From Calliopum simillimum (taxonomy: Eukaryota; Arthropoda; Insecta; Diptera; Lauxaniidae), in assembly GCA_951812925.1 (NCBI GenBank), contig OX638369.1, positions 15,405,329-15,469,328 on the forward strand: a DNA stretch of 64,000 nt, read 5' to 3'. Below the pieces are notes generated by a model, which searched no databases, had not been told where the DNA came from, and saw only the letters and a program-made list of their open reading frames with translations. The position numbers and the translations under genes were made by a program. Shown here piece after piece: positions 1 to 64,000 of the stretch; position 1 is the first letter of the stretch, and each line of letters opens with the position of its first letter.

Positions 1-756
1 AAAAAATGAGGGTAGGTGAATGGCTAATGCATTCCCCTACATTAATCGATCTGTTTCAAAAAAAATATTCACTGGAATTTTTAATGTTTAAGGAATTTAA
101 ATTCAATATATTTACCATTAGTTTTCTGATGATCATTTAGCTAACGATAATTTAAATCAGTTGATCAAATATGATCAAGAAATGAAGTTTTGTAGTTTTT
201 CTTGAAATAGGAACTTTCCCAAAAAATATACTTTTCTTTAGACGTACAGTCACAAATGATGAAGGCAGCAAGATAAAAGAATTATTATTTTTACAGACTA
301 AAAATTAAAAGTTAATCACTGATGTTGCTGCAATTATATATAAATTTGTATACTAGATTATATGTATACCTTTAAATTTTCAGGCAATTGGTGTGGACGA
401 TCCGAACTCGTGTAAGTCTTCTTAGGAAAGAACGATCACCAAAAAATTATAATAGTAGGAAGTCTAAATTTGAGTACTAAAATATGGTCGATGATACTTG
501 TCATGCTGACCCGGATATAAGTAATATTTTACAGTACAGTACATAACTCATTTTAGAAGAGAGTGCTGCCAAAATAAGGAGTACGTTATAGAAATATCAG
601 ATTTTTACGAAAAAGTTTCGCAACTTTTGTTAAATTTGACTTATAGCAAAAATAAATCAAAAATACAAGCAACTTTGCAACAAAAAATAATAAGAAATAT
701 CATTAGTAGAAATAAATTCATCACACCTTCAACTCATCAAACACTTGTACATTACA
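1..756 (-). repeat. 3' LTR of retrotransposon A, partial
   Basis: Positions 1-756 repeat 8712-9467 in direct orientation with no difference that I can see. Similarity stops sharply after ATTACA at 756, the reverse complement of an LTR start beginning TGTAAT. Only the first 30 percent or so of the LTR in element orientation is in the window. Small ORFs within it are also in the other LTR copy and are not genes. Confidence 0.93.
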
Positions 757-842
757 AACCAGATAAAATTGAGGTGTTTAGCGAAAATTTTAGATGGAAA
801 ATAAAAACTTCTGAGATACAAAAATTTTATATGGATTTAGGC

Positions 843-3800
843 TTACGACCGAATGTCTTTAGCATGATATGTTCCGCATTCCTTTCCTTCGTGATCTTCT
901 AATACATAGTAACAATTTCCTACTTTCGACTTTATGCGCGCTTTAACGAATTGTGGACCTAACTTGGCATTAAAGTTTTTTGCGAAGTTACTTTGCGCAA
1001 AATTTCTTCGGAATACTTCTCGCCCTACCTGGTATACTACAGGACGTGAACGCAGATCGTATCGCTTTTTGTTGTTTTCATACGACTGGGTTATTTTCTT
1101 CTGAATATCTTTTCTAATCAGTGCTAATTTATCGAAAGTTTTTAGTGCAATTTGTGGTTCATCTAACAATTCAAAATTTCTTAAGATTTTATAGCTTTCC
1201 CCATGGGTAGCCATATGAAAGCCAAATAGTGCATGGTATGGAGAACTATTTGTACTCTGATGGACTGCATTTCTAAGTGCACACGAAATACTTGGGAGAT
1301 TAGCGTCCCAATCACGTTGATCATTTTGTAAATATGCGCGAATAGCAGCTAGGATTGAACGATTAACTCTCTCACTTGCATTGCTCTGCGGAGAGTATAG
1401 CGCAGTATAAAGATGTTTGACCCCGCACTTCGTTAAGAATGCATTAAAGTCGTTCGCCTTAAACTGACTGCCATTATCAGATATTACGATCTCTGGTATC
1501 CCATAGCAATTAAATATGTCATTAAATAAAAACTCTATGATTTTTGCAGAAGTAAACTTTCTTAGTGGACAAATCCAATGAAATTTACTTAAGTGGTCAA
1601 CTACCAATAAAATACCGATGTTACCTTTTTTGCTCCTGGGATAAGGACCTAAAAGATCGATATACAATCTTTGAAATGGGCGAATAGAAATCGCTTGCTT
1701 TCCCATTGGAGGACGAAGGGTAATATTAGGAGATTTTGTAGTTTTACATACAATACAATTACGGATATAATCACGGACATCTTTTACGAGGCCAGGCCAA
1801 TAAAAGCTGCGTCGAATTAAATCAATCGTTTTCACCATACCTCCATGTGAGGCAACAATACTATCGTGTGATCTTTTCATGACACTTTCACGTAATTTCA
1901 CAGGTACCCAAAGCTTCCAAGATTTTTGTTCTTCGTCAATATTTCCAGTGGAGTGTTCAGTACGAATATACAAATATTGATCAACTACTTTGATATCGGG
2001 AAATTTTTCGTGTTCTTTTATAAATCTATTTTTTAAATCAGTATATTCAATATCTGAAAAATGCGGAGACTGAAGGTCTATTTCAGGTTCAACGAATTCA
2101 AGATTTGCAATTTCTGGCTCGTAAATTCTTGACAAAGCATCAGGAACGACGTGATCTTTACCTTTGCGATGTGTAATTGTGAATTTATAGCCCTGAAGTT
2201 TGAATGACCATCGCGCCAGACGGCCGCTAAGATTTGGTTGGCGCATAAGCCAAACTAGACTTGCGTGGTCTGTTATCACTTCGAATTCTTGTAATTCGAT
2301 ATAACATCGAAAGCGTTCTATGGCTTCTATGGCAGCGAGACATTCCCGTTCAGTTACGCTGTAATTACGTTGTGCGGTATTTAATTTTTTGGACATAAAC
2401 GCTATAGGTTTTTCTGCTCCATCGTCAGATAACTGAACGAGAACAGAGCCGATGCCATAGTCGCTTGCGTCGCAGTGTATAAAGAATTTTTTTGTAAAAT
2501 CAGCATTCGCTAAAACTGGGGCTGAAGTCAACTTAGATTTCATGTTATCAAAAGCAATTTGAGCCTCTGGAGACCAAACAAACTTTCTTTTCTTAGTAAG
2601 ACATTCCGTGATAGGAAAAGTAATGTCCGCGAAATTTGGTATAAATCTACGATACCAACCACATATCCCTAAAAACCCTCGCACTTGTTTTAGTGTTTTT
2701 GGCACAGGCCATTGTAAAATAGATTGAATTTTTTGTGGATCGGTCGATATGCCACCGTTTCCAATAACATATCCTAAGTAATTTACTTTAGTTACACAAA
2801 ATTGACTTTTTGCAATATTTAAAGTCAAATTTGCGGTTCGAAATTGTTGAGCTATTCTCATCAAAATGTTTAAATGACTATTAAAGTCTTCTGAGACAAT
2901 ACATAAATCGTCAAGATATCCAAAGACAGAATTTCGAAGGTCACTGGGAATTATTTCATCCATCAGTCTGCACATTGTCGATGGTGCGTTGCACAAACCA
3001 AATGGCATTGTGACAAACTGATAGAGTGGCCTTCCGGGGACCGTAAAAGCAGTTAAGTGCTTTGAATCATCGTCTAAGGATATCTGCCAATATGCATCCT
3101 TTAAATCAAGTTTAGTGATTATGTTAGCTTTTGGAAGTCTCGAAAAAATTCCTTCAATATTAGCTAACGGATACGCATCTTTTTTCGTAACAGAGTTTAG
3201 TTTCCGAGCATCCAAGCAGAGTCTCACCTTTCCAGGTTTGATCACAAGGCGCATAGGTGAACTCCATGAGCTTGTGCTTGGTTCGATAACACCTAAATTC
3301 AACATCCTATCTATTTCCTGAAACATTAATTTTTCTACAGCAGGACTGACTGGGTAGAACCTTTGCTTTATTGGCTTGGCTTCGTCGACATCAATATGGT
3401 GTTTGATTAAATTAGTGCGGCCAAGGCCTTGTATTTCAAAACTAGGAAACAGCGTTTTGACAGCTTCTAATTGCTGTTTTTGCATATTACTAAGGGGAAA
3501 TTCAATGGAAAAATCAGCTGATTCATCAGACGGATTTTTGTCATCAACAGTAATAGTTGATATTAAATGTGGGGCTAATTTGAAAATTCGCCAAAAATCA
3601 ACACCGAGAATAACTTTCTGAGCAATGGAAGGAATTACATATAAAGTTATAGGTTTGATTTCATTTTTATATTGGATATTAACATTTAAAAATCCTTTAA
3701 CTAAATGTGATCTGCCATCGGCTGTTCTAACTTTTGAAGTTATTTTCTTAAATTCGGGGAGATTTTCAAAATTTTCTTGCGCTAAACTTGAACCCACACA

Positions 3801-4346
3801 ACTAATGTTGGCTCCCGTATCTAACAATCCAAGTTCACAAAAATGTAAAAATTTCACTTCCGCATAAAATCTCAAGTCGAAATTGTTAGAAAAAATAGCG
3901 GAAACAACTCGCTTTTTGGCTAGTTTAATTTTTTTGAAATAGTCTCTTATTCTTTTAGTTGATCTTTTGATTTCTTTTTTATCTAATGGAGGATTTTCAT
4001 TAAAAATCTTTTCTCGTATTTGTAAATAGTTTTTTAATCGCTCGTGATATGGGCGAATAGGAAATAGAGTTCTAGGAAAATCATTAATTAATTCACGTTT
4101 TAAAATTTTAACTTCTGAACTCTCATCAAGGTTATAACTAATATTATTTGTAACTTCAATTTGGTTTTTTAAATCATCATTTTTTATTAATAAATTTTTC
4201 GGAGCTAATTCTGAGCTAGCCGGCAACTCTTTTAAATTTTCAGGAAAATTTAATTGTAAATTAGTAATTAAGTTTTCGGGGGCATTCGTGGTTTGAATGC
4301 TCCCTTTGTGAAGTTTTCCGATCGTCTTAAAGCGCATTTGGCACAT
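843..4346 (-). CDS. pol: Pol polyprotein of retrotransposon A (PR-RT-RNase H-IN)
   Basis: This 1167-codon frame encodes the enzymes that copy and integrate the element. An aspartic protease active site (LLDTGA) lies near residue 174. Reverse transcriptase shows the MPFGLCNAPS block and YLDD near 476. RNase H shows a DAS motif near 625 and TDH further on. Integrase has an HHCC zinc finger (about 829-867, ending CIVC) and a catalytic triad in DLLGPY, SDNGSQF and SNASERV (about 897, 957 and 992). No stop or frameshift breaks it. It overlaps gag by 79 nt in the -1 frame, and an in-frame TAA sits a few codons upstream of the first ATG. Expression is therefore probably as a Gag-Pol fusion, and the ATG at 4346 is only the first methionine. 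No chromodomain or env is evident. Confidence 0.95.
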   Translation of the reverse strand: MCQMRFKTIGKLHKGSIQTTNAPENLITNLQLNFPENLKELPASSELAPKNLLIKNDDLKNQIEVTNNISYNLDESSEVKILKRELINDFPRTLFPIRPYHERLKNYLQIREKIFNENPPLDKKEIKRSTKRIRDYFKKIKLAKKRVVSAIFSNNFDLRFYAEVKFLHFCELGLLDTGANISCVGSSLAQENFENLPEFKKITSKVRTADGRSHLVKGFLNVNIQYKNEIKPITLYVIPSIAQKVILGVDFWRIFKLAPHLISTITVDDKNPSDESADFSIEFPLSNMQKQQLEAVKTLFPSFEIQGLGRTNLIKHHIDVDEAKPIKQRFYPVSPAVEKLMFQEIDRMLNLGVIEPSTSSWSSPMRLVIKPGKVRLCLDARKLNSVTKKDAYPLANIEGIFSRLPKANIITKLDLKDAYWQISLDDDSKHLTAFTVPGRPLYQFVTMPFGLCNAPSTMCRLMDEIIPSDLRNSVFGYLDDLCIVSEDFNSHLNILMRIAQQFRTANLTLNIAKSQFCVTKVNYLGYVIGNGGISTDPQKIQSILQWPVPKTLKQVRGFLGICGWYRRFIPNFADITFPITECLTKKRKFVWSPEAQIAFDNMKSKLTSAPVLANADFTKKFFIHCDASDYGIGSVLVQLSDDGAEKPIAFMSKKLNTAQRNYSVTERECLAAIEAIERFRCYIELQEFEVITDHASLVWLMRQPNLSGRLARWSFKLQGYKFTITHRKGKDHVVPDALSRIYEPEIANLEFVEPEIDLQSPHFSDIEYTDLKNRFIKEHEKFPDIKVVDQYLYIRTEHSTGNIDEEQKSWKLWVPVKLRESVMKRSHDSIVASHGGMVKTIDLIRRSFYWPGLVKDVRDYIRNCIVCKTTKSPNITLRPPMGKQAISIRPFQRLYIDLLGPYPRSKKGNIGILLVVDHLSKFHWICPLRKFTSAKIIEFLFNDIFNCYGIPEIVISDNGSQFKANDFNAFLTKCGVKHLYTALYSPQSNASERVNRSILAAIRAYLQNDQRDWDANLPSISCALRNAVHQSTNSSPYHALFGFHMATHGESYKILRNFELLDEPQIALKTFDKLALIRKDIQKKITQSYENNKKRYDLRSRPVVYQVGREVFRRNFAQSNFAKNFNAKLGPQFVKARIKSKVGNCYYVLEDHEGKECGTYHAKDIRS

Positions 4347-5980
4347 TGTGGCTTGTACGTATTAGGAGTGCCACAGCCATAGCAGAAAAAAATTCTTTGG
4401 GCCAAACAGTCTTCCCAATGATGACCTTCTTCGGAACAGTTCCAACACTTCATTACTTTTAAAGCAACTTCGTCAATGGAAAAGTCCACTTCTGGTTCTA
4501 AATTTAACCTATCAATATTTTCTTCAATCGCTGAAATATTTTTTCTTGACGAATTTGGAAAATTTCTTGAAATTTGTGTACGACGGTATGTTTCATCTGA
4601 GACTAAGTTTTCTCTCATTTGAACAAGCTTACGTAAGTGAGCAATCGTATAGATTGGGACATATAATAGTTCATGCCGGATTTCCGGTCTTAAATTTCGG
4701 ACTAAAATTTCAACTAGTTCTTCTTCTTCAATAGGTCTAGAGAGTTTATCCATAAGAACAAATACGGCATCGTAAAATGTTTCAAATGTTTCGTTTGAAA
4801 GCTGTTTACGACTTCTAATATTTTCTAAATAATCAACATTAGACCTATAATCTTTGTACTGATATTTAAGGGCAGAGCAAAATGTTCTCCAATCGAAATT
4901 GGGTTCCACCTTGTGATACCTCCAATACCAGTCTCGAGCTTTTCCGTGTAACAAAATATGAATATTTTTGCAAACAGAATTAAAATCGCTATTTAAGGCA
5001 CTTGACGTTAATGATTGAATTCTATAGAGAAATTCTTCCACTGGCAAACCATTCGATGAACCATCAAAGCGACAATTCCAATTTTGAATAATTTGTGTAA
5101 CCTTATCCGCCCTAATGTTGCAGTTTCTATTTGAGCTTGCAACCAAATCTACATTCAAGTTTGAGGTATTTGAAACTACCCTCGGGTGTGCCTCAGCATT
5201 CGCATTGCTGGCTGTTGGTAAATTTGATGTGCGATTTGAGGTTGATTCACTATTTTGTGATTCATTATTATTGATTGGTGGTGTATTTGGAATGCTATTA
5301 GCATTTGAAGCGTTTAGACTTAAAGAAGCAAATCGACGATCTATGACCGTTTCAATCATTGCCGTAATATGATCATAATTAATGCTTTCTTGAACAACTC
5401 TTGACCAAGGACTATCTCTATTAGGTGCAGGTGGCGTATGAGTAACATGATTACGATTTGAACTATCAGTCAAATTACACAATGGCAATGAATTTTTTTC
5501 ATTATTCACGTTTCCGCTAGATACATTAGTTGGTGCACGAGGTGGCTTGGAAATAGCACCCAAAGCAGTATCTTTTAGCCGACTTGTATAGCTTCGTGTA
5601 CCGTGTTGTTTTTGTGTGAAAGACCCACGACCACGAGTAAAACCTTTTGGACGAGCTGCATTGCTTTGGTATAAACTGGCTACTGAATTCGCAACTGATA
5701 TGGCATCGGAAACCGATGTTGCATCTAAATTTGTTTCAAGTGTTTTAGCTGGTAATTTAATTGTTTTTAAATCACGTTTATGCATAAGAGTGCCACAAAC
5801 GGGACATTCATGATTTTCTTTAAGATGAGAGTCTATGCATGCATTGTGAAATACATGTGTACATTTAGTTACACTACAGTCCTGCTCAACAATCATTTCC
5901 TGTAGGCAAATAGAACATATACCTCCAGATGGTATATCCAAAAGACTTGATAAATTTTCACTGCTGTGACTAACAACCAT
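4268..5980 (-). CDS. gag: Gag of retrotransposon A with N-terminal RING-H2 finger
   Basis: A 570-codon structural protein. Residues 22-62 form a complete RING-H2 (C3H2C3) finger: C22-x2-C25-x14-C40-x-H42-x2-H45-x2-C48-x10-C59-x2-C62. RING-H2 fingers typically recruit E2 ubiquitin-conjugating enzymes; whether this one is active is unknown. A Ser/Asn-rich linker follows, then a capsid-like region (about 290-480, containing WYWRYH). A nucleocapsid CCHC knuckle starts at CWNC (about 510-523, C-x2-C-x4-H-x4-C). A second cysteine cluster (about 529-542) keeps the cysteines but has Thr in place of His. The ATG at 5980 is the first after an in-frame TGA just upstream. A RING finger is not a usual Gag domain. 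It lies in the same uninterrupted frame as the capsid and zinc knuckle, so it is not an artefact of joining ORFs. Confidence 0.9.
   Translation of the reverse strand: MVVSHSSENLSSLLDIPSGGICSICLQEMIVEQDCSVTKCTHVFHNACIDSHLKENHECPVCGTLMHKRDLKTIKLPAKTLETNLDATSVSDAISVANSVASLYQSNAARPKGFTRGRGSFTQKQHGTRSYTSRLKDTALGAISKPPRAPTNVSSGNVNNEKNSLPLCNLTDSSNRNHVTHTPPAPNRDSPWSRVVQESINYDHITAMIETVIDRRFASLSLNASNANSIPNTPPINNNESQNSESTSNRTSNLPTASNANAEAHPRVVSNTSNLNVDLVASSNRNCNIRADKVTQIIQNWNCRFDGSSNGLPVEEFLYRIQSLTSSALNSDFNSVCKNIHILLHGKARDWYWRYHKVEPNFDWRTFCSALKYQYKDYRSNVDYLENIRSRKQLSNETFETFYDAVFVLMDKLSRPIEEEELVEILVRNLRPEIRHELLYVPIYTIAHLRKLVQMRENLVSDETYRRTQISRNFPNSSRKNISAIEENIDRLNLEPEVDFSIDEVALKVMKCWNCSEEGHHWEDCLAQRIFFCYGCGTPNTYKPQCAKCALRRSENFTKGAFKPRMPPKT
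4278..4319 (-). other. Candidate gag-pol frameshift region, retrotransposon A
   Basis: Inside the gag-pol overlap the coding strand reads GGAAAAC (4319-4313), then 8 nt later a hairpin with a 6 bp perfect stem (GCATTC/GAATGC, loop 7 nt) extended by GGG/CCC across one A-C mismatch. Pol is in the -1 frame. GGAAAAC is not a canonical X-XXY-YYZ heptamer. The only formal XXXYYYZ string is AAAGGGA, which abuts the stem and has an unfavourable GGG. The structure is clear; which bases slip is inference. Confidence 0.4.
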
Positions 5981-6923
5981 TTTAGATAAAAAATTAAATC
6001 AAAATTGATATATAAAAAACTTGGAAATAAGTATTTATGCAAAAAAAAATATAAGCCTTACAAATGTTCCGTTTTGGAGTATTTCTCGAAATAATAAATT
6101 TTTTTTTTTTTTTCTTTTTGCAACCAAGAGAACTAAAATATAGATATGATGAAAAAAAAATATTTTTGAACCACGTTCTATCGTTAAGGAATTTTGTTAT
6201 GCAAATGGCGTATTCCAACCGTGTGCGACTTAATTGTTTAAAATTCTGATCTCTTTTAACCAAAAAAAAAAATTTAAATTCAAATCAACTAAAAATTTAA
6301 AAATGATATAGTAATTTCCTTATTAATGTGGTAGGTGTTAGTGACGTAAAGTGCTGCATGTTATGCATGGCGTAAGAGGATAACAAAAAACTAGTCTATG
6401 GTGTTTACTTAAAAAAAATATGCGATAGTTTGTAAGATATTCTTGTGAAATGGCTGAATCATGTACAACAAATATCCTATTATATGATCGGACAAATAAA
6501 TGCTCTAAGACAATATAAGTGCAGCATAAACTTGTTTTCCAAGTATCAAACAATAGCAACCAAAAATTCTATCAACAAAAAAAATTACATAATCGCTTTG
6601 AAATTCTTTGTCCAAATACCATTTCTGTAACCATTGATATGAAAAGAAACTAAGCATTGCCAAACGGTCGATACAATTCGGAATCCAAGCCAAACTGTCG
6701 AAATTCCAGGAATGGATACCAGATTTATTTCACTCCCAACAAATTACCGAAACAATACCTGAAGAAACAAAATCAATAAACTATCAAAAAAAAATTGAGC
6801 TTGAATAAAAAAATAAATAATCGAAATTAAGGGACCGACAGGACCAACAAACAGAAAAAATCATTAAAACTAAATTGCATCCAAAAGGAGGATACAACCC
6901 AAAAAAAATTACCTTATTTGTCA
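5981..6923 (-). other. 5' leader of retrotransposon A
   Basis: About 940 bp of noncoding, A/T-rich sequence between the primer binding site and the gag start. It contains homopolymer runs. I see no ORF or structured element that I can name. Confidence 0.6.
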
Positions 6924-6941
6924 GCCCCACGTTGGGCGCCA
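6924..6941 (-). other. Primer binding site, tRNA-Lys(CTT)
   Basis: On the element strand the sequence is TGGCGCCCAACGTGGGGC. It is an exact 18 nt complement of the 3' end of insect tRNA-Lys(CTT) including CCA, as I know that tRNA. It lies 6 nt inside the LTR end (...TGTTACA), as expected for a minus-strand primer site, and this fixes the inner LTR boundary at 6948. Confidence 0.88.
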
Positions 6942-6947
6942 AAATTT

Positions 6948-9467
6948 TGTAACATGCATTCAAGATTTTTGATACCTTTTTTATATTTAGGGGTAGAAGG
7001 ATTTTGTCGGGACTTCTGGGAGCAGCTAGCTATTCAGCCTGTCGGGGGTTCACCGTAATACCCAAATATACCTTGTTGCAAAATTTAAATTTATAAGTCC
7101 CTAATGCCTATATTTATAAAAACAATAAAAATAATTCTAGACTGAAACCAATTAAAGCAATGACCTAAAAAAAACTATGAAATCTTTCAATTAATACCAG
7201 TTATCCAAAACCAACTGAAACTAAAAAAAAAACCAATATTTGAAATAAATCATAAAAATAAATCTAAAGGGGGTTATCCACCTTAACACCACGCAAAGGT
7301 TGACATCTTTTGGTAACATTTAGATGTCCACTCTGTACCCGCCCAACCATGATCCCCAATTGAAAATTTTGTAGGAATCCCTTTTGCAGGCCTACGTCAC
7401 TTTACCACAAAGGAAATCACATTGAGATTTTACAAATTCATTTTCGAAATTTACAATAATTTATTCAAAAAAAATTAGATATCAACTTAAAATTACAAAA
7501 ACAAATTTTGCTAGTTAGCATAATAAGAAAAAAAAATCAAGAGATTTTTTTAAGGATTATTCCTTTAAACTACTAAAACATATTTTTTTGTTTTTTTTAA
7601 ACTTTAAGATGTTTTTTTTTTTCAATTCAGTTAGAGTTAAGTTTTTTTTTTTTTTTTTTCTGGTTTTTAACAAAAGAAAAATAGATAGAATTTAAGCATT
7701 TTTTTTTTATAGAATTTAAGATAAAAAGATTTAATAAAAATTATAATAGTTTACTAACTCACCATATTATCAGCGCAGAAAGACCCTTCATTGTTGATCT
7801 GGTTGCATAGGTATTTATATGTTATGATAAGTTTAATTCATTATTATATATGTACTTAAATTCTATGCACTTGACCTACTTATTTGATTTTACTAGTCAC
7901 TATTTTTCTAAACAAAGAATTTTTTTTTGATTTTTGGCAATTGAAGTTGACAGCTATAACACAAATCCTTTTTCTCTTTTCGAAAACGAAGTTAGAAAGC
8001 AAAAGCGGTGTTTTGTTTGTTTTTAACAACAGTAAAGTATTTTACCAAGAGTGGTAGCAAATCTGTTTTTGCAAACACAATGCTTTTGCGTTCTCTCTTG
8101 CGTGCGATTTTGTTTGCGTGCGTTTTTTTATACAAGATTTTGTTATTGTGTGATAGCTGTTAATTTTTTTAGGTTGTTTTTTCTTATTTAGGTATTCAAT
8201 ATATATATATTTTTTTCTCTTTATATATAGATTTGATTTTAACTATTTTTCTGTTTTTTTAGGGGTTTTTTTTATATATATCTATAATATTATAGATTAA
8301 CTTTTTTTTTTTTTTTTAGGAACTACAATTTTTGCTCAATTTTGCTTACTTATATTTTTTATCTTTTCCGATTCACTTATTTCCTTTACTTTTATATAAA
8401 TATCTGTCTAATTTTATTTATTTCACTATCTTTAAATGGAGGTTTGTTTTTCTATCTTCTGTAGTTCAAAAACACTAGCTTAATCACTTAAAATTTTAGA
8501 ATTTAACCAGATTTTAGGTACTAATCACTGCACTATTAATGCGGCCAATATGCAATTGCCGAAAACTATGGTTTATGCGTTTGTTTTATGTAACATCTGC
8601 GAGTAGACTGGTGGAAGAAGTTTTTTGATGAGATGTTGAGAGTTGTTTGGTGATGATTTTGCTTCTTCTGCGTTCGCAAAAACGGTATTTGCCATAAGCA
8701 AAATGCTTTACAAAAAATGAGGGTAGGTGAATGGCTAATGCATTCCCCTACATTAATCGATCTGTTTCAAAAAAAATATTCACTGGAATTTTTAATGTTT
8801 AAGGAATTTAAATTCAATATATTTACCATTAGTTTTCTGATGATCATTTAGCTAACGATAATTTAAATCAGTTGATCAAATATGATCAAGAAATGAAGTT
8901 TTGTAGTTTTTCTTGAAATAGGAACTTTCCCAAAAAATATACTTTTCTTTAGACGTACAGTCACAAATGATGAAGGCAGCAAGATAAAAGAATTATTATT
9001 TTTACAGACTAAAAATTAAAAGTTAATCACTGATGTTGCTGCAATTATATATAAATTTGTATACTAGATTATATGTATACCTTTAAATTTTCAGGCAATT
9101 GGTGTGGACGATCCGAACTCGTGTAAGTCTTCTTAGGAAAGAACGATCACCAAAAAATTATAATAGTAGGAAGTCTAAATTTGAGTACTAAAATATGGTC
9201 GATGATACTTGTCATGCTGACCCGGATATAAGTAATATTTTACAGTACAGTACATAACTCATTTTAGAAGAGAGTGCTGCCAAAATAAGGAGTACGTTAT
9301 AGAAATATCAGATTTTTACGAAAAAGTTTCGCAACTTTTGTTAAATTTGACTTATAGCAAAAATAAATCAAAAATACAAGCAACTTTGCAACAAAAAATA
9401 ATAAGAAATATCATTAGTAGAAATAAATTCATCACACCTTCAACTCATCAAACACTTGTACATTACA
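6948..9467 (-). repeat. 5' LTR of retrotransposon A (2520 bp)
   Basis: The inner end (TGTTACA on the element strand) is set by the primer site 6 nt away. The outer end (TGTAATG) is set by loss of identity with the other LTR after 9467. The termini are TGTAA...TTACA. At 2.5 kb this is far longer than most fly LTRs. It carries many T-rich tracts. No ORF of interest is seen. Confidence 0.85.
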
Positions 9468-10360
9468 CATATCTACACTTTCATTATCAAATCAGTGCTT
9501 TTGGATGCATTTTTGGCAAGTTAGAGCACAAAATTCCCAAAAAAGTGATATTTTTCGCCTTTTATGACATTCGGCTCAATAGAAATCACCCGAGTGGTGG
9601 ATTTATACCTTTTAACCTATAGCCAAGATCCATACGAACACTTTGATATAATATATGTGACATAAGGGCAAAAATTTCTCAAGTGAGCCATCTAAAAAAT
9701 TAAACATAAAAAAGGCTTTAACAAAATGATGTTTTATAACAACTAGTAAAGATTTTGTAAAAATGTCAGATCCGAGTAAACTTTTGTCGACCAAATTTTG
9801 TTCCACAGTGTTATTTATCATTTTGAAAGCATGACCACTAGAGGTGAAAAGATACGAATTTCATCACAAAAAATAGCTATAAATAATATCGACTAAAATA
9901 ATAAGATCAGATTGTTGACCGAGCAGGGATCGGTCTCCAGCTACTAAGGGTTAAACTACAACTTTATGCAATTTTCTACAGTTTTTGTTATAAAGTACCA
10001 AACAAACATGGATCAGATGACATTGTAGTTTTATTAAAAACACCAACAAAATTACAAAAATAAGACAAAATGCATAAAGGAAAACAAACAAATTTATTGG
10101 AAGGCTGGTTTTCGTTACGTTTCAAAGATCACCACAACCATATCATCATACGAATTTGCCGATATCCAAAAGAACTTGACAATCATACTATAGTTAACCT
10201 TTTGCATAGACTTGTTGAGAACCACAGCAGAAAGTAAATACAGCACATGCAATAGTTCTAATTTTTTTGTTTTTCCCTTGTTATGCATCGGCCTGCTGTT
10301 GTAACTTCTTAATATTATAGTTTTTTTTGCATAACGCATTCATTTGCAAGCTTATTCGTC
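9468..10360. other. Noncoding flank/intron between retrotransposon A and a MITE
   Basis: No exon is recognisable here. It contains the dispersed repeat described at 9812-9947. The rest (9948-10360) is unremarkable AT-rich DNA. Since the first visible PP2C exon is internal, this is most likely intron. Confidence 0.5.
9812..9947 (-). repeat. Dispersed repeat, inverted copy of 22251-22377
   Basis: About 130 bp including GACCGAGCAGGGAT is the reverse complement, with a few mismatches and small indels, of 22251-22377. Neither copy codes for anything. It is probably a fragment of an unnamed repeat family. Confidence 0.75.
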
Positions 10361-10700
10361 TTAACCCTTTCGAACCGGTTGGGACAATATATCCCAAAAA
10401 TTTTTGTATAAATACTTTTGAATAATATAACTCGGTTATTAACGTCACTTAAATTGAATGAATTAATAAAATTAATGCAATTTTTAGTAACCACTGTTTT
10501 TTCTTATAACCACTCCAAGGACATTGTATCCCGAAAATTCAAATGAAAAACATCTGTTGGGAGTGTAGACCGGAAGTGCCTCTGGCGGTGAAAATTTGAT
10601 TTTAGAGACGGTCAAACATTTTACTTAAATTTAGTTTCTAAGATTAACCTATCACAAATATTGTGTACCCCACAGTTTTTTTCCGGGTCGAAAGGGTTAA
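10361..10700. mobile_element. piggyBac-like MITE (TTAA-flanked)
   Basis: Inverted ends TTAACCCTTTCGAACCGG (10361) and, reverse complemented, TTAACCCTTTCGACCCGG (ending 10700) differ at one base. A TTAA target duplication followed by termini starting CCC is the hallmark of the piggyBac superfamily. The roughly 330 bp interior has no ORF, so the element is nonautonomous. It ends about 90 bp before the first visible PP2C exon. Confidence 0.7.
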
Positions 10701-10789
10701 GGGCTTTTGATTTTGAAATAGATAATTGCTTCTTTTATATAGCACTTAATTTAAATAGAATCTCATATGTTATCTTTCTTATATTACAG

Positions 10790-11101
10790 TTTCATCATTG
10801 AGGAAAATGTTAATAACAATACTGGAATATCATTTTTTGCCATTTTTGATGGACATGGCGGTGAATTTGCAGCAGATTTTGCTAAGGATATTTTAGTAAA
10901 AAATATTTACAATAAAATTATTGAAACGACAAAATTACTTGGCAATCAGCAATCACTGGCAGCAAATGCTGCTAGTATCGATGCCGAGTACAGTGATTAT
11001 GATACAAGTCCATATCTCAACCGAAAATCAAATCGAAAAGATGAAAGCAATAAAGAGAATGAACCAGTAAGGAGGCGTGACAGTCTTCGAAAAACTCACA
11101 G
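10790..11101 (+). CDS. CG7115-like: PP2C exon (first visible)
   Basis: The acceptor is ATATTACAG and the donor is CACAG/GTAAGT. It starts on the third base of a codon and ends after two bases of one. It encodes the FFAIFDGHGG metal-binding motif and the start of the polar insert. The ATG at 10767 is in the intron and is not a start. Confidence 0.9.
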
Positions 11102-14100
11102 GTAAGTTAATGCATACGTTTGAAACACATAAGCATGCTGAAGGGCTAATTTTTCTAGACTTGGTATTTAAGTTCTATTTAAGTTCGTATTGAAACAAAA
11201 AAAACAGTATCTTTTTAGTTGGTTTCTTATATTTTGGAATTAGCCTTAAAACGTAAATTTGTTTTGTTAAATCAAAATATATTTTGAAGATTATAAAATT
11301 AACTAATAGGTGGTCTATTGTTAGAACTGTTTTAATGGTTGTCTTATAGAAAGTAAAAAAGCAAAATAATTAATTTATTGTTTTATATATTTTTTTTTTT
11401 ATGAAAAAAATTAAAAATGTTAAATGAAAGTTCATAAATGATTTTTCATTTACTTAGATTTTTTTAATTGATATTAATATTTTTTTTTTTTTTTTTCTAC
11501 TTCTGTATTGCTCAATTTATGGCGGCATTAATTTTGCATTGAGAAACATTTTAAACAAATAAATAAAATAAACATGTGCAAATCATTTAGTTCAAGTAAT
11601 TTTTGGTTTTTAAATAAATTACGCTACACCGCAGACAAAAGCATCAACAAATTCTTTAGTTAAAAATTAGACAGACATTGTTTTTTATTATGTATGATTT
11701 ATTTCTTTTTACAATTACATAGATATATACAATATCTTATCCTATTATTTCCATCGGCTATTGTGTATATACATTATATATTGTGGGAGTAGCTGTAAAA
11801 ATTTTAAAGCCCATGATTCTGAATGAACAGAAACGACCAGAAAACTTGGTGCAATTGTGCTACGCCATTTTCTGGGAGACATTAAATTAAATAAAGCAAG
11901 TGGGTGGCAGTGCAATAAACTTTACGAGAGGTCGAGGAATTAACCTACGTTCAGTTCGGCTCGCTGGGGTTTCAATGGTGGATCTTCTCTGTGTATATGA
12001 TTTGCAGGTGCATCGAAACCATCATGATCATTTGGATATGTATATTAAGTGAGCAAGGAATCTTTAGATCTTATACTGCAAGGTTGTCTTGCAGAGTCGA
12101 TAGGTGTGATGAAAATGTGGAAAAATCGGCTTTCGGAGTTTCATTTGTACAAGTTTTATGATGAAAAAAATGCAAACCCCAAAATCGTAGCTGATCATCT
12201 TCGCAAAATATCGCGAAAACACATATTCCATGTAAAAAAAAAAACTGAAAAAACACGAGAATCACAAAAAATAGTAATTTTCGATTTGTTTTGCGATGCT
12301 GAACTCGAATCCGGCTTAAGAGTTGCTCTATCTCATATAGTTTTTGAGATGTACTAACCTTAACAAGTGAAAGACCATTTTTGTTATTTTTTTTAAGCTA
12401 TAAATAACAAAAAAAAGTTCTAATCTTTCTCTTTAAAACCTAATTTGAATTATTTCGATGCCTTTATTTTTCTCCGAAATATCGTAGACTGAAATAATGA
12501 AAAAACATGTTTTTACACTTTTTGAACTTTTCAGTTACGATATTTCTGAGAAAAATAAAGATATCGACATAGTTTTAATTAGGTTTTAAAAGAAAATAGT
12601 AGAGTTCTTAATAACTTTATCGGAATTTACGGATGAACGTTTTTGTTTGTTTGGATTAGAATATCTCTGAGGCCAGATTCGCAAAAATAACTATTGCATT
12701 TTTTTTAACCATAAAACTAGTAGAGTAACTTCGGGTAATGTGATATAGGCGGGTAATGTGATATACCAGCATATTTCCTTAAATAAACAACTCTCGATAA
12801 TGATTTTTTCGTCAACACCACAGTAACTGAAAAAGAAACTTGCTGCAAGTTTTTGAGCGCCCACCTTTATTTATTCTGCCTTCAGTGTGGTAAAATCGAT
12901 TTAGTAGTGAAAAAAAAAAACTTTATTTGTGTGCTTTATGTTAGGATCTATCCTAAACTAAAATTGATATCATAGCCGCAATAGTAAATTCTGCTAGTGG
13001 GTGAATATACCTAACCATAAATCAATTGAATTTTTTATTTGCTAGAGAGTGTTTTTTTCAATAATAACCTGATTGTTTTAAAACTGAATTTCGGGTAATG
13101 TGATATAGTGCACTTCTGGCACCGAAAATATTTGATGTTCCACTCGCACTGCAAAATGATTCGCACGATGGTCTTTTGGCCCAAATCTAAAACGTTTTTC
13201 CTTATTAACAATTTGTTGGTGCAACATTTTTATATAAAGGTCACAGTTTTTAAGAAAAATGAGCTTAAGCTTTGTTAAAGCGATTTTAGTAATGTTTATC
13301 ACTCCTTACCTGAAGTAAAAGTTCCACAACTAAAGTTTCTTCATAACACGATGATCTTTTTGCCGAAAATGCAATTTGTTGGGATATGGGATATAGTATA
13401 TCACATTACCCGCCAATTTTGTTTTTTAACTTTTTTTGCCTTTTTTCAATTTTGTTGAAATAGCTTAAGATTGGCTGACGCTATAGAACTCCAAAATCAT
13501 AATATACTGCACAATACATCAATAAAACATAATACATAAAGTGATAGCAGCTATGCTTTGAAAACTACGAGTAATTTAAAAAACAAAAATGCCTATATCA
13601 CATTACCCGAACTTACTATATTTACAAATAAAACTCTGAAAGCCGATTTACATTTTCATAGCACCTATCGAGTCTTCAAGACGACCGTGACTATAAAGGG
13701 GATTGAAAATTCAATAAGTTTGATTTGAATTCGATAATCAATTTAAACTTCTTCCCGGAGCTGATGGGATATGTTGGCCAGGCGAAAATGATTTTTATGT
13801 AAAGGGTACAGGATTTCCACTACAATTTAATGATATATGTATTCGTTTTAAAGATATAGTGTTTTGAAGTTAAAAAAATATTACTGCACGAAATAAGCTG
13901 TGAGCCACTGTATTTTCAATTCAATTTAAACTTTTTCCAAATCAATTTACACTTTTTTCAAATCAATTAAAACTTTGGAAAAAACACGCTTACAATCATA
14001 TATCTCTGCACCTACAGGTGCTATCGTTATGTACCATATATTGATTAATATTGTGTCTACATGTAGTTGCAGAGATATATCATTTCAAACGTGTTTTTTT

Positions 14101-17100
14101 TTTTTTTTTTTTTGAAAGTTTAAATTGATTTGAAAAAAGTTTTTTTTTGATTTGGAAAAAAGTGTAAATTGATTTGGAAAAACAGGAGGTTAATTTGATT
14201 TGAAAACAGTTTATTTTGATATGGAAAAAGCTCTGCCGTAAAAATATATAAGGCCGCAACTTAAGTTACGGCCTTTTTAACTTTATTTCCCCATCGGATA
14301 AAGCAATTTTTTATCTATATTTTAGTCCAATCGCCAATTTTTTTTACGTTTTCCACTTCTCTTGCAAATTGCAAATAAAGAAATGTAAACATAACACCCT
14401 GCTTTCATATTTTTCATAATTAAAATCATAAAAGGCAGTAACTCCATACAAAAAAATATGAAAAATGAAACAGATTTTATAAGTAAGAGAAGTTGCTGCC
14501 TTTTCTGAATAAAAACAAAATTTTGATTTTCTCAAAACTATGAAAAACGAGTTGCGTCTTTTCATAATTTTACGGCAGAGCTTATTTTGATAAGCTTATT
14601 TTGATATGGACAAGTTTTTTTTGATTTGGAAAAAGTTTAAATTGAATTGAAAAAGGATCAATTTAGTGTGGAAAAGGTTTAACTTGGAGTGGAAGTCCTG
14701 TACCTGTACATAAAAATCATTTTCGCCCGGCCAACATATCCCATCAGCTCCGGGAAGAAGTTTTAATTGATTATCAAATTCAAATCAAACTTATTGAATT
14801 TCCAATCCCCTTTACAGTCACGGTTGTGTCTTGAAGACTCGATAGGTGGGATGAAAATCTAAATCGGCTTTGGGAGTTTCATTTGTTCTAGTTTTATTGT
14901 AAAAAAAAAATACAAACCACGAAATGCTGAATGCGAATCCGGCCTCAGAGATATCCGAATTGGGCTGAACGAATTTGAGGCTCCCAGAAAAAACACCAGA
15001 AAATTTTTTGGAAATAAAGCCATATGTTTTGTCATAAATTTTTGGAAATATGTAAAGCCAAAAATTACCTTAGAAGTAAGTTCGCATTATTCCCAAAACA
15101 AAATGGAAATAACGCCAGAATTTTTTATGTAATTTTTTCAGCTTTGTTTCCTATGGCATTATTTCCTATTTACTTTTTGGTTTTATTTCCAAAAATTAAT
15201 GCCAGAAAAAATTTTAAATCGATTTTAAGTTAATTTTAGTGGACAGAATTTCATTAAGGAAAGCTGAGCTAGCGGCTATTCATTGGTGAATGTTTGCTTA
15301 TTCGTAAATACGAGTTATTTTCCATTCACATGCATACGTATAACATATGAAAAAATACAGTTTGTAGTGTTTTCAATAGTTCTAACGCCATTAACTTCTA
15401 ATTTTTACATATGTTTGTACATTACTTTTCAACAAAACAAAACATAAATAAATAAATAAAACTAACATGCTTCTCATTCCTCAGTACGGCTGATGACTGC
15501 ACTAAACAACAGGCGACCAACCCAAAAGAGACCGATGTCTTCACATCAAAGCTGAATTCGCTGATGCGTGGCAAAGACAACATTTTCACAAGCAACAACA
15601 ACAATAAAGATGGTAACAGCGCAACCAACTCAGCTGGGCCACCACCAAACTTTGATGCCAAGTGTTATATAGAAAATGGAAAAATCAATTTTGGTAAAAT
15701 GATTACTGACGAAGTGTTAGCAGCTGATTACAAATTGGTTGAAGCCGCAAAGAAAACGGTTAGTATATTTCTACATATGTATATGCACTTTTATTTGTGT
15801 AAGTACAGATGTGTACAAGACTAATTAACTAATTTATATTTATTTTTATCAATAGATTAACATCGCAGGTACAACTGCGTTAATTGCTATCATACAAGGT
15901 AGTAAACTCATTGTGGCCAATGTTGGCGATTCCCGCGGTGTTATGTTTGACTCACGTGGATTTGCAATACCACTATCATTTGACCACAAACCACAACAGG
16001 TGACTTTATTTTTTGCCATCATTTTTTTTAAAAATGACTTGAACAAACTCTTTAATAACAGGTACGCGAACGCAAACGCATACATGACGCGGGTGGTTTT
16101 ATCGCTTTTAGAGGAGTTTGGCGCGTTGCTGGTATTTTGGCGACATCACGTGCACTGGGTGATTATCCATTGAAAGATAAAAATCTGGTCATAGCAAATC
16201 CAGATATTTTGACATTCGATTTAAACGATCATAAGTAAGTACATACATGTCATTAAATTATAAATACAATGATCGTGTACACTTTTATTGTCGATTATTG
16301 TTATGATTAAGGAAAGTTATAGCTGCCACACCCGTAGTTACAAAAGTAGTTGTACAAACGAAGTAGTTGTTTTAGGTCTGTACTGCGAATTACAATGCAA
16401 TTAAGATACGTTGCCTGATGGGTAACTTAAACTGAAATTTGCTACAGATCAGTTGCTTAAACTGGCAACTAAAGCAACTATCTTTTTATTGGATTCAAAT
16501 GAATGATAGTTGTGTCTTCTCCTCAAAAAAGATATTTTAGATGATCTAAAAAGTAGGCCGAGAACTGTTTTCATTAATCTTAGTACTAAGTATTAAAAAT
16601 AGTACTTTTTGCCATATAACTAATTTTTAAATGAAAGGTAATTTTTTTGCTTCCCAAAAAATATATTTTGGAAGGTCCAAAAAGTAGGTAACGCAGCGTT
16701 TTTAGAAGTTCAGTACTAAAATAGTAGTAAATTTAGTACTTTTTACCATTTACGAAAAATTTACTTTGTGGTTATAGCCTGATTCAATACCTTTTCAAAA
16801 ATGGTCTGAACATGAAACGTCCAAGTTATTGACAATTATGTGAGGAGAGTTTGTCACAATTTTCCAAATTTTTGCTTTCTTTGCATCCATTCACAAGCCA
16901 CAAAAAAAATCACAAAATTATGTTTTTGCCTTTTATATAAGGCATTAAACTAAACCATGTACCTAATTTCAGAAAATTCGGAAGGAGTGTGGCAAATTTT
17001 GTTACGTTAGTCATGGAATGGCAATTTTTCGGTTTTGAAAATGGTTTCGGGTGGTCAATCAAATGTTCTCTGAAATGAACCAAAGCTTACATTGTGCTTA

Positions 17101-18245
17101 ATTACACCAAAACGAAACTTTTGGTGACGGGTGAACGAAATTCCGAGCAGTTTTTTTTTCGAATCAGTCTAATACCCACTCAAATCATGTGAGGAGTAAG
17201 TAAGCCTTCAACTAACAACCTTTAAAAAACCTAAAAATTTCGTCGGCGTTATATTGTTTGCTCTGGTTCAGAATCAATCACAAAGAAGCCATGTTTCCAA
17301 GGGGAACTCGTGATTAAAATTCGCAGTTTCGTACTTCAACAACAACAAACAAACTTATTTCACAAATTTTTACAAATGGAAGATAAATATTAAGAAGAAA
17401 TAAAAACTACTTTGATTTTCCCGCTTATGACATTAACTGTCAAAAATAAATCTATTTCGGCCGATAGAAAACGGTAGGATTTAACGAAGATATTTATAGT
17501 ACTTATCACAGCTAAATCTCCGGTAGATACGTAGTATTTTAAGCTTTGCAATTGAATAGCTGAGTGCAAGAATATGTTAAGTGATAATTAAATAACTTTG
17601 AGATGATCAGCTTTTAAGTTGCTAAAATACCCTCGAATGTTTGGGTGTCGTTAGAAAGAAATTCCAACAAGCTGTAAAATGGTGCACTTTTGAATATAGC
17701 TTCAAAATATAGCATACTTTAAATTTGTTCTTTCCTTTTTTTAAAATGTCACTTGACATGTTCAACCACTCAGCTCTTCAATTGGTAATGTGATTTGAGA
17801 TGTAGCCATATTATTTGTTATACTAACCGATTGATAAAATAATTGATAATTGATGTATTTTTTCAAACATAGACCATCATTTCTTATACTCGCCTCCGAT
17901 GGACTGTGGGACACATTTAGTAATGAGGAAGCTTGTAGCTACATCAAAGACCACCTGAATGAAGCTGATTTCGGTGCCAAAAGCTTAGCCATGCAATCTT
18001 ATTATCGTGGTTCTGTAGATAACATAACAGTACTGGTGATTGTGTTTAAAAATGGAATGTATCGCATAGCATCAGCTAGCACAGCAGCAACTAAGTCATC
18101 ATCATCATCGTCGTCAGCGGCGACGGGAGCAGCCGCCACTTCTCTACCAGTAGCAGCATCAGCAGCAGTTATCAAAACACCCACGAGCGGAGCAGCCGTA
18201 TCGATAAATCGTTCTAATAGCGGTTTAAGTAACAAATTAAAATAA
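10790..18245 (+). CDS. CG7115-like: PP2C-family Ser/Thr phosphatase, PPM1L-like (5' part missing)
   Basis: Five in-frame exons encode most of a metal-dependent protein phosphatase closest to vertebrate PPM1L and fly CG7115: 10790-11101, 15485-15758, 15856-15999, 16062-16234 and 17873-18245. All junctions are GT-AG and the codons join cleanly. Conserved PP2C motifs appear in order: FDGHGG (metal site), GTTAL, ANVGDSRGV, the DHKP block, SRALGDYPLK, ASDGLWD and DNITVLV. Between the first two is a fly-type polar insert (NKENEP...NNNNKDGN), and the C-terminus is Ser/Ala-rich. The upstream motif around R-x-x-M-E-D and the start codon are absent, so earlier exons lie left of the window. PPM1L is an ER-anchored phosphatase acting on stress-kinase pathways in vertebrates; the same role here is inference. 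I compared these sequences from memory. Confidence 0.93.
12080..12320 (+). repeat. Partial copy of the fold-back repeat arm
   Basis: It shares GTCGATAGGTGTGATGAAAA, the phrase TCGGCTTTCGGAGTTTCATT and a later CGAATCCGGC with the arm at 14826-14960 in direct orientation, and with 13630-13690 inverted. It is a diverged, separate copy of the same family. Traces of the same text (TCCGATTCCGG, GAATTGCTCTAT) also occur near 28840. Confidence 0.65.
12420..12605. repeat. Short palindrome, arms about 75 bp
   Basis: Text around CCTAATTTGAATTATTTCGA on the left returns inverted and slightly diverged as TCGACATAGTTTTAATTAGG on the right, centred near 12510. No target duplication was identified. Confidence 0.65.
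12651..14972. repeat. Fold-back (long inverted repeat) element, interrupted
   Basis: The left arm (12651-12720 plus 13620-13840) matches the right arm (14690-14972) in inverted orientation, including CTCTGAGGCC, GCTTTGGGAGTTTCATTTG and GGGCGAAAATGATTTTTATG-like text. The interior (13900-14690) is a degenerate array of AAATTGATTTGGAAAAAG units in both orientations, with a second small palindrome centred near 14040. A short hairpin (AAGGCCG/CGGCCTT) lies at about 14249-14278. The left arm is split by the MITE at 12725-13617. Confidence 0.75.
12725..13617. mobile_element. TA-flanked MITE with internally repeated terminal motif
   Basis: The terminal text GTAACTTCGGGTAATGTG (left) and its inverted partner GTAAGTTCGGGTAATGTG (right) carry on as ATATAGGC. 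Dinucleotide TA flanks both ends (12721-12722 and 13618-13619). The word GGGTAATGTGATATA also recurs inside: directly near 12752 and 13092, and inverted near 13397. There is no transposase ORF. It sits inside the left arm of a fold-back repeat; the uninterrupted right arm shows the empty-site sequence. Tc1/mariner or pogo ancestry is inferred from the TA target. Confidence 0.75.
15485..15758 (+). CDS. CG7115-like: PP2C exon
   Basis: The acceptor is TTCTCATTCCTCAG and the donor is ACG/GTTAGT. It completes the split Ser codon of the previous exon and ends in phase 0. It encodes the Asn-rich polar insert (NNNNKDGN) and the helix leading to VEAAKKT. Confidence 0.88.
15856..15999 (+). CDS. CG7115-like: PP2C exon
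   Basis: The acceptor is TTATCAATAG and the donor is CAG/GTGACT; 48 codons in phase 0. It carries GTTALIAI, VANVGDSRGV and SFDHKPQQ, all diagnostic PP2C core blocks. Confidence 0.92.
16062..16234 (+). CDS. CG7115-like: PP2C exon
   Basis: The acceptor is TTTAATAACAG and the donor is ATAA/GTAAGT. It encodes RERKRIHDAGG, FRGVWRVAG, SRALGDYPLK and PDILTFDLN. It ends after two bases of a Lys codon completed by the next exon. Confidence 0.92.
16235..17872 (+). other. PP2C intron, 1.6 kb
   Basis: Bounded by GTAAGT and CAAACATAG. AT-rich; I see no repeat, RNA gene or ORF that I can support. Confidence 0.7.
17873..18245 (+). CDS. CG7115-like: PP2C last exon with stop
   Basis: Starts after CAAACATAG. 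It encodes FLILASDGLWD, SNEEACSYIK, FGAKSLAMQSYYRG and DNITVLVIVF, which end the catalytic fold. A Ser/Ala/Thr-rich tail of about 60 residues encoded by simple repeats (TCA/GCA) follows, to TAA at 18243-18245. A polyadenylation-type AATAAA overlaps the stop region (18241-18246), but later signals are more likely used. Confidence 0.92.
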
Positions 18246-19376
18246 AGACCCAAAAAATACTTATAACCTAATCCAATAACCAGATAAAAGTGCCCAAATG
18301 AAAAGCTTGCGAATATTTCACCGGTATTCTGAATTTTTTCTTGATATTCTAGTTATTAGTAAGTGCGCCCAATATGCGGAATACTATTTTGTATTGCATA
18401 CAATATTTTTGTTATATTTATTCTCCTCTCCTTGTGCCTGTTCCTACTCCTGCTCCTACACTCAATTTCTTGGTTACGTTTGTTCCTTTACTTTAATTGA
18501 AAAAGTTTTGAAACGAAAATTGGTATATCCAGTTTAATTAAATATTTTATTTTAATTGTCACCCTATTACTTGTGATTCTTCATTGGTATATAAACAAAA
18601 AACTTAAAAAATATCATTTGACTTGAACTGTGAGCAGCAATAGGTACAACTGGTATGAGGAAATTTAAAGACGCCAGATTCAAATTAAGTCAGAAATGGA
18701 AAAAGTCGGTGGATATATTAATTTTCGTTTCAATAAATTTTATATTATATATATGTTACATTAGATTTTGCCCCCTCTTGTTGTTAATCTCGTGAAATCT
18801 ATTTTTTCACGTTTTTTTTTTCTTTATTAAAAACAATCTCATTTTTACTTGCTTCTTTTATAAAACAATTGTTTTTTTATATTAAGTTTATCATTTTTAT
18901 GGATTTAAATTATAAATGAATCTTAATCTCATCAACATTATTTATTATGTACAACAAGTATGTAAATCAAAGTTTGTTATTCAAGCAAACTAATCAATTT
19001 AATAATTAAAACTGATACGAAATTTTTGCATTAAAAATTAATTAAAAAAAAAATTATAATAAATATTTAATATTTATACAATTTTTTTCATTTTACTGAA
19101 TATACATACCTGTGTCACAAAAAAAAAAAAAAATTGTAACTTTTCACTCATCGGCGTACTGCCCTATTGAACGGATATTTTGGGAACCGAATATTTCAGG
19201 AACGAAATTACTTTCTCTAATGAGCGGACCCTCACTTTTTTAATAAACAAGGATCGCTATTTATTTTATATACCTCCTTAAACAAACATATTCGCTGTTG
19301 TTTAATTTTTCAAGAAATAGGAGAAAGGCTGCCAACTTTCCTAAATCAAAATAGGGAACATGACGGGGTTTTCTAA
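18246..19376 (+). other. PP2C 3' UTR and downstream DNA
   Basis: No further coding sequence. It probably holds the PP2C 3' UTR; an AATAAA near 18730 is one candidate signal. The rest is AT-rich with homopolymer tracts and no recognised feature. Confidence 0.5.
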
Positions 19377-19472
19377 GGGGGTTATCGTGATTAAATATTT
19401 TCTCAGACTTCCGCGCATTCTCTATTGCAGTTTAAGAAAATTCCACGGGAATCTTGATTCACGATAACCCCC
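19377..19472. mobile_element. Harbinger-like MITE, copy 1 (96 bp)
   Basis: Ends GGGGGTTATCGTGA and TCACGATAACCCCC are perfect inverted repeats. The 3 bp TAA is duplicated on both sides (19374-19376 and 19473-19475), as in the PIF/Harbinger superfamily. The interior shares text such as TTCTCTATTGCAGTTT with two other copies in this window. Confidence 0.75.
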
Positions 19473-19872
19473 TAAGTGATTACAAATAATAAAAATCTAA
19501 GAAACCCACTTATTTTATGTGATGGTTTATTCCTTTTTTAATCATATTTCTCACATGTGTGGAATTTATTTACCAACTCCATGTTGGTAATTTTTTTAAT
19601 TTTAAAGAAATCAGTTAAATCTAAAGCACGTTATTAAAACTATAGTGAATTTTGTCGATTGATAAAACATAATAAGCGAGAAAACTTTAATGCAAACTAA
19701 AAATCTATGAAATGAGGGAAAACCAAGAAAAATATATTACTGTTCTCCATAGTGAAGGACGGTTTCAGCCTTAAATAAGTGTTTCCCTTGTTGATTAAAC
19801 ATGATTTAGTGATACACGCATATGGATATTCTTAAGAACGGAATTTAGAAACGCTGGAAACCTTTATTTTTA
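19473..19872. other. Intergenic DNA between two MITE copies
   Basis: 400 bp of AT-rich sequence. No gene, repeat or RNA recognised. Confidence 0.6.
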
Positions 19873-19978
19873 GGGTTATCGTGAAAAAATATTCCCGGGG
19901 AATTTTTCTACGACTGCCGTGCTTCTCCATTGCAGTTTGAGTAAAAGTCTCCGGGAATATTTATTCACGATAACCCCC
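19873..19978. mobile_element. Harbinger-like MITE, copy 2
   Basis: Begins GGGTTATCGTGA and ends TCACGATAACCCCC, with the same interior (CATTGCAGTTTGAG) as copy 1. It has lost two terminal G residues on the left. No clear target duplication. Confidence 0.75.
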
Positions 19979-20099
19979 TTTGTGAGGTTTGGGAAGAATA
20001 TGCATGAGCCATAAAATGGAGAGGATTGGTTAGTGTTAAGAAGCGTCACATAAAGGTTAAACTTTAAAAGAAAATGGGGGTAATATCGACAAATAGCTC

Positions 20100-20983
20100 C
20101 ATAGTTGCCCAGGGCGGTTAGAGAAGTAGAATGTAAGACCAACACCAATTATTTTTATCTCAACATTTTTTCCGAGCATACTTACCCCTTAGAGGGGCCC
20201 CCTGCAAAAATTACATATTTATGAAATTATCTTGCCAACTTCCAGGGAGCCTCGGATGGGGTAGAACGTAAGACCAACCTCCATTATTTTTGCCCCCTCG
20301 ACATTTTTTCTAAGCATACTTACACCTAAGGCGGACTTCCTAGTATAAATTACCTTTTTTATGAAATTGCCTCGTAAAAATTACTTTTTTATGAATTTGA
20401 CTCCTTCCACGTTCAGAGTGCTCATGGTGGGGTAGATTCCATTGTTCCATTATTTAGCTCCCTCCCTCCCCAACACATTTTCCGAACAAACTTTACTCCT
20501 TCAGGGGACTCAGCAAAAAAAAACTTTTTTATGAAATTAACTCCCATCACTTTCAGGGAGCCCCTTCTGGGGTAGAATGTAAGACGAACTTCCTTTATTT
20601 TTCCCCCTTAAAATTTTTTCTGAATATACTTGTCTCCTATCTCTACCCATAAGGGGGCTCCCCAGCAAAAATTAACTTTTTTATGAAATTGCCTTGTAAA
20701 AATTACTTTTTTTATGAATTTGACTCCCTCCGAGGGTGCCCATGGTGGGGAACACGTTTGCCGATCAAAGTTTACCCCTATATCTACCCGTTAGGGGGAC
20801 TCCCCAGCAAAAATTTACTTTTTTATGAAATTGTCTCCCATCACTACTCCCAGTGGAGTAGAATGTAAGACCAACTTCCATTATTTCCCCCCTCCCCCCA
20901 ACACATATTCCGAACAAACTTTACTACTCCTAAAGAGGACTCCCCAGTAGAATGTAAGACTAACTTCTAATATTTTTACCCCC
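20100..20983. repeat. Degenerate tandem repeat (period about 170-200 bp)
   Basis: At least four imperfect units share blocks such as TTTTTTATGAAATT, GGGGTAGAATGTAAGAC, CCGAACAAACTTTACTCC and CAGGGGACTC. The array is split by the composite at 20984-22090 and resumes at 22091 with the next block of the unit. No coding potential. Confidence 0.7.
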
Positions 20984-21007
20984 AAGGAACGGATTAAAAA
21001 CACGGCT

Positions 21008-21054
21008 ATAGTGACATATGTTTCGTCTTTCGCCACAAAGACTCATCAGACTAT
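21008..21054 (-). ncRNA. Hammerhead ribozyme, type I, copy 1
   Basis: On the minus strand this is an exact copy of the ribozyme at 21873-21919: the CTGATGA core, a 6 bp stem II, GAAA, a 3 bp stem III, the cleavage triplet GTC and a 5 bp stem I. It sits in the inverted left core of the composite, so the two ribozymes would act on opposite transcripts. Confidence 0.88.
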
Positions 21055-21142
21055 TTTTGTTGTAATTATAATTATATTTATTTTACTAAATTAATTATAA
21101 TTGAAAAATTGCAAGTTTGAAAACTTTTTGTGTTTTTGGTCT

Positions 21143-21210
21143 GGGCGGGAGACGAACCAAGGATCTCCAGGTTGGTAGCAGAAGTCGTTACCACTGCACC
21201 AGCCTTGCCC
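21143..21210 (-). other. tRNA-like region with Pol III A and B boxes, copy 1
   Basis: Minus-strand copy of the tRNA-like text at 21717-21784: A box TGGTGCAGTGG (21201-21191) and B box GGTTCGTCTCC (21158-21148). See the + strand copy for detail. Confidence 0.65.
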
Positions 21211-21396
21211 GGCTGCGAAGCCGACTTTTTGCCAGTTTTATTTGTGTGTTAATACGTATTGATATATCATAATTATTGTTTTGTGTTATTTATTGATATT
21301 TGGTATAGTTGTTCCTTTGGAACAAATTCAAAACCGATTGCAGGTGTTTCCACCTTATCAGGGCGTGTCACTATAGCCGTGTTTTTAATCCGTTCC

Positions 21397-21545
21397 TTGA
21401 TTTGTCATAATTATGTGTTAGAAAAATGCATTGATAGATTTATATGTAAATCGATCTTTGCAAATATATGACTAAAAGTTCAATTAAATAAAATCAATTT
21501 TCAATATAAAATGTCATTAAGTAACACACTTAAAAAATTCTTAAA
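21397..21545 (+). repeat. Direct repeat D1 of the composite
   Basis: About 149 bp starting TTGATTTGTCATAATTATGT and ending TTCTTAAA. It is repeated at 21942-22090 with at most one or two differences (for example CTTTGCAA versus CTTTACAA). It follows the shared ACTATAGCC-GTTCC segment in both places. Confidence 0.9.
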
Positions 21546-21716
21546 GTTATTTGGGGGAACACGCCCTGATAAGGTGGAAACACCTGCAATCGGTATTGAA
21601 TTTGTTCCAAAGGAACAACTATACCAAATATCAATAAATAACACAAAACAATAATTATGATATATCAATACGTATTAACACACAAATAAAACTGGCAAAA
21701 AGTCGGCTTCGCAGCC

Positions 21717-21784
21717 GGGCAAGGCTGGTGCAGTGGTAACGACTTCTGCTACCAACCTGGAGATCCTTGGTTCGTCTCCCGCCC
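21717..21784 (+). other. tRNA-like region with Pol III A and B boxes, copy 2
   Basis: A box TGGTGCAGTGG (21726-21736) fits TRGYNNARYNGG and B box GGTTCGTCTCC (21769-21779) fits GGTTCGANNCC, 32 nt apart. GGGC at the start can pair with GCCC at the end. A full cloverleaf does not fold convincingly, so I call it tRNA-derived and not a tRNA gene. It may supply an internal Pol III promoter for the ribozyme-bearing unit, as in SINEs. Confidence 0.7.
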
Positions 21785-21872
21785 AGACCAAAAACACAAA
21801 AAGTTTTCAAACTTGCAATTTTTCAATTATAATTAATTTAGTAAAATAAATATAATTATAATTACAACAAAA

Positions 21873-21919
21873 ATAGTCTGATGAGTCTTTGTGGCGAAAG
21901 ACGAAACATATGTCACTAT
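21873..21919 (+). ncRNA. Hammerhead ribozyme, type I, short stem III, copy 2
   Basis: All conserved positions are present. Stem I is ATAGT (21873-21877) with ACTAT (21915-21919), 5 bp. CTGATGA is at 21878-21884. Stem II is GTCTTT/AAAGAC (21885-21890 with 21897-21902), 6 perfect pairs with loop GTGGCG and G-C as the first pair. GAAA is at 21903-21906. Stem III is ACA/TGT with a 2 nt loop (21906-21913). The cleavage triplet GTC ends at 21914. RNA ends enter through stem I, so it is type I. A minimal stem III is known from Penelope-like elements and animal retrozymes and is usually active as a dimer. Confidence 0.92.
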
Positions 21920-21941
21920 AGCCGTGTTTTTAATCCGTTCC

Positions 21942-22090
21942 TTGATTTGTCATAATTATGTGTTAGAAAAATGCATTGATAGATTTATATGTAAATCGAT
22001 CTTTACAAATATATGACTAAAAGTTCAATTAAATAAAATCAATTTTCAATATAAAATGTCATTAAGTAACACACTTAAAAAATTCTTAAA
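21942..22090 (+). repeat. Direct repeat D2 of the composite
   Basis: Second copy of D1, directly downstream of the + strand ribozyme and its GTTCC-ended 3' segment. It ends exactly at the right target duplication. Confidence 0.9.
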
Positions 22091-22250
22091 ATTTTTACCC
22101 CCTTAACATTTTTTCTGAATATGCTTATCACCTATCTCTACCCGTCTGTATGTTTTGTCTTTTATATTTGCCCATTCCTCTTGAAAACAGCACACCTGGA
22201 CCAGACATTGGGCCGAATTTGGCTTCCAATTTCGCTTTAATACTCAAGTA
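22091..22250. repeat. Right remainder of the degenerate tandem repeat
   Basis: It continues the array unit interrupted at 20983 (TTTTTTCTGAATATGCTT, TATCTCTACCCG) and fades out into unique sequence by about 22160. Confidence 0.65.
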
Positions 22251-22377
22251 CCTGGAGACCAATCCCTGCTCGGTCAACAATCTGATCTTATTATTTTAGT
22301 CGATGTTTTTATTCATAGCTATTTTTTGTTATGAAACTCGTACCTTTTCACCTCCAATGCTTTCAAAATGATAAATT
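22251..22377 (+). repeat. Dispersed repeat, inverted copy of 9812-9947
   Basis: Contains CCTGCTCGGTCAACAATCTG and ends near TTTCAAAATGATAAAT. It matches the repeat beside retrotransposon A in reverse orientation. It is slightly longer in one spacer. Confidence 0.75.
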
Positions 22378-22590
22378 AACCGATGAGAAAAATAATAAGA
22401 AAAAACTCGGAAAATATCGAATGGTATAGAAAAATATCAAGAACTCCAAATTTTTTAAGAGAAATAGAATGACTTAAAATAAATAAATGGGATACGCCAC
22501 GCACCCAAAGTATTTCGTCTCTTGTATGGGGGCTGAAATATCGTATCATCATGCCTCGGAAAGTTCATTCCATTTTTTTGTGCATGAGTT

Positions 22591-23456
22591 ACACAGGTTT
22601 ACAAAAAAAAATGTCATGGCGTTTTGACCAGACTATGTGTTTCCTAGGGACTTTGACGTCCTGAAACCGAATCAGGGGTCCGTTTTTTTCCAGAACGTCT
22701 GAGAAAAAAGATTTCAAGGTCAAATGGAGGTCAAAATGGGGTTCATGCGTCGTTTAGTGATAAATTCGCTAAAACTCTGAAACTAATTTTTTATCATTGA
22801 GTTCTTTGTCCTTAAAAAGAATATGTGATCAAAAAGGGTATCTCGACCTAGTTTCGGAGATGTGGCCATCGGAAGATCCGGATATATTTTCTATGAAAAC
22901 CGCTATAAGTTGGGAACCCCTGGATGGATTTGAAAAAAATTGGAGTCATATGAAAGGTAATTTGACAACCTCTAAAAATATTTTCAATTGGATTCATAGT
23001 TTTGGAGATATGACCTTTTTGAAATTTTGAGAAATTTTTCAATTACAACAACAAATACATCAACAAAACCAACAACAACATAATACCTTTCATATGACAC
23101 CAATATTTTACAAATCCATCCAGTGGTTCCCAACTTATAGCGGTTTTCATAGAAGATATATCCGGATCATCCGATGGCCACATCTCCGAAACTAGGTCCG
23201 AGATACCCTTTTTGATCACATATTCTTTTTAAGGACAAAGAACTCAATGATAAAAAATTAGTTTCAGAGTTTTAGCGAATTTATCACTAAACGACGCATG
23301 AACCCCATTTTGACCTCCATTTGACCTTGAAATCTTTTTTCTCAGACGTTCTGGAAAAAAACGGACCCCGGATTTGGATTCAGGAAGTCAAAGTCCCTAG
23401 GAAACACATAGTCTGGTCAAAACGCCATGACATTTTTTTATTTTGTAAACCTGTGT
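22591..23456. repeat. Long palindrome (arms about 370 bp), family P1
   Basis: The left arm (22591-22965) and right arm (23086-23456) are inverted near-copies, with outer text ACACAGGTTTACAAA and TTTGTAAACCTGTGT. The roughly 120 bp centre includes a CAACAA-rich stretch. A block with GTTGGGAACCCCTGGATGG and TCATATGAAAGGTA also occurs in the palindrome at 54990-56306. Small ORFs in it are mirror shadows, not genes. No transposase is visible. Confidence 0.88.
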
Positions 23457-23535
23457 TATTAACTAAAATTTTTATTTTGGAAAAAAGTGGGCGTGGCAAT
23501 TATTGAACAAAGACCACTTTTCGTTATGCTTTAGA

Positions 23536-25146
23536 TACCGTAAGCAGGGGTGACTTTGACATCCGGGGGCGACTTTAACCGGCAAGAAAAAAAGATTAAA
23601 ATCGTAATATTATCACCCCAAAGAGTAGTTATCGATTTGTGTTGGGTCAATCAGTATCCTTGAGGTATTGGCTTTTAGCGTCTGTTTTCAATATTTGATT
23701 TGAGCGGTAACTTTCGGATATATTGTTGCATTTTCAAAGAGTTGTCTTATGCCGGATTTTTTAACACTCAGAAAATTACTACTTATTGACTAGATGGAAA
23801 ATTGCTGGCGTTAGATGAGTGATATAACTAGAACTATTATTTAATTTACTTCCCTAATCCATCGACTTTGGTGGATATATTTGCCTCCAAGTATTTTTAA
23901 TGCATTTTTATATGAGAGTACCGTAAGCAGGGGTGACTTTGACATCTGGGGGCGACTTTAACCGGCAAGAAAAAAAAGATTAAAATCGTAATATTTTCAT
24001 CTTGAGGACTAGTTATCGATTTGTATTTGGTCAATGTGTAACCTTGAAGTATTGGCTTTTAGCGTCTGTTTTCAATATTTGATTTGAGCGCGAACTTTCA
24101 GATATATTGGTGCATTTTCGAAAAGTTGTCTTGTGTAGCATTTTTTAACGCTCAGAAAATTACTACTTATTGACTAGAAGAAAAATTGCTGGCGGTGGGT
24201 GAATGATATCACTAAAATTATTGTTTAATTTTATTACCTAATCAATCGACTTTCATGGATATATTTGCCGCTAAGCATTTTTATATAGGAGTATGTTAGA
24301 AAACAACGTTTTTGGGGTGACTTTGGACCGGTTGAAAGTCACCCCCAAAAAACTTTGTATTGTTAGGCTGGCTCAAAAGAAACCCAAATTCGGGCCATAT
24401 TGACGCCCAAAACACTGGGTATGGTGAACTGTAGTGAAAATAAAGTCTAATCTTTCGCTAAAGTGAAATTATTTTTTCCTTTGATCTTTGTAAAACAATT
24501 AAATATTTTAATGAGAACCCAAAAGGGATATTTGTTATTATTTATTTAGGTAATTTTGCAAAAAAATAAAGCCACCGAAGCCCTTTAACAAAAAAGGAGT
24601 TTTTAAAGTTACTTACTAAGAATTTCTTTTGTTTTTTAAATTTTTTGAATCAAGTATTTTTTATTTTCTAATTTGCAATGGATTTTTAACTTGTTTTTGT
24701 GGATTTTTAAAGTTTTGCTAACATACCAAAGGCTGAAACCGAATTTATCAAAAATTTTAGTTTTTTTTTACTCGCGACCTTAAAAACATTCCATAACCTA
24801 GACTGATTGCCTACACAAATATACCGAAATATTGAGAGAACTCAAGTTAACAAAACCTGTTTCTCTCATTTTGCATCTTTGAAGGTATAACATGTAAAAT
24901 CAATGAATGAAATTTTTCGGTTAAAGTCGCCCCACCCTTGAGGTGACTTTAACCCACTTACAATAACATTATTTAAAAATAACTGTAATTACCTCGTAAA
25001 AATTTTATTACATGAGAACCAAGCTGAAGCCCCCACGAAAAATTTAGAGCAATGAAACCATTTACTTAATTAAAATTGTTGAAATTATAAGCTCCTAAAC
25101 TTGAAAAATCTGTTTTTTTGCATCAAAGTCACCCCTGCTTACGGTA
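23536..25146. mobile_element. MITE with GGGGTGACTTT terminal motif, internally duplicated
   Basis: It begins TACCGTAAGCAGGGGTGACT and ends with the inverted partner AGTCACCCCTGCTTACGGTA. The first 383 bp are duplicated in tandem (23536-23918 and 23919-about 24300). Motif variants recur inside: an inverted pair around 24318-24350 (GGGGTGACTTTGGACCGGTT) and another around 24915-24955 (AAAGTCGCCCCACCCTTGAG). TA at both ends is consistent with a Tc1/mariner/pogo target. No ORF. Confidence 0.72.
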
Positions 25147-25425
25147 TTTTAGAAAACAATGTTTTTGGGGTGACTTTGGACCGGTCGAAAGTCACCCCCA
25201 AAAAACTTTGTATTGTAAGGCTGTGGCTTAAAAGAAACCCAAACTCGGGCCAAATAAAAAATAAAGTCTAGTCTTTTGCCAAAGTGAAATAATATTTTCC
25301 TTTTTATCTTTGTAAAATAATTGGCTGCCCAGAAAAGATATCTGCTATTATTTATTTAGCGAAATTTTGCAAAAAATTAAGCCACCGAAGCCCTTTAACA
25401 AATGAGGCATTTTTAAAGTAACCTA

Positions 25426-26338
25426 CAGTCTGTTAAATAAGAGCGTGGTCATTGTTGTGAGAAAATGAAAATACCCATTGCGAAAATTCTTTTTAATATT
25501 GATTTATTTGATCGAAAACTTCAATGCAAATACATTAATAGCAGGTCCAATCACCCCCAGCATCAATTATAGCTTGACATCTTCGCGACATACTTTGAAC
25601 AAGATTTTGCGCATACTCTTCTGAAAACGACCTCCAAATTTTGTGAATGCGTCGAACCAGCTGTTTCAAGTTGCAGGGTCGGTTTTTCCAGGCATGCCTG
25701 ATGATAGGAAAGGCCCAAAAAGAGGATTCATCAGTGAAGATAACGTTGCCCCAGTCACGATCCAAATTGTCTTTGGCCCATTCAAGACGTTTTTGGACAT
25801 GTTTTTCACTGAGCATCGGTTTTTGCAAAGTACTTCGGTATTTCACACTATTTGCAATCAAATGATTACGAATAGTTCCGTGGGAGATATTCAAACCTTT
25901 TTGGGACAATTTCGAAGCACCTTCACGCAAAGTTAATGTTGGATTTTTCGAAAATAGAGCACAGATCAGTTTTTCCTGTTTTTCCGTCACTACACCGACA
26001 GACCCGCGATTTGGAAAGTCATCGACATTTTTTTCTTCTTTGAAGCGATTCACCCACTTACTCACAAACTGTTTCGACTTTTGCATATACTTCGCAGCCG
26101 CCGCTTGGGTCATTTTGGGACCTTTGGGGTGCAAACACAAAAAAACGGCTTCAAAGCGCGACGCGTACGCGGTACTCATTTTGGAAAAATGCTGAGAACG
26201 CATTGAAAAGAGTGGTCAGCTGATTCACTTTCACGAAGCATGAAGGACAATACTGCCCTCTGTGTGAGAAAAAAAAATTACAGCATTATACTTTACCGAT
26301 CGCGAGTAATCGTGACCACGCTCTTATTTAACAGACTG
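25426..26338 (-). mobile_element. Tc1-like element, internally deleted (913 bp)
   Basis: Terminal inverted repeats begin CAGTCTGTTAAATAAGAGCG and continue as TGGTCA at both ends, flanked by TA duplications (25424-25425 and 26339-26340). The matching unfilled TA site is present in the tandem MITE copy near 24614. It carries one truncated transposase frame, so it is nonautonomous. Confidence 0.92.
25535..26203 (-). pseudogene. Tc1-like transposase with internal deletion
   Basis: The 222-residue frame has the paired N-terminal helix-turn-helix region (TQAAAAKYMQKSKQFVSKW, then an RGSVG hinge and a second helix set). It reaches the first catalytic aspartate in FTDES (D158), then jumps from about residue 187 (VRRIHKIW) to the family's C-terminal motif (MSRRCQAIIDAGGDW). 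The block with the second and third acidic residues, usually about 120 residues, is missing with the frame kept. It cannot catalyse transposition but could still bind the element ends. The upstream ATG at 26203 is used here; MSTAY a few codons later may be the original start. Confidence 0.88.
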
Positions 26339-26799
26339 TACTAAGAATTTCTTTCGTTTTTTAAATTTTTTCAATCAAGTATTTTTTGTTTTCTAATTTT
26401 CAATCAATTTTAAGCTTGTTTTTGTGGATTTTTTAAGTTTTGCTTAGCTTTTAATATTAGTATTGTTATTTGATGTAACTTATGTACCAATAAGTAAAGC
26501 ATACCAAAGGCTAAAACCGCATTTATCCAAAATTTTAGTTTTTTTTTTTTTAATCTCGTCCTTGAAAACATCCCATTGCCTAGGCCGATTGCCTATATAA
26601 ATATGCCAAAATGTAAAGTGAACTTAAGTTTCCAAAACCTGATACCCTGATTTTGGATCGTTAAAGGTATAGCATGTAAAATCAATGAATGAAATTTTCC
26701 GGTTAAAGTCGCCCCACCCTTGAGGTGACTTTAACCCACTTACAAAAATATTACTTTAAAATATTCGTAATTACTTCGTATTAACCATATTACATACGG

Positions 26800-27518
26800 T
26801 ACTCGTGATCCAGATCCGCATACCAAATTTCATTAAAATATGTTGTACCATTTGCGTTAAATAGCATTTAATTTGTTTTACTTATATGGGAGGTTCCACG
26901 CCCACCTGCGATATTTTGCCCACTTGCAGCTCGTAGGTGCCTCATAAAAAGAAGATTCCCTACAGTTAAATTCAGAAAGATTGCTTTAGTAGTTTCCTTT
27001 TTATAGCGTATTAAATTTTTGTGGGCGGTGCCACGCCCTCCAACGAGTTTTCCTAATATAACGGCATATCACAAATTAATACTTGTTTTCGGAGGAAAAT
27101 ATTTTAAATTTTCATTAAAATTGTTGAATTCGTTTTCGAGTAATATTGAATTAAAATTTTCAATGGTTAAAAAAGGGGCGTGGCACTTCTTAGATACCGC
27201 CCACTTTTCGGTTATTACAAGGCATTGATAAGTAGTACCTACATACCAAATTTCATTAAAATGTCTTGGAACATTTGCGAGAAATAGCATTTAACGTATT
27301 TTGCTTGTATAGGAGGTTCCACGCGCAATGGCGACATTTCACCCATTTTCAAATCAGAGATGCCCTATTGCAATTAGGCTCCTCACAGTTAATTTCAGAA
27401 TTTTTGCTTTATTGGCTCTCTTTTTAGACCGTTTTATATTTTTGTGGGCGGTGCCACGCCCTTCAACGAGTTTTCCCAATATAACGGCGTATCACATATG
27501 AATCCTTGTTTTCAGAGG
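26800..27518. repeat. Tandem pair of a GTGGGCGGTGCCACGCCC repeat
   Basis: Two units of about 420 bp share CATACCAAATTTCATTAAAA, AGGTTCCACGC and GTGGGCGGTGCCACGCCC. A related GTGGGCGTGGCAA fragment lies at 23487-23500, left of the MITE array. The family is noncoding. The word GGGCGTGGC in AT-rich context is common in fly repeats. Confidence 0.65.
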
Positions 27519-28428
27519 TAATAGGGTAAGGGAGGGAAATATGGACCACCCATCTTTCTTTTTTAAATAAAACCAAAAATACATAAAACAAAACAATTAA
27601 TTTTATGTCATTCATTGAAGGAAACAATTCACCTTAGTTATGATTCACTTTTAGATAAATATCTCATCAGGATAAAGAAAAAAAATCAAAAAACTGAAAA
27701 TACTCAAAATGAAGATAAAAAAAAAGTGTAGTGTTATATGGACTATATAGTCCATATTGCCCCACATGTTTATTTGGTACAGAAGTTGCATATAAAAATG
27801 TCACTTCCACATCCGTCACATTTTTCATGACTCCAAGAACGTCAGATTACACATTCAACCCAAAATTCGCCACGTCGATCTTCTGAGTAAAGGGTATTAC
27901 ATTATATGCATTTTTTATCATTTTTTTCCTTTATAGTTAACGAATTACATATAATGACCATCAGACTCGTCATGAAAACTGCAACTAGATTCCCCATCTA
28001 AAAAAGATGATAAATACATTTGTTTTTGAGGCTTTTTTCTTTGGTGGTCCATATTACCCACAGCACGTGTCGGTGAAATAAATGGTTTTTTTATCAAAAA
28101 CTCTTTCGGTTAATGAACTTATTTGTGCTAATAAATTATAAATGATATTTACTGACTTTATATAATTAACCATTTATTTAAAAATGCGATGTCCTTAAAG
28201 TGAAATAATGAAATATACTCCTTAGAAAAAAATTATCACTGATCTTTTTTTTAGAAAAATCAACTTTACAGAAACATGCGACTTCACCGAACGTTGAAAT
28301 CGTCCTATTATAAGCTTTAAGTATTAGCGCTAAGTTTGAACATGAACAACGGTAAATCCTATGTATGCAGTGGAAAATAACCGTGTGGTCCATATTACCC
28401 ACGTAGTCCATATTTCCCTCACGGTGGT
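27519..28428. mobile_element. MITE with AGGGAAATATGGAC terminal motif
   Basis: Left end GGAGGGAAATATGGACCAC and inverted right end GTGAGGGAAATATGGACTAC. The motif returns inside: ATGGACTATATAGTCCAT near 27737, TGGTCCATATTACCCAC near 28045, and again at about 28386-28401. It appears inserted in the second unit of the GGGCGG tandem repeat, whose text continues on the right (TTTTAAAAAATTTTAA). No ORF. Confidence 0.65.
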
Positions 28429-28439
28429 TTTTAAAAAAT

Positions 28440-29902
28440 TTTAACTTTTTGAAATACCACCCGCGATTTTTTTCAGGGATAATGTTGGGGGACCCTTCTA
28501 GTATCTAAATCCGCAATCCGCGAAATCGGACGTCCAGCCGTTTTTTTTTTTCGACCTTTTAGTTTTTTTAACGATTTTTGAGTATATCTCGGTGTGTATA
28601 TACATGTTATGTACACATATATATGTATATACGTACATATATATAATTGTATATGTATATATGTGTAATATATATATATGGATATGTATATACATACATA
28701 CATACATACATATAAAAGGTATCATTTCCGCACCATTTATTTTTTAAAAAATCGGTTTTTTTCGTATTTAAGAAAAACACACACAAAAACCGGAAACGAA
28801 AGTAATCACTTCAAATGTGATTTTGGATGCTTAATCCGATTCCGGTATTAGAATTGCTCTATTACGTCTGGACTTTGAGATATCCTTACAAATATGTTTA
28901 AAGGACACCATTTTTTTTCCTATTTTTGAAGTTATATAACAAGATAAGGTAATATTATGCCGTAAAATCTGGTATGACAGTTAAAAGCCCTAGTTTTTTC
29001 CTTAAAAACTCAATCAAACCGATAACGATATCTTTTTTTTTGTCGGAGATATCTTTGCCTAAAAAGTTAAAAAAGTGCAAAAACACGATTTTTGGCTATG
29101 TTGGATGTTATATGCAGGACACACAAAATTATTTTGGGAATTTCTATTACCAGAAACATTTGGTACTTTCTTTTGGCTTTAAATTGAGCTATCAAATGTT
29201 TATCTGCAATATTTTTCTGCGAAGTTATGTTAACTTTAAAATCACACCATGAAACTTAAAGCGAAAAATCTCGGTTTTCGGCTATATTTGAGGTTGTATA
29301 CAGTACGGACGAAATTCGTCTGCTCTTTTTTACTAACCGAAGCATTTAAAACCATTCTTTATCTTCAAAATAAGCTATCAAGAGGTCTCTTGTGATTGTT
29401 TTCCACAAAGTTATGACCATTTAAAAATTACATTATGGAGTGCAAACTCACAGTGTACGAGTATTCCTTATATTGCTGCAACATGTCGTCTTAAAATAGT
29501 CATAACATTTTACAGCATCAAAAATCACATTTGAAGTGATTACTTTCGTTTCCGGTTTTTGTTTGTGTTTTTCTTAAATACGAAAAAACCGATTTTTAAA
29601 AAAATAAATGGTGCGGAAATGATACCTTTTATATGTATGTATGTATGTATGTATATATATAGCCATATATATATATTACACATATATACATATACAATTA
29701 TATATATGTACGTATATACATATATATGTGTACATAACATGTATATACACACCGAGATATACTCAAAAATCGTTAAAAAAACTAAAAGGTCGAAAAAAAA
29801 AACGGCTGGACGTCCGATTTCGCGGATTGCGGATTTAGATACTAGAAGGGTCCCCCAACATTATCCCTGAAAAAAATCGCGGGCGGTATTTCAAAAAGTT
29901 AT
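28440..29902. repeat. Long palindrome (arms about 380 bp), family P2
   Basis: The left arm (28440-28820) and right arm (29525-29902) are inverted near-copies. They contain TCCGCAATCCGCGAAATCGG, GGGGGACCCTTCTAGTATCT and a long (TATA/TACA) microsatellite. The roughly 700 bp centre is AT-rich. ORFs within the microsatellite appear on both arms and are not genes. No target duplication was fixed. Confidence 0.87.
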
Positions 29903-30427
29903 TATTAAAAAAGCCTCTTTTACTTGATAAATATTCTCAAAGTAAAATGTTACTAAAAAGCAAAATAATTTTGTGACCTTATAAAAATTATGAATAAATC
30001 ATTTCTTTGCTTTTTTGGGGATTAGAACGCATTATTTTAATTTTTTTATGAAGTGATATCATAGTTAACGTTCCATTGACTCAAAGTTTATAAAAAAAAT
30101 ATTACTTTTCCAAGAATGAAACGGCTAAAAATTGAGTATTAATTCGAATTTTTGAATATTTTTTGTATGCAAAATACATATGTGACTCACTGTAAGTACA
30201 AAGAAACAAACAAAAAAACATAAAAAGAGAAGATAAAATAATTTGATTGGTTAAAAAATAATGAGTTTTTAATTATGTGAATAGTATACTTGTTTTCAGG
30301 TGGTTTTCAAGTCATTTTGGAAGGTAGGCCCCCTTAAGGGGTAGTGATAAGGGGTCAGTATGTTCAGAAAAAATGTCGAGAGTATTACAATCCTGTTCCG
30401 AAATCCGTATGATTTCAATTACTTTTC
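29903..30427. other. Intergenic DNA
   Basis: AT-rich; includes a GGCCCCCTTAAGGGG fragment reminiscent of the 20.1-21.0 kb tandem array. Nothing else recognised. Confidence 0.5.
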
Positions 30428-30725
30428 ATTTAGGAGGCTTTTTGATGAAAACGGTGAGTGCAACGATAAAAAGTATTAGAATCACTTTTGTGGAGAATTG
30501 CAGGTTCTACAAATAATATTGATTTGCATTAACGAAAAAGTAACTGTTCCAGAAATATTCTTAACATACGCAAAAAGTCGAAAAAATCGATTTTATTGAA
30601 TATTTCCTAAACGGTTACCCTTTCGTAAATACAAATCAATATTATTTGTTGAATCTGTAATCCTCCAAAAAAAGATTCTAATACTTATCATCGTGTGACT
30701 CACCATTTTCATTTAAAAGCTTCCG
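30428..30725. repeat. Palindrome, arms about 125 bp
   Basis: AAATAATATTGATTTG and AGTATTAGAATC on the left return inverted on the right (CAAATCAATATTATTT, GATTCTAATACTT), centred near 30580. No ORF. Confidence 0.75.
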
Positions 30726-31132
30726 AAATTAAAATTTAAGCCACACTGATTACGAAGCAGGCCTGTTAATGTATATTTTGGATGCGTTATCGCGAATAAT
30801 GCTCTTCATATTGCGTTTTGAAAATTTTTTTTTATTGAGCGGTAAGCGTGCCAACTGACCAATTTCGTTCATTTTCAATTCCACGACAATGGCGGCGTGT
30901 ACTAAATTTAATCGAATTATCTTGCTCTCAAAAAATTATCCTTTTCATTTAATCCGATTTCGATTGGAATTAAATCGAATGGAGATTTTCCTATCTATAT
31001 TTTGATTTCCAGAATCGAAATATTTTTGCAATCAAAATCGAATCAGCATCATCTACATAATTCGATTTTGATTGGGAAAATTTTCTATTTCGATGCTGGA
31101 AGTCAAAATGATAGCAAAATCTCGATTCGATT

Positions 31133-31621
31133 GCCCGTAAAGCCTCAAACATTCTCTCTTCCTTACTTAGAAATAAAGGTATGTTACAAAAAACTAAACT
31201 CTTGATGTATAAAACCCTTTTGAGGCCAATCTTGCTATATGCTTTCCCGTCCTGGTTCTCTATCTCTCCGGCAGTCGCTTTGGAGTTGGAACGCTTTGAA
31301 AGGAGTATTCTCAGAATGTGTTTAAACGTTAACTTTGAGACTAGGACAAAAAGATTTTCCAACAATTTTTTGTACAAAGAGGCCAAAGTTACTCCGATTA
31401 TAAAATATGCTGTACTGCTGATGAGGAAATTTATTGTCAGGATGAATGATTCTGAAAATGAAGTTATAAAAGAAATTAATATTTCACAGCTAAATAGCTC
31501 CTGGGGCAACACTTTTTACCACTCTCCTGTAGGTGTCCTACTAGAGGATATTGTCGGGATTCCCGATGACTCCCCAATCCCCTATTATTTGAAAGCCACG
31601 ATAGGGCATAACCGAGGATAG
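31133..31621 (+). pseudogene. C-terminal fragment of non-LTR retrotransposon ORF2
   Basis: The frame is open from the insertion point to TAG at 31619-31621, about 162 codons. It contains KLLMYKTLLRPILLYAFPSW, the conserved block after the reverse-transcriptase domain of jockey/CR1-type elements (the family form is roughly YKxLIRPxLxYxxPxW). The ATG at 31181 is internal and not a start. The polymerase active site and endonuclease are missing through 5' truncation. Confidence 0.88.
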
Positions 31622-32514
31622 TTTTTATTTTTAATTTTTTTAAAAAATGTGTTTTCTTTCATAATAACGAACATTTTTTCTTTTTTTCACTTTTCTGATA
31701 TACCGCTCATATCTTTCTCTATCATCAAAATAGAGTTTCTCACTTTTCATGGGTGGCGGACAGAGCCTACCTGTGTAGCTTTTTATCTTAAGTTTTATGA
31801 TGCTTATTTATGGAGCTTCAAGTTGTATTAAAATAGGAATCTCCTTTGTACGAAAGAGATTTATGTTTATTTTCATGTTTTTTTTTTATTAATGATTCGT
31901 TTAATTTCAGTGTAAAATTGCGCAAATATTTGCATTCAAATGTTGGTGGCTTATGGTGGGAGTGGGGTCATGAATGACGGTAGGACCTCTTGTATTGGTG
32001 TTCGCACTGGGGCTTGTGTTTTGCCTTGTTTATGACTTATGCTTGTATCACTGGTCATCATATCTTGTCTCTTATTTTACATTTTTAGTGTATTCAAATT
32101 AATTAATTAATTTATGATTTATCTAGTCGATTTTATTCGTGTATGTTGATTTTGGTACTTGAGAGAGATAGCGGCACTGCTTGGCTTATGTGTGATTTGC
32201 TTGCATGTCATGCATGGTTGACGAGTGTCGTTCTCTTCTTCAATTTCTTTTTTGTTTCGTTTTTTGTTAATTGTATATAATGTTAACAGTCGTTAAAAGA
32301 GACAGCTATATTACTCCAGGAGCAAGAGTAAATTTGTAATTAATAAGACTACATGCCAAGAGGCAATCTATGTATTTTATTAATATCGTAAACTTTAAAG
32401 CAGGCCATATGTTACAGTCGCTAGTATTACAATAAGTGAACTTTATAATTAATCTGTACATTCGATTTTAAAAAAAAAAGTCTCAATAAAGAATTCAATT
32501 CAATTCAATTCAAT
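31622..32514 (+). other. LINE 3' UTR and tail
   Basis: Noncoding sequence of the LINE, T/G-rich on this strand. It closes with an A run (32471-32479), TCTCAATAAAG and five CAATT units. Confidence 0.75.
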
Positions 32515-32978
32515 TCTCGATTCGATTTATTTCCAATCGAAATAGAATTAGATAAGGGTTAATATTAAAATTATATCCACGGACAGACAGGTGATGCTGA
32601 TCAAGAATATACATTTCCATACCACCCACGCCTCCTCTGTGTTGTTAGAAACGGGAGTACAAAGTGAATATATAAAAAGTCCCTAGTGTTGAATAAAAAT
32701 TCTCGAGATCCACGGTTTTAAAATCAATTTTCATGATGCCCACTATTGAAGGATTGGATTCATTAAGGTGGGAAGGATGTGAAGAGATAAAATGCATCGC
32801 AAAATATTTCATTAGATGCAAGCGTGATCCTTGTGAGTTACAAAAGTTCCCCTACCTCGCCTGAACTAGTAGTTTAAAAACAAATTCAAGCATTAAATAC
32901 ACTTAATTTATTTAAAATTTAAAACTTAAACTAAAACCTAGTTATGAATAAATACAAAACGTTTACATTTTCTTGTTA

Positions 32979-32984
32979 TTTATT
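32979..32984 (-). terminator. Candidate Rack1 polyadenylation signal
   Basis: AATAAA on the minus strand, about 160 nt beyond the Rack1 stop codon, in an AT-rich 3' UTR. Other weaker signals lie nearby. Confidence 0.45.
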
Positions 32985-33140
32985 TGTTTATATGATAAAC
33001 AAATCGACCATATCTTTTGATTTTTTTATACCATTTTAAACACATTTTACATTGTTTTTATAAAGATGTTAAATAAAGCAAATACAACTAAACAGACAAT
33101 ATAAAAAAATGCTCCAGCAGATTAGATCAAACTTAATAAC

Positions 33141-33776
33141 TTAATGAGCCGATACAGAGACTTGCCAAACGCGAATAGTGTTGTCAGAGTAGCCAGCAAA
33201 CAAAGTCTGACCGTCAGTAGACCAAGCCAGCGACAAGCACTGTGGTGCATCGCACTTTGCGGTGGGTGAGAGAACTTCAGGGCGGAGCTCTTCAACTGTC
33301 TTCTTGCATGCCAAATCCCAAATCTTAATAGATGGACCGTAGGCAACACACAACCAATAACGATTGGGTGAAAAGCACAAGGCATTGATGATGTCATTGT
33401 GTTCCAATGTGTACAAGTTCTTGCCGTCATTCAAATCCCACAACAAAGCCTTTGAATCCTTGCCACCAGATGTGCATAGTGAACCATCAGGAGAAACTGT
33501 GACTGTGTTCAGGTAACCATTGTGGCCATGATGATTGTTCTTCAATTTGCAATTGGCCAAATTCCATACCTTAACGGTACGATCCCAACCGCATGAAACG
33601 ATAATAGGATTGGAGTGATTTGGTGAGAAGCGTACACATGATACCCAATCGGTGTGACCATCTTCTTGAATGGTAAATTTACATTCTGCTAATGTATTCC
33701 ACAACTTGATGGTCTTGTCCCGTGAGCCGGAAACAATTTGACGATTGTCAGCAGAGAAAGCGACCGAAAGAACATC
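33141..33776 (-). CDS. Rack1: Rack1 exon 3
   Basis: Starts in phase 0 after TTTATAG with the Asp codon following DHTK. It encodes blades 3-7 and ends at TAA (33143-33141). Confidence 0.97.
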
Positions 33777-34679
33777 CTATAAAGCGAAGATAAAATTATA
33801 AAATTTAACCAACATTTTTAAACAAAACTGCTTTTTTTGGTAGAACAAAAGAAACAAAAAAAAAAACCATAACATTTTCCAAATTATTGGGAAAAAAACT
33901 TACAAGAAGCAATTCGTCAGAAAATTGATGGCGTTGTCGCAAAGTCCAACTGCTCCACAACATTCAACCAGAATTCTGCCTCGCATAGGCGCTTTTTTTT
34001 ATTTTTTGATGGTGTTACCACTCCTCACTTGGCTAAACCTCAACATAATAATTCAACCAAAAGGTAAATACATAGTCCCTATACGGGCAACACCATCAGC
34101 TCCTAGCGTAGCATTTATATTTTTCAATTCTTAAATTCTTCCAAAAATCTAAGCCCTAGCAAAATCAAATCATATTATAAATGAAACATTTCTCATCACC
34201 TTGGTGTGATCTTCAAAACGACGTGTTGTCTTGCCAGCAGCTAAATCCCAAAGACGCAAAGTTTTGTCCCAGGAACCAGACAATGCATAGTTGCCATCGG
34301 ATGAAAGTACAACATCGCTGATGAAATGCGAGTGTCCATACAGACGTTTCTGTGGGAAACCGTAGTTGTCTTCATCGCGTGTCAACTTCCAGACAATAAG
34401 TGTCTTGTCTAAAGAAAAAAAGATGTTTTGTAATCAAATTATATACAATTTTTAGTTTTAAAATTGATGATGCCTATGGAAAATTTAGATTTTTTCAAAC
34501 ATCTTATCAACGTAACCTGTTCTCAATACATCACTCCAATAAAATATCATTTGAATGAAAATGTACTTACCACGAGAAGCTGAAATTATTGTATCAGGAT
34601 CCTTGGGGTTTGTAGCAATTTGGGTAACCCACCCATTGTGCCCAACTAGGGTTCCACGAAGTTGCAAAGTCTCAGACAT
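33141..34679 (-). CDS. Rack1: Rack1, WD40 scaffold of the 40S ribosome (complete)
   Basis: Three coding exons: 34679-34571, 34408-34200 and 33776-33141, 954 nt in all. They make a 317-residue protein (fly and human RACK1 are 317-318). It starts [20 protein letters not shown]. It contains seven WD40 blades with GH...WD signatures such as [13 protein letters not shown], the [11 protein letters not shown] blade, [12 protein letters not shown] and [13 protein letters not shown]. It ends [19 protein letters not shown]1 sits on the 40S head near the mRNA exit and docks PKC and other signalling proteins. Splice sites are GT-AG and the frame is intact. Introns are 162 and 423 bp. Strong conservation makes the identification secure. 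It is transcribed away from mts, with retrotransposon B between them. Confidence 0.98.
33777..34199 (-). other. Rack1 intron 2
   Basis: 423 bp with donor GTGATG and acceptor TTTATAG. It contains a short inverted word (GATGGTGTT with AACACCATC). No convincing box C/D or H/ACA snoRNA was found, although RACK1 introns host snoRNAs in vertebrates. Confidence 0.85.
34200..34408 (-). CDS. Rack1: Rack1 exon 2
   Basis: Acceptor TTTCTTTAG and donor AAG/GTGATG. It completes the split Asp codon of exon 1 and encodes [20 protein letters not shown] through RFEDHTK. Confidence 0.97.
34571..34679 (-). CDS. Rack1: Rack1 exon 1 with start codon
   Basis: The ATG at 34679 begins [16 protein letters not shown]. 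The exon ends TCTCGTG/GTAAGT after one base of the next codon. Confidence 0.97.
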
Positions 34680-34944
34680 TTTGAGTTTTTATTTGATTCT
34701 TTTGCGGAGCGCAAATTAACACAACGTCTACCTTTTAAAGGTTTTCGTAAAAAGAAGGAAGTCAGATATCTTTGTGTTGAGTTGGCTGCAGTTCCCAAAA
34801 AATTAGTACAAAAAATGAGGTATTGGTGGCGCTTTTTTGTTTCTCATTCTATTACAATTTCTCAAGTTCCTTGAAAATATTGAAGTCTAATAGGGGGTAC
34901 ACACTATCGATCATGTTCGTCAGACGAAAAATAGCGGCAACATA
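34680..34944 (-). promoter_or_regulatory. Rack1 5' UTR and probable promoter
   Basis: Upstream of Rack1 on the minus strand lies CTTCCTTCTTTTT (34764-34752). It resembles the 5' terminal oligopyrimidine start expected for a translation-apparatus mRNA. The transcription start is inferred only from that tract. No TATA box is clear. Confidence 0.35.
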
Positions 34945-35233
34945 CTGCCATACCTAAATTGGAGCGTCAGGCATTGCGTTATTTAACGTTACACAAAAGC
35001 GTCAAGCGCCATACCGAAATAAAAACGTTGCGTTGAAATCATTTGTTTGTCAAAATCATATTGTTCTTTCTTTTATTACTTTTCTGCAGCTAACTTTACT
35101 ACATAACGCTTTGTCAAAATTGGAAATTCGAATAGTTGAGCGTTGGCAATTTCGGTATGCGCCATACAAATTGTATGTACATGAGAAATTTTTGACAGTA
35201 AAATAATTCGACGCTCCAATTTAGGTATGGCAG
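34945..35233. mobile_element. MITE with 24 bp inverted ends
   Basis: CTGCCATACCTAAATTGGAG plus CGTC at 34945-34968 recurs inverted and exact at 35210-35233. Inner text (CGCCATACCGAAAT versus ATTTCGGTATGCGCC) is also inverted. The trinucleotide ATA flanks both ends. 289 bp, no ORF. Superfamily not assigned. Confidence 0.75.
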
Positions 35234-35724
35234 ATACGTGGCAGATACGTGGCTGCTTCACACAACAGACAAAATAATAGGGGATCTGAATCGGGTTTGT
35301 GTTTGTGTCAAACATTTTGTGGCCATTAGATGACCGATTGCTCGCAGATTGATATGGTAAATTAAAATTAAAGGAACAAAAAAGAGAAAAAAGTGTATCG
35401 ATATAACCAAAGAAAAAAAAGGAATTACGTGCTATGCCTTTGTGAACATTTTATAAAAAAACAAATTTATGTGTAATTATCCTTATAAGAATAAAAGGAA
35501 TTCGTCATAAATTTTGCTGGTGCCGCACGTCGATAAATAAAAAGGAACGAACAAAACACGAACGCTACGTTAGAATTGAACAGAAGCGCTAAAAAACTAC
35601 ACCGCTGTGGTTAAAAGAGGCGCTCCGGAAGTTGCCCACAGTGGAACAAATTTCAATCATTGTGGCGGAAAATATTTTAATCAGCCGTACTGAACGAGAC
35701 AAAGTGGACAACATCGGACCCCTG
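35234..35724. other. Rack1-mts intergenic DNA left of retrotransposon B
   Basis: 490 bp, unusually GC-balanced at 35520-35724 compared with its surroundings. A frame open from 35593 would continue across the retrotransposon target site for three codons to a TAA at 50434. This is treated as a low-confidence curiosity in the findings. No recognised gene. Confidence 0.4.
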
Positions 35725-36518
35725 TGTTGTGAGTTTGCTAAGCACCTAAAGCATAAATCAGTCATAAAAGAACCACTAAATATTTTTATTAATACACCCT
35801 AAGTAAATACAGAACATTCTTTTGATTGCACATCGATTGATCGAGTTTCAGCTAAAGCCAAACCGTGGGATACCAAAATGAAATGTATCCAACGTCGTCA
35901 ATCGTGGGATTTAAATTTTAGTCAAAACAAATTAGAACACTAAATACACAAACACCATGCTTTTGCTATGGACACCTGAATGGAATGTGTCTGGCAAAAG
36001 CATGGGAATCGGGAATCGCGTACGTGATAAATCGTGTGATTTCAATTTTAGTTAAAGCAACTTAGAATACTAAATACACAAACAACATGCTATGCTATGG
36101 ACACCTGAACGGAATGTGTCTGGCAAAAGCTTGGGAATCGGAAGTCGCATACATGATCGAACCGATTGGTGTTTAGCTTTGCAAGCTCACAGCGTGAACT
36201 CTCCCCCGGAAGTTAGAACGAGCTCAGGTATGAAACGAGGAGAAAAGCTCGGTTCATGCAACTAAAAGCTCTTTCTAACTTTCCGATGATAATTAATAAA
36301 TAGCGTAAGCAAATGAAGAACGAGGGTAGTATAATTTTTTCAAGTGTGTGGAAATAAAACATAATAATTTACCAAGAAGTCTAAGTTGAAGTGTTTTCTT
36401 ACTAAAATTGGAATAGTGCAGCAGCAGAAGTTTAAAGTGCTGATACGTTTCTACTAAATTGGTAAAGTGCAGCAGAAGAACGCCGCAGCCACCACTACGG
36501 AGAATATATATTACAACA
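35725..36518 (+). repeat. 5' LTR of retrotransposon B
   Basis: 794 bp, TGTTGTGAG...TTACAACA. It contains an internal tandem duplication of about 120 bp (about 35897-36015 and 36024-36145) with the phrase GAATGTGTCTGGCAAAAGC in both units, possibly an enhancer duplication in U3. Confidence 0.96.
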
Positions 36519-36520
36519 TT

Positions 36521-36540
36521 TGGCGCAGCCGGTAGGATTC
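36521..36540 (+). other. Primer binding site, tRNA-Ser
   Basis: TGGCGCAGCCGGTAGGATTC starts 2 nt inside the LTR end. It complements the 3' end of fly-type tRNA-Ser (...ATCCTACCGGCTGCGCCA), as I know it, over 20 nt. Confidence 0.82.
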
Positions 36541-37982
36541 CGAGCCAGGAATACGCGAACAACAATAAGATAACCAACAGTTGGCCAACAGAAGACAGAA
36601 AACAACTAAAAGCAGCAACAAGAGCAGTTTAATTGGTAAGTACGGTGTCACGAAAAGAGGAAAAATAGAAAATCCGTCGATAATTTGGTAGATGTAACAT
36701 CTAACAAATTAGGAAAAAAAAAAAAAAAAATTTTTTTTTAGTAAAGGAACGAATAAAACGTTTGATTTTCGATAGATGTAACATCTAGCGAAAAATTGAA
36801 CAAGTTCCTATAGAAAAAACATAACTACAATAGGAGTTTAAAATTTTTTTTAATTTACCGGTAAACTGGCTTCCCCCACCCGTGGTAAGAAGTCAGTTGC
36901 GTGAAATCGGTCTGGGAAAAAATAAAGTAAAGGAAAATTGTGAAAAGTGAAGAGCAAAGTGAATTAGAAAATCCATTGCTATAGGGGAGAAACAGAAAGT
37001 TTAAAAGTTTCATTAAAAACTGTTTTGTTAATTGTTAATCGGCAATAGCTAATTCAAATTTGGTTTTAATAGTGGTCTTTGTGTAGGATTTCAGAAGTTC
37101 TTGGTAGAATTAATTACTAAGTATTTGGGAATCTTATGTGAAGGGCTATTAAAGGCAAATCTAAGGTGCTATCTTTGCCGAGGAAGAGCAATTCTTTTGT
37201 TTGAACAGTTTACAAATTTTAAAGCCACTTCATAAGGGGCTGAAGTTTGTAAAGTCTTCATTGAAGTCTTGTTCTCATAACCGGGAAATCTTGCTGGTTT
37301 AGTTTTGGGTTCTCAAGAATTATTTTCAAGTGATTCAAGAGTTCCGTATCGATCAGCAAGATTACGAAAAATTTTAAGTGCAAATAAAACAGTAATTATT
37401 TGATAAAACTATTTCTGCCTTCACGGAGGAAATAGAATAAAATTCATTGCTACCGATCAGCAACTAAAAGCTTTTATGCATATCAAATTCAAGCAAGAAT
37501 AACAAAAAGCGAAAAAGTAAAAATTTCATTTGGGTCATTAGCTTTGTTTTTATTTGCGTTCATATACCTAAAAGCTTTATATGCGGAATAATTTGGTTAA
37601 TGTAATTTTGCGATAGGTCAGGAACAAGAAAAACAAAGAATAATACAAACACTTTCAATGCAAGTTCATTGCACATAAAAAAGCGAAGTCAGCAGTTTTT
37701 ACCGAAACTTCTTCATGGCTTTAATGCAAGTGTAACTTGGATCTTTTGTTTATAAATTGACAAGCAACAATAAGAATATTTTTTTTTGCTGCAACAGTAG
37801 CAACGATAAATGAAAAATTTAATAAAATTTCGATTTGCATTAGCGTAACCTAGAACTTCAGTTGGGACAATTTTATTTGTTTCGTTTGTTTATTGCATCT
37901 AACAGTGGGATAATTAAACGCAAAACCGAAAATATTTTTCTTCTTTTACTAGTAGATTATTTTTGTCTTTCTTTTCAATGGA
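36541..37982 (+). other. Leader of retrotransposon B
   Basis: 1.44 kb untranslated leader, A-rich, with several short upstream ATGs. No structure recognised. It is long for this group. Confidence 0.6.
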
Positions 37983-40031
37983 ATGAATAGTCAGGAGTTA
38001 CTGAAAATATACCACGAAAAGTTACTTCAAGAATTAGATAATTTTATTGAAAAATTGTGGGGTAGCCTAAGACATTTCTCAGTGGATAGAAAAGATTTCC
38101 AGAAACGGGAGGAAAAAGTTAAAGCATATTTTGGACTCTCGCTAGTAGAAACAGCGGATTTGTTAGTTGAAGAAATAATAGATATAACAGAAAAATCAGA
38201 ATCAGTTTGCAAATTAGAGGAAAGTTTTGTTGCCTTAAGAAATAAGTACGAAAAAATTAAGGCACAAACGATAGTCTATTCTGATCAATTAGTAGCACTA
38301 GAGAAAGAAAATATAAGGTTACTCAGTGTTATAAAAGGAGAAGACAGCTCCTGGGGAAATTTTTCACAATTTCTGGATCAACAATCAGAAGACGATAGCC
38401 TTACAATAAGAAAACTGCAAGAACAGGAGAGGGATCTAAAAAGTCACAACATCTCTTTAAAAGAAGAACTTGATAAAACAAACAGAAAGCTAAAGGAACA
38501 AATCAGAACGCCATTAAAAATGACAGAGTTCAGGAAATTAACAGAGGCAATTAAGCAAAACGAAACGAAGTTAATGAAGCTAGTGAAAGATTATGAAAAC
38601 GAAAATAAGGAAAATCAAACTCTCAGATTTTTTACAAAGAAGTTGACAGAATTAGATGCTGTATGGGCAGCTATGGTAGTAATAAACATGGATCTGGAAA
38701 ATTGTAGGAAAGAAAACGATACGCACGAGTTTTTCACGAAAAATGTATTCGATGGTCTGGAGCAATGTTATACTAATGTTAGAAAAGTAATGGAAGACGA
38801 TTTTAATTCCGCAAAGATAAGGTCAAATAGAAGCAAAACAGGATTGTTGGAAACGAATGCTCAAGTCAACACAGAATTACAAATCAACGCCACAGGGAGC
38901 AAGCCCGTAACGCCGAATATTCACTTTGACGGTCACAACCAATTGGATTATCACAGCATGAGAAAGGAATTCGGCCAAATAGCTAAGTGGGTACGGGATA
39001 CGGTACCATTCTTTCACGGAGTCGACTCACCAAATCTAAAAGCAGATTTGTACAGATTTATAGAATCGTGTGAAGCAGTGAAAAGAATCATTAATCAAGC
39101 CGAAGAACCTGAGCTGGTAGCGCGAATTAGACTTCATCTCGGCGGGGATGCCTTCGAATTAGTAAGGCAACTACATTTTAGTAAGGTGCAGGATTTATTA
39201 GATTTATTGAAAAGTACTTATATAAAGGAACAGAAATTCGACGAAATACAGAGAGAAATCCGTAATGCACGTCAAAGTGTAGGGGAAGATATTCGAGCGT
39301 ACGCCCGACGACTTAGTACATTAAAGGCAGCTGCAGAAAGTATTATTAGACGTAAATACGGAAATCAAGGTATTGAGGCGTTTTCAAAAGAAATAAACAA
39401 GTCAGTAATAATGGCATTTAAAAGAGGACTTAGGAACAATTCCATAAAAATGCTAATGGTAACAAATAAAGCGGACTCATTGGAAGAATTGATGACAGAA
39501 GCATTGATCATAGAGGAAACTATTGGCAATGAGGAGGAGCACACGACGACAATTAACAGTATACAGGCAATCGAGAAGTTGGCAAATTTACGTTTGCGTG
39601 AAATAAACAATAAAGTACCTATACCTTATGAAGCCGAACAAGGACTGCAGCCACCAAAACAGAGTTACCAAAATACATGGAAAGGCCAGAACAAGACAAT
39701 CAACAAAAAACCAACAATAAATTGTTCTTTCTGTAATAAAGTGGGTCACGTGAGGGAAGATTGTTGGGCTAGGAAAAATTCCAAATATTGCAGCAAGTGC
39801 GCAAAGTACGGTCACGAGGCAAGTGACCAATGTTCACAAAATAAATCGCAGACTAAATGGTTTAAGGGATCTACCAAAAAACAACAAGAAAATGGCGCAT
39901 TTACAAGCCAAGAAGCAAACCAAAATGGGACCATAGTGAAACCGGGTCCCAGTAAATGCCGTTGGTGCCGCAGAATAGGGCACACAATGGAGGAATGTTT
40001 CGCGAAAAAAGAATTTGATTCGGGAAACTAA
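37983..40031 (+). CDS. gag: Gag of retrotransposon B
   Basis: The 682-codon Gag forms the particle and binds element RNA. The N-terminal 240 residues are rich in Glu/Lys heptads (for example LEKENIRLLSVIKGE) and look coiled-coil. The middle (about 330-520) resembles a retrotransposon capsid domain (VPFFHGVDSPNLKADLYRFI). Three CCHC zinc knuckles close the protein, near residues 581 (CSFC...H...C), 603 (CSKC, with five residues after His in place of four) and 659 (CRWC). The stop TAA at 40029-40031 directly follows a GGGAAAC slip sequence, so a fraction of ribosomes should read on into Pol. The frame is uninterrupted. Confidence 0.93.
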   Translation: MNSQELLKIYHEKLLQELDNFIEKLWGSLRHFSVDRKDFQKREEKVKAYFGLSLVETADLLVEEIIDITEKSESVCKLEESFVALRNKYEKIKAQTIVYSDQLVALEKENIRLLSVIKGEDSSWGNFSQFLDQQSEDDSLTIRKLQEQERDLKSHNISLKEELDKTNRKLKEQIRTPLKMTEFRKLTEAIKQNETKLMKLVKDYENENKENQTLRFFTKKLTELDAVWAAMVVINMDLENCRKENDTHEFFTKNVFDGLEQCYTNVRKVMEDDFNSAKIRSNRSKTGLLETNAQVNTELQINATGSKPVTPNIHFDGHNQLDYHSMRKEFGQIAKWVRDTVPFFHGVDSPNLKADLYRFIESCEAVKRIINQAEEPELVARIRLHLGGDAFELVRQLHFSKVQDLLDLLKSTYIKEQKFDEIQREIRNARQSVGEDIRAYARRLSTLKAAAESIIRRKYGNQGIEAFSKEINKSVIMAFKRGLRNNSIKMLMVTNKADSLEELMTEALIIEETIGNEEEHTTTINSIQAIEKLANLRLREINNKVPIPYEAEQGLQPPKQSYQNTWKGQNKTINKKPTINCSFCNKVGHVREDCWARKNSKYCSKCAKYGHEASDQCSQNKSQTKWFKGSTKKQQENGAFTSQEANQNGTIVKPGPSKCRWCRRIGHTMEECFAKKEFDSGN

Positions 40032-40066
40032 AAAGGGCCCAGCTTCAGCCAGACAACTGGGAACCC
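40022..40066 (+). promoter_or_regulatory. -1 ribosomal frameshift signal of retrotransposon B
   Basis: The slippery heptamer G-GGA-AAC (40022-40028) is in the gag reading phase and directly precedes the gag TAA. After a 6 nt spacer a stem forms: GGGCCCAG (40035-40042) with CTGGG-AA-CCC (40057-40066), 8 pairs with a 2 nt bulge and a 14 nt loop. The Pol frame is -1 and is open from 40019. Heptamer, spacing and stem all fit the standard eukaryotic/retroviral model. Confidence 0.88.
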
Positions 40067-40144
40067 AAAAATAAAGAGAAAATAACAAATGGTACAAATG
40101 GAAAAGTAAGTCATACACTGAATACAGTAGTTGATCCACTTTCC

Positions 40145-43100
40145 ATGAAAACCAATAGCAAATTAAACAATAGAATTGAAATAGACAAACAAGATGAAAT
40201 AGAAGTAATGGATCAAACGCAGATGTCTGCAGTTGACACATGCAACAAAACAAAAAACAAAATAAAACTTCTATACATATCCGTAGTTGTATTTTATGTA
40301 ACATGCAACAGCGTATACTTGACAGTTACATCACTGTGGAGCAGTTTAGGTAAAATAAGTAAAATATGTATGCGATTTAAACCCGTCTGGTACATTGTCA
40401 ACATCTTAGAGAAACTATGGGAGAAGGCAATAAGGACGGAATTAAAAGAGCCAATTGATGTGGTAACAGTAAATCATTCTATCCAAAATACGTTTGATAC
40501 GTTCACTACAGGTTATGGGCTTCAAAAATCTGCATTAAATTCAAATATAAATATGGAAAATCCAAAAGAAACAGTAACAATAAATCATCCTATCCAAAAT
40601 ACGCTTGATACGTTAACTGCAGGCTATGTACTTAATGAAGGTACAGTCGGACTTTACGAAACACAGAATGACGTGTTCATAGTAGTGCCTTGCCAGGAGG
40701 CCAAAAATGATAGACTCATTTTACTCGTAGATTCGGGAGCCGATACAAGCCTGATTAAAAAAGACTCGATGTCACATCCCGTGAAGATGGACTCGAGCGT
40801 TAAGAAAAATTTAAGTGGAGCATTTGGTGGACAAATTGCAACATTAGGAACTACAAATATTATACACAGCAGTTGTCCAGAACTAAGTTTATCACTACAT
40901 GTGGTATCACTAGAGCATGGAATACCTGCTGATGGAATATTAGGTAGGGATAATTTGTGGAACCGTTCTGTGATAAATGCCATACAGAAAAAACTAACAT
41001 TCTACGACGAAAATAATGAAGAATCGATATCATTTGCACTAGAATCAGTAAATTCGATAAATAAAATATTATACAACGAGGAATTAACAATTAAGTCGCG
41101 TACTGTAAAAATAATACCATTAAAAATAAAAACCACAGCCAAAGAAGTGGTTATACACAAACAAGAACTTTCACAAGGAGTTTATTTAGGAGAAACTTTA
41201 ACTAAAGTAAAGAATGGGATAGCATACGTCCCAATTTTGAATTCCTCTGAGAAGGAATATATAATAAATCAAAATTATTCAGCAAAATTTTCTTTGTACG
41301 ATGAGTACAAAAATATAACAAATAGTTCCATAAACACGATAAATCAACAAGATGTAAGAGCAAGACTGAACAAACTATTTGAATCGATTGATTTGGATCC
41401 AAACTTAAGCATAGAAGAGCGAGCATCAATTGAAAGCGTGTGCACATCATTTCACGATATATTCCTCTTAGAAGGAGATATATTAACATACACTCCAGTG
41501 TTGAGACACGAAATCCCGACATTGGATGGTCAACCACCAATTAACCAAAAGCAGTACCGTTTACCACATTCCCACAGAATGGAAATAAATAAACAGGTGG
41601 AAAAATTACTGGATGAGGGTATTATTTCACCAAGTACTTCACCTTGGAATTCACCACTGCTACTCGTCCCTAAGAAAAGTGGAAAAGATGGAGAGAAAAA
41701 GTGGAGACTGGTAATAGATTTCAGAAAGTTAAACGAAGCCACTATAAAACAAGTTTTCCCCATACCACGAATAGACGAAATCCTAGATCAGTTGGGACAT
41801 AGCAGATATTTTTCGACTTTAGATCTCGCCAGTGGGTATCACCAAGTTTTGGTCAAAGAAGGTGACAAGGAGAAAACAGCATTCAGCACAGGATTGGGAC
41901 ATTTTGAATTCAATAGAATGCCATTTGGTTTAACGGGAGCACCAGCAACATTCCAGAGAATAATGAACCATATTTTAAAAGGGCTTCAAGGCTTAGAATG
42001 TTTTGTTTATTTAGATGACATAGTGATATACGGCAAAAATTTGAATGAACATGAAAACAGATTGCGTAAAGTTTTTACTGTGCTAAGGGAAAATAATTTG
42101 AAATTAAACACTGAAAAATGTAACTTTTTGCGTAGGGAGGTAATCTATCTTGGGCATAAATGCTCTGAACACGGCGCTTTGCCGGATCCACAAAAAATAG
42201 AGTGCGTAAAAAACATTCCAGTGCCTAAAAATAGAAAAGATGTACAGGCCTTTTTGGGACTCGTCAAATATTACCGGAAATTCATTAAGGACACAGCAAG
42301 ATTAGCACTACCAATAAATAAGTTACTACGAAAAGATGCAAAATTTATGTGGACAACGGAATGTCAATCCTCATTTGAAGAGTTAAAAAAGGCCATAATG
42401 TCACCACCAATATTAATATATCCTGATTTCTCGAAACAATTCTTACTAACGACAGACGCCAGTAACGAAGCGCTGGGGGCAATTCTTTCGCAAGGAGAAG
42501 TTGGTAAGGATAACCCGGTAGCTTTCGCTAGTAGAGCGCTAAGTGAAACCGAAAAGAGATATTATACCATTGAAAAAGAATTTCTTGCAATAGTTTGGGC
42601 AACCAAAAATTTTAGAGCGTATTTACTTGGCAGACATTTTAAAATTTTCACAGATCATCAACCATTACGTGGAATAGCAAATTTAAAAGATCAAACTTCA
42701 CGTTTAGCTAGATTTAGACATAAGATGTCGGAATATGATTTCGAAATCATATACAAACCAGGGAAGAAGAATTTAAATGCTGATGCGCTTAGTAGAATAC
42801 CACAAACAGACACGCAAATAACTATAGTACAAACAAGGTCTAAAACTAAAGCAGTCGACCAAGAGAAAATAGAAGTATCGAACGAAGTTGAGGAAGATAC
42901 CCCGGTGGGTGAAATTACTGAGCCTAGCATTATCATTCTAAAAGATCCACAAGAGATACGGACGGTATTAAAAGATTTTCACGATAGCACATTGGGAGGC
43001 CATCAGGGAGCGGTAAAAACACTACTGAGAATTAGAAAACAGTTCAAGTGGCCAGGAATGCAAAAAGATGTGAAAAACTATGTTAAGACATGCGTTAAAT

Positions 43101-43984
43101 GCCAGGCGAATAAAAGCTCAAGGTTAACCAAAATGCCCATGGTCCTGACGGATACACCGAAGCGTCCATTTGACAAAGTATATATGGATATCGTGGGACC
43201 ACTACCAGAATCAACTTCGGGGAATAAGTATATTTTGACTTTCCAAGACGACCATTCAAAATACATGGTGTGCGTCGCAATTCCTGATGCAGAGGCTAGC
43301 ACAGTATCCCAAAAATTTTATAGCGAAATCGTAGCCAGGTATAATATACCAAAGATTTTAGTTACGGATAACGGATCGAATTTCACGTCTAAATTATTTT
43401 CGGATACGTGTAAAATGCTGGGAATAAAAAAATTGCACATTACACCTTACCACCCACAGGCTAATGGTTCACTAGAAAGGAGTCACAGGCCTCTTGCGGA
43501 GTACTTAAGAAATTTCGCTAAGGAGGACGGGTCAAACTGGGATCAATGGTTGCCCTCCGCTATGCATGTGCATAATAATACAGTACATACGTCGACTAAA
43601 AAGACACCATTCCAAACGCTATATGGGTTCGGTTTCGAGATGCCCACAAACTTGAAAAGGAAATGTACACCATTGTATAATCCGGAAGATCAATCAAAAA
43701 TACTCAAATATCAAATACAGAGGTCCCACGCCTTAGTGAGAGAAAACCAGATGAAGGCTAAGGAGCTGTCAAAGAAACAATATGACAGTTCTGTGAACCC
43801 TGTGCAGTTTAAAGTAGGAGATAGGGTGTTATATAAAAACCAGGCTAGGAAGAACAAATTCTCCAAAATTTGGGTAGGGCCATATGAGGTCAGTGCCATC
43901 ACCGGTCCGGTAACCACCGAACTAGTTGTGAAAGGGAAGAAGAAAAGAATTCACAACAACTTACTCAAAATTTTTAACGAATAG
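40145..43984 (+). CDS. pol: Pol polyprotein of retrotransposon B
   Basis: 1279 codons from the first ATG; the frame is open from 40019, so the protein is probably made by frameshifting from gag. The aspartic protease has LLVDSGADTS near residue 195. Reverse transcriptase has MPFGLTGAPATF and YLDDIV near 622. RNase H has TTDAS near 770 and FTDHQPL. Integrase has an HHCC finger (about 945-990, ending CVKC). The acidic triad is in YMDIVGP, VTDNGSNF and NGSLERS (about 1014, 1075 and 1110), with a GPYEV (GPY/F) motif near 1246. No inactivating change is seen. It ends in TAG; the Tc1 palindrome is inserted 50 bp downstream. Confidence 0.95.
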   Translation: MKTNSKLNNRIEIDKQDEIEVMDQTQMSAVDTCNKTKNKIKLLYISVVVFYVTCNSVYLTVTSLWSSLGKISKICMRFKPVWYIVNILEKLWEKAIRTELKEPIDVVTVNHSIQNTFDTFTTGYGLQKSALNSNINMENPKETVTINHPIQNTLDTLTAGYVLNEGTVGLYETQNDVFIVVPCQEAKNDRLILLVDSGADTSLIKKDSMSHPVKMDSSVKKNLSGAFGGQIATLGTTNIIHSSCPELSLSLHVVSLEHGIPADGILGRDNLWNRSVINAIQKKLTFYDENNEESISFALESVNSINKILYNEELTIKSRTVKIIPLKIKTTAKEVVIHKQELSQGVYLGETLTKVKNGIAYVPILNSSEKEYIINQNYSAKFSLYDEYKNITNSSINTINQQDVRARLNKLFESIDLDPNLSIEERASIESVCTSFHDIFLLEGDILTYTPVLRHEIPTLDGQPPINQKQYRLPHSHRMEINKQVEKLLDEGIISPSTSPWNSPLLLVPKKSGKDGEKKWRLVIDFRKLNEATIKQVFPIPRIDEILDQLGHSRYFSTLDLASGYHQVLVKEGDKEKTAFSTGLGHFEFNRMPFGLTGAPATFQRIMNHILKGLQGLECFVYLDDIVIYGKNLNEHENRLRKVFTVLRENNLKLNTEKCNFLRREVIYLGHKCSEHGALPDPQKIECVKNIPVPKNRKDVQAFLGLVKYYRKFIKDTARLALPINKLLRKDAKFMWTTECQSSFEELKKAIMSPPILIYPDFSKQFLLTTDASNEALGAILSQGEVGKDNPVAFASRALSETEKRYYTIEKEFLAIVWATKNFRAYLLGRHFKIFTDHQPLRGIANLKDQTSRLARFRHKMSEYDFEIIYKPGKKNLNADALSRIPQTDTQITIVQTRSKTKAVDQEKIEVSNEVEEDTPVGEITEPSIIILKDPQEIRTVLKDFHDSTLGGHQGAVKTLLRIRKQFKWPGMQKDVKNYVKTCVKCQANKSSRLTKMPMVLTDTPKRPFDKVYMDIVGPLPESTSGNKYILTFQDDHSKYMVCVAIPDAEASTVSQKFYSEIVARYNIPKILVTDNGSNFTSKLFSDTCKMLGIKKLHITPYHPQANGSLERSHRPLAEYLRNFAKEDGSNWDQWLPSAMHVHNNTVHTSTKKTPFQTLYGFGFEMPTNLKRKCTPLYNPEDQSKILKYQIQRSHALVRENQMKAKELSKKQYDSSVNPVQFKVGDRVLYKNQARKNKFSKIWVGPYEVSAITGPVTTELVVKGKKKRIHNNLLKIFNE

Positions 43985-44034
43985 AGGCTTATGAATATGG
44001 GAATTGGAGTCATAAATAAATAAAAAACTATATA

Positions 44035-45688
44035 CAGTGGTTCAAACGACTAACCGGACAGAGCGCATAGCTTCTTTTGAGTGCTTAGTATAAAGAAATA
44101 GGAGATTGCAGTTGGAAAAAAATAATGCAGTTAATTTTATTTCTTATTCTAGTTTTGGTCGGTACCAACAAAATAAAAAAAATGTTGTTCTAAACGCATA
44201 TTATTAGCGATAATTTAGAAAAACTCACTTTTAGAGCTCAAACGTCTAACCGGACACTAAAAAATAATATTGAAATTTGGCACTTCCATAATTTGTTGAA
44301 AGTCCATTAGCATTTATAACAGCTTGCGAACGATTTTTCATGGATTTTATTAAGTTTGAGCAAACATCCGGTTGAATGTCGTGCCATTCTTTGACCAATT
44401 CTTCCTTAAGCTGAGTTATGTTACGGATAGTCCTGCTGTAGAGCTTCTTGCTCCATTCGGACCATAAATTTTATGTCACGTTGATGCCAGGTGCTTGAGG
44501 AGGGGTCTACAATAGCTTGAGACAGTTTTGTATCAGCCATAATTGCGCTACATGGAAAGAATGCTTCGGGTTTTTACAATGGTTACATGCAAAATTCTCT
44601 TCAATACCATGTTTTTTAGCGTTTTGCATAACATTATCTTTCGAAATGTTAAGGTAACCAAACTCATCCATTTAACCATCGATAAAGACTAAAATCGCGA
44701 CACCTGCAATGGAATTATAGCCCCAACGTACTACAAAACCGCCCCATGTTTCACTGTAGAACGAATAATTTTAATATTAAATTCAGTGTTTGGTTGTCGC
44801 CATACATAAGCTTTGCCATTGGAATCACACAAAAAACATTTCTTTGGTCGTTAAATAAGACCTTAAATAACACATATTCTTGTAATTATTCCCATTTTTC
44901 TAAATGGTAAAGCTTATGTATGGCGACAACCAAACACTGAATTTAATATTAAAATTATTCGTTCTACAGTGAAACATGGGGCGGTTTTGTAGTACGTTGG
45001 GGCTATAATTCCATTGCAGGTGTCGCGATTTTAGTGTTTATCGATGGTTAAATGGATGAGTTTGGTTACCTTAACATTTCGAAAGATAATGTTATGCAAA
45101 ACGCTAAAAAACATGGTATTGAAGAGAATTTTGCATGTAACCATTGTAAAAACCCGAAGCATTCTTTCCATGTAGCGCAATTATGGCTGATACAAAACTG
45201 TCTCAAGCTATTGTAGACCCCTCCTCAATCACCTGGCATCAACGTGACATAAAATTTATGGTCCGAATGGAGCAAGAAGCTCTACAGCAGGACTATCCGT
45301 AACATAACTCAGCTTAAGGAAGAATTGGTCAAAGAATGGCACGACATTCAACCGGATGTTTGCTCAAACTTAATAAAATCCATGAAAAATCGTTCGCAAG
45401 CTGTTATAAATGCTAATGGACTTTCAACAAATTATGGAAGTGCCAAATTTCAATATTATTTTTTAGTGTCCGGTTAGACGTTTGAGCTCTAAAAGTGAGT
45501 TTTTCTAAATTATCGCTAATAATATGCGTTTAGAACAACATTTTTTTTATTTTGTTGGTACCGACCAAAACTAGAATAATAAATAAAATTAACTGCATTA
45601 TTTTTTTCCAACTGCAATCTCCTATTTCTTTATACTAAGCACTCAAAAGAAGCTATGCGCTCTGTCCGGTTAGTCGTTTGAACCACTG
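44035..45688. mobile_element. Palindromic Tc1-like derivative nested in retrotransposon B
   Basis: Ends CAGTGGTTCAAACGACTAAC / inverted partner, with TA on both sides (44033-44034 and 45689-45690). The element is almost wholly an inverted repeat: arms 44035-44820 and 44902-45688, with a loop of about 80 bp. Each arm carries the same 3' half of a Tc1-like transposase, decayed by stops and frameshifts. It lies just after the pol stop, so pol is not broken. Confidence 0.93.
44905..45480 (+). pseudogene. Tc1-like transposase 3' half, decayed (also on the minus strand in the left arm)
   Basis: In the right arm, broken frames show Tc1 catalytic-domain text: HGGGFVV, FIDG, DEFGYLNISK, NPKHSFHVAQLWL (family DNDPKH, here with the second Asp position altered) and the C-terminal SMKNRSQAVINANGLSTNY. 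Stops follow FIDG and later. The left arm (about 44820-44250) holds the same sequence on the minus strand. The N-terminal DNA-binding half is absent from both. Confidence 0.82.
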
Positions 45689-45690
45689 TA

Positions 45691-46663
45691 TATAAATTGA
45701 ACACTTAATATTACAGAAGTTATAAATGAAAGTAAAAATTAAAAATTAACAAAAAACTCACGGAGGCGGAGAGATGAAAGTGGTGGAAACCTGTTGGGAA
45801 AAAGAAAGAAAAAGTTAGTGGGAGTACGTATTAATTAAACTTATTCCTCTGCTGGGTCCGTGATTACGATTTTGCATTGTGCTCTGCAACTGTGGAAGAT
45901 GAAATTCATTTTTCTGTGTTATCAACTGCACTCCTTGATTACGAAGATTATAATCGATATAAACGAATTTTTATGGTTCTCATTAATTGCACAAAGATTG
46001 TTAATAAATTGCCATAATATAAAAGAAAAAAAAAAAAAAGAAAAAACGTCACAAAGATATACGGTGAGATTTTGGAAGAATCCATTGAGCGCGTATACAA
46101 TGATTATTCACTAAGATGTGGTTGAACACTGCCTGTGCTCACAGCGAAACACGCGGGGAGAAGTCAAATATGAAATGTTGAAACATAAAACATTCAAGTG
46201 CTGATTCAACATAAAATGCACTAACGTATGACGATTTGATTAAAATTTGTTTAAAGTTTTTTTTTATGTTGTCACATATAACGAGTCAAGCATGGGGAAT
46301 GAAAGAGGAAATAGAAGAACAAGTAGATTGAAAAAAAAAGAGGTACAACATTTGGTACAATGAAAAACAAAAAGAGGAGCGAAAACCCTAAGAATTGGCA
46401 AAATATACTTTGATAAGCTAAACTAAAGAATATTTCCAAACAAAAAAAAGAAAAAACAACAAAAACCAACACAAAACACTTTTCAATGTAAAACTGAAAA
46501 AAAAAAAAAAAAAAGAACCCAAAAACTCTGAAAGAAACAATAATTAACAAACACAACAAAAAAATTTTTTTTTTTTTAGGTATCAATCTTTTTTATTGAA
46601 GGGAATAACAAAAATAATTTTTATTATTTTATTTTCCGGGGGCATCTGTGCTTCCTGGAGGCT
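45691..46663 (+). other. Noncoding 3' region of retrotransposon B, first part
   Basis: AT-rich with A17 and T runs (46497-46580); resumes the retrotransposon sequence after the Tc1 insertion. No ORF recognised. Confidence 0.55.
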
Positions 46664-46875
46664 GCAAACAATATGACAGCTCCACTAATCCAGTGCAATT
46701 CAAAATAGGGGACAAAGTGTTAATGAAAAATCAAACAAAGAAAAATAAGTTTTCCAAAATTTGGGTAGGACCTTACGAAGTTACAAATGTCACAGGGCCA
46801 GTAACTACAGAAATTATTATTAACAATAAAAAGAAGAAAATTCATAACAATTTGCTAAAATTATTCAATGCATAA
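46664..46875 (+). pseudogene. Second, diverged copy of the Pol C-terminus
   Basis: About 70 codons (QYDSSTNPVQFKIGDKV ... NNLLKLFNA) align without gaps to the last 70 residues of Pol at 43775-43984. Roughly three quarters of residues are identical, but the DNA differs clearly. Similarity begins abruptly at 46664 and the upstream text is unrelated. It is a GPY/F-region fragment from a related element and not a recent duplication. The ATG at 46648 lies outside the homology. Confidence 0.85.
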
Positions 46876-49578
46876 AACAAAAAAGAATATTTATATAAGT
46901 ATTTGTGGAAGTAAAGAGGTAAAATATTAAAGTAGGAACAGCATATTATGCTGAGTTAGGAAAAAAATTAAAAGACTTATTTAATCATTTGTCAGTGTTA
47001 GAAAATACAAAAATCATATAGGAACATTAGAATCATGTAACATAGAGAAGATGAGAGTGTAATAGATAAGGAGGAATTAACAAAATCAAAAATTTTAACT
47101 AAAAGATATACGAGTAGATTATGTCTCAACGATGAATTCCGCAGAAAGGAACATTTGTTAGAGACGAAAATTTTCCTGTAATAAGTAAATAGGCAGTACA
47201 GACAACCCCATTCCCAAGGAATGGAATTCCATATGTAAGTCGATAAACTGCGTAAAAATGGAAAAGAGGAGTAAAACATAACTGAATATATAAACAAGTT
47301 CGGGTTTTACGCACAGGTTTCAATTAATTAAATTAAATGACGACACACTAACAAAAGTAAAAAAGTGTGTAACACAGTTTCAAAAGCCAAGTCATTATTT
47401 AAAAAAAAAAAATGTAATGGCATAATAAAATTTGTTATTGTTTTGTTTTTTTTTATGGAAAGTTAAAAACAGAATGGTAATATAAACAACAAGATTTTGT
47501 TATGAAAAGTGATACCATGTTGTCATGACACAATTTTGGGTTTGAGGCATTTCACGTCACGTGAATTGCTGATGTTGCACATTTTCAAAAATTTAAAAAT
47601 TATTTGTAACAACATATATTTGTATGCACGTATACATAGATATAAATGCATATACATATATCAGCATTTATGAATGAACTGTAACTTTTTGAATAACTAA
47701 ATATGTACATATATAAAATACACGAGATAAATATATATACACATATTCACTAATAGAATTTTAAACTAAAGAAAAAAAAAAAAAAATATGTTTTAAGTGG
47801 TCCGAAATACCAATTAATTAAATAAAGAAAGTTCAAACTAAACAAAAAATTAATAACGCAATTTTAACAATAAAATAATTACGGGATTAAAAACAAAAGA
47901 AAATTTTAATTAAAAATTTGAACCAAACGGAATGCAATGCCGTAAATCAAGTATGTTTGTATGTTAAACAACAAAAACGCATACACATATACAAAGGTTG
48001 CAGATATCAATTTTTATAAGAAACAATTGGATGATAATTCAGACAAAAATAATTTAGACTCGAAGTAAAAAATTAAAATTAGAATGGCTTGAATTTAAAG
48101 TTGAAACAAAAAACAATTTATTAATAAATTTCGTACTTGAGGAAATTATTTATTTAAGTATCAATTGAAATAAGTAACTAGTAATTGAAATTTTAGATAA
48201 AGATAAACATATAGAGTTGAATATGAAATTAAAATGATTTAAGCAAAATCTAAATTTAGCCAAAAAGAAAAAAAAAAAGTACTTAAATCTCGAAGAAATA
48301 ATAATATGTATAGAGAAATAATTACTTATTAAGTAATTGAGGTTATATGATTCATGGCTTAATACATCATGATTAAAAAGAAGAAACCAGTCCAGTAGAC
48401 GACAACATCAGCCGTAAAATCCGTAAATGAAGACATCAAAACCACGTAATTAAATCCGAAGGGGAAAATACATTGTAAACAACACTAACTATTAATATAA
48501 ACACAAAACGAGAGGTCAATAAGAACCAATCGAATGCAGAAGAAGCCGATTCTTCAACGGGTTGTCAAAAATTTTATATGACAACCAAACAGCAGAAACC
48601 AGGAAATCCAGAAATGCTCATTTTCCAGATTATCAAGAAAACAGACAGAAATCAAGAATAAATCAATACTGAGAACACTCTTTAGACAAACTGCAAAAGA
48701 GTCATCATCAGAGCAACTCACCTATAAATAACTTAATACATCAAACAAATCAAGCAGTGAACTACTACAATTATCTCCAATATCAGTAATGGGGTTAGCC
48801 AGTTAAGCCGAAATACTTGAAGCAAGTAAGCGGAGTTGTAGAACAACCCATCAAGAAAGCCAAGCCTATAGCATCAAAGTCAACAAAAAGAAATCCCAGT
48901 TATACTCAACAGAATCCAGCATCTTAATTATAATAGTCCGAAGTAACCATAAACAAAATGGACCAAATTATAACAGGAAATGAAGAGATTGAAGCTGAAA
49001 TATTTAAAATACCAACAAGCTGAAGTAAATACGAGAATATAAAGAAGAATGTTATCAAAACAGGAAAAATAACAGTTTGGCGATTAAATAAAATGAAGAA
49101 AATAAGAGAAGTAAACCATCAGAGGAAATGAGCATAGCACCCAAGGTGAATCAACTGACGTCTAGTGCAACGCCGAGCACATAGCAGAACCACTACAACA
49201 ACAATGTATTTCCCAGAGAAGAGATAACTCCAACAACTAACAAGAAGACATCAATGCTGAGGTGAATCAACCGTAGTAACCAGAGGTCAAGCCATGAATC
49301 AATTAGTGAAATCAACAAATTTTGTTTCATAATACAATATAATTAAGGTTTATACATTTAAAGTATTAATTAATAAGCAAATTTGAAATTTTGAATCCAT
49401 TCAAAGAAATCAAACATTTTTTATTTCTTTTTACTTAATACAAAATAATTAGAGTCTATACACTTAAAGTTTTAATTGATCGAACTAAACTTGAAGATTT
49501 AAATTCATTCTAATAAATTAACATTCAATAATAATGTTAAGCTAACTATAAGATTTAAAGTAAAGAAAATATGGTCAC
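46876..49578 (+). other. Noncoding 3' region of retrotransposon B, second part
   Basis: 2.7 kb without an ORF above background; A-rich with a TATA/CATA microsatellite near 47630-47760. It occupies the position of env in errantivirus-like elements, but I see no env motif, so nothing supports an envelope remnant. Confidence 0.6.
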
Positions 49579-49626
49579 GAAAAAGTTACCTAACGATAAC
49601 TTTTTCTTTTCCTAAGAGGGGAGGGA
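49579..49626 (+). other. Hairpin and polypurine tract of retrotransposon B
   Basis: A perfect 10 bp hairpin, GAAAAAGTTA/TAACTTTTTC with an 8 nt loop (49579-49606), precedes the polypurine tract AAGAGGGGAGGGA (49614-49626), which abuts the 3' LTR. The tract primes plus-strand DNA synthesis in LTR elements. The role of the hairpin is unknown. Confidence 0.8.
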
Positions 49627-50420
49627 TGTTGTGAGTTTGCTAAGCACCTAAAGCATAAATCAGTCATAAAAGAACCACTAAATATTTTTATTAATACACC
49701 CTAAGTAAATACAGAACATTCTTTTGATTGCACATCGATTGATCGAGTTTCAGCTAAAGCCAAACCGTGGGATACCAAAATGAAATGTATCCAACGTCGT
49801 CAATCGTGGGATTTAAATTTTAGTCAAAACAAATTAGAACACTAAATACACAAACACCATGCTTTTGCTATGGACACCTGAATGGAATGTGTCTGGCAAA
49901 AGCATGGGAATCGGGAATCGCGTACGTGATAAATCGTGTGATTTCAATTTTAGTTAAAGCAACTTAGAATACTAAATACACAAACAACATGCTATGCTAT
50001 GGACACCTGAACGGAATGTGTCTGGCAAAAGCTTGGGAATCGGAAGTCGCATACATGATCGAACCGATTGGTGTTTAGCTTTGCAAGCTCACAGCGTGAA
50101 CTCTCCCCCGGAAGTTAGAACGAGCTCAGGTATGAAACGAGGAGAAAAGCTCGGTTCATGCAACTAAAAGCTCTTTCTAACTTTCCGATGATAATTAATA
50201 AATAGCGTAAGCAAATGAAGAACGAGGGTAGTATAATTTTTTCAAGTGTGTGGAAATAAAACATAATAATTTACCAAGAAGTCTAAGTTGAAGTGTTTTC
50301 TTACTAAAATTGGAATAGTGCAGCAGCAGAAGTTTAAAGTGCTGATACGTTTCTACTAAATTGGTAAAGTGCAGCAGAAGAACGCCGCAGCCACCACTAC
50401 GGAGAATATATATTACAACA
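49627..50420 (+). repeat. 3' LTR of retrotransposon B
   Basis: 794 bp, the same length and text as 35725-36518 by eye, followed by the right CCTG target duplication. Confidence 0.96.
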
Positions 50421-51299
50421 CCTGTACAAACGCTAAATAAAAAAATGCAATGTCCTAAAGATTGGAAATAAAATGGTGACAATATCCAGTGCATAAAAAA
50501 ATAGAAAAGAATAAAAAGTAAAAATAAAAAATTTGTTTAAAATAAAATTTTTGATCAAAAGAAAAGAACAGAAAAAAAGGGGAATTTATAATGAAAACGG
50601 TTATAATCCCTTAACTATACTCATTCATTCGGCGACTTCGTCAAACAAATGCAACGAGTATCATCCACCACCGGCAGTACTTAGAATTAATGCAGCTTGG
50701 CAGCAGATATAGGCGGAAGGCGTATTTAATAAGGCTTATAGGCATACATTTATATCTTTTATTTTTTTTTTGATACTTATAAAACATTTAAATAGTAAGT
50801 TACAAGAATTGTCGACAGAGGCCTCTTAGGGAAAAAAATGTCACTTATTATTGTTTACTGATAAATTAATTGTTCAAAAAAGAAAAAAAGAAATGAATTT
50901 GAAATTAAAAGGAAATTGATTTGAAAGCCATCTGTTTTAAAATTTGAAATGGAATAAGTTTCAGTGTAAGTCGGAGGAGGTTTCCACCAAGGTGAGTCCA
51001 TGACGTAGGAGAACGGGTAAGGGGGTTTCAATCCCTCGAGCTCGGAATATGTGAAGCCAGTAGTAGTTTCGTTAATCGGCGAAAAAAGTTTCCTTCTCTG
51101 CTAATATTTATTTGATTTGTGTTTAATTTTTTTCTCAGTTTGTTTTGATTTTTCTTCTTTTAAGGAAGGTTTTCTCTTTATTAGGAAGAGAAAATCTTCT
51201 TATTGTTGGACCATTCGGGTAGATTGGCTGGGTTGAGAACCACCCTAGAAAAATCGGAGAGCTAGCCGGGAAAGTTGCCAATCTGCCAAGATGAAGTCA
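50421..51299. other. Intergenic DNA right of retrotransposon B
   Basis: AT-rich with A-rich stretches to 50640. A GC-richer patch (50970-51060) has no coding signature that I can identify. No RNA gene recognised. Confidence 0.5.
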
Positions 51300-51610
51300 G
51301 GGACACCACAAATTCTGGATAAAATTGATAGACGGTGTCTATTTGAAACCATTCCAACCATTCGTAACAATCTATGTTCACTGAATTGAAATGGATTGAT
51401 TTAATTTTTAATCCAAATCTATCCAAGAAATCTGGTACACAATTCTGGATCAAGAAAGATTGATAGACTGCATCTATTTATTTGAAACCATTCCAATCTT
51501 CCGCAACAAACTATACTCCCTGGATTTAAATGAATTGATCCGATTTTTAATACAAATCTATCCGAGAATTCTGGTACACAATCCTGGATCAAACTGGATT
51601 GTTATAATTT
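51300..51610. repeat. Degenerate tandem repeat, about 2.2 units of 135-145 bp
   Basis: Each unit has AATTCTGGAT, TTGATAGAC, TTTGAAACCATTCCAA and AAATCTATCC, with moderate divergence. Confidence 0.7.
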
Positions 51611-51885
51611 AATCCATTTCAATCCAGACGCGGCACAAGGGTAGGCATGGATATAAAGAATGGCTTAAATTTAAATAAAAAAAATCCGTGCCTCACTCGA
51701 GACTTATGAATTTTTGTGGAATAATCTTATAGCTTGTTAAAATACATTTAAAATTCCATAAAGGCTTTCCCTACTTACAATGGTTTTTATAAGTTATATC
51801 CGCAACTTTCCATGCCTGTATCATCGACAAAAAATCTAAGCGATCTGTTTTGATAAGGTGTTTAATTTTGCTTCCTTCTTCTACA

Positions 51886-52381
51886 TAAAGCTAGAGTTAC
51901 AAGCAACGCGTCGTCGCTTTACCGCGTCATGGCTTTTCAAGCGTCTCGTTTTTCGAGTTACATGCCGCGCTTCCTCGCGTCAAAGTTTTTTATGACAACA
52001 GCTGACAATTCACAAAATTTAAAGCAATAAAAAAGTTTGTGCTGGGGAAATGGAAGTATCCAGAAATGTTTCTATTTTTTCGGACCTCTCCAAAATAATT
52101 TTAAATTTAAATAGTTTTGTTATTTATTTATATTAGCAGCCAAACAGTTGAAAAAAAAAATACGTTTTGAAATTGAAAAAATTGAAAGGTGTGTTTAATA
52201 AGCTTGACGCGAGAAAGCGTAGAAAAAGTTGAAAGTTGCTCAACTTTTCGCGTCGTATGCTTTTTGACTTTCAACGCGTTGTGTTTTGTATCTCACTCTA
52301 TAGAAATGCACGGTTTCAACTTTTCCTGACAGAAGCGTGTGCCGCGATAAAGCGACGACGCGTTGCATGTAACTTCACTTT
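51886..52381. mobile_element. MITE with GCAACGCGTCGTCGCTTTA inverted ends
   Basis: AGTTACAAGCAACGCGTCGT on the left and inverted ACGACGCGTTGCATGTAACT on the right. A related motif (AGTTACATGCCGCGCTTCCT) recurs inside. GC-rich ends stand out from the AT-rich surroundings. An ORF spanning its right end (52236-52643) starts inside the repeat and has no recognisable domain. Confidence 0.68.
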
Positions 52382-53905
52382 TAGTGTTCTTCAACTTTTT
52401 TATAGCTACGGACATAGATTCGCGTCACATTTATGCACTGTGCTGAAACGTTTCGAACGACTCAAATTTCGCACAAGAGACACATCGACGAACCAGTCAT
52501 TGGTGCAATCCGTTTGTAAAATCGAAGGTTTGAACGGTCCTTATCGCTTCAACGATAGCTGCCATTTTGTCGAAATTTCGAACTTTGTTCTTTTTGTATA
52601 CCGTCTTCATTCGAAAAAAGCGAACGCTCCGCGAAAAACTTAAATAAACTGGAAAAACCAATATACATTTTTTGTAAAAGTTAAAATACACATCAAGAAC
52701 TAAAGGCTAGTTGATTACAGTAAAAAATAAAGTGTTAAGTGAAAAAGCGACTAACGAAAAGCCGTCTTATAGTTTTCTTTGCATTGGGCGTACCAAGTAT
52801 GGGAAAAACAAACTACTGGTCTTGTTGAATTGCTTGCTATGTAGCGATTTCGAAGTTTTGTGCAAACTTTAAAAGAAAATCTTAATTTTCTTATTTTTTG
52901 GTGGAGTTTTCCACCATTTTAATAGCCGACGACATTGGATTTTTTTTCTATTGTAAAGCTTCGTTGAGTTGAATAGTTTTGCTTTCAACTTTCCTCTTGC
53001 TTTCAAAATTTTGACAATCAACATTTCGAAAACACGTTGAATAAATAATAGTGTCATAAGTGCGAAAGAGTAGAGTGTAAAGGTTATATAGCATAAGCAG
53101 TGATTTCATTTAGAAATAGCTAAACGCTCCGCGAAAAAACTAAATACACTTTTTTTTATAAAAGTAAAAGACTAAATGCGTGTTAAAGCTGAAAATTAAG
53201 TTTATGTGTAAGAAAAAGTGACTAACGAAGAACGGTTTTTTTTTTTGCATAAGTTAACACAACGCCTAAGCAAAAAAAATGTCTTAAAAAGCAAAGCAAA
53301 GTATTAATCTTGTTTGATGTGTTGTGATTTTTGAAGTTGTGTAGACCTATTAAAGGGACCTAAGGATAATACATAATTTATGAAATTTTGTGAAAAATTT
53401 CCACCATTTTTGTTGCCGACAAAGTTTTGTTTTTTTTTTTTTCTTTTTTATTAAAAGTTTCGTTGAGTTGAACAGTCATTCGCTTTCAATTCCTCTTTGC
53501 TTTTTTCTTTTTCAAAATTTTGACAATCGGAATTTCGAAAACACGTTGGTTGATTGAAAGCAAAAGCAAGAATAGAAGATTTTTTCGTTGGCTTCGTTTA
53601 GTCGTTTGTCGTTTTTTCACACGGTTGTTGTCTCGCTGTTGAGCGCCGTGTCGCTTTGGTCGTCGCTGTCGTTTTGTAATTCGCGTAGGCTCAGTGAAAA
53701 TTTGTACAATAATTTTTTATTTATTTTATACATTGTGCAGATACAACAGATAGAAATCAAAACAGCGATAAGTTCGGCAATCAAAAACTAAGAACTAAAA
53801 AAGATAAATTGGATAAATTTTTTTCTATTCCCTTCTGTGTAATAAAAAGCCGTCAAAATTGAATCGACAAAGATTGACGAGACTTTTTCTTCCACTTCAA
53901 CTGCA
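52382..53905 (+). promoter_or_regulatory. mts upstream region and 5' UTR, with a tandem duplication
   Basis: Two diverged copies (about 52625-53060 and 53105-53560) share GCTCCGCGAAAAA, a GTGACTAACGAA block, TTCCACCATTTT, GTTTCGTTGAGTTGAA and TTTCGAAAACACGTTG, in order. A third partial trace lies just before 52625. The last 300 bp before the ATG is the probable 5' UTR. The transcription start is not determined; CTCAGTG at 53689-53695 is a weak initiator match. Confidence 0.5.
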
Positions 53906-54007
53906 ATGGAAGATAAAGCAACATCAAAAGATTTGGATCAATGGATTGAGCAGTTGAATGAGTGTAATCAGTTGACAGAAACACAAGTGCGAACATTGTG
54001 TGATAAG
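53906..54007 (+). CDS. mts: PP2A catalytic subunit, first coding exon (microtubule star)
   Basis: 34 codons beginning [20 protein letters not shown] and ending TLCDK, followed by the donor GTAAGC in phase 0. This is the near-invariant N-terminus of the protein phosphatase 2A catalytic subunit, with one substitution (Ser for Thr) from the Drosophila sequence as I remember it. The rest of the catalytic domain, including the metal-binding GDVHG and GNHE motifs, is not in the window. The first intron is therefore over 9.9 kb. PP2A-C is the major cytoplasmic/nuclear Ser/Thr phosphatase, acting with A and B subunits. The exon is too short for simple ORF listing but is strongly supported by homology and splice site. 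Confidence 0.95.
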
Positions 54008-54989
54008 GTAAGCTGAACCAGTTTAATTTGCTAAGAATAAATGTAATTGTTACAAGCGAAAACATAAGGTCAATTCTGGAATATTAATTATTTTCATATT
54101 TGCAAATTGTCTGCTAATCAAATTGCGATTAAAAGAAAAACCAAAAATTTTAAACGAAATATATCTGTCCTGTTCTAAAGCATTACTATGAAGTATAGTG
54201 AGCAAGTGAGTGAGATATTTCATATTTACATCGTATTTCAAGTGTTTCGTTATTTGACGAACTTCGTTGTGCGGCCATCTTAAAATTCGAAATATGAGTG
54301 TGTCAAGTGTTCAAATACTTTATTAAAGTGCGAAAAGGATGACTGCGTTTGCATGTAAACTTGACGAATATTCTATTGCTGTGTATTTTGTGCTGCGTAT
54401 GTGTGCGTATGAATTAAGTCGTGAGCAGAATATGAAATGACTCAAAGTGCAAATTTTTTCTTTATCAATTAAATTTTATTTTCTTTTTTGCATTGTCTTC
54501 AGAGCTAGAAATTTATATTTAATTTGGTTTTTCTTGATTTTCTAACAAAAATGATGTACTTATTTGTGTTTAAATTTCTTTTATTTTGATTATTGCTTAA
54601 TATATGTCTGTTTTTATATTACTTATGCATTTTAAAATAGAAATACGCATTTTCATTCCGATTTTATGGTATGAGAGAATCTGAATTGAGGTCGCATTGT
54701 TTTAGAAAAACCTTTCCCCCATATTTTGGAATGCGTAGATAGGATTTTATTGATGTTACATGACTGCTTTGTCCGAAATTTTCAGGATTTTCAGACAACC
54801 TCTCTGGTTGTCCAAGTTTCATATCCTCTACATGAAATATTTTATAGGTGGACCTATTTAAAAATAAGTTTTTTTTTTCTATATTTGTTTCTTATAGACT
54901 CTAGCAACTAACTGAACGCTAGGTTGTTGTATGGAAAAGTGGATAGTGCACGCTCCCAAAAAACATTATTCATCAGATCTCTGGGCTTA

Positions 54990-56306
54990 ATGTTACATCA
55001 CCGACTGTTGTTGTTTTTTTTTTATTTTTTTTGCCCAAATAGGGCTCTGGGAATTAATTACAACAACAACAACAACAACCTCTGAACGCATCTACTTTCG
55101 GAAATATAGCCATCGAAAGATCGGGATATATCTTTTATAAAAATCGGTATAAGTTGGGAACCCCTGGATGGATTTCAAAAATATTGATGTCATATGAAAG
55201 GTATTTTATCAGGCTATATAATTGCCCTACAAAGTTTTTCAATTTAAGTGATTGTTTTCGAGATATGACAATTTTTCAAAATTTAACCCCATTTTTTTCG
55301 CAAAAAACCGTTATTTTTCCCAAAAAATGTGTTATTAACCTATAATTTTAATAACTAAATTAGATATACAACATGTATCTGAAATTGTATCATTAATAAC
55401 TTTTTATAGAAAAAAACAAAAATAGACCAAATCAATTTTCTTGAAATTAGGAACTTTAAACAACAACAATGCCAGAACAAACAACAACAACAACAACTAC
55501 AACAACAACAACTTGGATACTACAACAACAACAACAACAACAAAGAGGATCAGCTACTTATTATATTAAAAAAATTTAAAAATTTTATTAAAAATTGCGC
55601 GCGCAATTTGGCTAGCAAACTATGTGTTGGATTTATTATAGACTGATCCGCGGCCGAAGGCCGCCGCGAAGCCGGTGTCGGATTTTTGGGAGTTTTAAAT
55701 CCTGAGCTGCGGCCGCAGGCCGCCCAATTACCCCTACTCTTATGTAAAATTACTGTTGTTGTAGTAGTAGTAAAGTTGTTGTTGTCTTTTTAGCATTGTT
55801 GTTGTTTAAAGTTCCAAATTTGAAGAAAATTGATTTGGTCCATTTTTGTTTTTTTCTATAAAAATTTATTAATGATGCAATTTCAGATACATGTCGTATA
55901 TCAAATGAAAGGAAATAAATTAGGCTTTCTAATTTAGTTATTAAAATTATAGGTTAATAACACATGTTTTTGGAAAAATGACGGTTTTTTGCGAAAAAAA
56001 TGGGGTTAAATTTTGAAAAATTGTCATATCTCGAAAACTATCACTCAAATTGAAAAGCTTTGCAGCGCAATTATATAGCTTAGTAAAATACCTTTCATAT
56101 GACACCAATATTTTTGAAATCCATCCAGGGGTTCCCAACTTATATCGATTTTTATAAAAGATATATCCCGATCTTCCGATGGCTATATCTCCGAAAGTAG
56201 ATGCGCTCAGAGGTTGTTGTTGTTGTTGTTGTAATTAATTCCCAGAGCCCTATTTGGGCAAAAAAAAAAAAAAAAAAAAAAACAACAACAGTCGGTGATG
56301 TAAAAT
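54990..56306. repeat. Long palindrome (1.3 kb), family P1
   Basis: The outer ends TACATCACCGACTGTTGTTG and inverted CAACAACAGTCGGTGATGTA start arms of more than 400 bp that meet near 55640. Each arm has GAATTAATTACAACAACAAC, ATCCATCCAGGGGTTCCCAA-type text and a TAATAACACA block. The centre holds (CAA)n runs and a GC-rich module (55641-55760). It shares the ACCCCTGGATGG block with the palindrome at 22591-23456. Confidence 0.88.
55641..55760. repeat. GC-rich module shared with 57381-57495
   Basis: Contains GCGGCCGAAGGCCGCCGCGA and TTATGTAAAATTACTGTTG. The same order of blocks occurs inverted in the MITE at 57256-57578. It is strongly GC-rich against an AT-rich background. Function unknown. Confidence 0.7.
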
Positions 56307-57255
56307 TGTTCCGATCTCTGAAACTGATTGACACAGAAAGATTAAATTTTTTTGTTTAAAATTACCTTTTTTAATTTTTTTTATATTTTTCATCATGCCC
56401 ACAATAAGGAAGAATTTCTTTCAACGATTTCCATGTGGAAACAGGGACTTAGAAACTTTGTATAAATATTGAATAAAAATAATCAAATAATTGAAATCAT
56501 CGTTCAAACGCATTTTTTTTATAATTTTATTTAAACTAAAGTTCAAGTATAAATACCTTTTTTTTTAACGTTTAGGTTTTCTTTTAAATACCTAGGTACC
56601 TTAAAGTTATCTGTTTGCCATTTTGTCAGCATTTAAAAATGTCTGAAATATTTACCTGTACAATATAAAAAGCTAACAAACAACCTTCACGATCAACTGG
56701 AAGATAAAACCGGTAAATGTATTCTTTTTCTTCGACTTGATGCTGCATATTCTTTATTTCTTTTACATACTTTTATCGTTCCTTAATTCTTCTACTTTTA
56801 TTTTATGAACATATGTAGTTTCACCTTTTTTTTATTGCATCTTTCAGTTTGTCTTATCGTTTAAAAAATTTGTAGTCTTAAGAAAGGGCACCGAAAAGAA
56901 ATGTGAAAAAACATTAAGCATGAAAGAAGGAAAAAATAGCTATTAAGTTTCGAATGATTTGTATCCCTTCGTATTGCACTTGATTGTAATCGTTATATTT
57001 GCTTTCACTTTTTATTCGTGTCATCTTTTTGAACATTTCTCTACGCCATGATAGTCTCCAATATAATCAGAATATCAAAAATTTATAAATTTATAAATAA
57101 ACTTTGGTTCAATTATTTTTTGGTAAAATTTTGTCCTGTTCATCCCACACAATTTAGTGCAAAATTAATTTGATAAAAATCCCAAAAATTTTTAAACCTT
57201 TCTTGAAACTTTGAAGCATTAATAATAGGTATACATTTATTCTACAGTCTGTCTA

Positions 57256-57578
57256 TTCGGGGGGACTCGTGTACGCGAAAACTCAATTAGCGTACGCGAA
57301 AACTCAATAAGCGTACGCGAAAACTCAATAAGCGTACGCGAAATCCAGTGAAGTTTTTTTCCCCGGGACGCAGCTTCGTTACAACAGTAATTTTACATAA
57401 AAGTAGGGGTAAGTGGGCGGCCTGCTCAGGATTTAAACCTGTCAGACATCCAACATCGGCTTCGCGGCGGCCTTCGGCCGCGTATCAGTATATAAATTAA
57501 TCAAGTTCCCCGGGGGAAAGAACTTCTCTGGATTTCGCGTATTCTAATTGAGTTTTCGCGTACGCGAGTCCCCCCGAA
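57256..57578. mobile_element. MITE with TTCGGGGGGACTCG ends and tandem 5' repeats
   Basis: TTCGGGGGGACTCG... and an inverted partner ending CCCCCCGAA are flanked by TA on both sides. The left end has four near-identical 21-22 bp units containing GCGTACGCGAAAACTCAAT; the right end has one and a half. The interior is the GC-rich module shared with 55641-55760. No ORF. Tc1/mariner/pogo ancestry is suggested by the TA target. Confidence 0.8.
57381..57495. repeat. GC-rich module, inverted copy of 55641-55760
   Basis: CAACAGTAATTTTACATAA, GGGCGGCCTGC and CGGCGGCCTTCGGCCGCG appear in mirrored order relative to the palindrome centre. Confidence 0.7.
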
Positions 57579-59276
57579 TAAACACTTCCTTTATTCTATT
57601 ATCCATGTTAAAGCCATTCCGTTGAAATATTAAACTGAAAATTTGTCCAAAAAGAAATACATTTTTTGTGTCCCGTCCATCCCAAACTTTTTGAACCATT
57701 TTTTCGGAACACAGGCTTCATATATATATCGTTTGTTTTTCTAAATATATACTCCTTTAAAAGAAAAAACCGCATCGCGACTCTTTACATCTAAATCAGC
57801 ACTTTCTATTATATCCCTACAACACATGTCCCGTCCATCCCCGTGGAATGGCTGATATATGGATTTTATGAGCTTTAAACTGGCTGTGTTAATGATCGAG
57901 CAAATTCGCTTCGCGCGATTCTAAGAAACACATAAGAAAATAAAATCTGCATCAAGCCGAGATTTTGCATAAAACTGGAACGACCTTCAAAAAATATTCA
58001 GCTTACTTTTTTGACATATTCTTTCAGATTCTTGTGGAATTACCAATGTCTTATGTGTATCATAAGTATTCAATCGCTTGTAATTCCGCTAGATCATAAA
58101 CACTCTGTCGCTAGCGATTACGCTTCTTGCGATTAAATGACTCATAGGTAACGATCAGAGTGCGGGCCTTAAGCAATGTTGCGCTCAAAGCAAAGCGTGG
58201 CGAAGATCAAGTTGCGATTAGTGATTCCAGTGGATGCTTTGAGCAAAGATGTGCTTTGCGCGTAGCTGGTGGTTTTTTTTTTTTTTTTTTTTTTGTTTTC
58301 AGTCGAATTAGAACAGGAAAATTAATGAATAAATGAAATAGCGATCAATAGCAGAAAACACACATAAAAATGCAAAACAAAGCGTGTGCGGCCCTTCGAG
58401 CAAGGGGTGAAGAAGAAAAAAAAAATATTGAATCTGTAATAAATTAACTTTCTAGGAATATCTAGAATCGTACTGTTATTTATTAATTTATTTCATTTCA
58501 ATTAAGAATACATAATCGTGTTTATTTAAAAAATAACGTTTGCATTATGGCTATATTTTAAATATAAAGTACACCCAATATTAAAACACTTTTTGTAGAT
58601 AAATAAGAGCTCTGAATATAGGAACAAGTATTTGCATAGGTTTTTTTTAATCTTTATGTTTTATTCGCATATCCGCTGTTTATGCTGGTTCTAAAAGTTC
58701 TATGTGTTATTTGTGCTGTTATTTATTTCACTTGCGTTTCAATTTCATTGAAGCTGTTTTCAGTTTTTCTTTTAAGATTATGTGCGCATAGCTACACTTG
58801 TGCGTATGTATAAATGAGGAGGACTACAAAGGTTGAAAATTTGAAAAAAAATAAATACGATTTGGTTCTACTAACGAGACCAAACAAATTAAGCTTTGAC
58901 CGTACCAAGAAGTTATATTTTAATGCGTGAAGAGATTATATTTCTGATTTCATTTTTCATATAGCAACCCGATGAAATCCATTATAATTCCTTAGGAATA
59001 GATATTGTAGAAATTAGCGACATCTCGATGCCAAATGAATTTCGGGAAAATGGAAAAAAATCATAGTAAAAACCCTAGAAACTTGGGGTGTTTCTTAAGA
59101 GTATGTATTCGAAATTTTGAGATATCTAGTTTTGCAACCGAAAATCACAGATGTCTGGTTTTGCAACCATAGTGGCTAATTATATCAGGTTTCGAGACCT
59201 TGTAAGTATTGTTGAAAATGACAAGCTGGATCCAATGATACCAAAAATTTGATTTTTGATTTAGTATCAGATGTTC

Positions 59277-59366
59277 GGGTTATCGGGAATTTTTCACAGA
59301 CTGCCGTGCATTCTCTATTGTAGTTTGAGAAAAATTCCCCGGGAATATTGATTCACGATAACCCCC
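59277..59366. mobile_element. Harbinger-like MITE, copy 3
   Basis: GGGTTATCGGGAATTTTTC ... TCACGATAACCCCC with the interior CATTCTCTATTGTAGTTTGA, matching the copies at 19.4 and 19.9 kb. The left end has changed (CGGG for CGTG). Confidence 0.7.
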
Positions 59367-62133
59367 GTTGTGTTTTGCAACTGGGCTACTCATGATAAAG
59401 GAACGAATTGTATTTGAAAGTTTTTTGACTACCTTTTAAGCGTTTTAAAACATTTTTAATTCTAAACAGACCACTGCCCTAAGTATTATCTGTACCAAAT
59501 TCCATGCATCTAGCCTTATCCGTTTACCCATTGACGCAATTTCAAAAACGCAATCAGGGCTCAACATACATAAAAGTATGAAAAAATCTGGGACTTTTTT
59601 TTTTGATATTTCGAGCCGATTTACGATCATCCATCATAAACTGCATTTAACAATCATTCTAATGTATATATATGTGTCCTACACAAGTCTTTGTAGAAAT
59701 TATTTTACATATTAAAGAAAAAATCAATAATTTGAATTTTTTTTTTTTTTTTTCCTTAACTCGTACATATATAGTATATTTCAGCGAGCTACTTTATTAC
59801 ACACTTATTTCATCACTTCAACAACACAACATTTTACTTTGTAGCATAAAAAACATTACTTTCTTTGCTTACTCACTCATTCATGCATCTAAACAACCAT
59901 TTACGTATCCATCCATCCCGCAGATCTCGACCAAGTCTTGTGTACGATGATTTTTTTTTTCAAGTGTTTCTTTAATACATTTCCTACTTTATTTTTGGTT
60001 CTTTTCTCTTATGTTTTCTTAACATTTTTGTCTAAAAATAGTATTTTCAAATATAAGAGTTCTTTTGCTTTTAATTAAGATTTTGTTTTACTTATTTCAA
60101 TTTGAAATATTTTATATACGTATCTACGAGTGAAGTATCTTTTGTTTTAACTTTTAATTGCTCTGCATGAAATGAATTTTAATTGGTATTGTATTGAATT
60201 AGTTTTGATATTATTGATTCATTAAAATTTTAAATCATATACATATTACATATTTTGTTTTTAATGAACAGAGTGATTTTTATCTTGATTTCAAGTTAAC
60301 TTATGCCCTTAAAGCAATTTCAGATCAACTGATTATATATTTTGTGTTCTTGAGGGATTAGTCTAAACATACATTTGGGGTCCTTTTTCGTCTATTATAC
60401 TATCAGGTAGTTGCGAGGATTGTTGTCGAAATGCCTCATCTTCTTTCCCCATAACTATGTACATAAATCATGCTAATAACAAGCATGTTTTCAAACCTTG
60501 TCGAGCCCAAAACTCATGATCCGAAATGGTCAATCATTCTGCTTGTTAACGCTGAGCATTGACATATTATGTGAGCCGGTATCTCAGCCTCTTCCTTCAT
60601 CAGTGATTCATACGTTAATCTGACATTCTTTTCGCAACCAACATAAGAAGTCAGCGATGAGTGTGTTTTGGGAACTTACGATCATATTTCGGATTTGATA
60701 AGAAAAACTTTAGATAATTCTCATTTCCGAAATATTAAATACTCGCAAGTGGACTGACGTTTGCAAAAATAAGCATGCAAATTGTTAAAATGTACCACAA
60801 ATTTGAATTTGCTGAATGTCAAATTTGTCAATATAATGGGAGTCGGAAGCAAATTTTATAAGTTTTTCAAGTTTATAGTAATATTCTTTCTTTGTGATTT
60901 GTTGATAAATGTGGCTAATTTATCCATCATCCGTCTCTATGTTGTAATCATTCAACCACACACCCACTAAACAATGAAATAATGTCACTCAACAGTTTCC
61001 GTTTTATATGGTTTTGCTTATTGTTTTCTTGTATAAAACTAAAATTTGCATTTTCATTCTGTGTAGGAACAAGAAAATGGCATTCAGAACTTGAATAATA
61101 TGTAATATTGTGCATACGTACCTTTTTTGGTGTTTTTATTTTATTATCGTGTGTTTAAGTTTGAGCTATAAACTTTGCACTAATTTTTTTTTCAACTGAC
61201 ATTTCAACGAAAGCAATGTAAAAAGTCTTGCAATTTTTTAATTAAAAAAAATACCAAGGAGTCACCATCTCTCACCATCTCCGAATTCAATAAAAATTTA
61301 GAAGATCATATAGCTAGATAAAAGTATCTAAAAAGACTACATATATTTTTGCAAGCATTTAACATATGAATGGGTTTTTTTTTTGAAAGTGGAACAGTGG
61401 AATAAATCCAGAAAGGGGTAAAAAAAGTACACATAATGTGCCATCATTTTTTTTTTTATAATTATAATCGAGTTTAGCTAGTGCAGCTTATAATTATTGG
61501 TTATTTGACTGATATCACTTTTCCAACTTAATGTCATAAACTCTCTGCCATCAAGGAAACTTCGCCTTAAAACATTGCCCAATTTAATTGATTTCCGTTT
61601 TAAAATGAGAAAAAAATTGTTTTACCATATTGAATTATGTTTTGAAACTTATTGATTGCTAAGGGAAATTTTATTTCTCTTATAAAAGCCCATACAATTG
61701 TCTCTAAAATGATACTTCTTCTTAACTCTTAAATGCAATGGTTCAGCCCCCAATATAGAGACGAAGCACCCCGTATGCAAAATCGGTCGCTGAACACGAA
61801 ATGGATATTAATTTTTCTGGGAAATGCACCGTTTTCCCGAAAAAACTGAAAGAGTGTGATTTGCGAGGAATATGGTACACTGGGGAAGAAAAACGTTTTT
61901 TAAATTTTTTTTTAATAAAAATTAACTATTTCCTTCATTTTTAATAAAAAAGAAAGCGTTTTACTAAGTTTAATACGTAGTTCTCATAATTACCAATTCC
62001 GGTTGGCCTCTGGAACGTAAAAGTAGCTGGAACGTATCCTTGAATATACATACTTATATATTGAAAATACATTTATCCAGAAAATACATTTAACCAGTTA
62101 ACTAATGACAAAGTACCGATGCATGGTGTATCA

Positions 62134-63305
62134 TACGTAGGCTGCTCGATTTATTTCTGGCCTAGGCAACACTAAGTGTTGCCAGGTGCAATCTGACATT
62201 TCTATTGGAAAGTTTGATATTTTTTAGCATAAACGTACTCAGAACGTTTTGACGTACGACCATCATTTGTGTTGTTTACAGTGACTTGAAAAAATCAATT
62301 TGGCAAAAAAATGGAATTAACTCGTGAACATTTTCGTGCGATAATTTTTCACAACTTTCGACGTGAGTGCATCGATGAACTTAAATCTTTGTATGACGAT
62401 GAAGCACCATCCTATAACACTGTAAAAAACTGGTTTAATGAGTTCAATCGTGGCCGACGCTCGCTCAAAGACGAATTCCGTGAAGGTCGTCCAAAAACGG
62501 CCGTTGTGCCAGAGAACATTGATGCCATGCTTGAACTGATAATGCAAGATCGTCATGTGACATGCCGTGAGATAGAGGCATCCTTGGGCATTTCTTCCAT
62601 CAGTATACATTCGATATTGCATGAACACCTGGCCGTAAAAAAGGTTTGTTCTCGTTGGATCCCGCACAATTTGACAATCGCTCAAAAAAGGCTCGTGTCG
62701 ATTCGTGCAAAGAAATGTTGAAAAAATACGATCGCGGTGCTTCAAAAGACGTTTATAAAATCGACACAGGTGACGAATCATGGATCTATGCGTTGAGCCC
62801 GAAACAAAACAGCAATCGACCGTGTGGGTCTTCGAAGACGAGCCAAATACAACGAAAGTTGTTCGTGGAAGAAGCACTTCGAAGCAAATGGTCGCCTGTT
62901 TCTTCGGCAAAACTGGTCATGTGGCGACTGTTCCTCTTGAGCAACGTAGGACGGTCAATTTTGAGTGGTAGTCTTCTGAGAAATTCGAAAAACGATTAAG
63001 AGAAGACGAATCATTGTTCACCATGACAATGCGAGCTCTCACACATCGGCTCAAACCAGCGCCATTTTGACCGGCCAAAACGTCGAATTGATGGGTCATC
63101 CGTCATACAGCCCTGACTTGACACCCAATGACTTCTTTTTATTCCCGCACATCAAGAAAAAATGCGTGGTCAATGATTTTCGTCGCCAAAAGATGCTGTT
63201 GAAGCGTTCAAAAACCATGTTTTGGATGTGTCTCAATCAGGGTGGAAAAAGTGCTTCGACAATTGGTTTGAGCGCATGCAAAAGTGTATAAATCAAAATT
63301 TTGCG
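62134..63305 (+). mobile_element. Decayed mariner element
   Basis: The left boundary is set at TA-CGTAGGCTGCTCGATTTAT; the transposase begins 177 bp later. An inverted partner of that end is not present after the coding region, so the right end is lost or badly diverged. A perfect hairpin GGCAACACT/AGTGTTGCC lies at 62164-62182 in the 5' UTR. Confidence 0.75.
62311..63291 (+). pseudogene. mariner transposase, frameshifted
   Basis: It starts MELTREHFRAIIFHNFRREC. It keeps a helix-turn-helix region (TVKNWFNEFNRGRRSLKDE; REIEASLGISS) and the linker HLAVKKVCSRWIPHNLTIAQ. The frame is then broken near 62690, near 62790 and after 62970. Catalytic blocks survive in shifted frames: TGDESWIY (first Asp), HHDNASSHTS-like text near 63020 (second Asp) and YSPDLTPNDFFLFP near 63105 (third Asp, the mariner DD34D-type position). 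At least three frameshifts and one stop make it inactive. The intact family protein is about 345 residues. Confidence 0.9.
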
Positions 63306-64000
63306 TAATTCAATAATATTAAAAAATATACAAACTTTGGTTGACTTGATATGAGTTTTACCCTTTCTATGTATTGATTAAAACTATTTAAAAAAGCTTC
63401 ACATTAAACGTTAAATATATACACATTAAAAATGGTGTTTTTAGAACAAAGATGGGGTGTGGTATTTGCGATTGAACTGAAATCATCATCAATATCAAGG
63501 TCATTTCAAGTCTTTGAGGGTGACGGCTTTACGCGTGCTCAAGCAGTAAATAACAAGAAATAATAAAAACTACGATTTAAAAGATTAAATATTTGCCAAG
63601 AAAATTTATTATCCCAAGGGGAAAAACTAGTAAGGGTCGCTCACAACAATTAAATGCGCCACATTGTATATAATAAAATTTCTGAATAACTCTGTCAGCT
63701 ATCCTCGAAGCTAATACGTATTTATATAGTTATTTCCATAGAAAATTCCCAAAAAAGTTTAAAATCTGGCAGCCCGAACGAAACATGTCATACATTGCGA
63801 CGGGGTTGGTCTCCTCCTCAGTAGGCGAATAACGAAGTTACTAATAAAAGAAATAATTAATTGGGCTCGGTTTAAAAGCAGAACAGGACACTCATATCAC
63901 TTTAATACAATCTAATGCTCCAACTGAACCATGTATATGATAGTCGAATACACATTTTTATCTATTATTCACATTATTTCTGAAAGACTTCATAATGCTT

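Follow-up and report, generated by a model that had tools for sequence, protein, structure and literature searches.

What does a hammerhead ribozyme motif do in the DNA of a fly, and what brought it there? The question is raised by a 64-kb stretch of DNA (the whole of which we call the window), where a motif with the anatomy of a type I hammerhead ribozyme (HHR) lies on the plus strand at 21873-21919, and for which an initial annotation had described a pair of ribozymes, one on each strand. From the HHR anatomy, its copy number, the tandem arrays, two clusters of array ends, target-site duplications (TSDs) and the presence in the same genome of Penelope-like element (PLE) genes with HHRs, we propose that a non-autonomous retrozyme inserted once into the DNA of the window, and we consider it quite probable that this retrozyme was moved by a PLE enzyme acting in trans.

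The hammerhead motif and the insertion that carries it

All HHR parts that the initial annotation had named are in register in the 47-mer that starts at 21873, namely CTGATGA, a 6-bp stem II (GTCTTT/AAAGAC, with loop GTGGCG), GAAA, a 3-bp stem III with a 2-nt loop, GTC and a 5-bp stem I (ATAGT/ACTAT), and the cut is predicted after 21914. The 37-nt core is found exactly twice in the window, on the plus strand at 21878-21914 and on the minus strand at 21013-21049, which agrees with the annotated minus-strand copy at 21008-21054, and it was found in 0 of 100 shuffles. A covariance-model check, which the annotation had suggested, formally fails: Rfam gives no match at gathering scores anywhere in the window, and its best sub-threshold hammerhead, Hammerhead_3, reaches 22.7 bits, where the cut-off is 48.5. 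MIR7533 and the remaining sub-threshold Rfam matches were taken as chance or palindrome effects. In isolation the motif is also no more stable in its fold than shuffles are (z -0.53 and 0.02), and it is by register, copy number and retention that the HHR is supported.

A search for further genomic copies had been proposed, and many were found. The pattern of core plus stem II, CTGATGAGTC N6-16 GACGAAAC, has 1,002 + 1,043 = 2,045 matches in the 690-Mb genome, a count that includes the HHR type of chromosome ends, and its reversed control has none. The annotation had also asked whether all core residues are lost in other copies; the exact core is kept in 49 of 52 full units from 21 arrays. The hammerhead motif is thereby confirmed as real, above chance by copy number and retention. 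The sequence ACATATGT around stem III is self-complementary, and the HHR appears to be dimer-capable there.

The two copies of the motif do not represent two functional polarities, as the idea of a pair would have it. They belong to one insertion, which is flanked by the 12-nt TSD ATTTTTACCCCC (20972-20983, identical to 22091-22102) and starts with a head-to-head inverted arm at 20983-21368 on the minus strand. This arm, which holds the minus-strand HHR, comprises unit positions 190-545 and then 1-30 according to the BLAST map, and is 100% complementary to 21559-21944; for its left end the aligner gave unit 545 and BLAST unit 30, and unit 30 was adopted. The full retrozyme unit, in which position 1 is the first base past the HHR cut, occupies 21370-21914 (+), and its 545 nt, equal to the repeat spacing, bear out the earlier estimate of more than 500 nt. 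A partial second unit follows at 21915-22090 (+) and ends at unit 176, within the second of the two start sites described below.

The unit has 31.7% GC, its longest stop-free stretch, measured in the dimer, is 60 codons, and no ORF with reverse transcriptase (RT) and GIY-YIG domains was found in its 545 nt; it shows the marks of a PLE, yet it is not a PLE. Its circular fold is more stable than those of 60 shuffles (z -6.5), with 57% of it paired, which is less than the 70% that PMC4918200 reports for metazoan repeats. An A-box-like TGGTGCAGTGG at 21726-21736 (+) and a B-box-like GGTTCGTCTCC at 21769-21779 (+, one mismatch), recognised by pol III type 2 consensus sequences, lie 43 nt apart. With one mismatch allowed in total, no other pair of this kind exists in the 64 kb; the pair is present in both element copies and has an equivalent in 8 of 2000 shuffles, which suggests a possible transcription by pol III; neither ARAGORN nor Rfam found a tRNA in the unit.

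Other repeats share the window with this insertion. Two gypsy/Ty3-like LTR elements lie at 843-5998 (-) and 37956-43984 (+), the former with an upstream ORF with a RING finger ahead of the Ty3-capsid match. A long fold-back repeat is located at 22605-23439, with arms of 241 and 120 nt (98% and 93%), and a Tc3/mariner-type transposase fragment at 25535-26215 (-).

Array ends, Penelope-like elements and the proposed mode of insertion

The unit family is dispersed. A genome search gave 209 matches in 40 scored loci, the best 40 of 1,545 first-look candidates, that is, the closest copies and not a random sample. These loci are short arrays spread over all six large contigs, and they contain, among the matches listed, one to ten full units, mostly of 543-548 nt. 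Units differ on average by 3.1 within arrays versus 5.8 between them, a within-array value as low as this being reached in 0 of 500 label shuffles. Four variants are fixed and private to an array (shuffle mean 0.04, largest 4), and some are fixed throughout their array (7/7, 5/5, 5/5). Over all arrays with at least two units there are 24 variant cells, 10 fixed and 14 polymorphic, and two arrays, L032 and L035, mix unit types. Repeated copying of a circle would be compatible with many of the arrays, which is not to say proved by them; one circle per array does not predict the two mixed arrays and the 14 of 24 polymorphic cells, and a multimeric linear template keeps some probability.

A relative of this family, sharing unit positions 301-540 at 72-79%, gave 41 matches in 40 scored loci, compared with 209 in 40 for the intact family. 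It carries a perfect B box and is mostly solitary among the scored loci, and its HHR is broken (CTGATGT, CGTAAA) in both loci read, L061 and L091; at L061, which is the same place as L090, two copies stand in tandem.

The outward 3' ends of the arrays gather in two clusters, with a chance extension of a few bases, and we take these clusters for start sites of reverse transcription: putative site 1 at about unit 124-137 (21493-21506, +) and putative site 2 at unit 173-178 (21542-21547, +), with an AC-rich hairpin 1 between them, noticed by eye (TTAAGT-AACAC-ACTTAA, 21517-21533, +). Array boundaries, the list of ends and 36 internal 5' ends were compiled by hand, and the site classes (115-143 and 164-184) were fixed after the ends had been inspected. 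Of 40 arrays inspected, 24 have both ends readable: 19 by letters, C5_1018, C5_63706 and C6_2039 with one end by letters and the other by search rows, and C6_13946 and C6_18581 by genome-search rows plus a later reading of the ends. Eighteen of the 24 (17 independent, L049 and L050 sharing their junctions and counting as one) have one end at site 1 and one at site 2, and none uses the same site twice. The remaining six combine site 2 with an end elsewhere, at unit 30 in the window copy, 100 in L032, near 92-98 in C5_71831 (whose left end, 185 by the aligner, was read by eye as site 2), 457 in C6_2039, 300 in C6_13946 and 292 in C6_18581. For independent 50:50 ends the one-of-each pattern has a chance of 2^-17, or 2^-14 without three of the 18 arrays whose ends are loosely placed (L033 at 169, C5_45578 at 166, C5_81563 at 116). 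Among the 14 one-ended arrays site 1 accounts for 8 and site 2 for 6, which shows that both start sites are used; L044, one of three arrays with N runs (the others being L036 and L038), was counted here, its left side being unreadable. C5_70944 and C5_79064 make up the rest of the 40 and fall in neither group.

TSDs of 12-14 nt flank 12 of the 21 arrays tested among the 40, while 2.4% of 418 mismatched left/right pairs reach at least 10 nt. The 3' ends that were read have no common poly-A tail. Of 36 internal 5' ends, seven fall within unit 400-412 (window 21769-21781), a concentration that 80 of 20,000 random sets matched; it lies beside the B box and is perhaps a structural stop.

A lizard PLE begins reverse transcription at a pair of neighbouring internal sites, which are alike between the strands; it cuts and extends both strands, and the tail that lies between its start sites is a hallmark in the genome (PMC11167929). 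Rotifer PLEs may or may not carry such a tail on one of their inverted pLTRs, and their TSDs measure 8-10 bp (PMC3846280). In their anatomy the retrozyme arrays match this published pattern of insertion, and the enzymes are at hand in the same genome. It has 51 GIY-YIG matches, a few of which look bacterial, and in PLE families A and C, 31% identical in protein, RVT_1 and GIY-YIG are joined in one ORF; two copies of family C have an 841-codon frame and are 99.5% alike over 2.9 kb. Minimal HHRs lie behind the ORF in families A, B and C. As a side observation, some contigs are possibly of non-host or organelle origin: C50 and C58 have COX1 with 10 TGA codons, C211 and C219 have COX1 without stops, and C104 and C183, possible non-host contigs as well, bear UvrC-like ORFs by our own reading. 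The sizes of the large contigs, given below, and a COX1 that looks brachyceran make the dipteran host named in the initial annotation plausible.

A further resemblance concerns the hairpin GGG-GGAACACG-CCC at 21553-21566 (+), similar to hairpins 3' of insertion ends in PLE families A and C. In these, CGGACSGCACGCC lies just 3' of the insertion end, 6 nt away in family C and 2-8 nt away in four of nine family A rows (the other five comprise the reference, which accounts for two, two more that stop about 55 nt further downstream, and one whose end is far upstream); in the retrozyme GGGGGAACACGCC lies 8 nt 3' of site 2, and GGNNNNCACGCC adjoins the insertion end in all three. A similar hairpin is placed beside the start site in two of three PLE families checked. 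It was not found in family B, which was set aside as a driver for this reason. The 13-nt hairpin of families A and C agrees with the retrozyme at 8 of 13 positions, equalled by 59 of 2000 shuffles near site 2 and by 977 of 2000 anywhere in the unit, and is too weak in its full length as proof of a PLE match; GGNNNNCACGCC, a motif chosen after being seen, occurs in 1 of 2000. The hairpin link is suggestive, and the paired start-site pattern of the ends is stronger PLE evidence than the hairpin.

PLEs were proposed as movers of animal retrozymes because both co-occur (PMC7229834). The paired start-site footprint adds structural support for such a link, and the question becomes testable with one protein and one RNA. 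The footprint also suggests a rule of PLE chemistry by which every insertion is primed twice, once at each start site.

We propose that pol III, with the A and B boxes inside the unit, probably transcribes multimeric retrozyme RNA, that the hammerhead would cleave this RNA to monomers of 545 nt, and that a host ligase would close these into circles. The PLE reverse transcriptase/GIY-YIG protein, in trans, would then make a staggered cut in AT-rich DNA, and each of the two freed 3' ends would prime on the retrozyme RNA at a start site of its own, site 1 or site 2. Rolling along the circle would yield tandem units, a head-to-head meeting of the two cDNAs the inverted arm, and fill-in the 12-14 nt duplication. 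Here self-cleavage, circles, the use of pol III, priming on both strands and a driver PLE of the family A or C type are what we infer; counterpoints include the off-site ends in 6 of the 24 two-ended arrays, among them the left arm of the window copy, which stops at unit 30, and the start sites of the lizard PLE, which showed no difference from strand to strand (PMC11167929).

The explanation that comes next to this one retains the PLE and takes as its template linear multimeric RNA transcribed from a genomic array, for which the ribozyme is not needed. HHR cleavage is unnecessary for PLE insertion in vitro, and PAc inserts unprocessed RNA, with HHR mutants having no effect on insertion (PMC11167929); the two mixed arrays and the 14 polymorphic cells point in the same direction, while the variants fixed within their arrays, the HHR kept intact and the mostly solitary state of the relative with the broken HHR argue against it, and we give this template about one chance in a few. 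Ordinary satellite DNA, spread and homogenised by unequal crossing-over or gene conversion with the HHR as a passenger, is improbable: it would account for tandem arrays, some of them homogeneous, and for the long constant-period arrays at contig ends, but not for short scored arrays on all six large contigs, TSDs around 12 of 21, 3' ends at two sites and the HHR core in 49 of 52 units. A SINE mobilised by a LINE, with pol III RNA, LINE target priming and an HHR acquired by chance, is improbable to much the same degree: the A/B-box pair (unique in the window at the mismatch limit used, and found in both element copies) and the mostly solitary broken-HHR relative fit it, whereas multimers, the lack of a poly-A tail common to the 3' ends that were read and inverted two-ended inserts with internal start sites, a PLE trait, do not.

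A single retrozyme insertion moved by a PLE enzyme is our preferred reading, and it supports the initial interpretation in part. The catalytic-RNA motif of a mobile element close to retrozymes and PLEs appears to stand, judged by anatomy, copy number and insertion marks; the two-strand pair does not, and the start-site signature, the A and B boxes and the relatives at chromosome ends had been missed.

Related units at chromosome ends

Among the matches listed, related HHR-bearing units of 385-410 nt form tandem arrays within 4 kb of the end at six of the twelve ends of the six large contigs (five of 117-163 Mb and one of 20 Mb). All six arrays are sense-inward, four have a constant period and three reach the last bases. 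On C1 (+), at whose first bases the first matches of the core pattern lie, rows with a unit of 406 nt are spread over bases 1 to 3539 and leave two stretches unmatched. C3 has an array at its left end (387-17,124, +; 398 nt, 43 matches) and another at its right end (-; to 124,334,185 of 124,334,187; 385 nt, 19 full rows). The right end of C4 (-) is occupied from 119,467,553 to at least 119,488,074 of 119,491,850 (410 nt, at least 50 matches), the left end of C5 from 801 to 9,720 (+; 402 nt, 23 rows), and on C6 (+) irregular rows extend from base 1 to 55,892. The search that gave the C3 left and C4 right arrays had 99 matches in end arrays and 1 in the interior among the matches listed (100 of 206); a B-box variant of the chromosome-end type is also dispersed, with 567 matches.

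The 406-nt unit L094 (C1:400-812) aligns to window unit positions 1-100, 180-213 and 316-542, being without about 101-179, the start-site region, and about 214-315. It keeps the HHR, stem I, the hairpin GGGAGAACACGCCC and both boxes, these without mismatch in the chromosome-end unit, from which the AC-rich hairpin 1 is absent.

In Drosophila the telomeric retrotransposons have their sense strand inward, like the arrays found here, and priming by a chromosome end, with the 3' side of the RNA being copied, would be expected to give this direction. We may tentatively suggest, giving it a minor share of our belief, that the chromosome ends are capped by a retrozyme: a hammerhead-processed circular RNA would template a PLE-type, telomerase-related RT in rolling-circle extension of the ends, and the dispersed 545-nt family would be the internal inserter, equipped with start sites, one per DNA strand. 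Such extension would leave each end with its own unit length (406, 398, 385, 410 and 402 nt). (TTAGG)n is unexpected in a fly; (TTAGG)4 has 37,685 matches in the genome (267 for the reversed control), and the matches listed (100 of 37,685) are all in one interior array, C1:4599144-4599678. Diptera lack telomerase (PMC12051294). The telomeric role is a lead and not a result, as an assembly may break within a tandem array and leave a contig end there; no title on hammerhead units as insect terminal repeats was among those listed in the open-licence literature, which is weak evidence of absence. If the arrays are at real termini, they would join two puzzles, the role of ribozyme repeats and the maintenance of chromosome ends in those Diptera whose terminal repeats are long and complex.

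Comparison with known systems

With respect to retrozyme criteria, we find here an HHR in each unit (by anatomy, not by Rfam score), a non-coding tandem repeat, GC below 45% and HHR-bearing PLEs. Metazoan non-LTR retrozymes of coral, mussel and axolotl share with the present family the type I HHR, tandem non-coding units, low GC, TSDs of more than 4 bp and HHR-bearing PLEs in the same genome (PMC7229834). They differ in unit length, about 170-400 against 545 nt, and the minimal 3-bp stem III and the A and B boxes belong to the present unit and not to the retrozymes of that study; head-to-head arms and paired start sites have no description in the parts of it consulted. The schistosome SINE-like elements Sm-alpha and Sj-alpha also combine an HHR with tRNA-related sequence in a short repeat; they have a recognisable tRNA (PMC2770079, PMC4918200), whereas the present unit has only the boxes and no tRNA by ARAGORN or Rfam.

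For the HHR units at chromosome ends the nearest system is that of the Terminons, telomere-attached PLEs of rotifers, which likewise bring together HHRs and chromosome ends; Terminons are giant, protein-coding and placed on simple telomeric repeats (PMC6431247), while the units described here are short, non-coding and in tandem. The long complex terminal tandem repeats of Diptera are similar as terminal arrays of a few hundred bp that differ between ends; their upkeep is discussed as uncertain, and the paper in question makes no use of the word hammerhead (PMC12051294). PLEs themselves share with the present arrays two internal RT start sites, the inverted 5' arm, the TSD, the HHR and tandem copies (PMC11167929, PMC3846280), and unlike them the present unit, without an ORF of note, would have to borrow a PLE enzyme.
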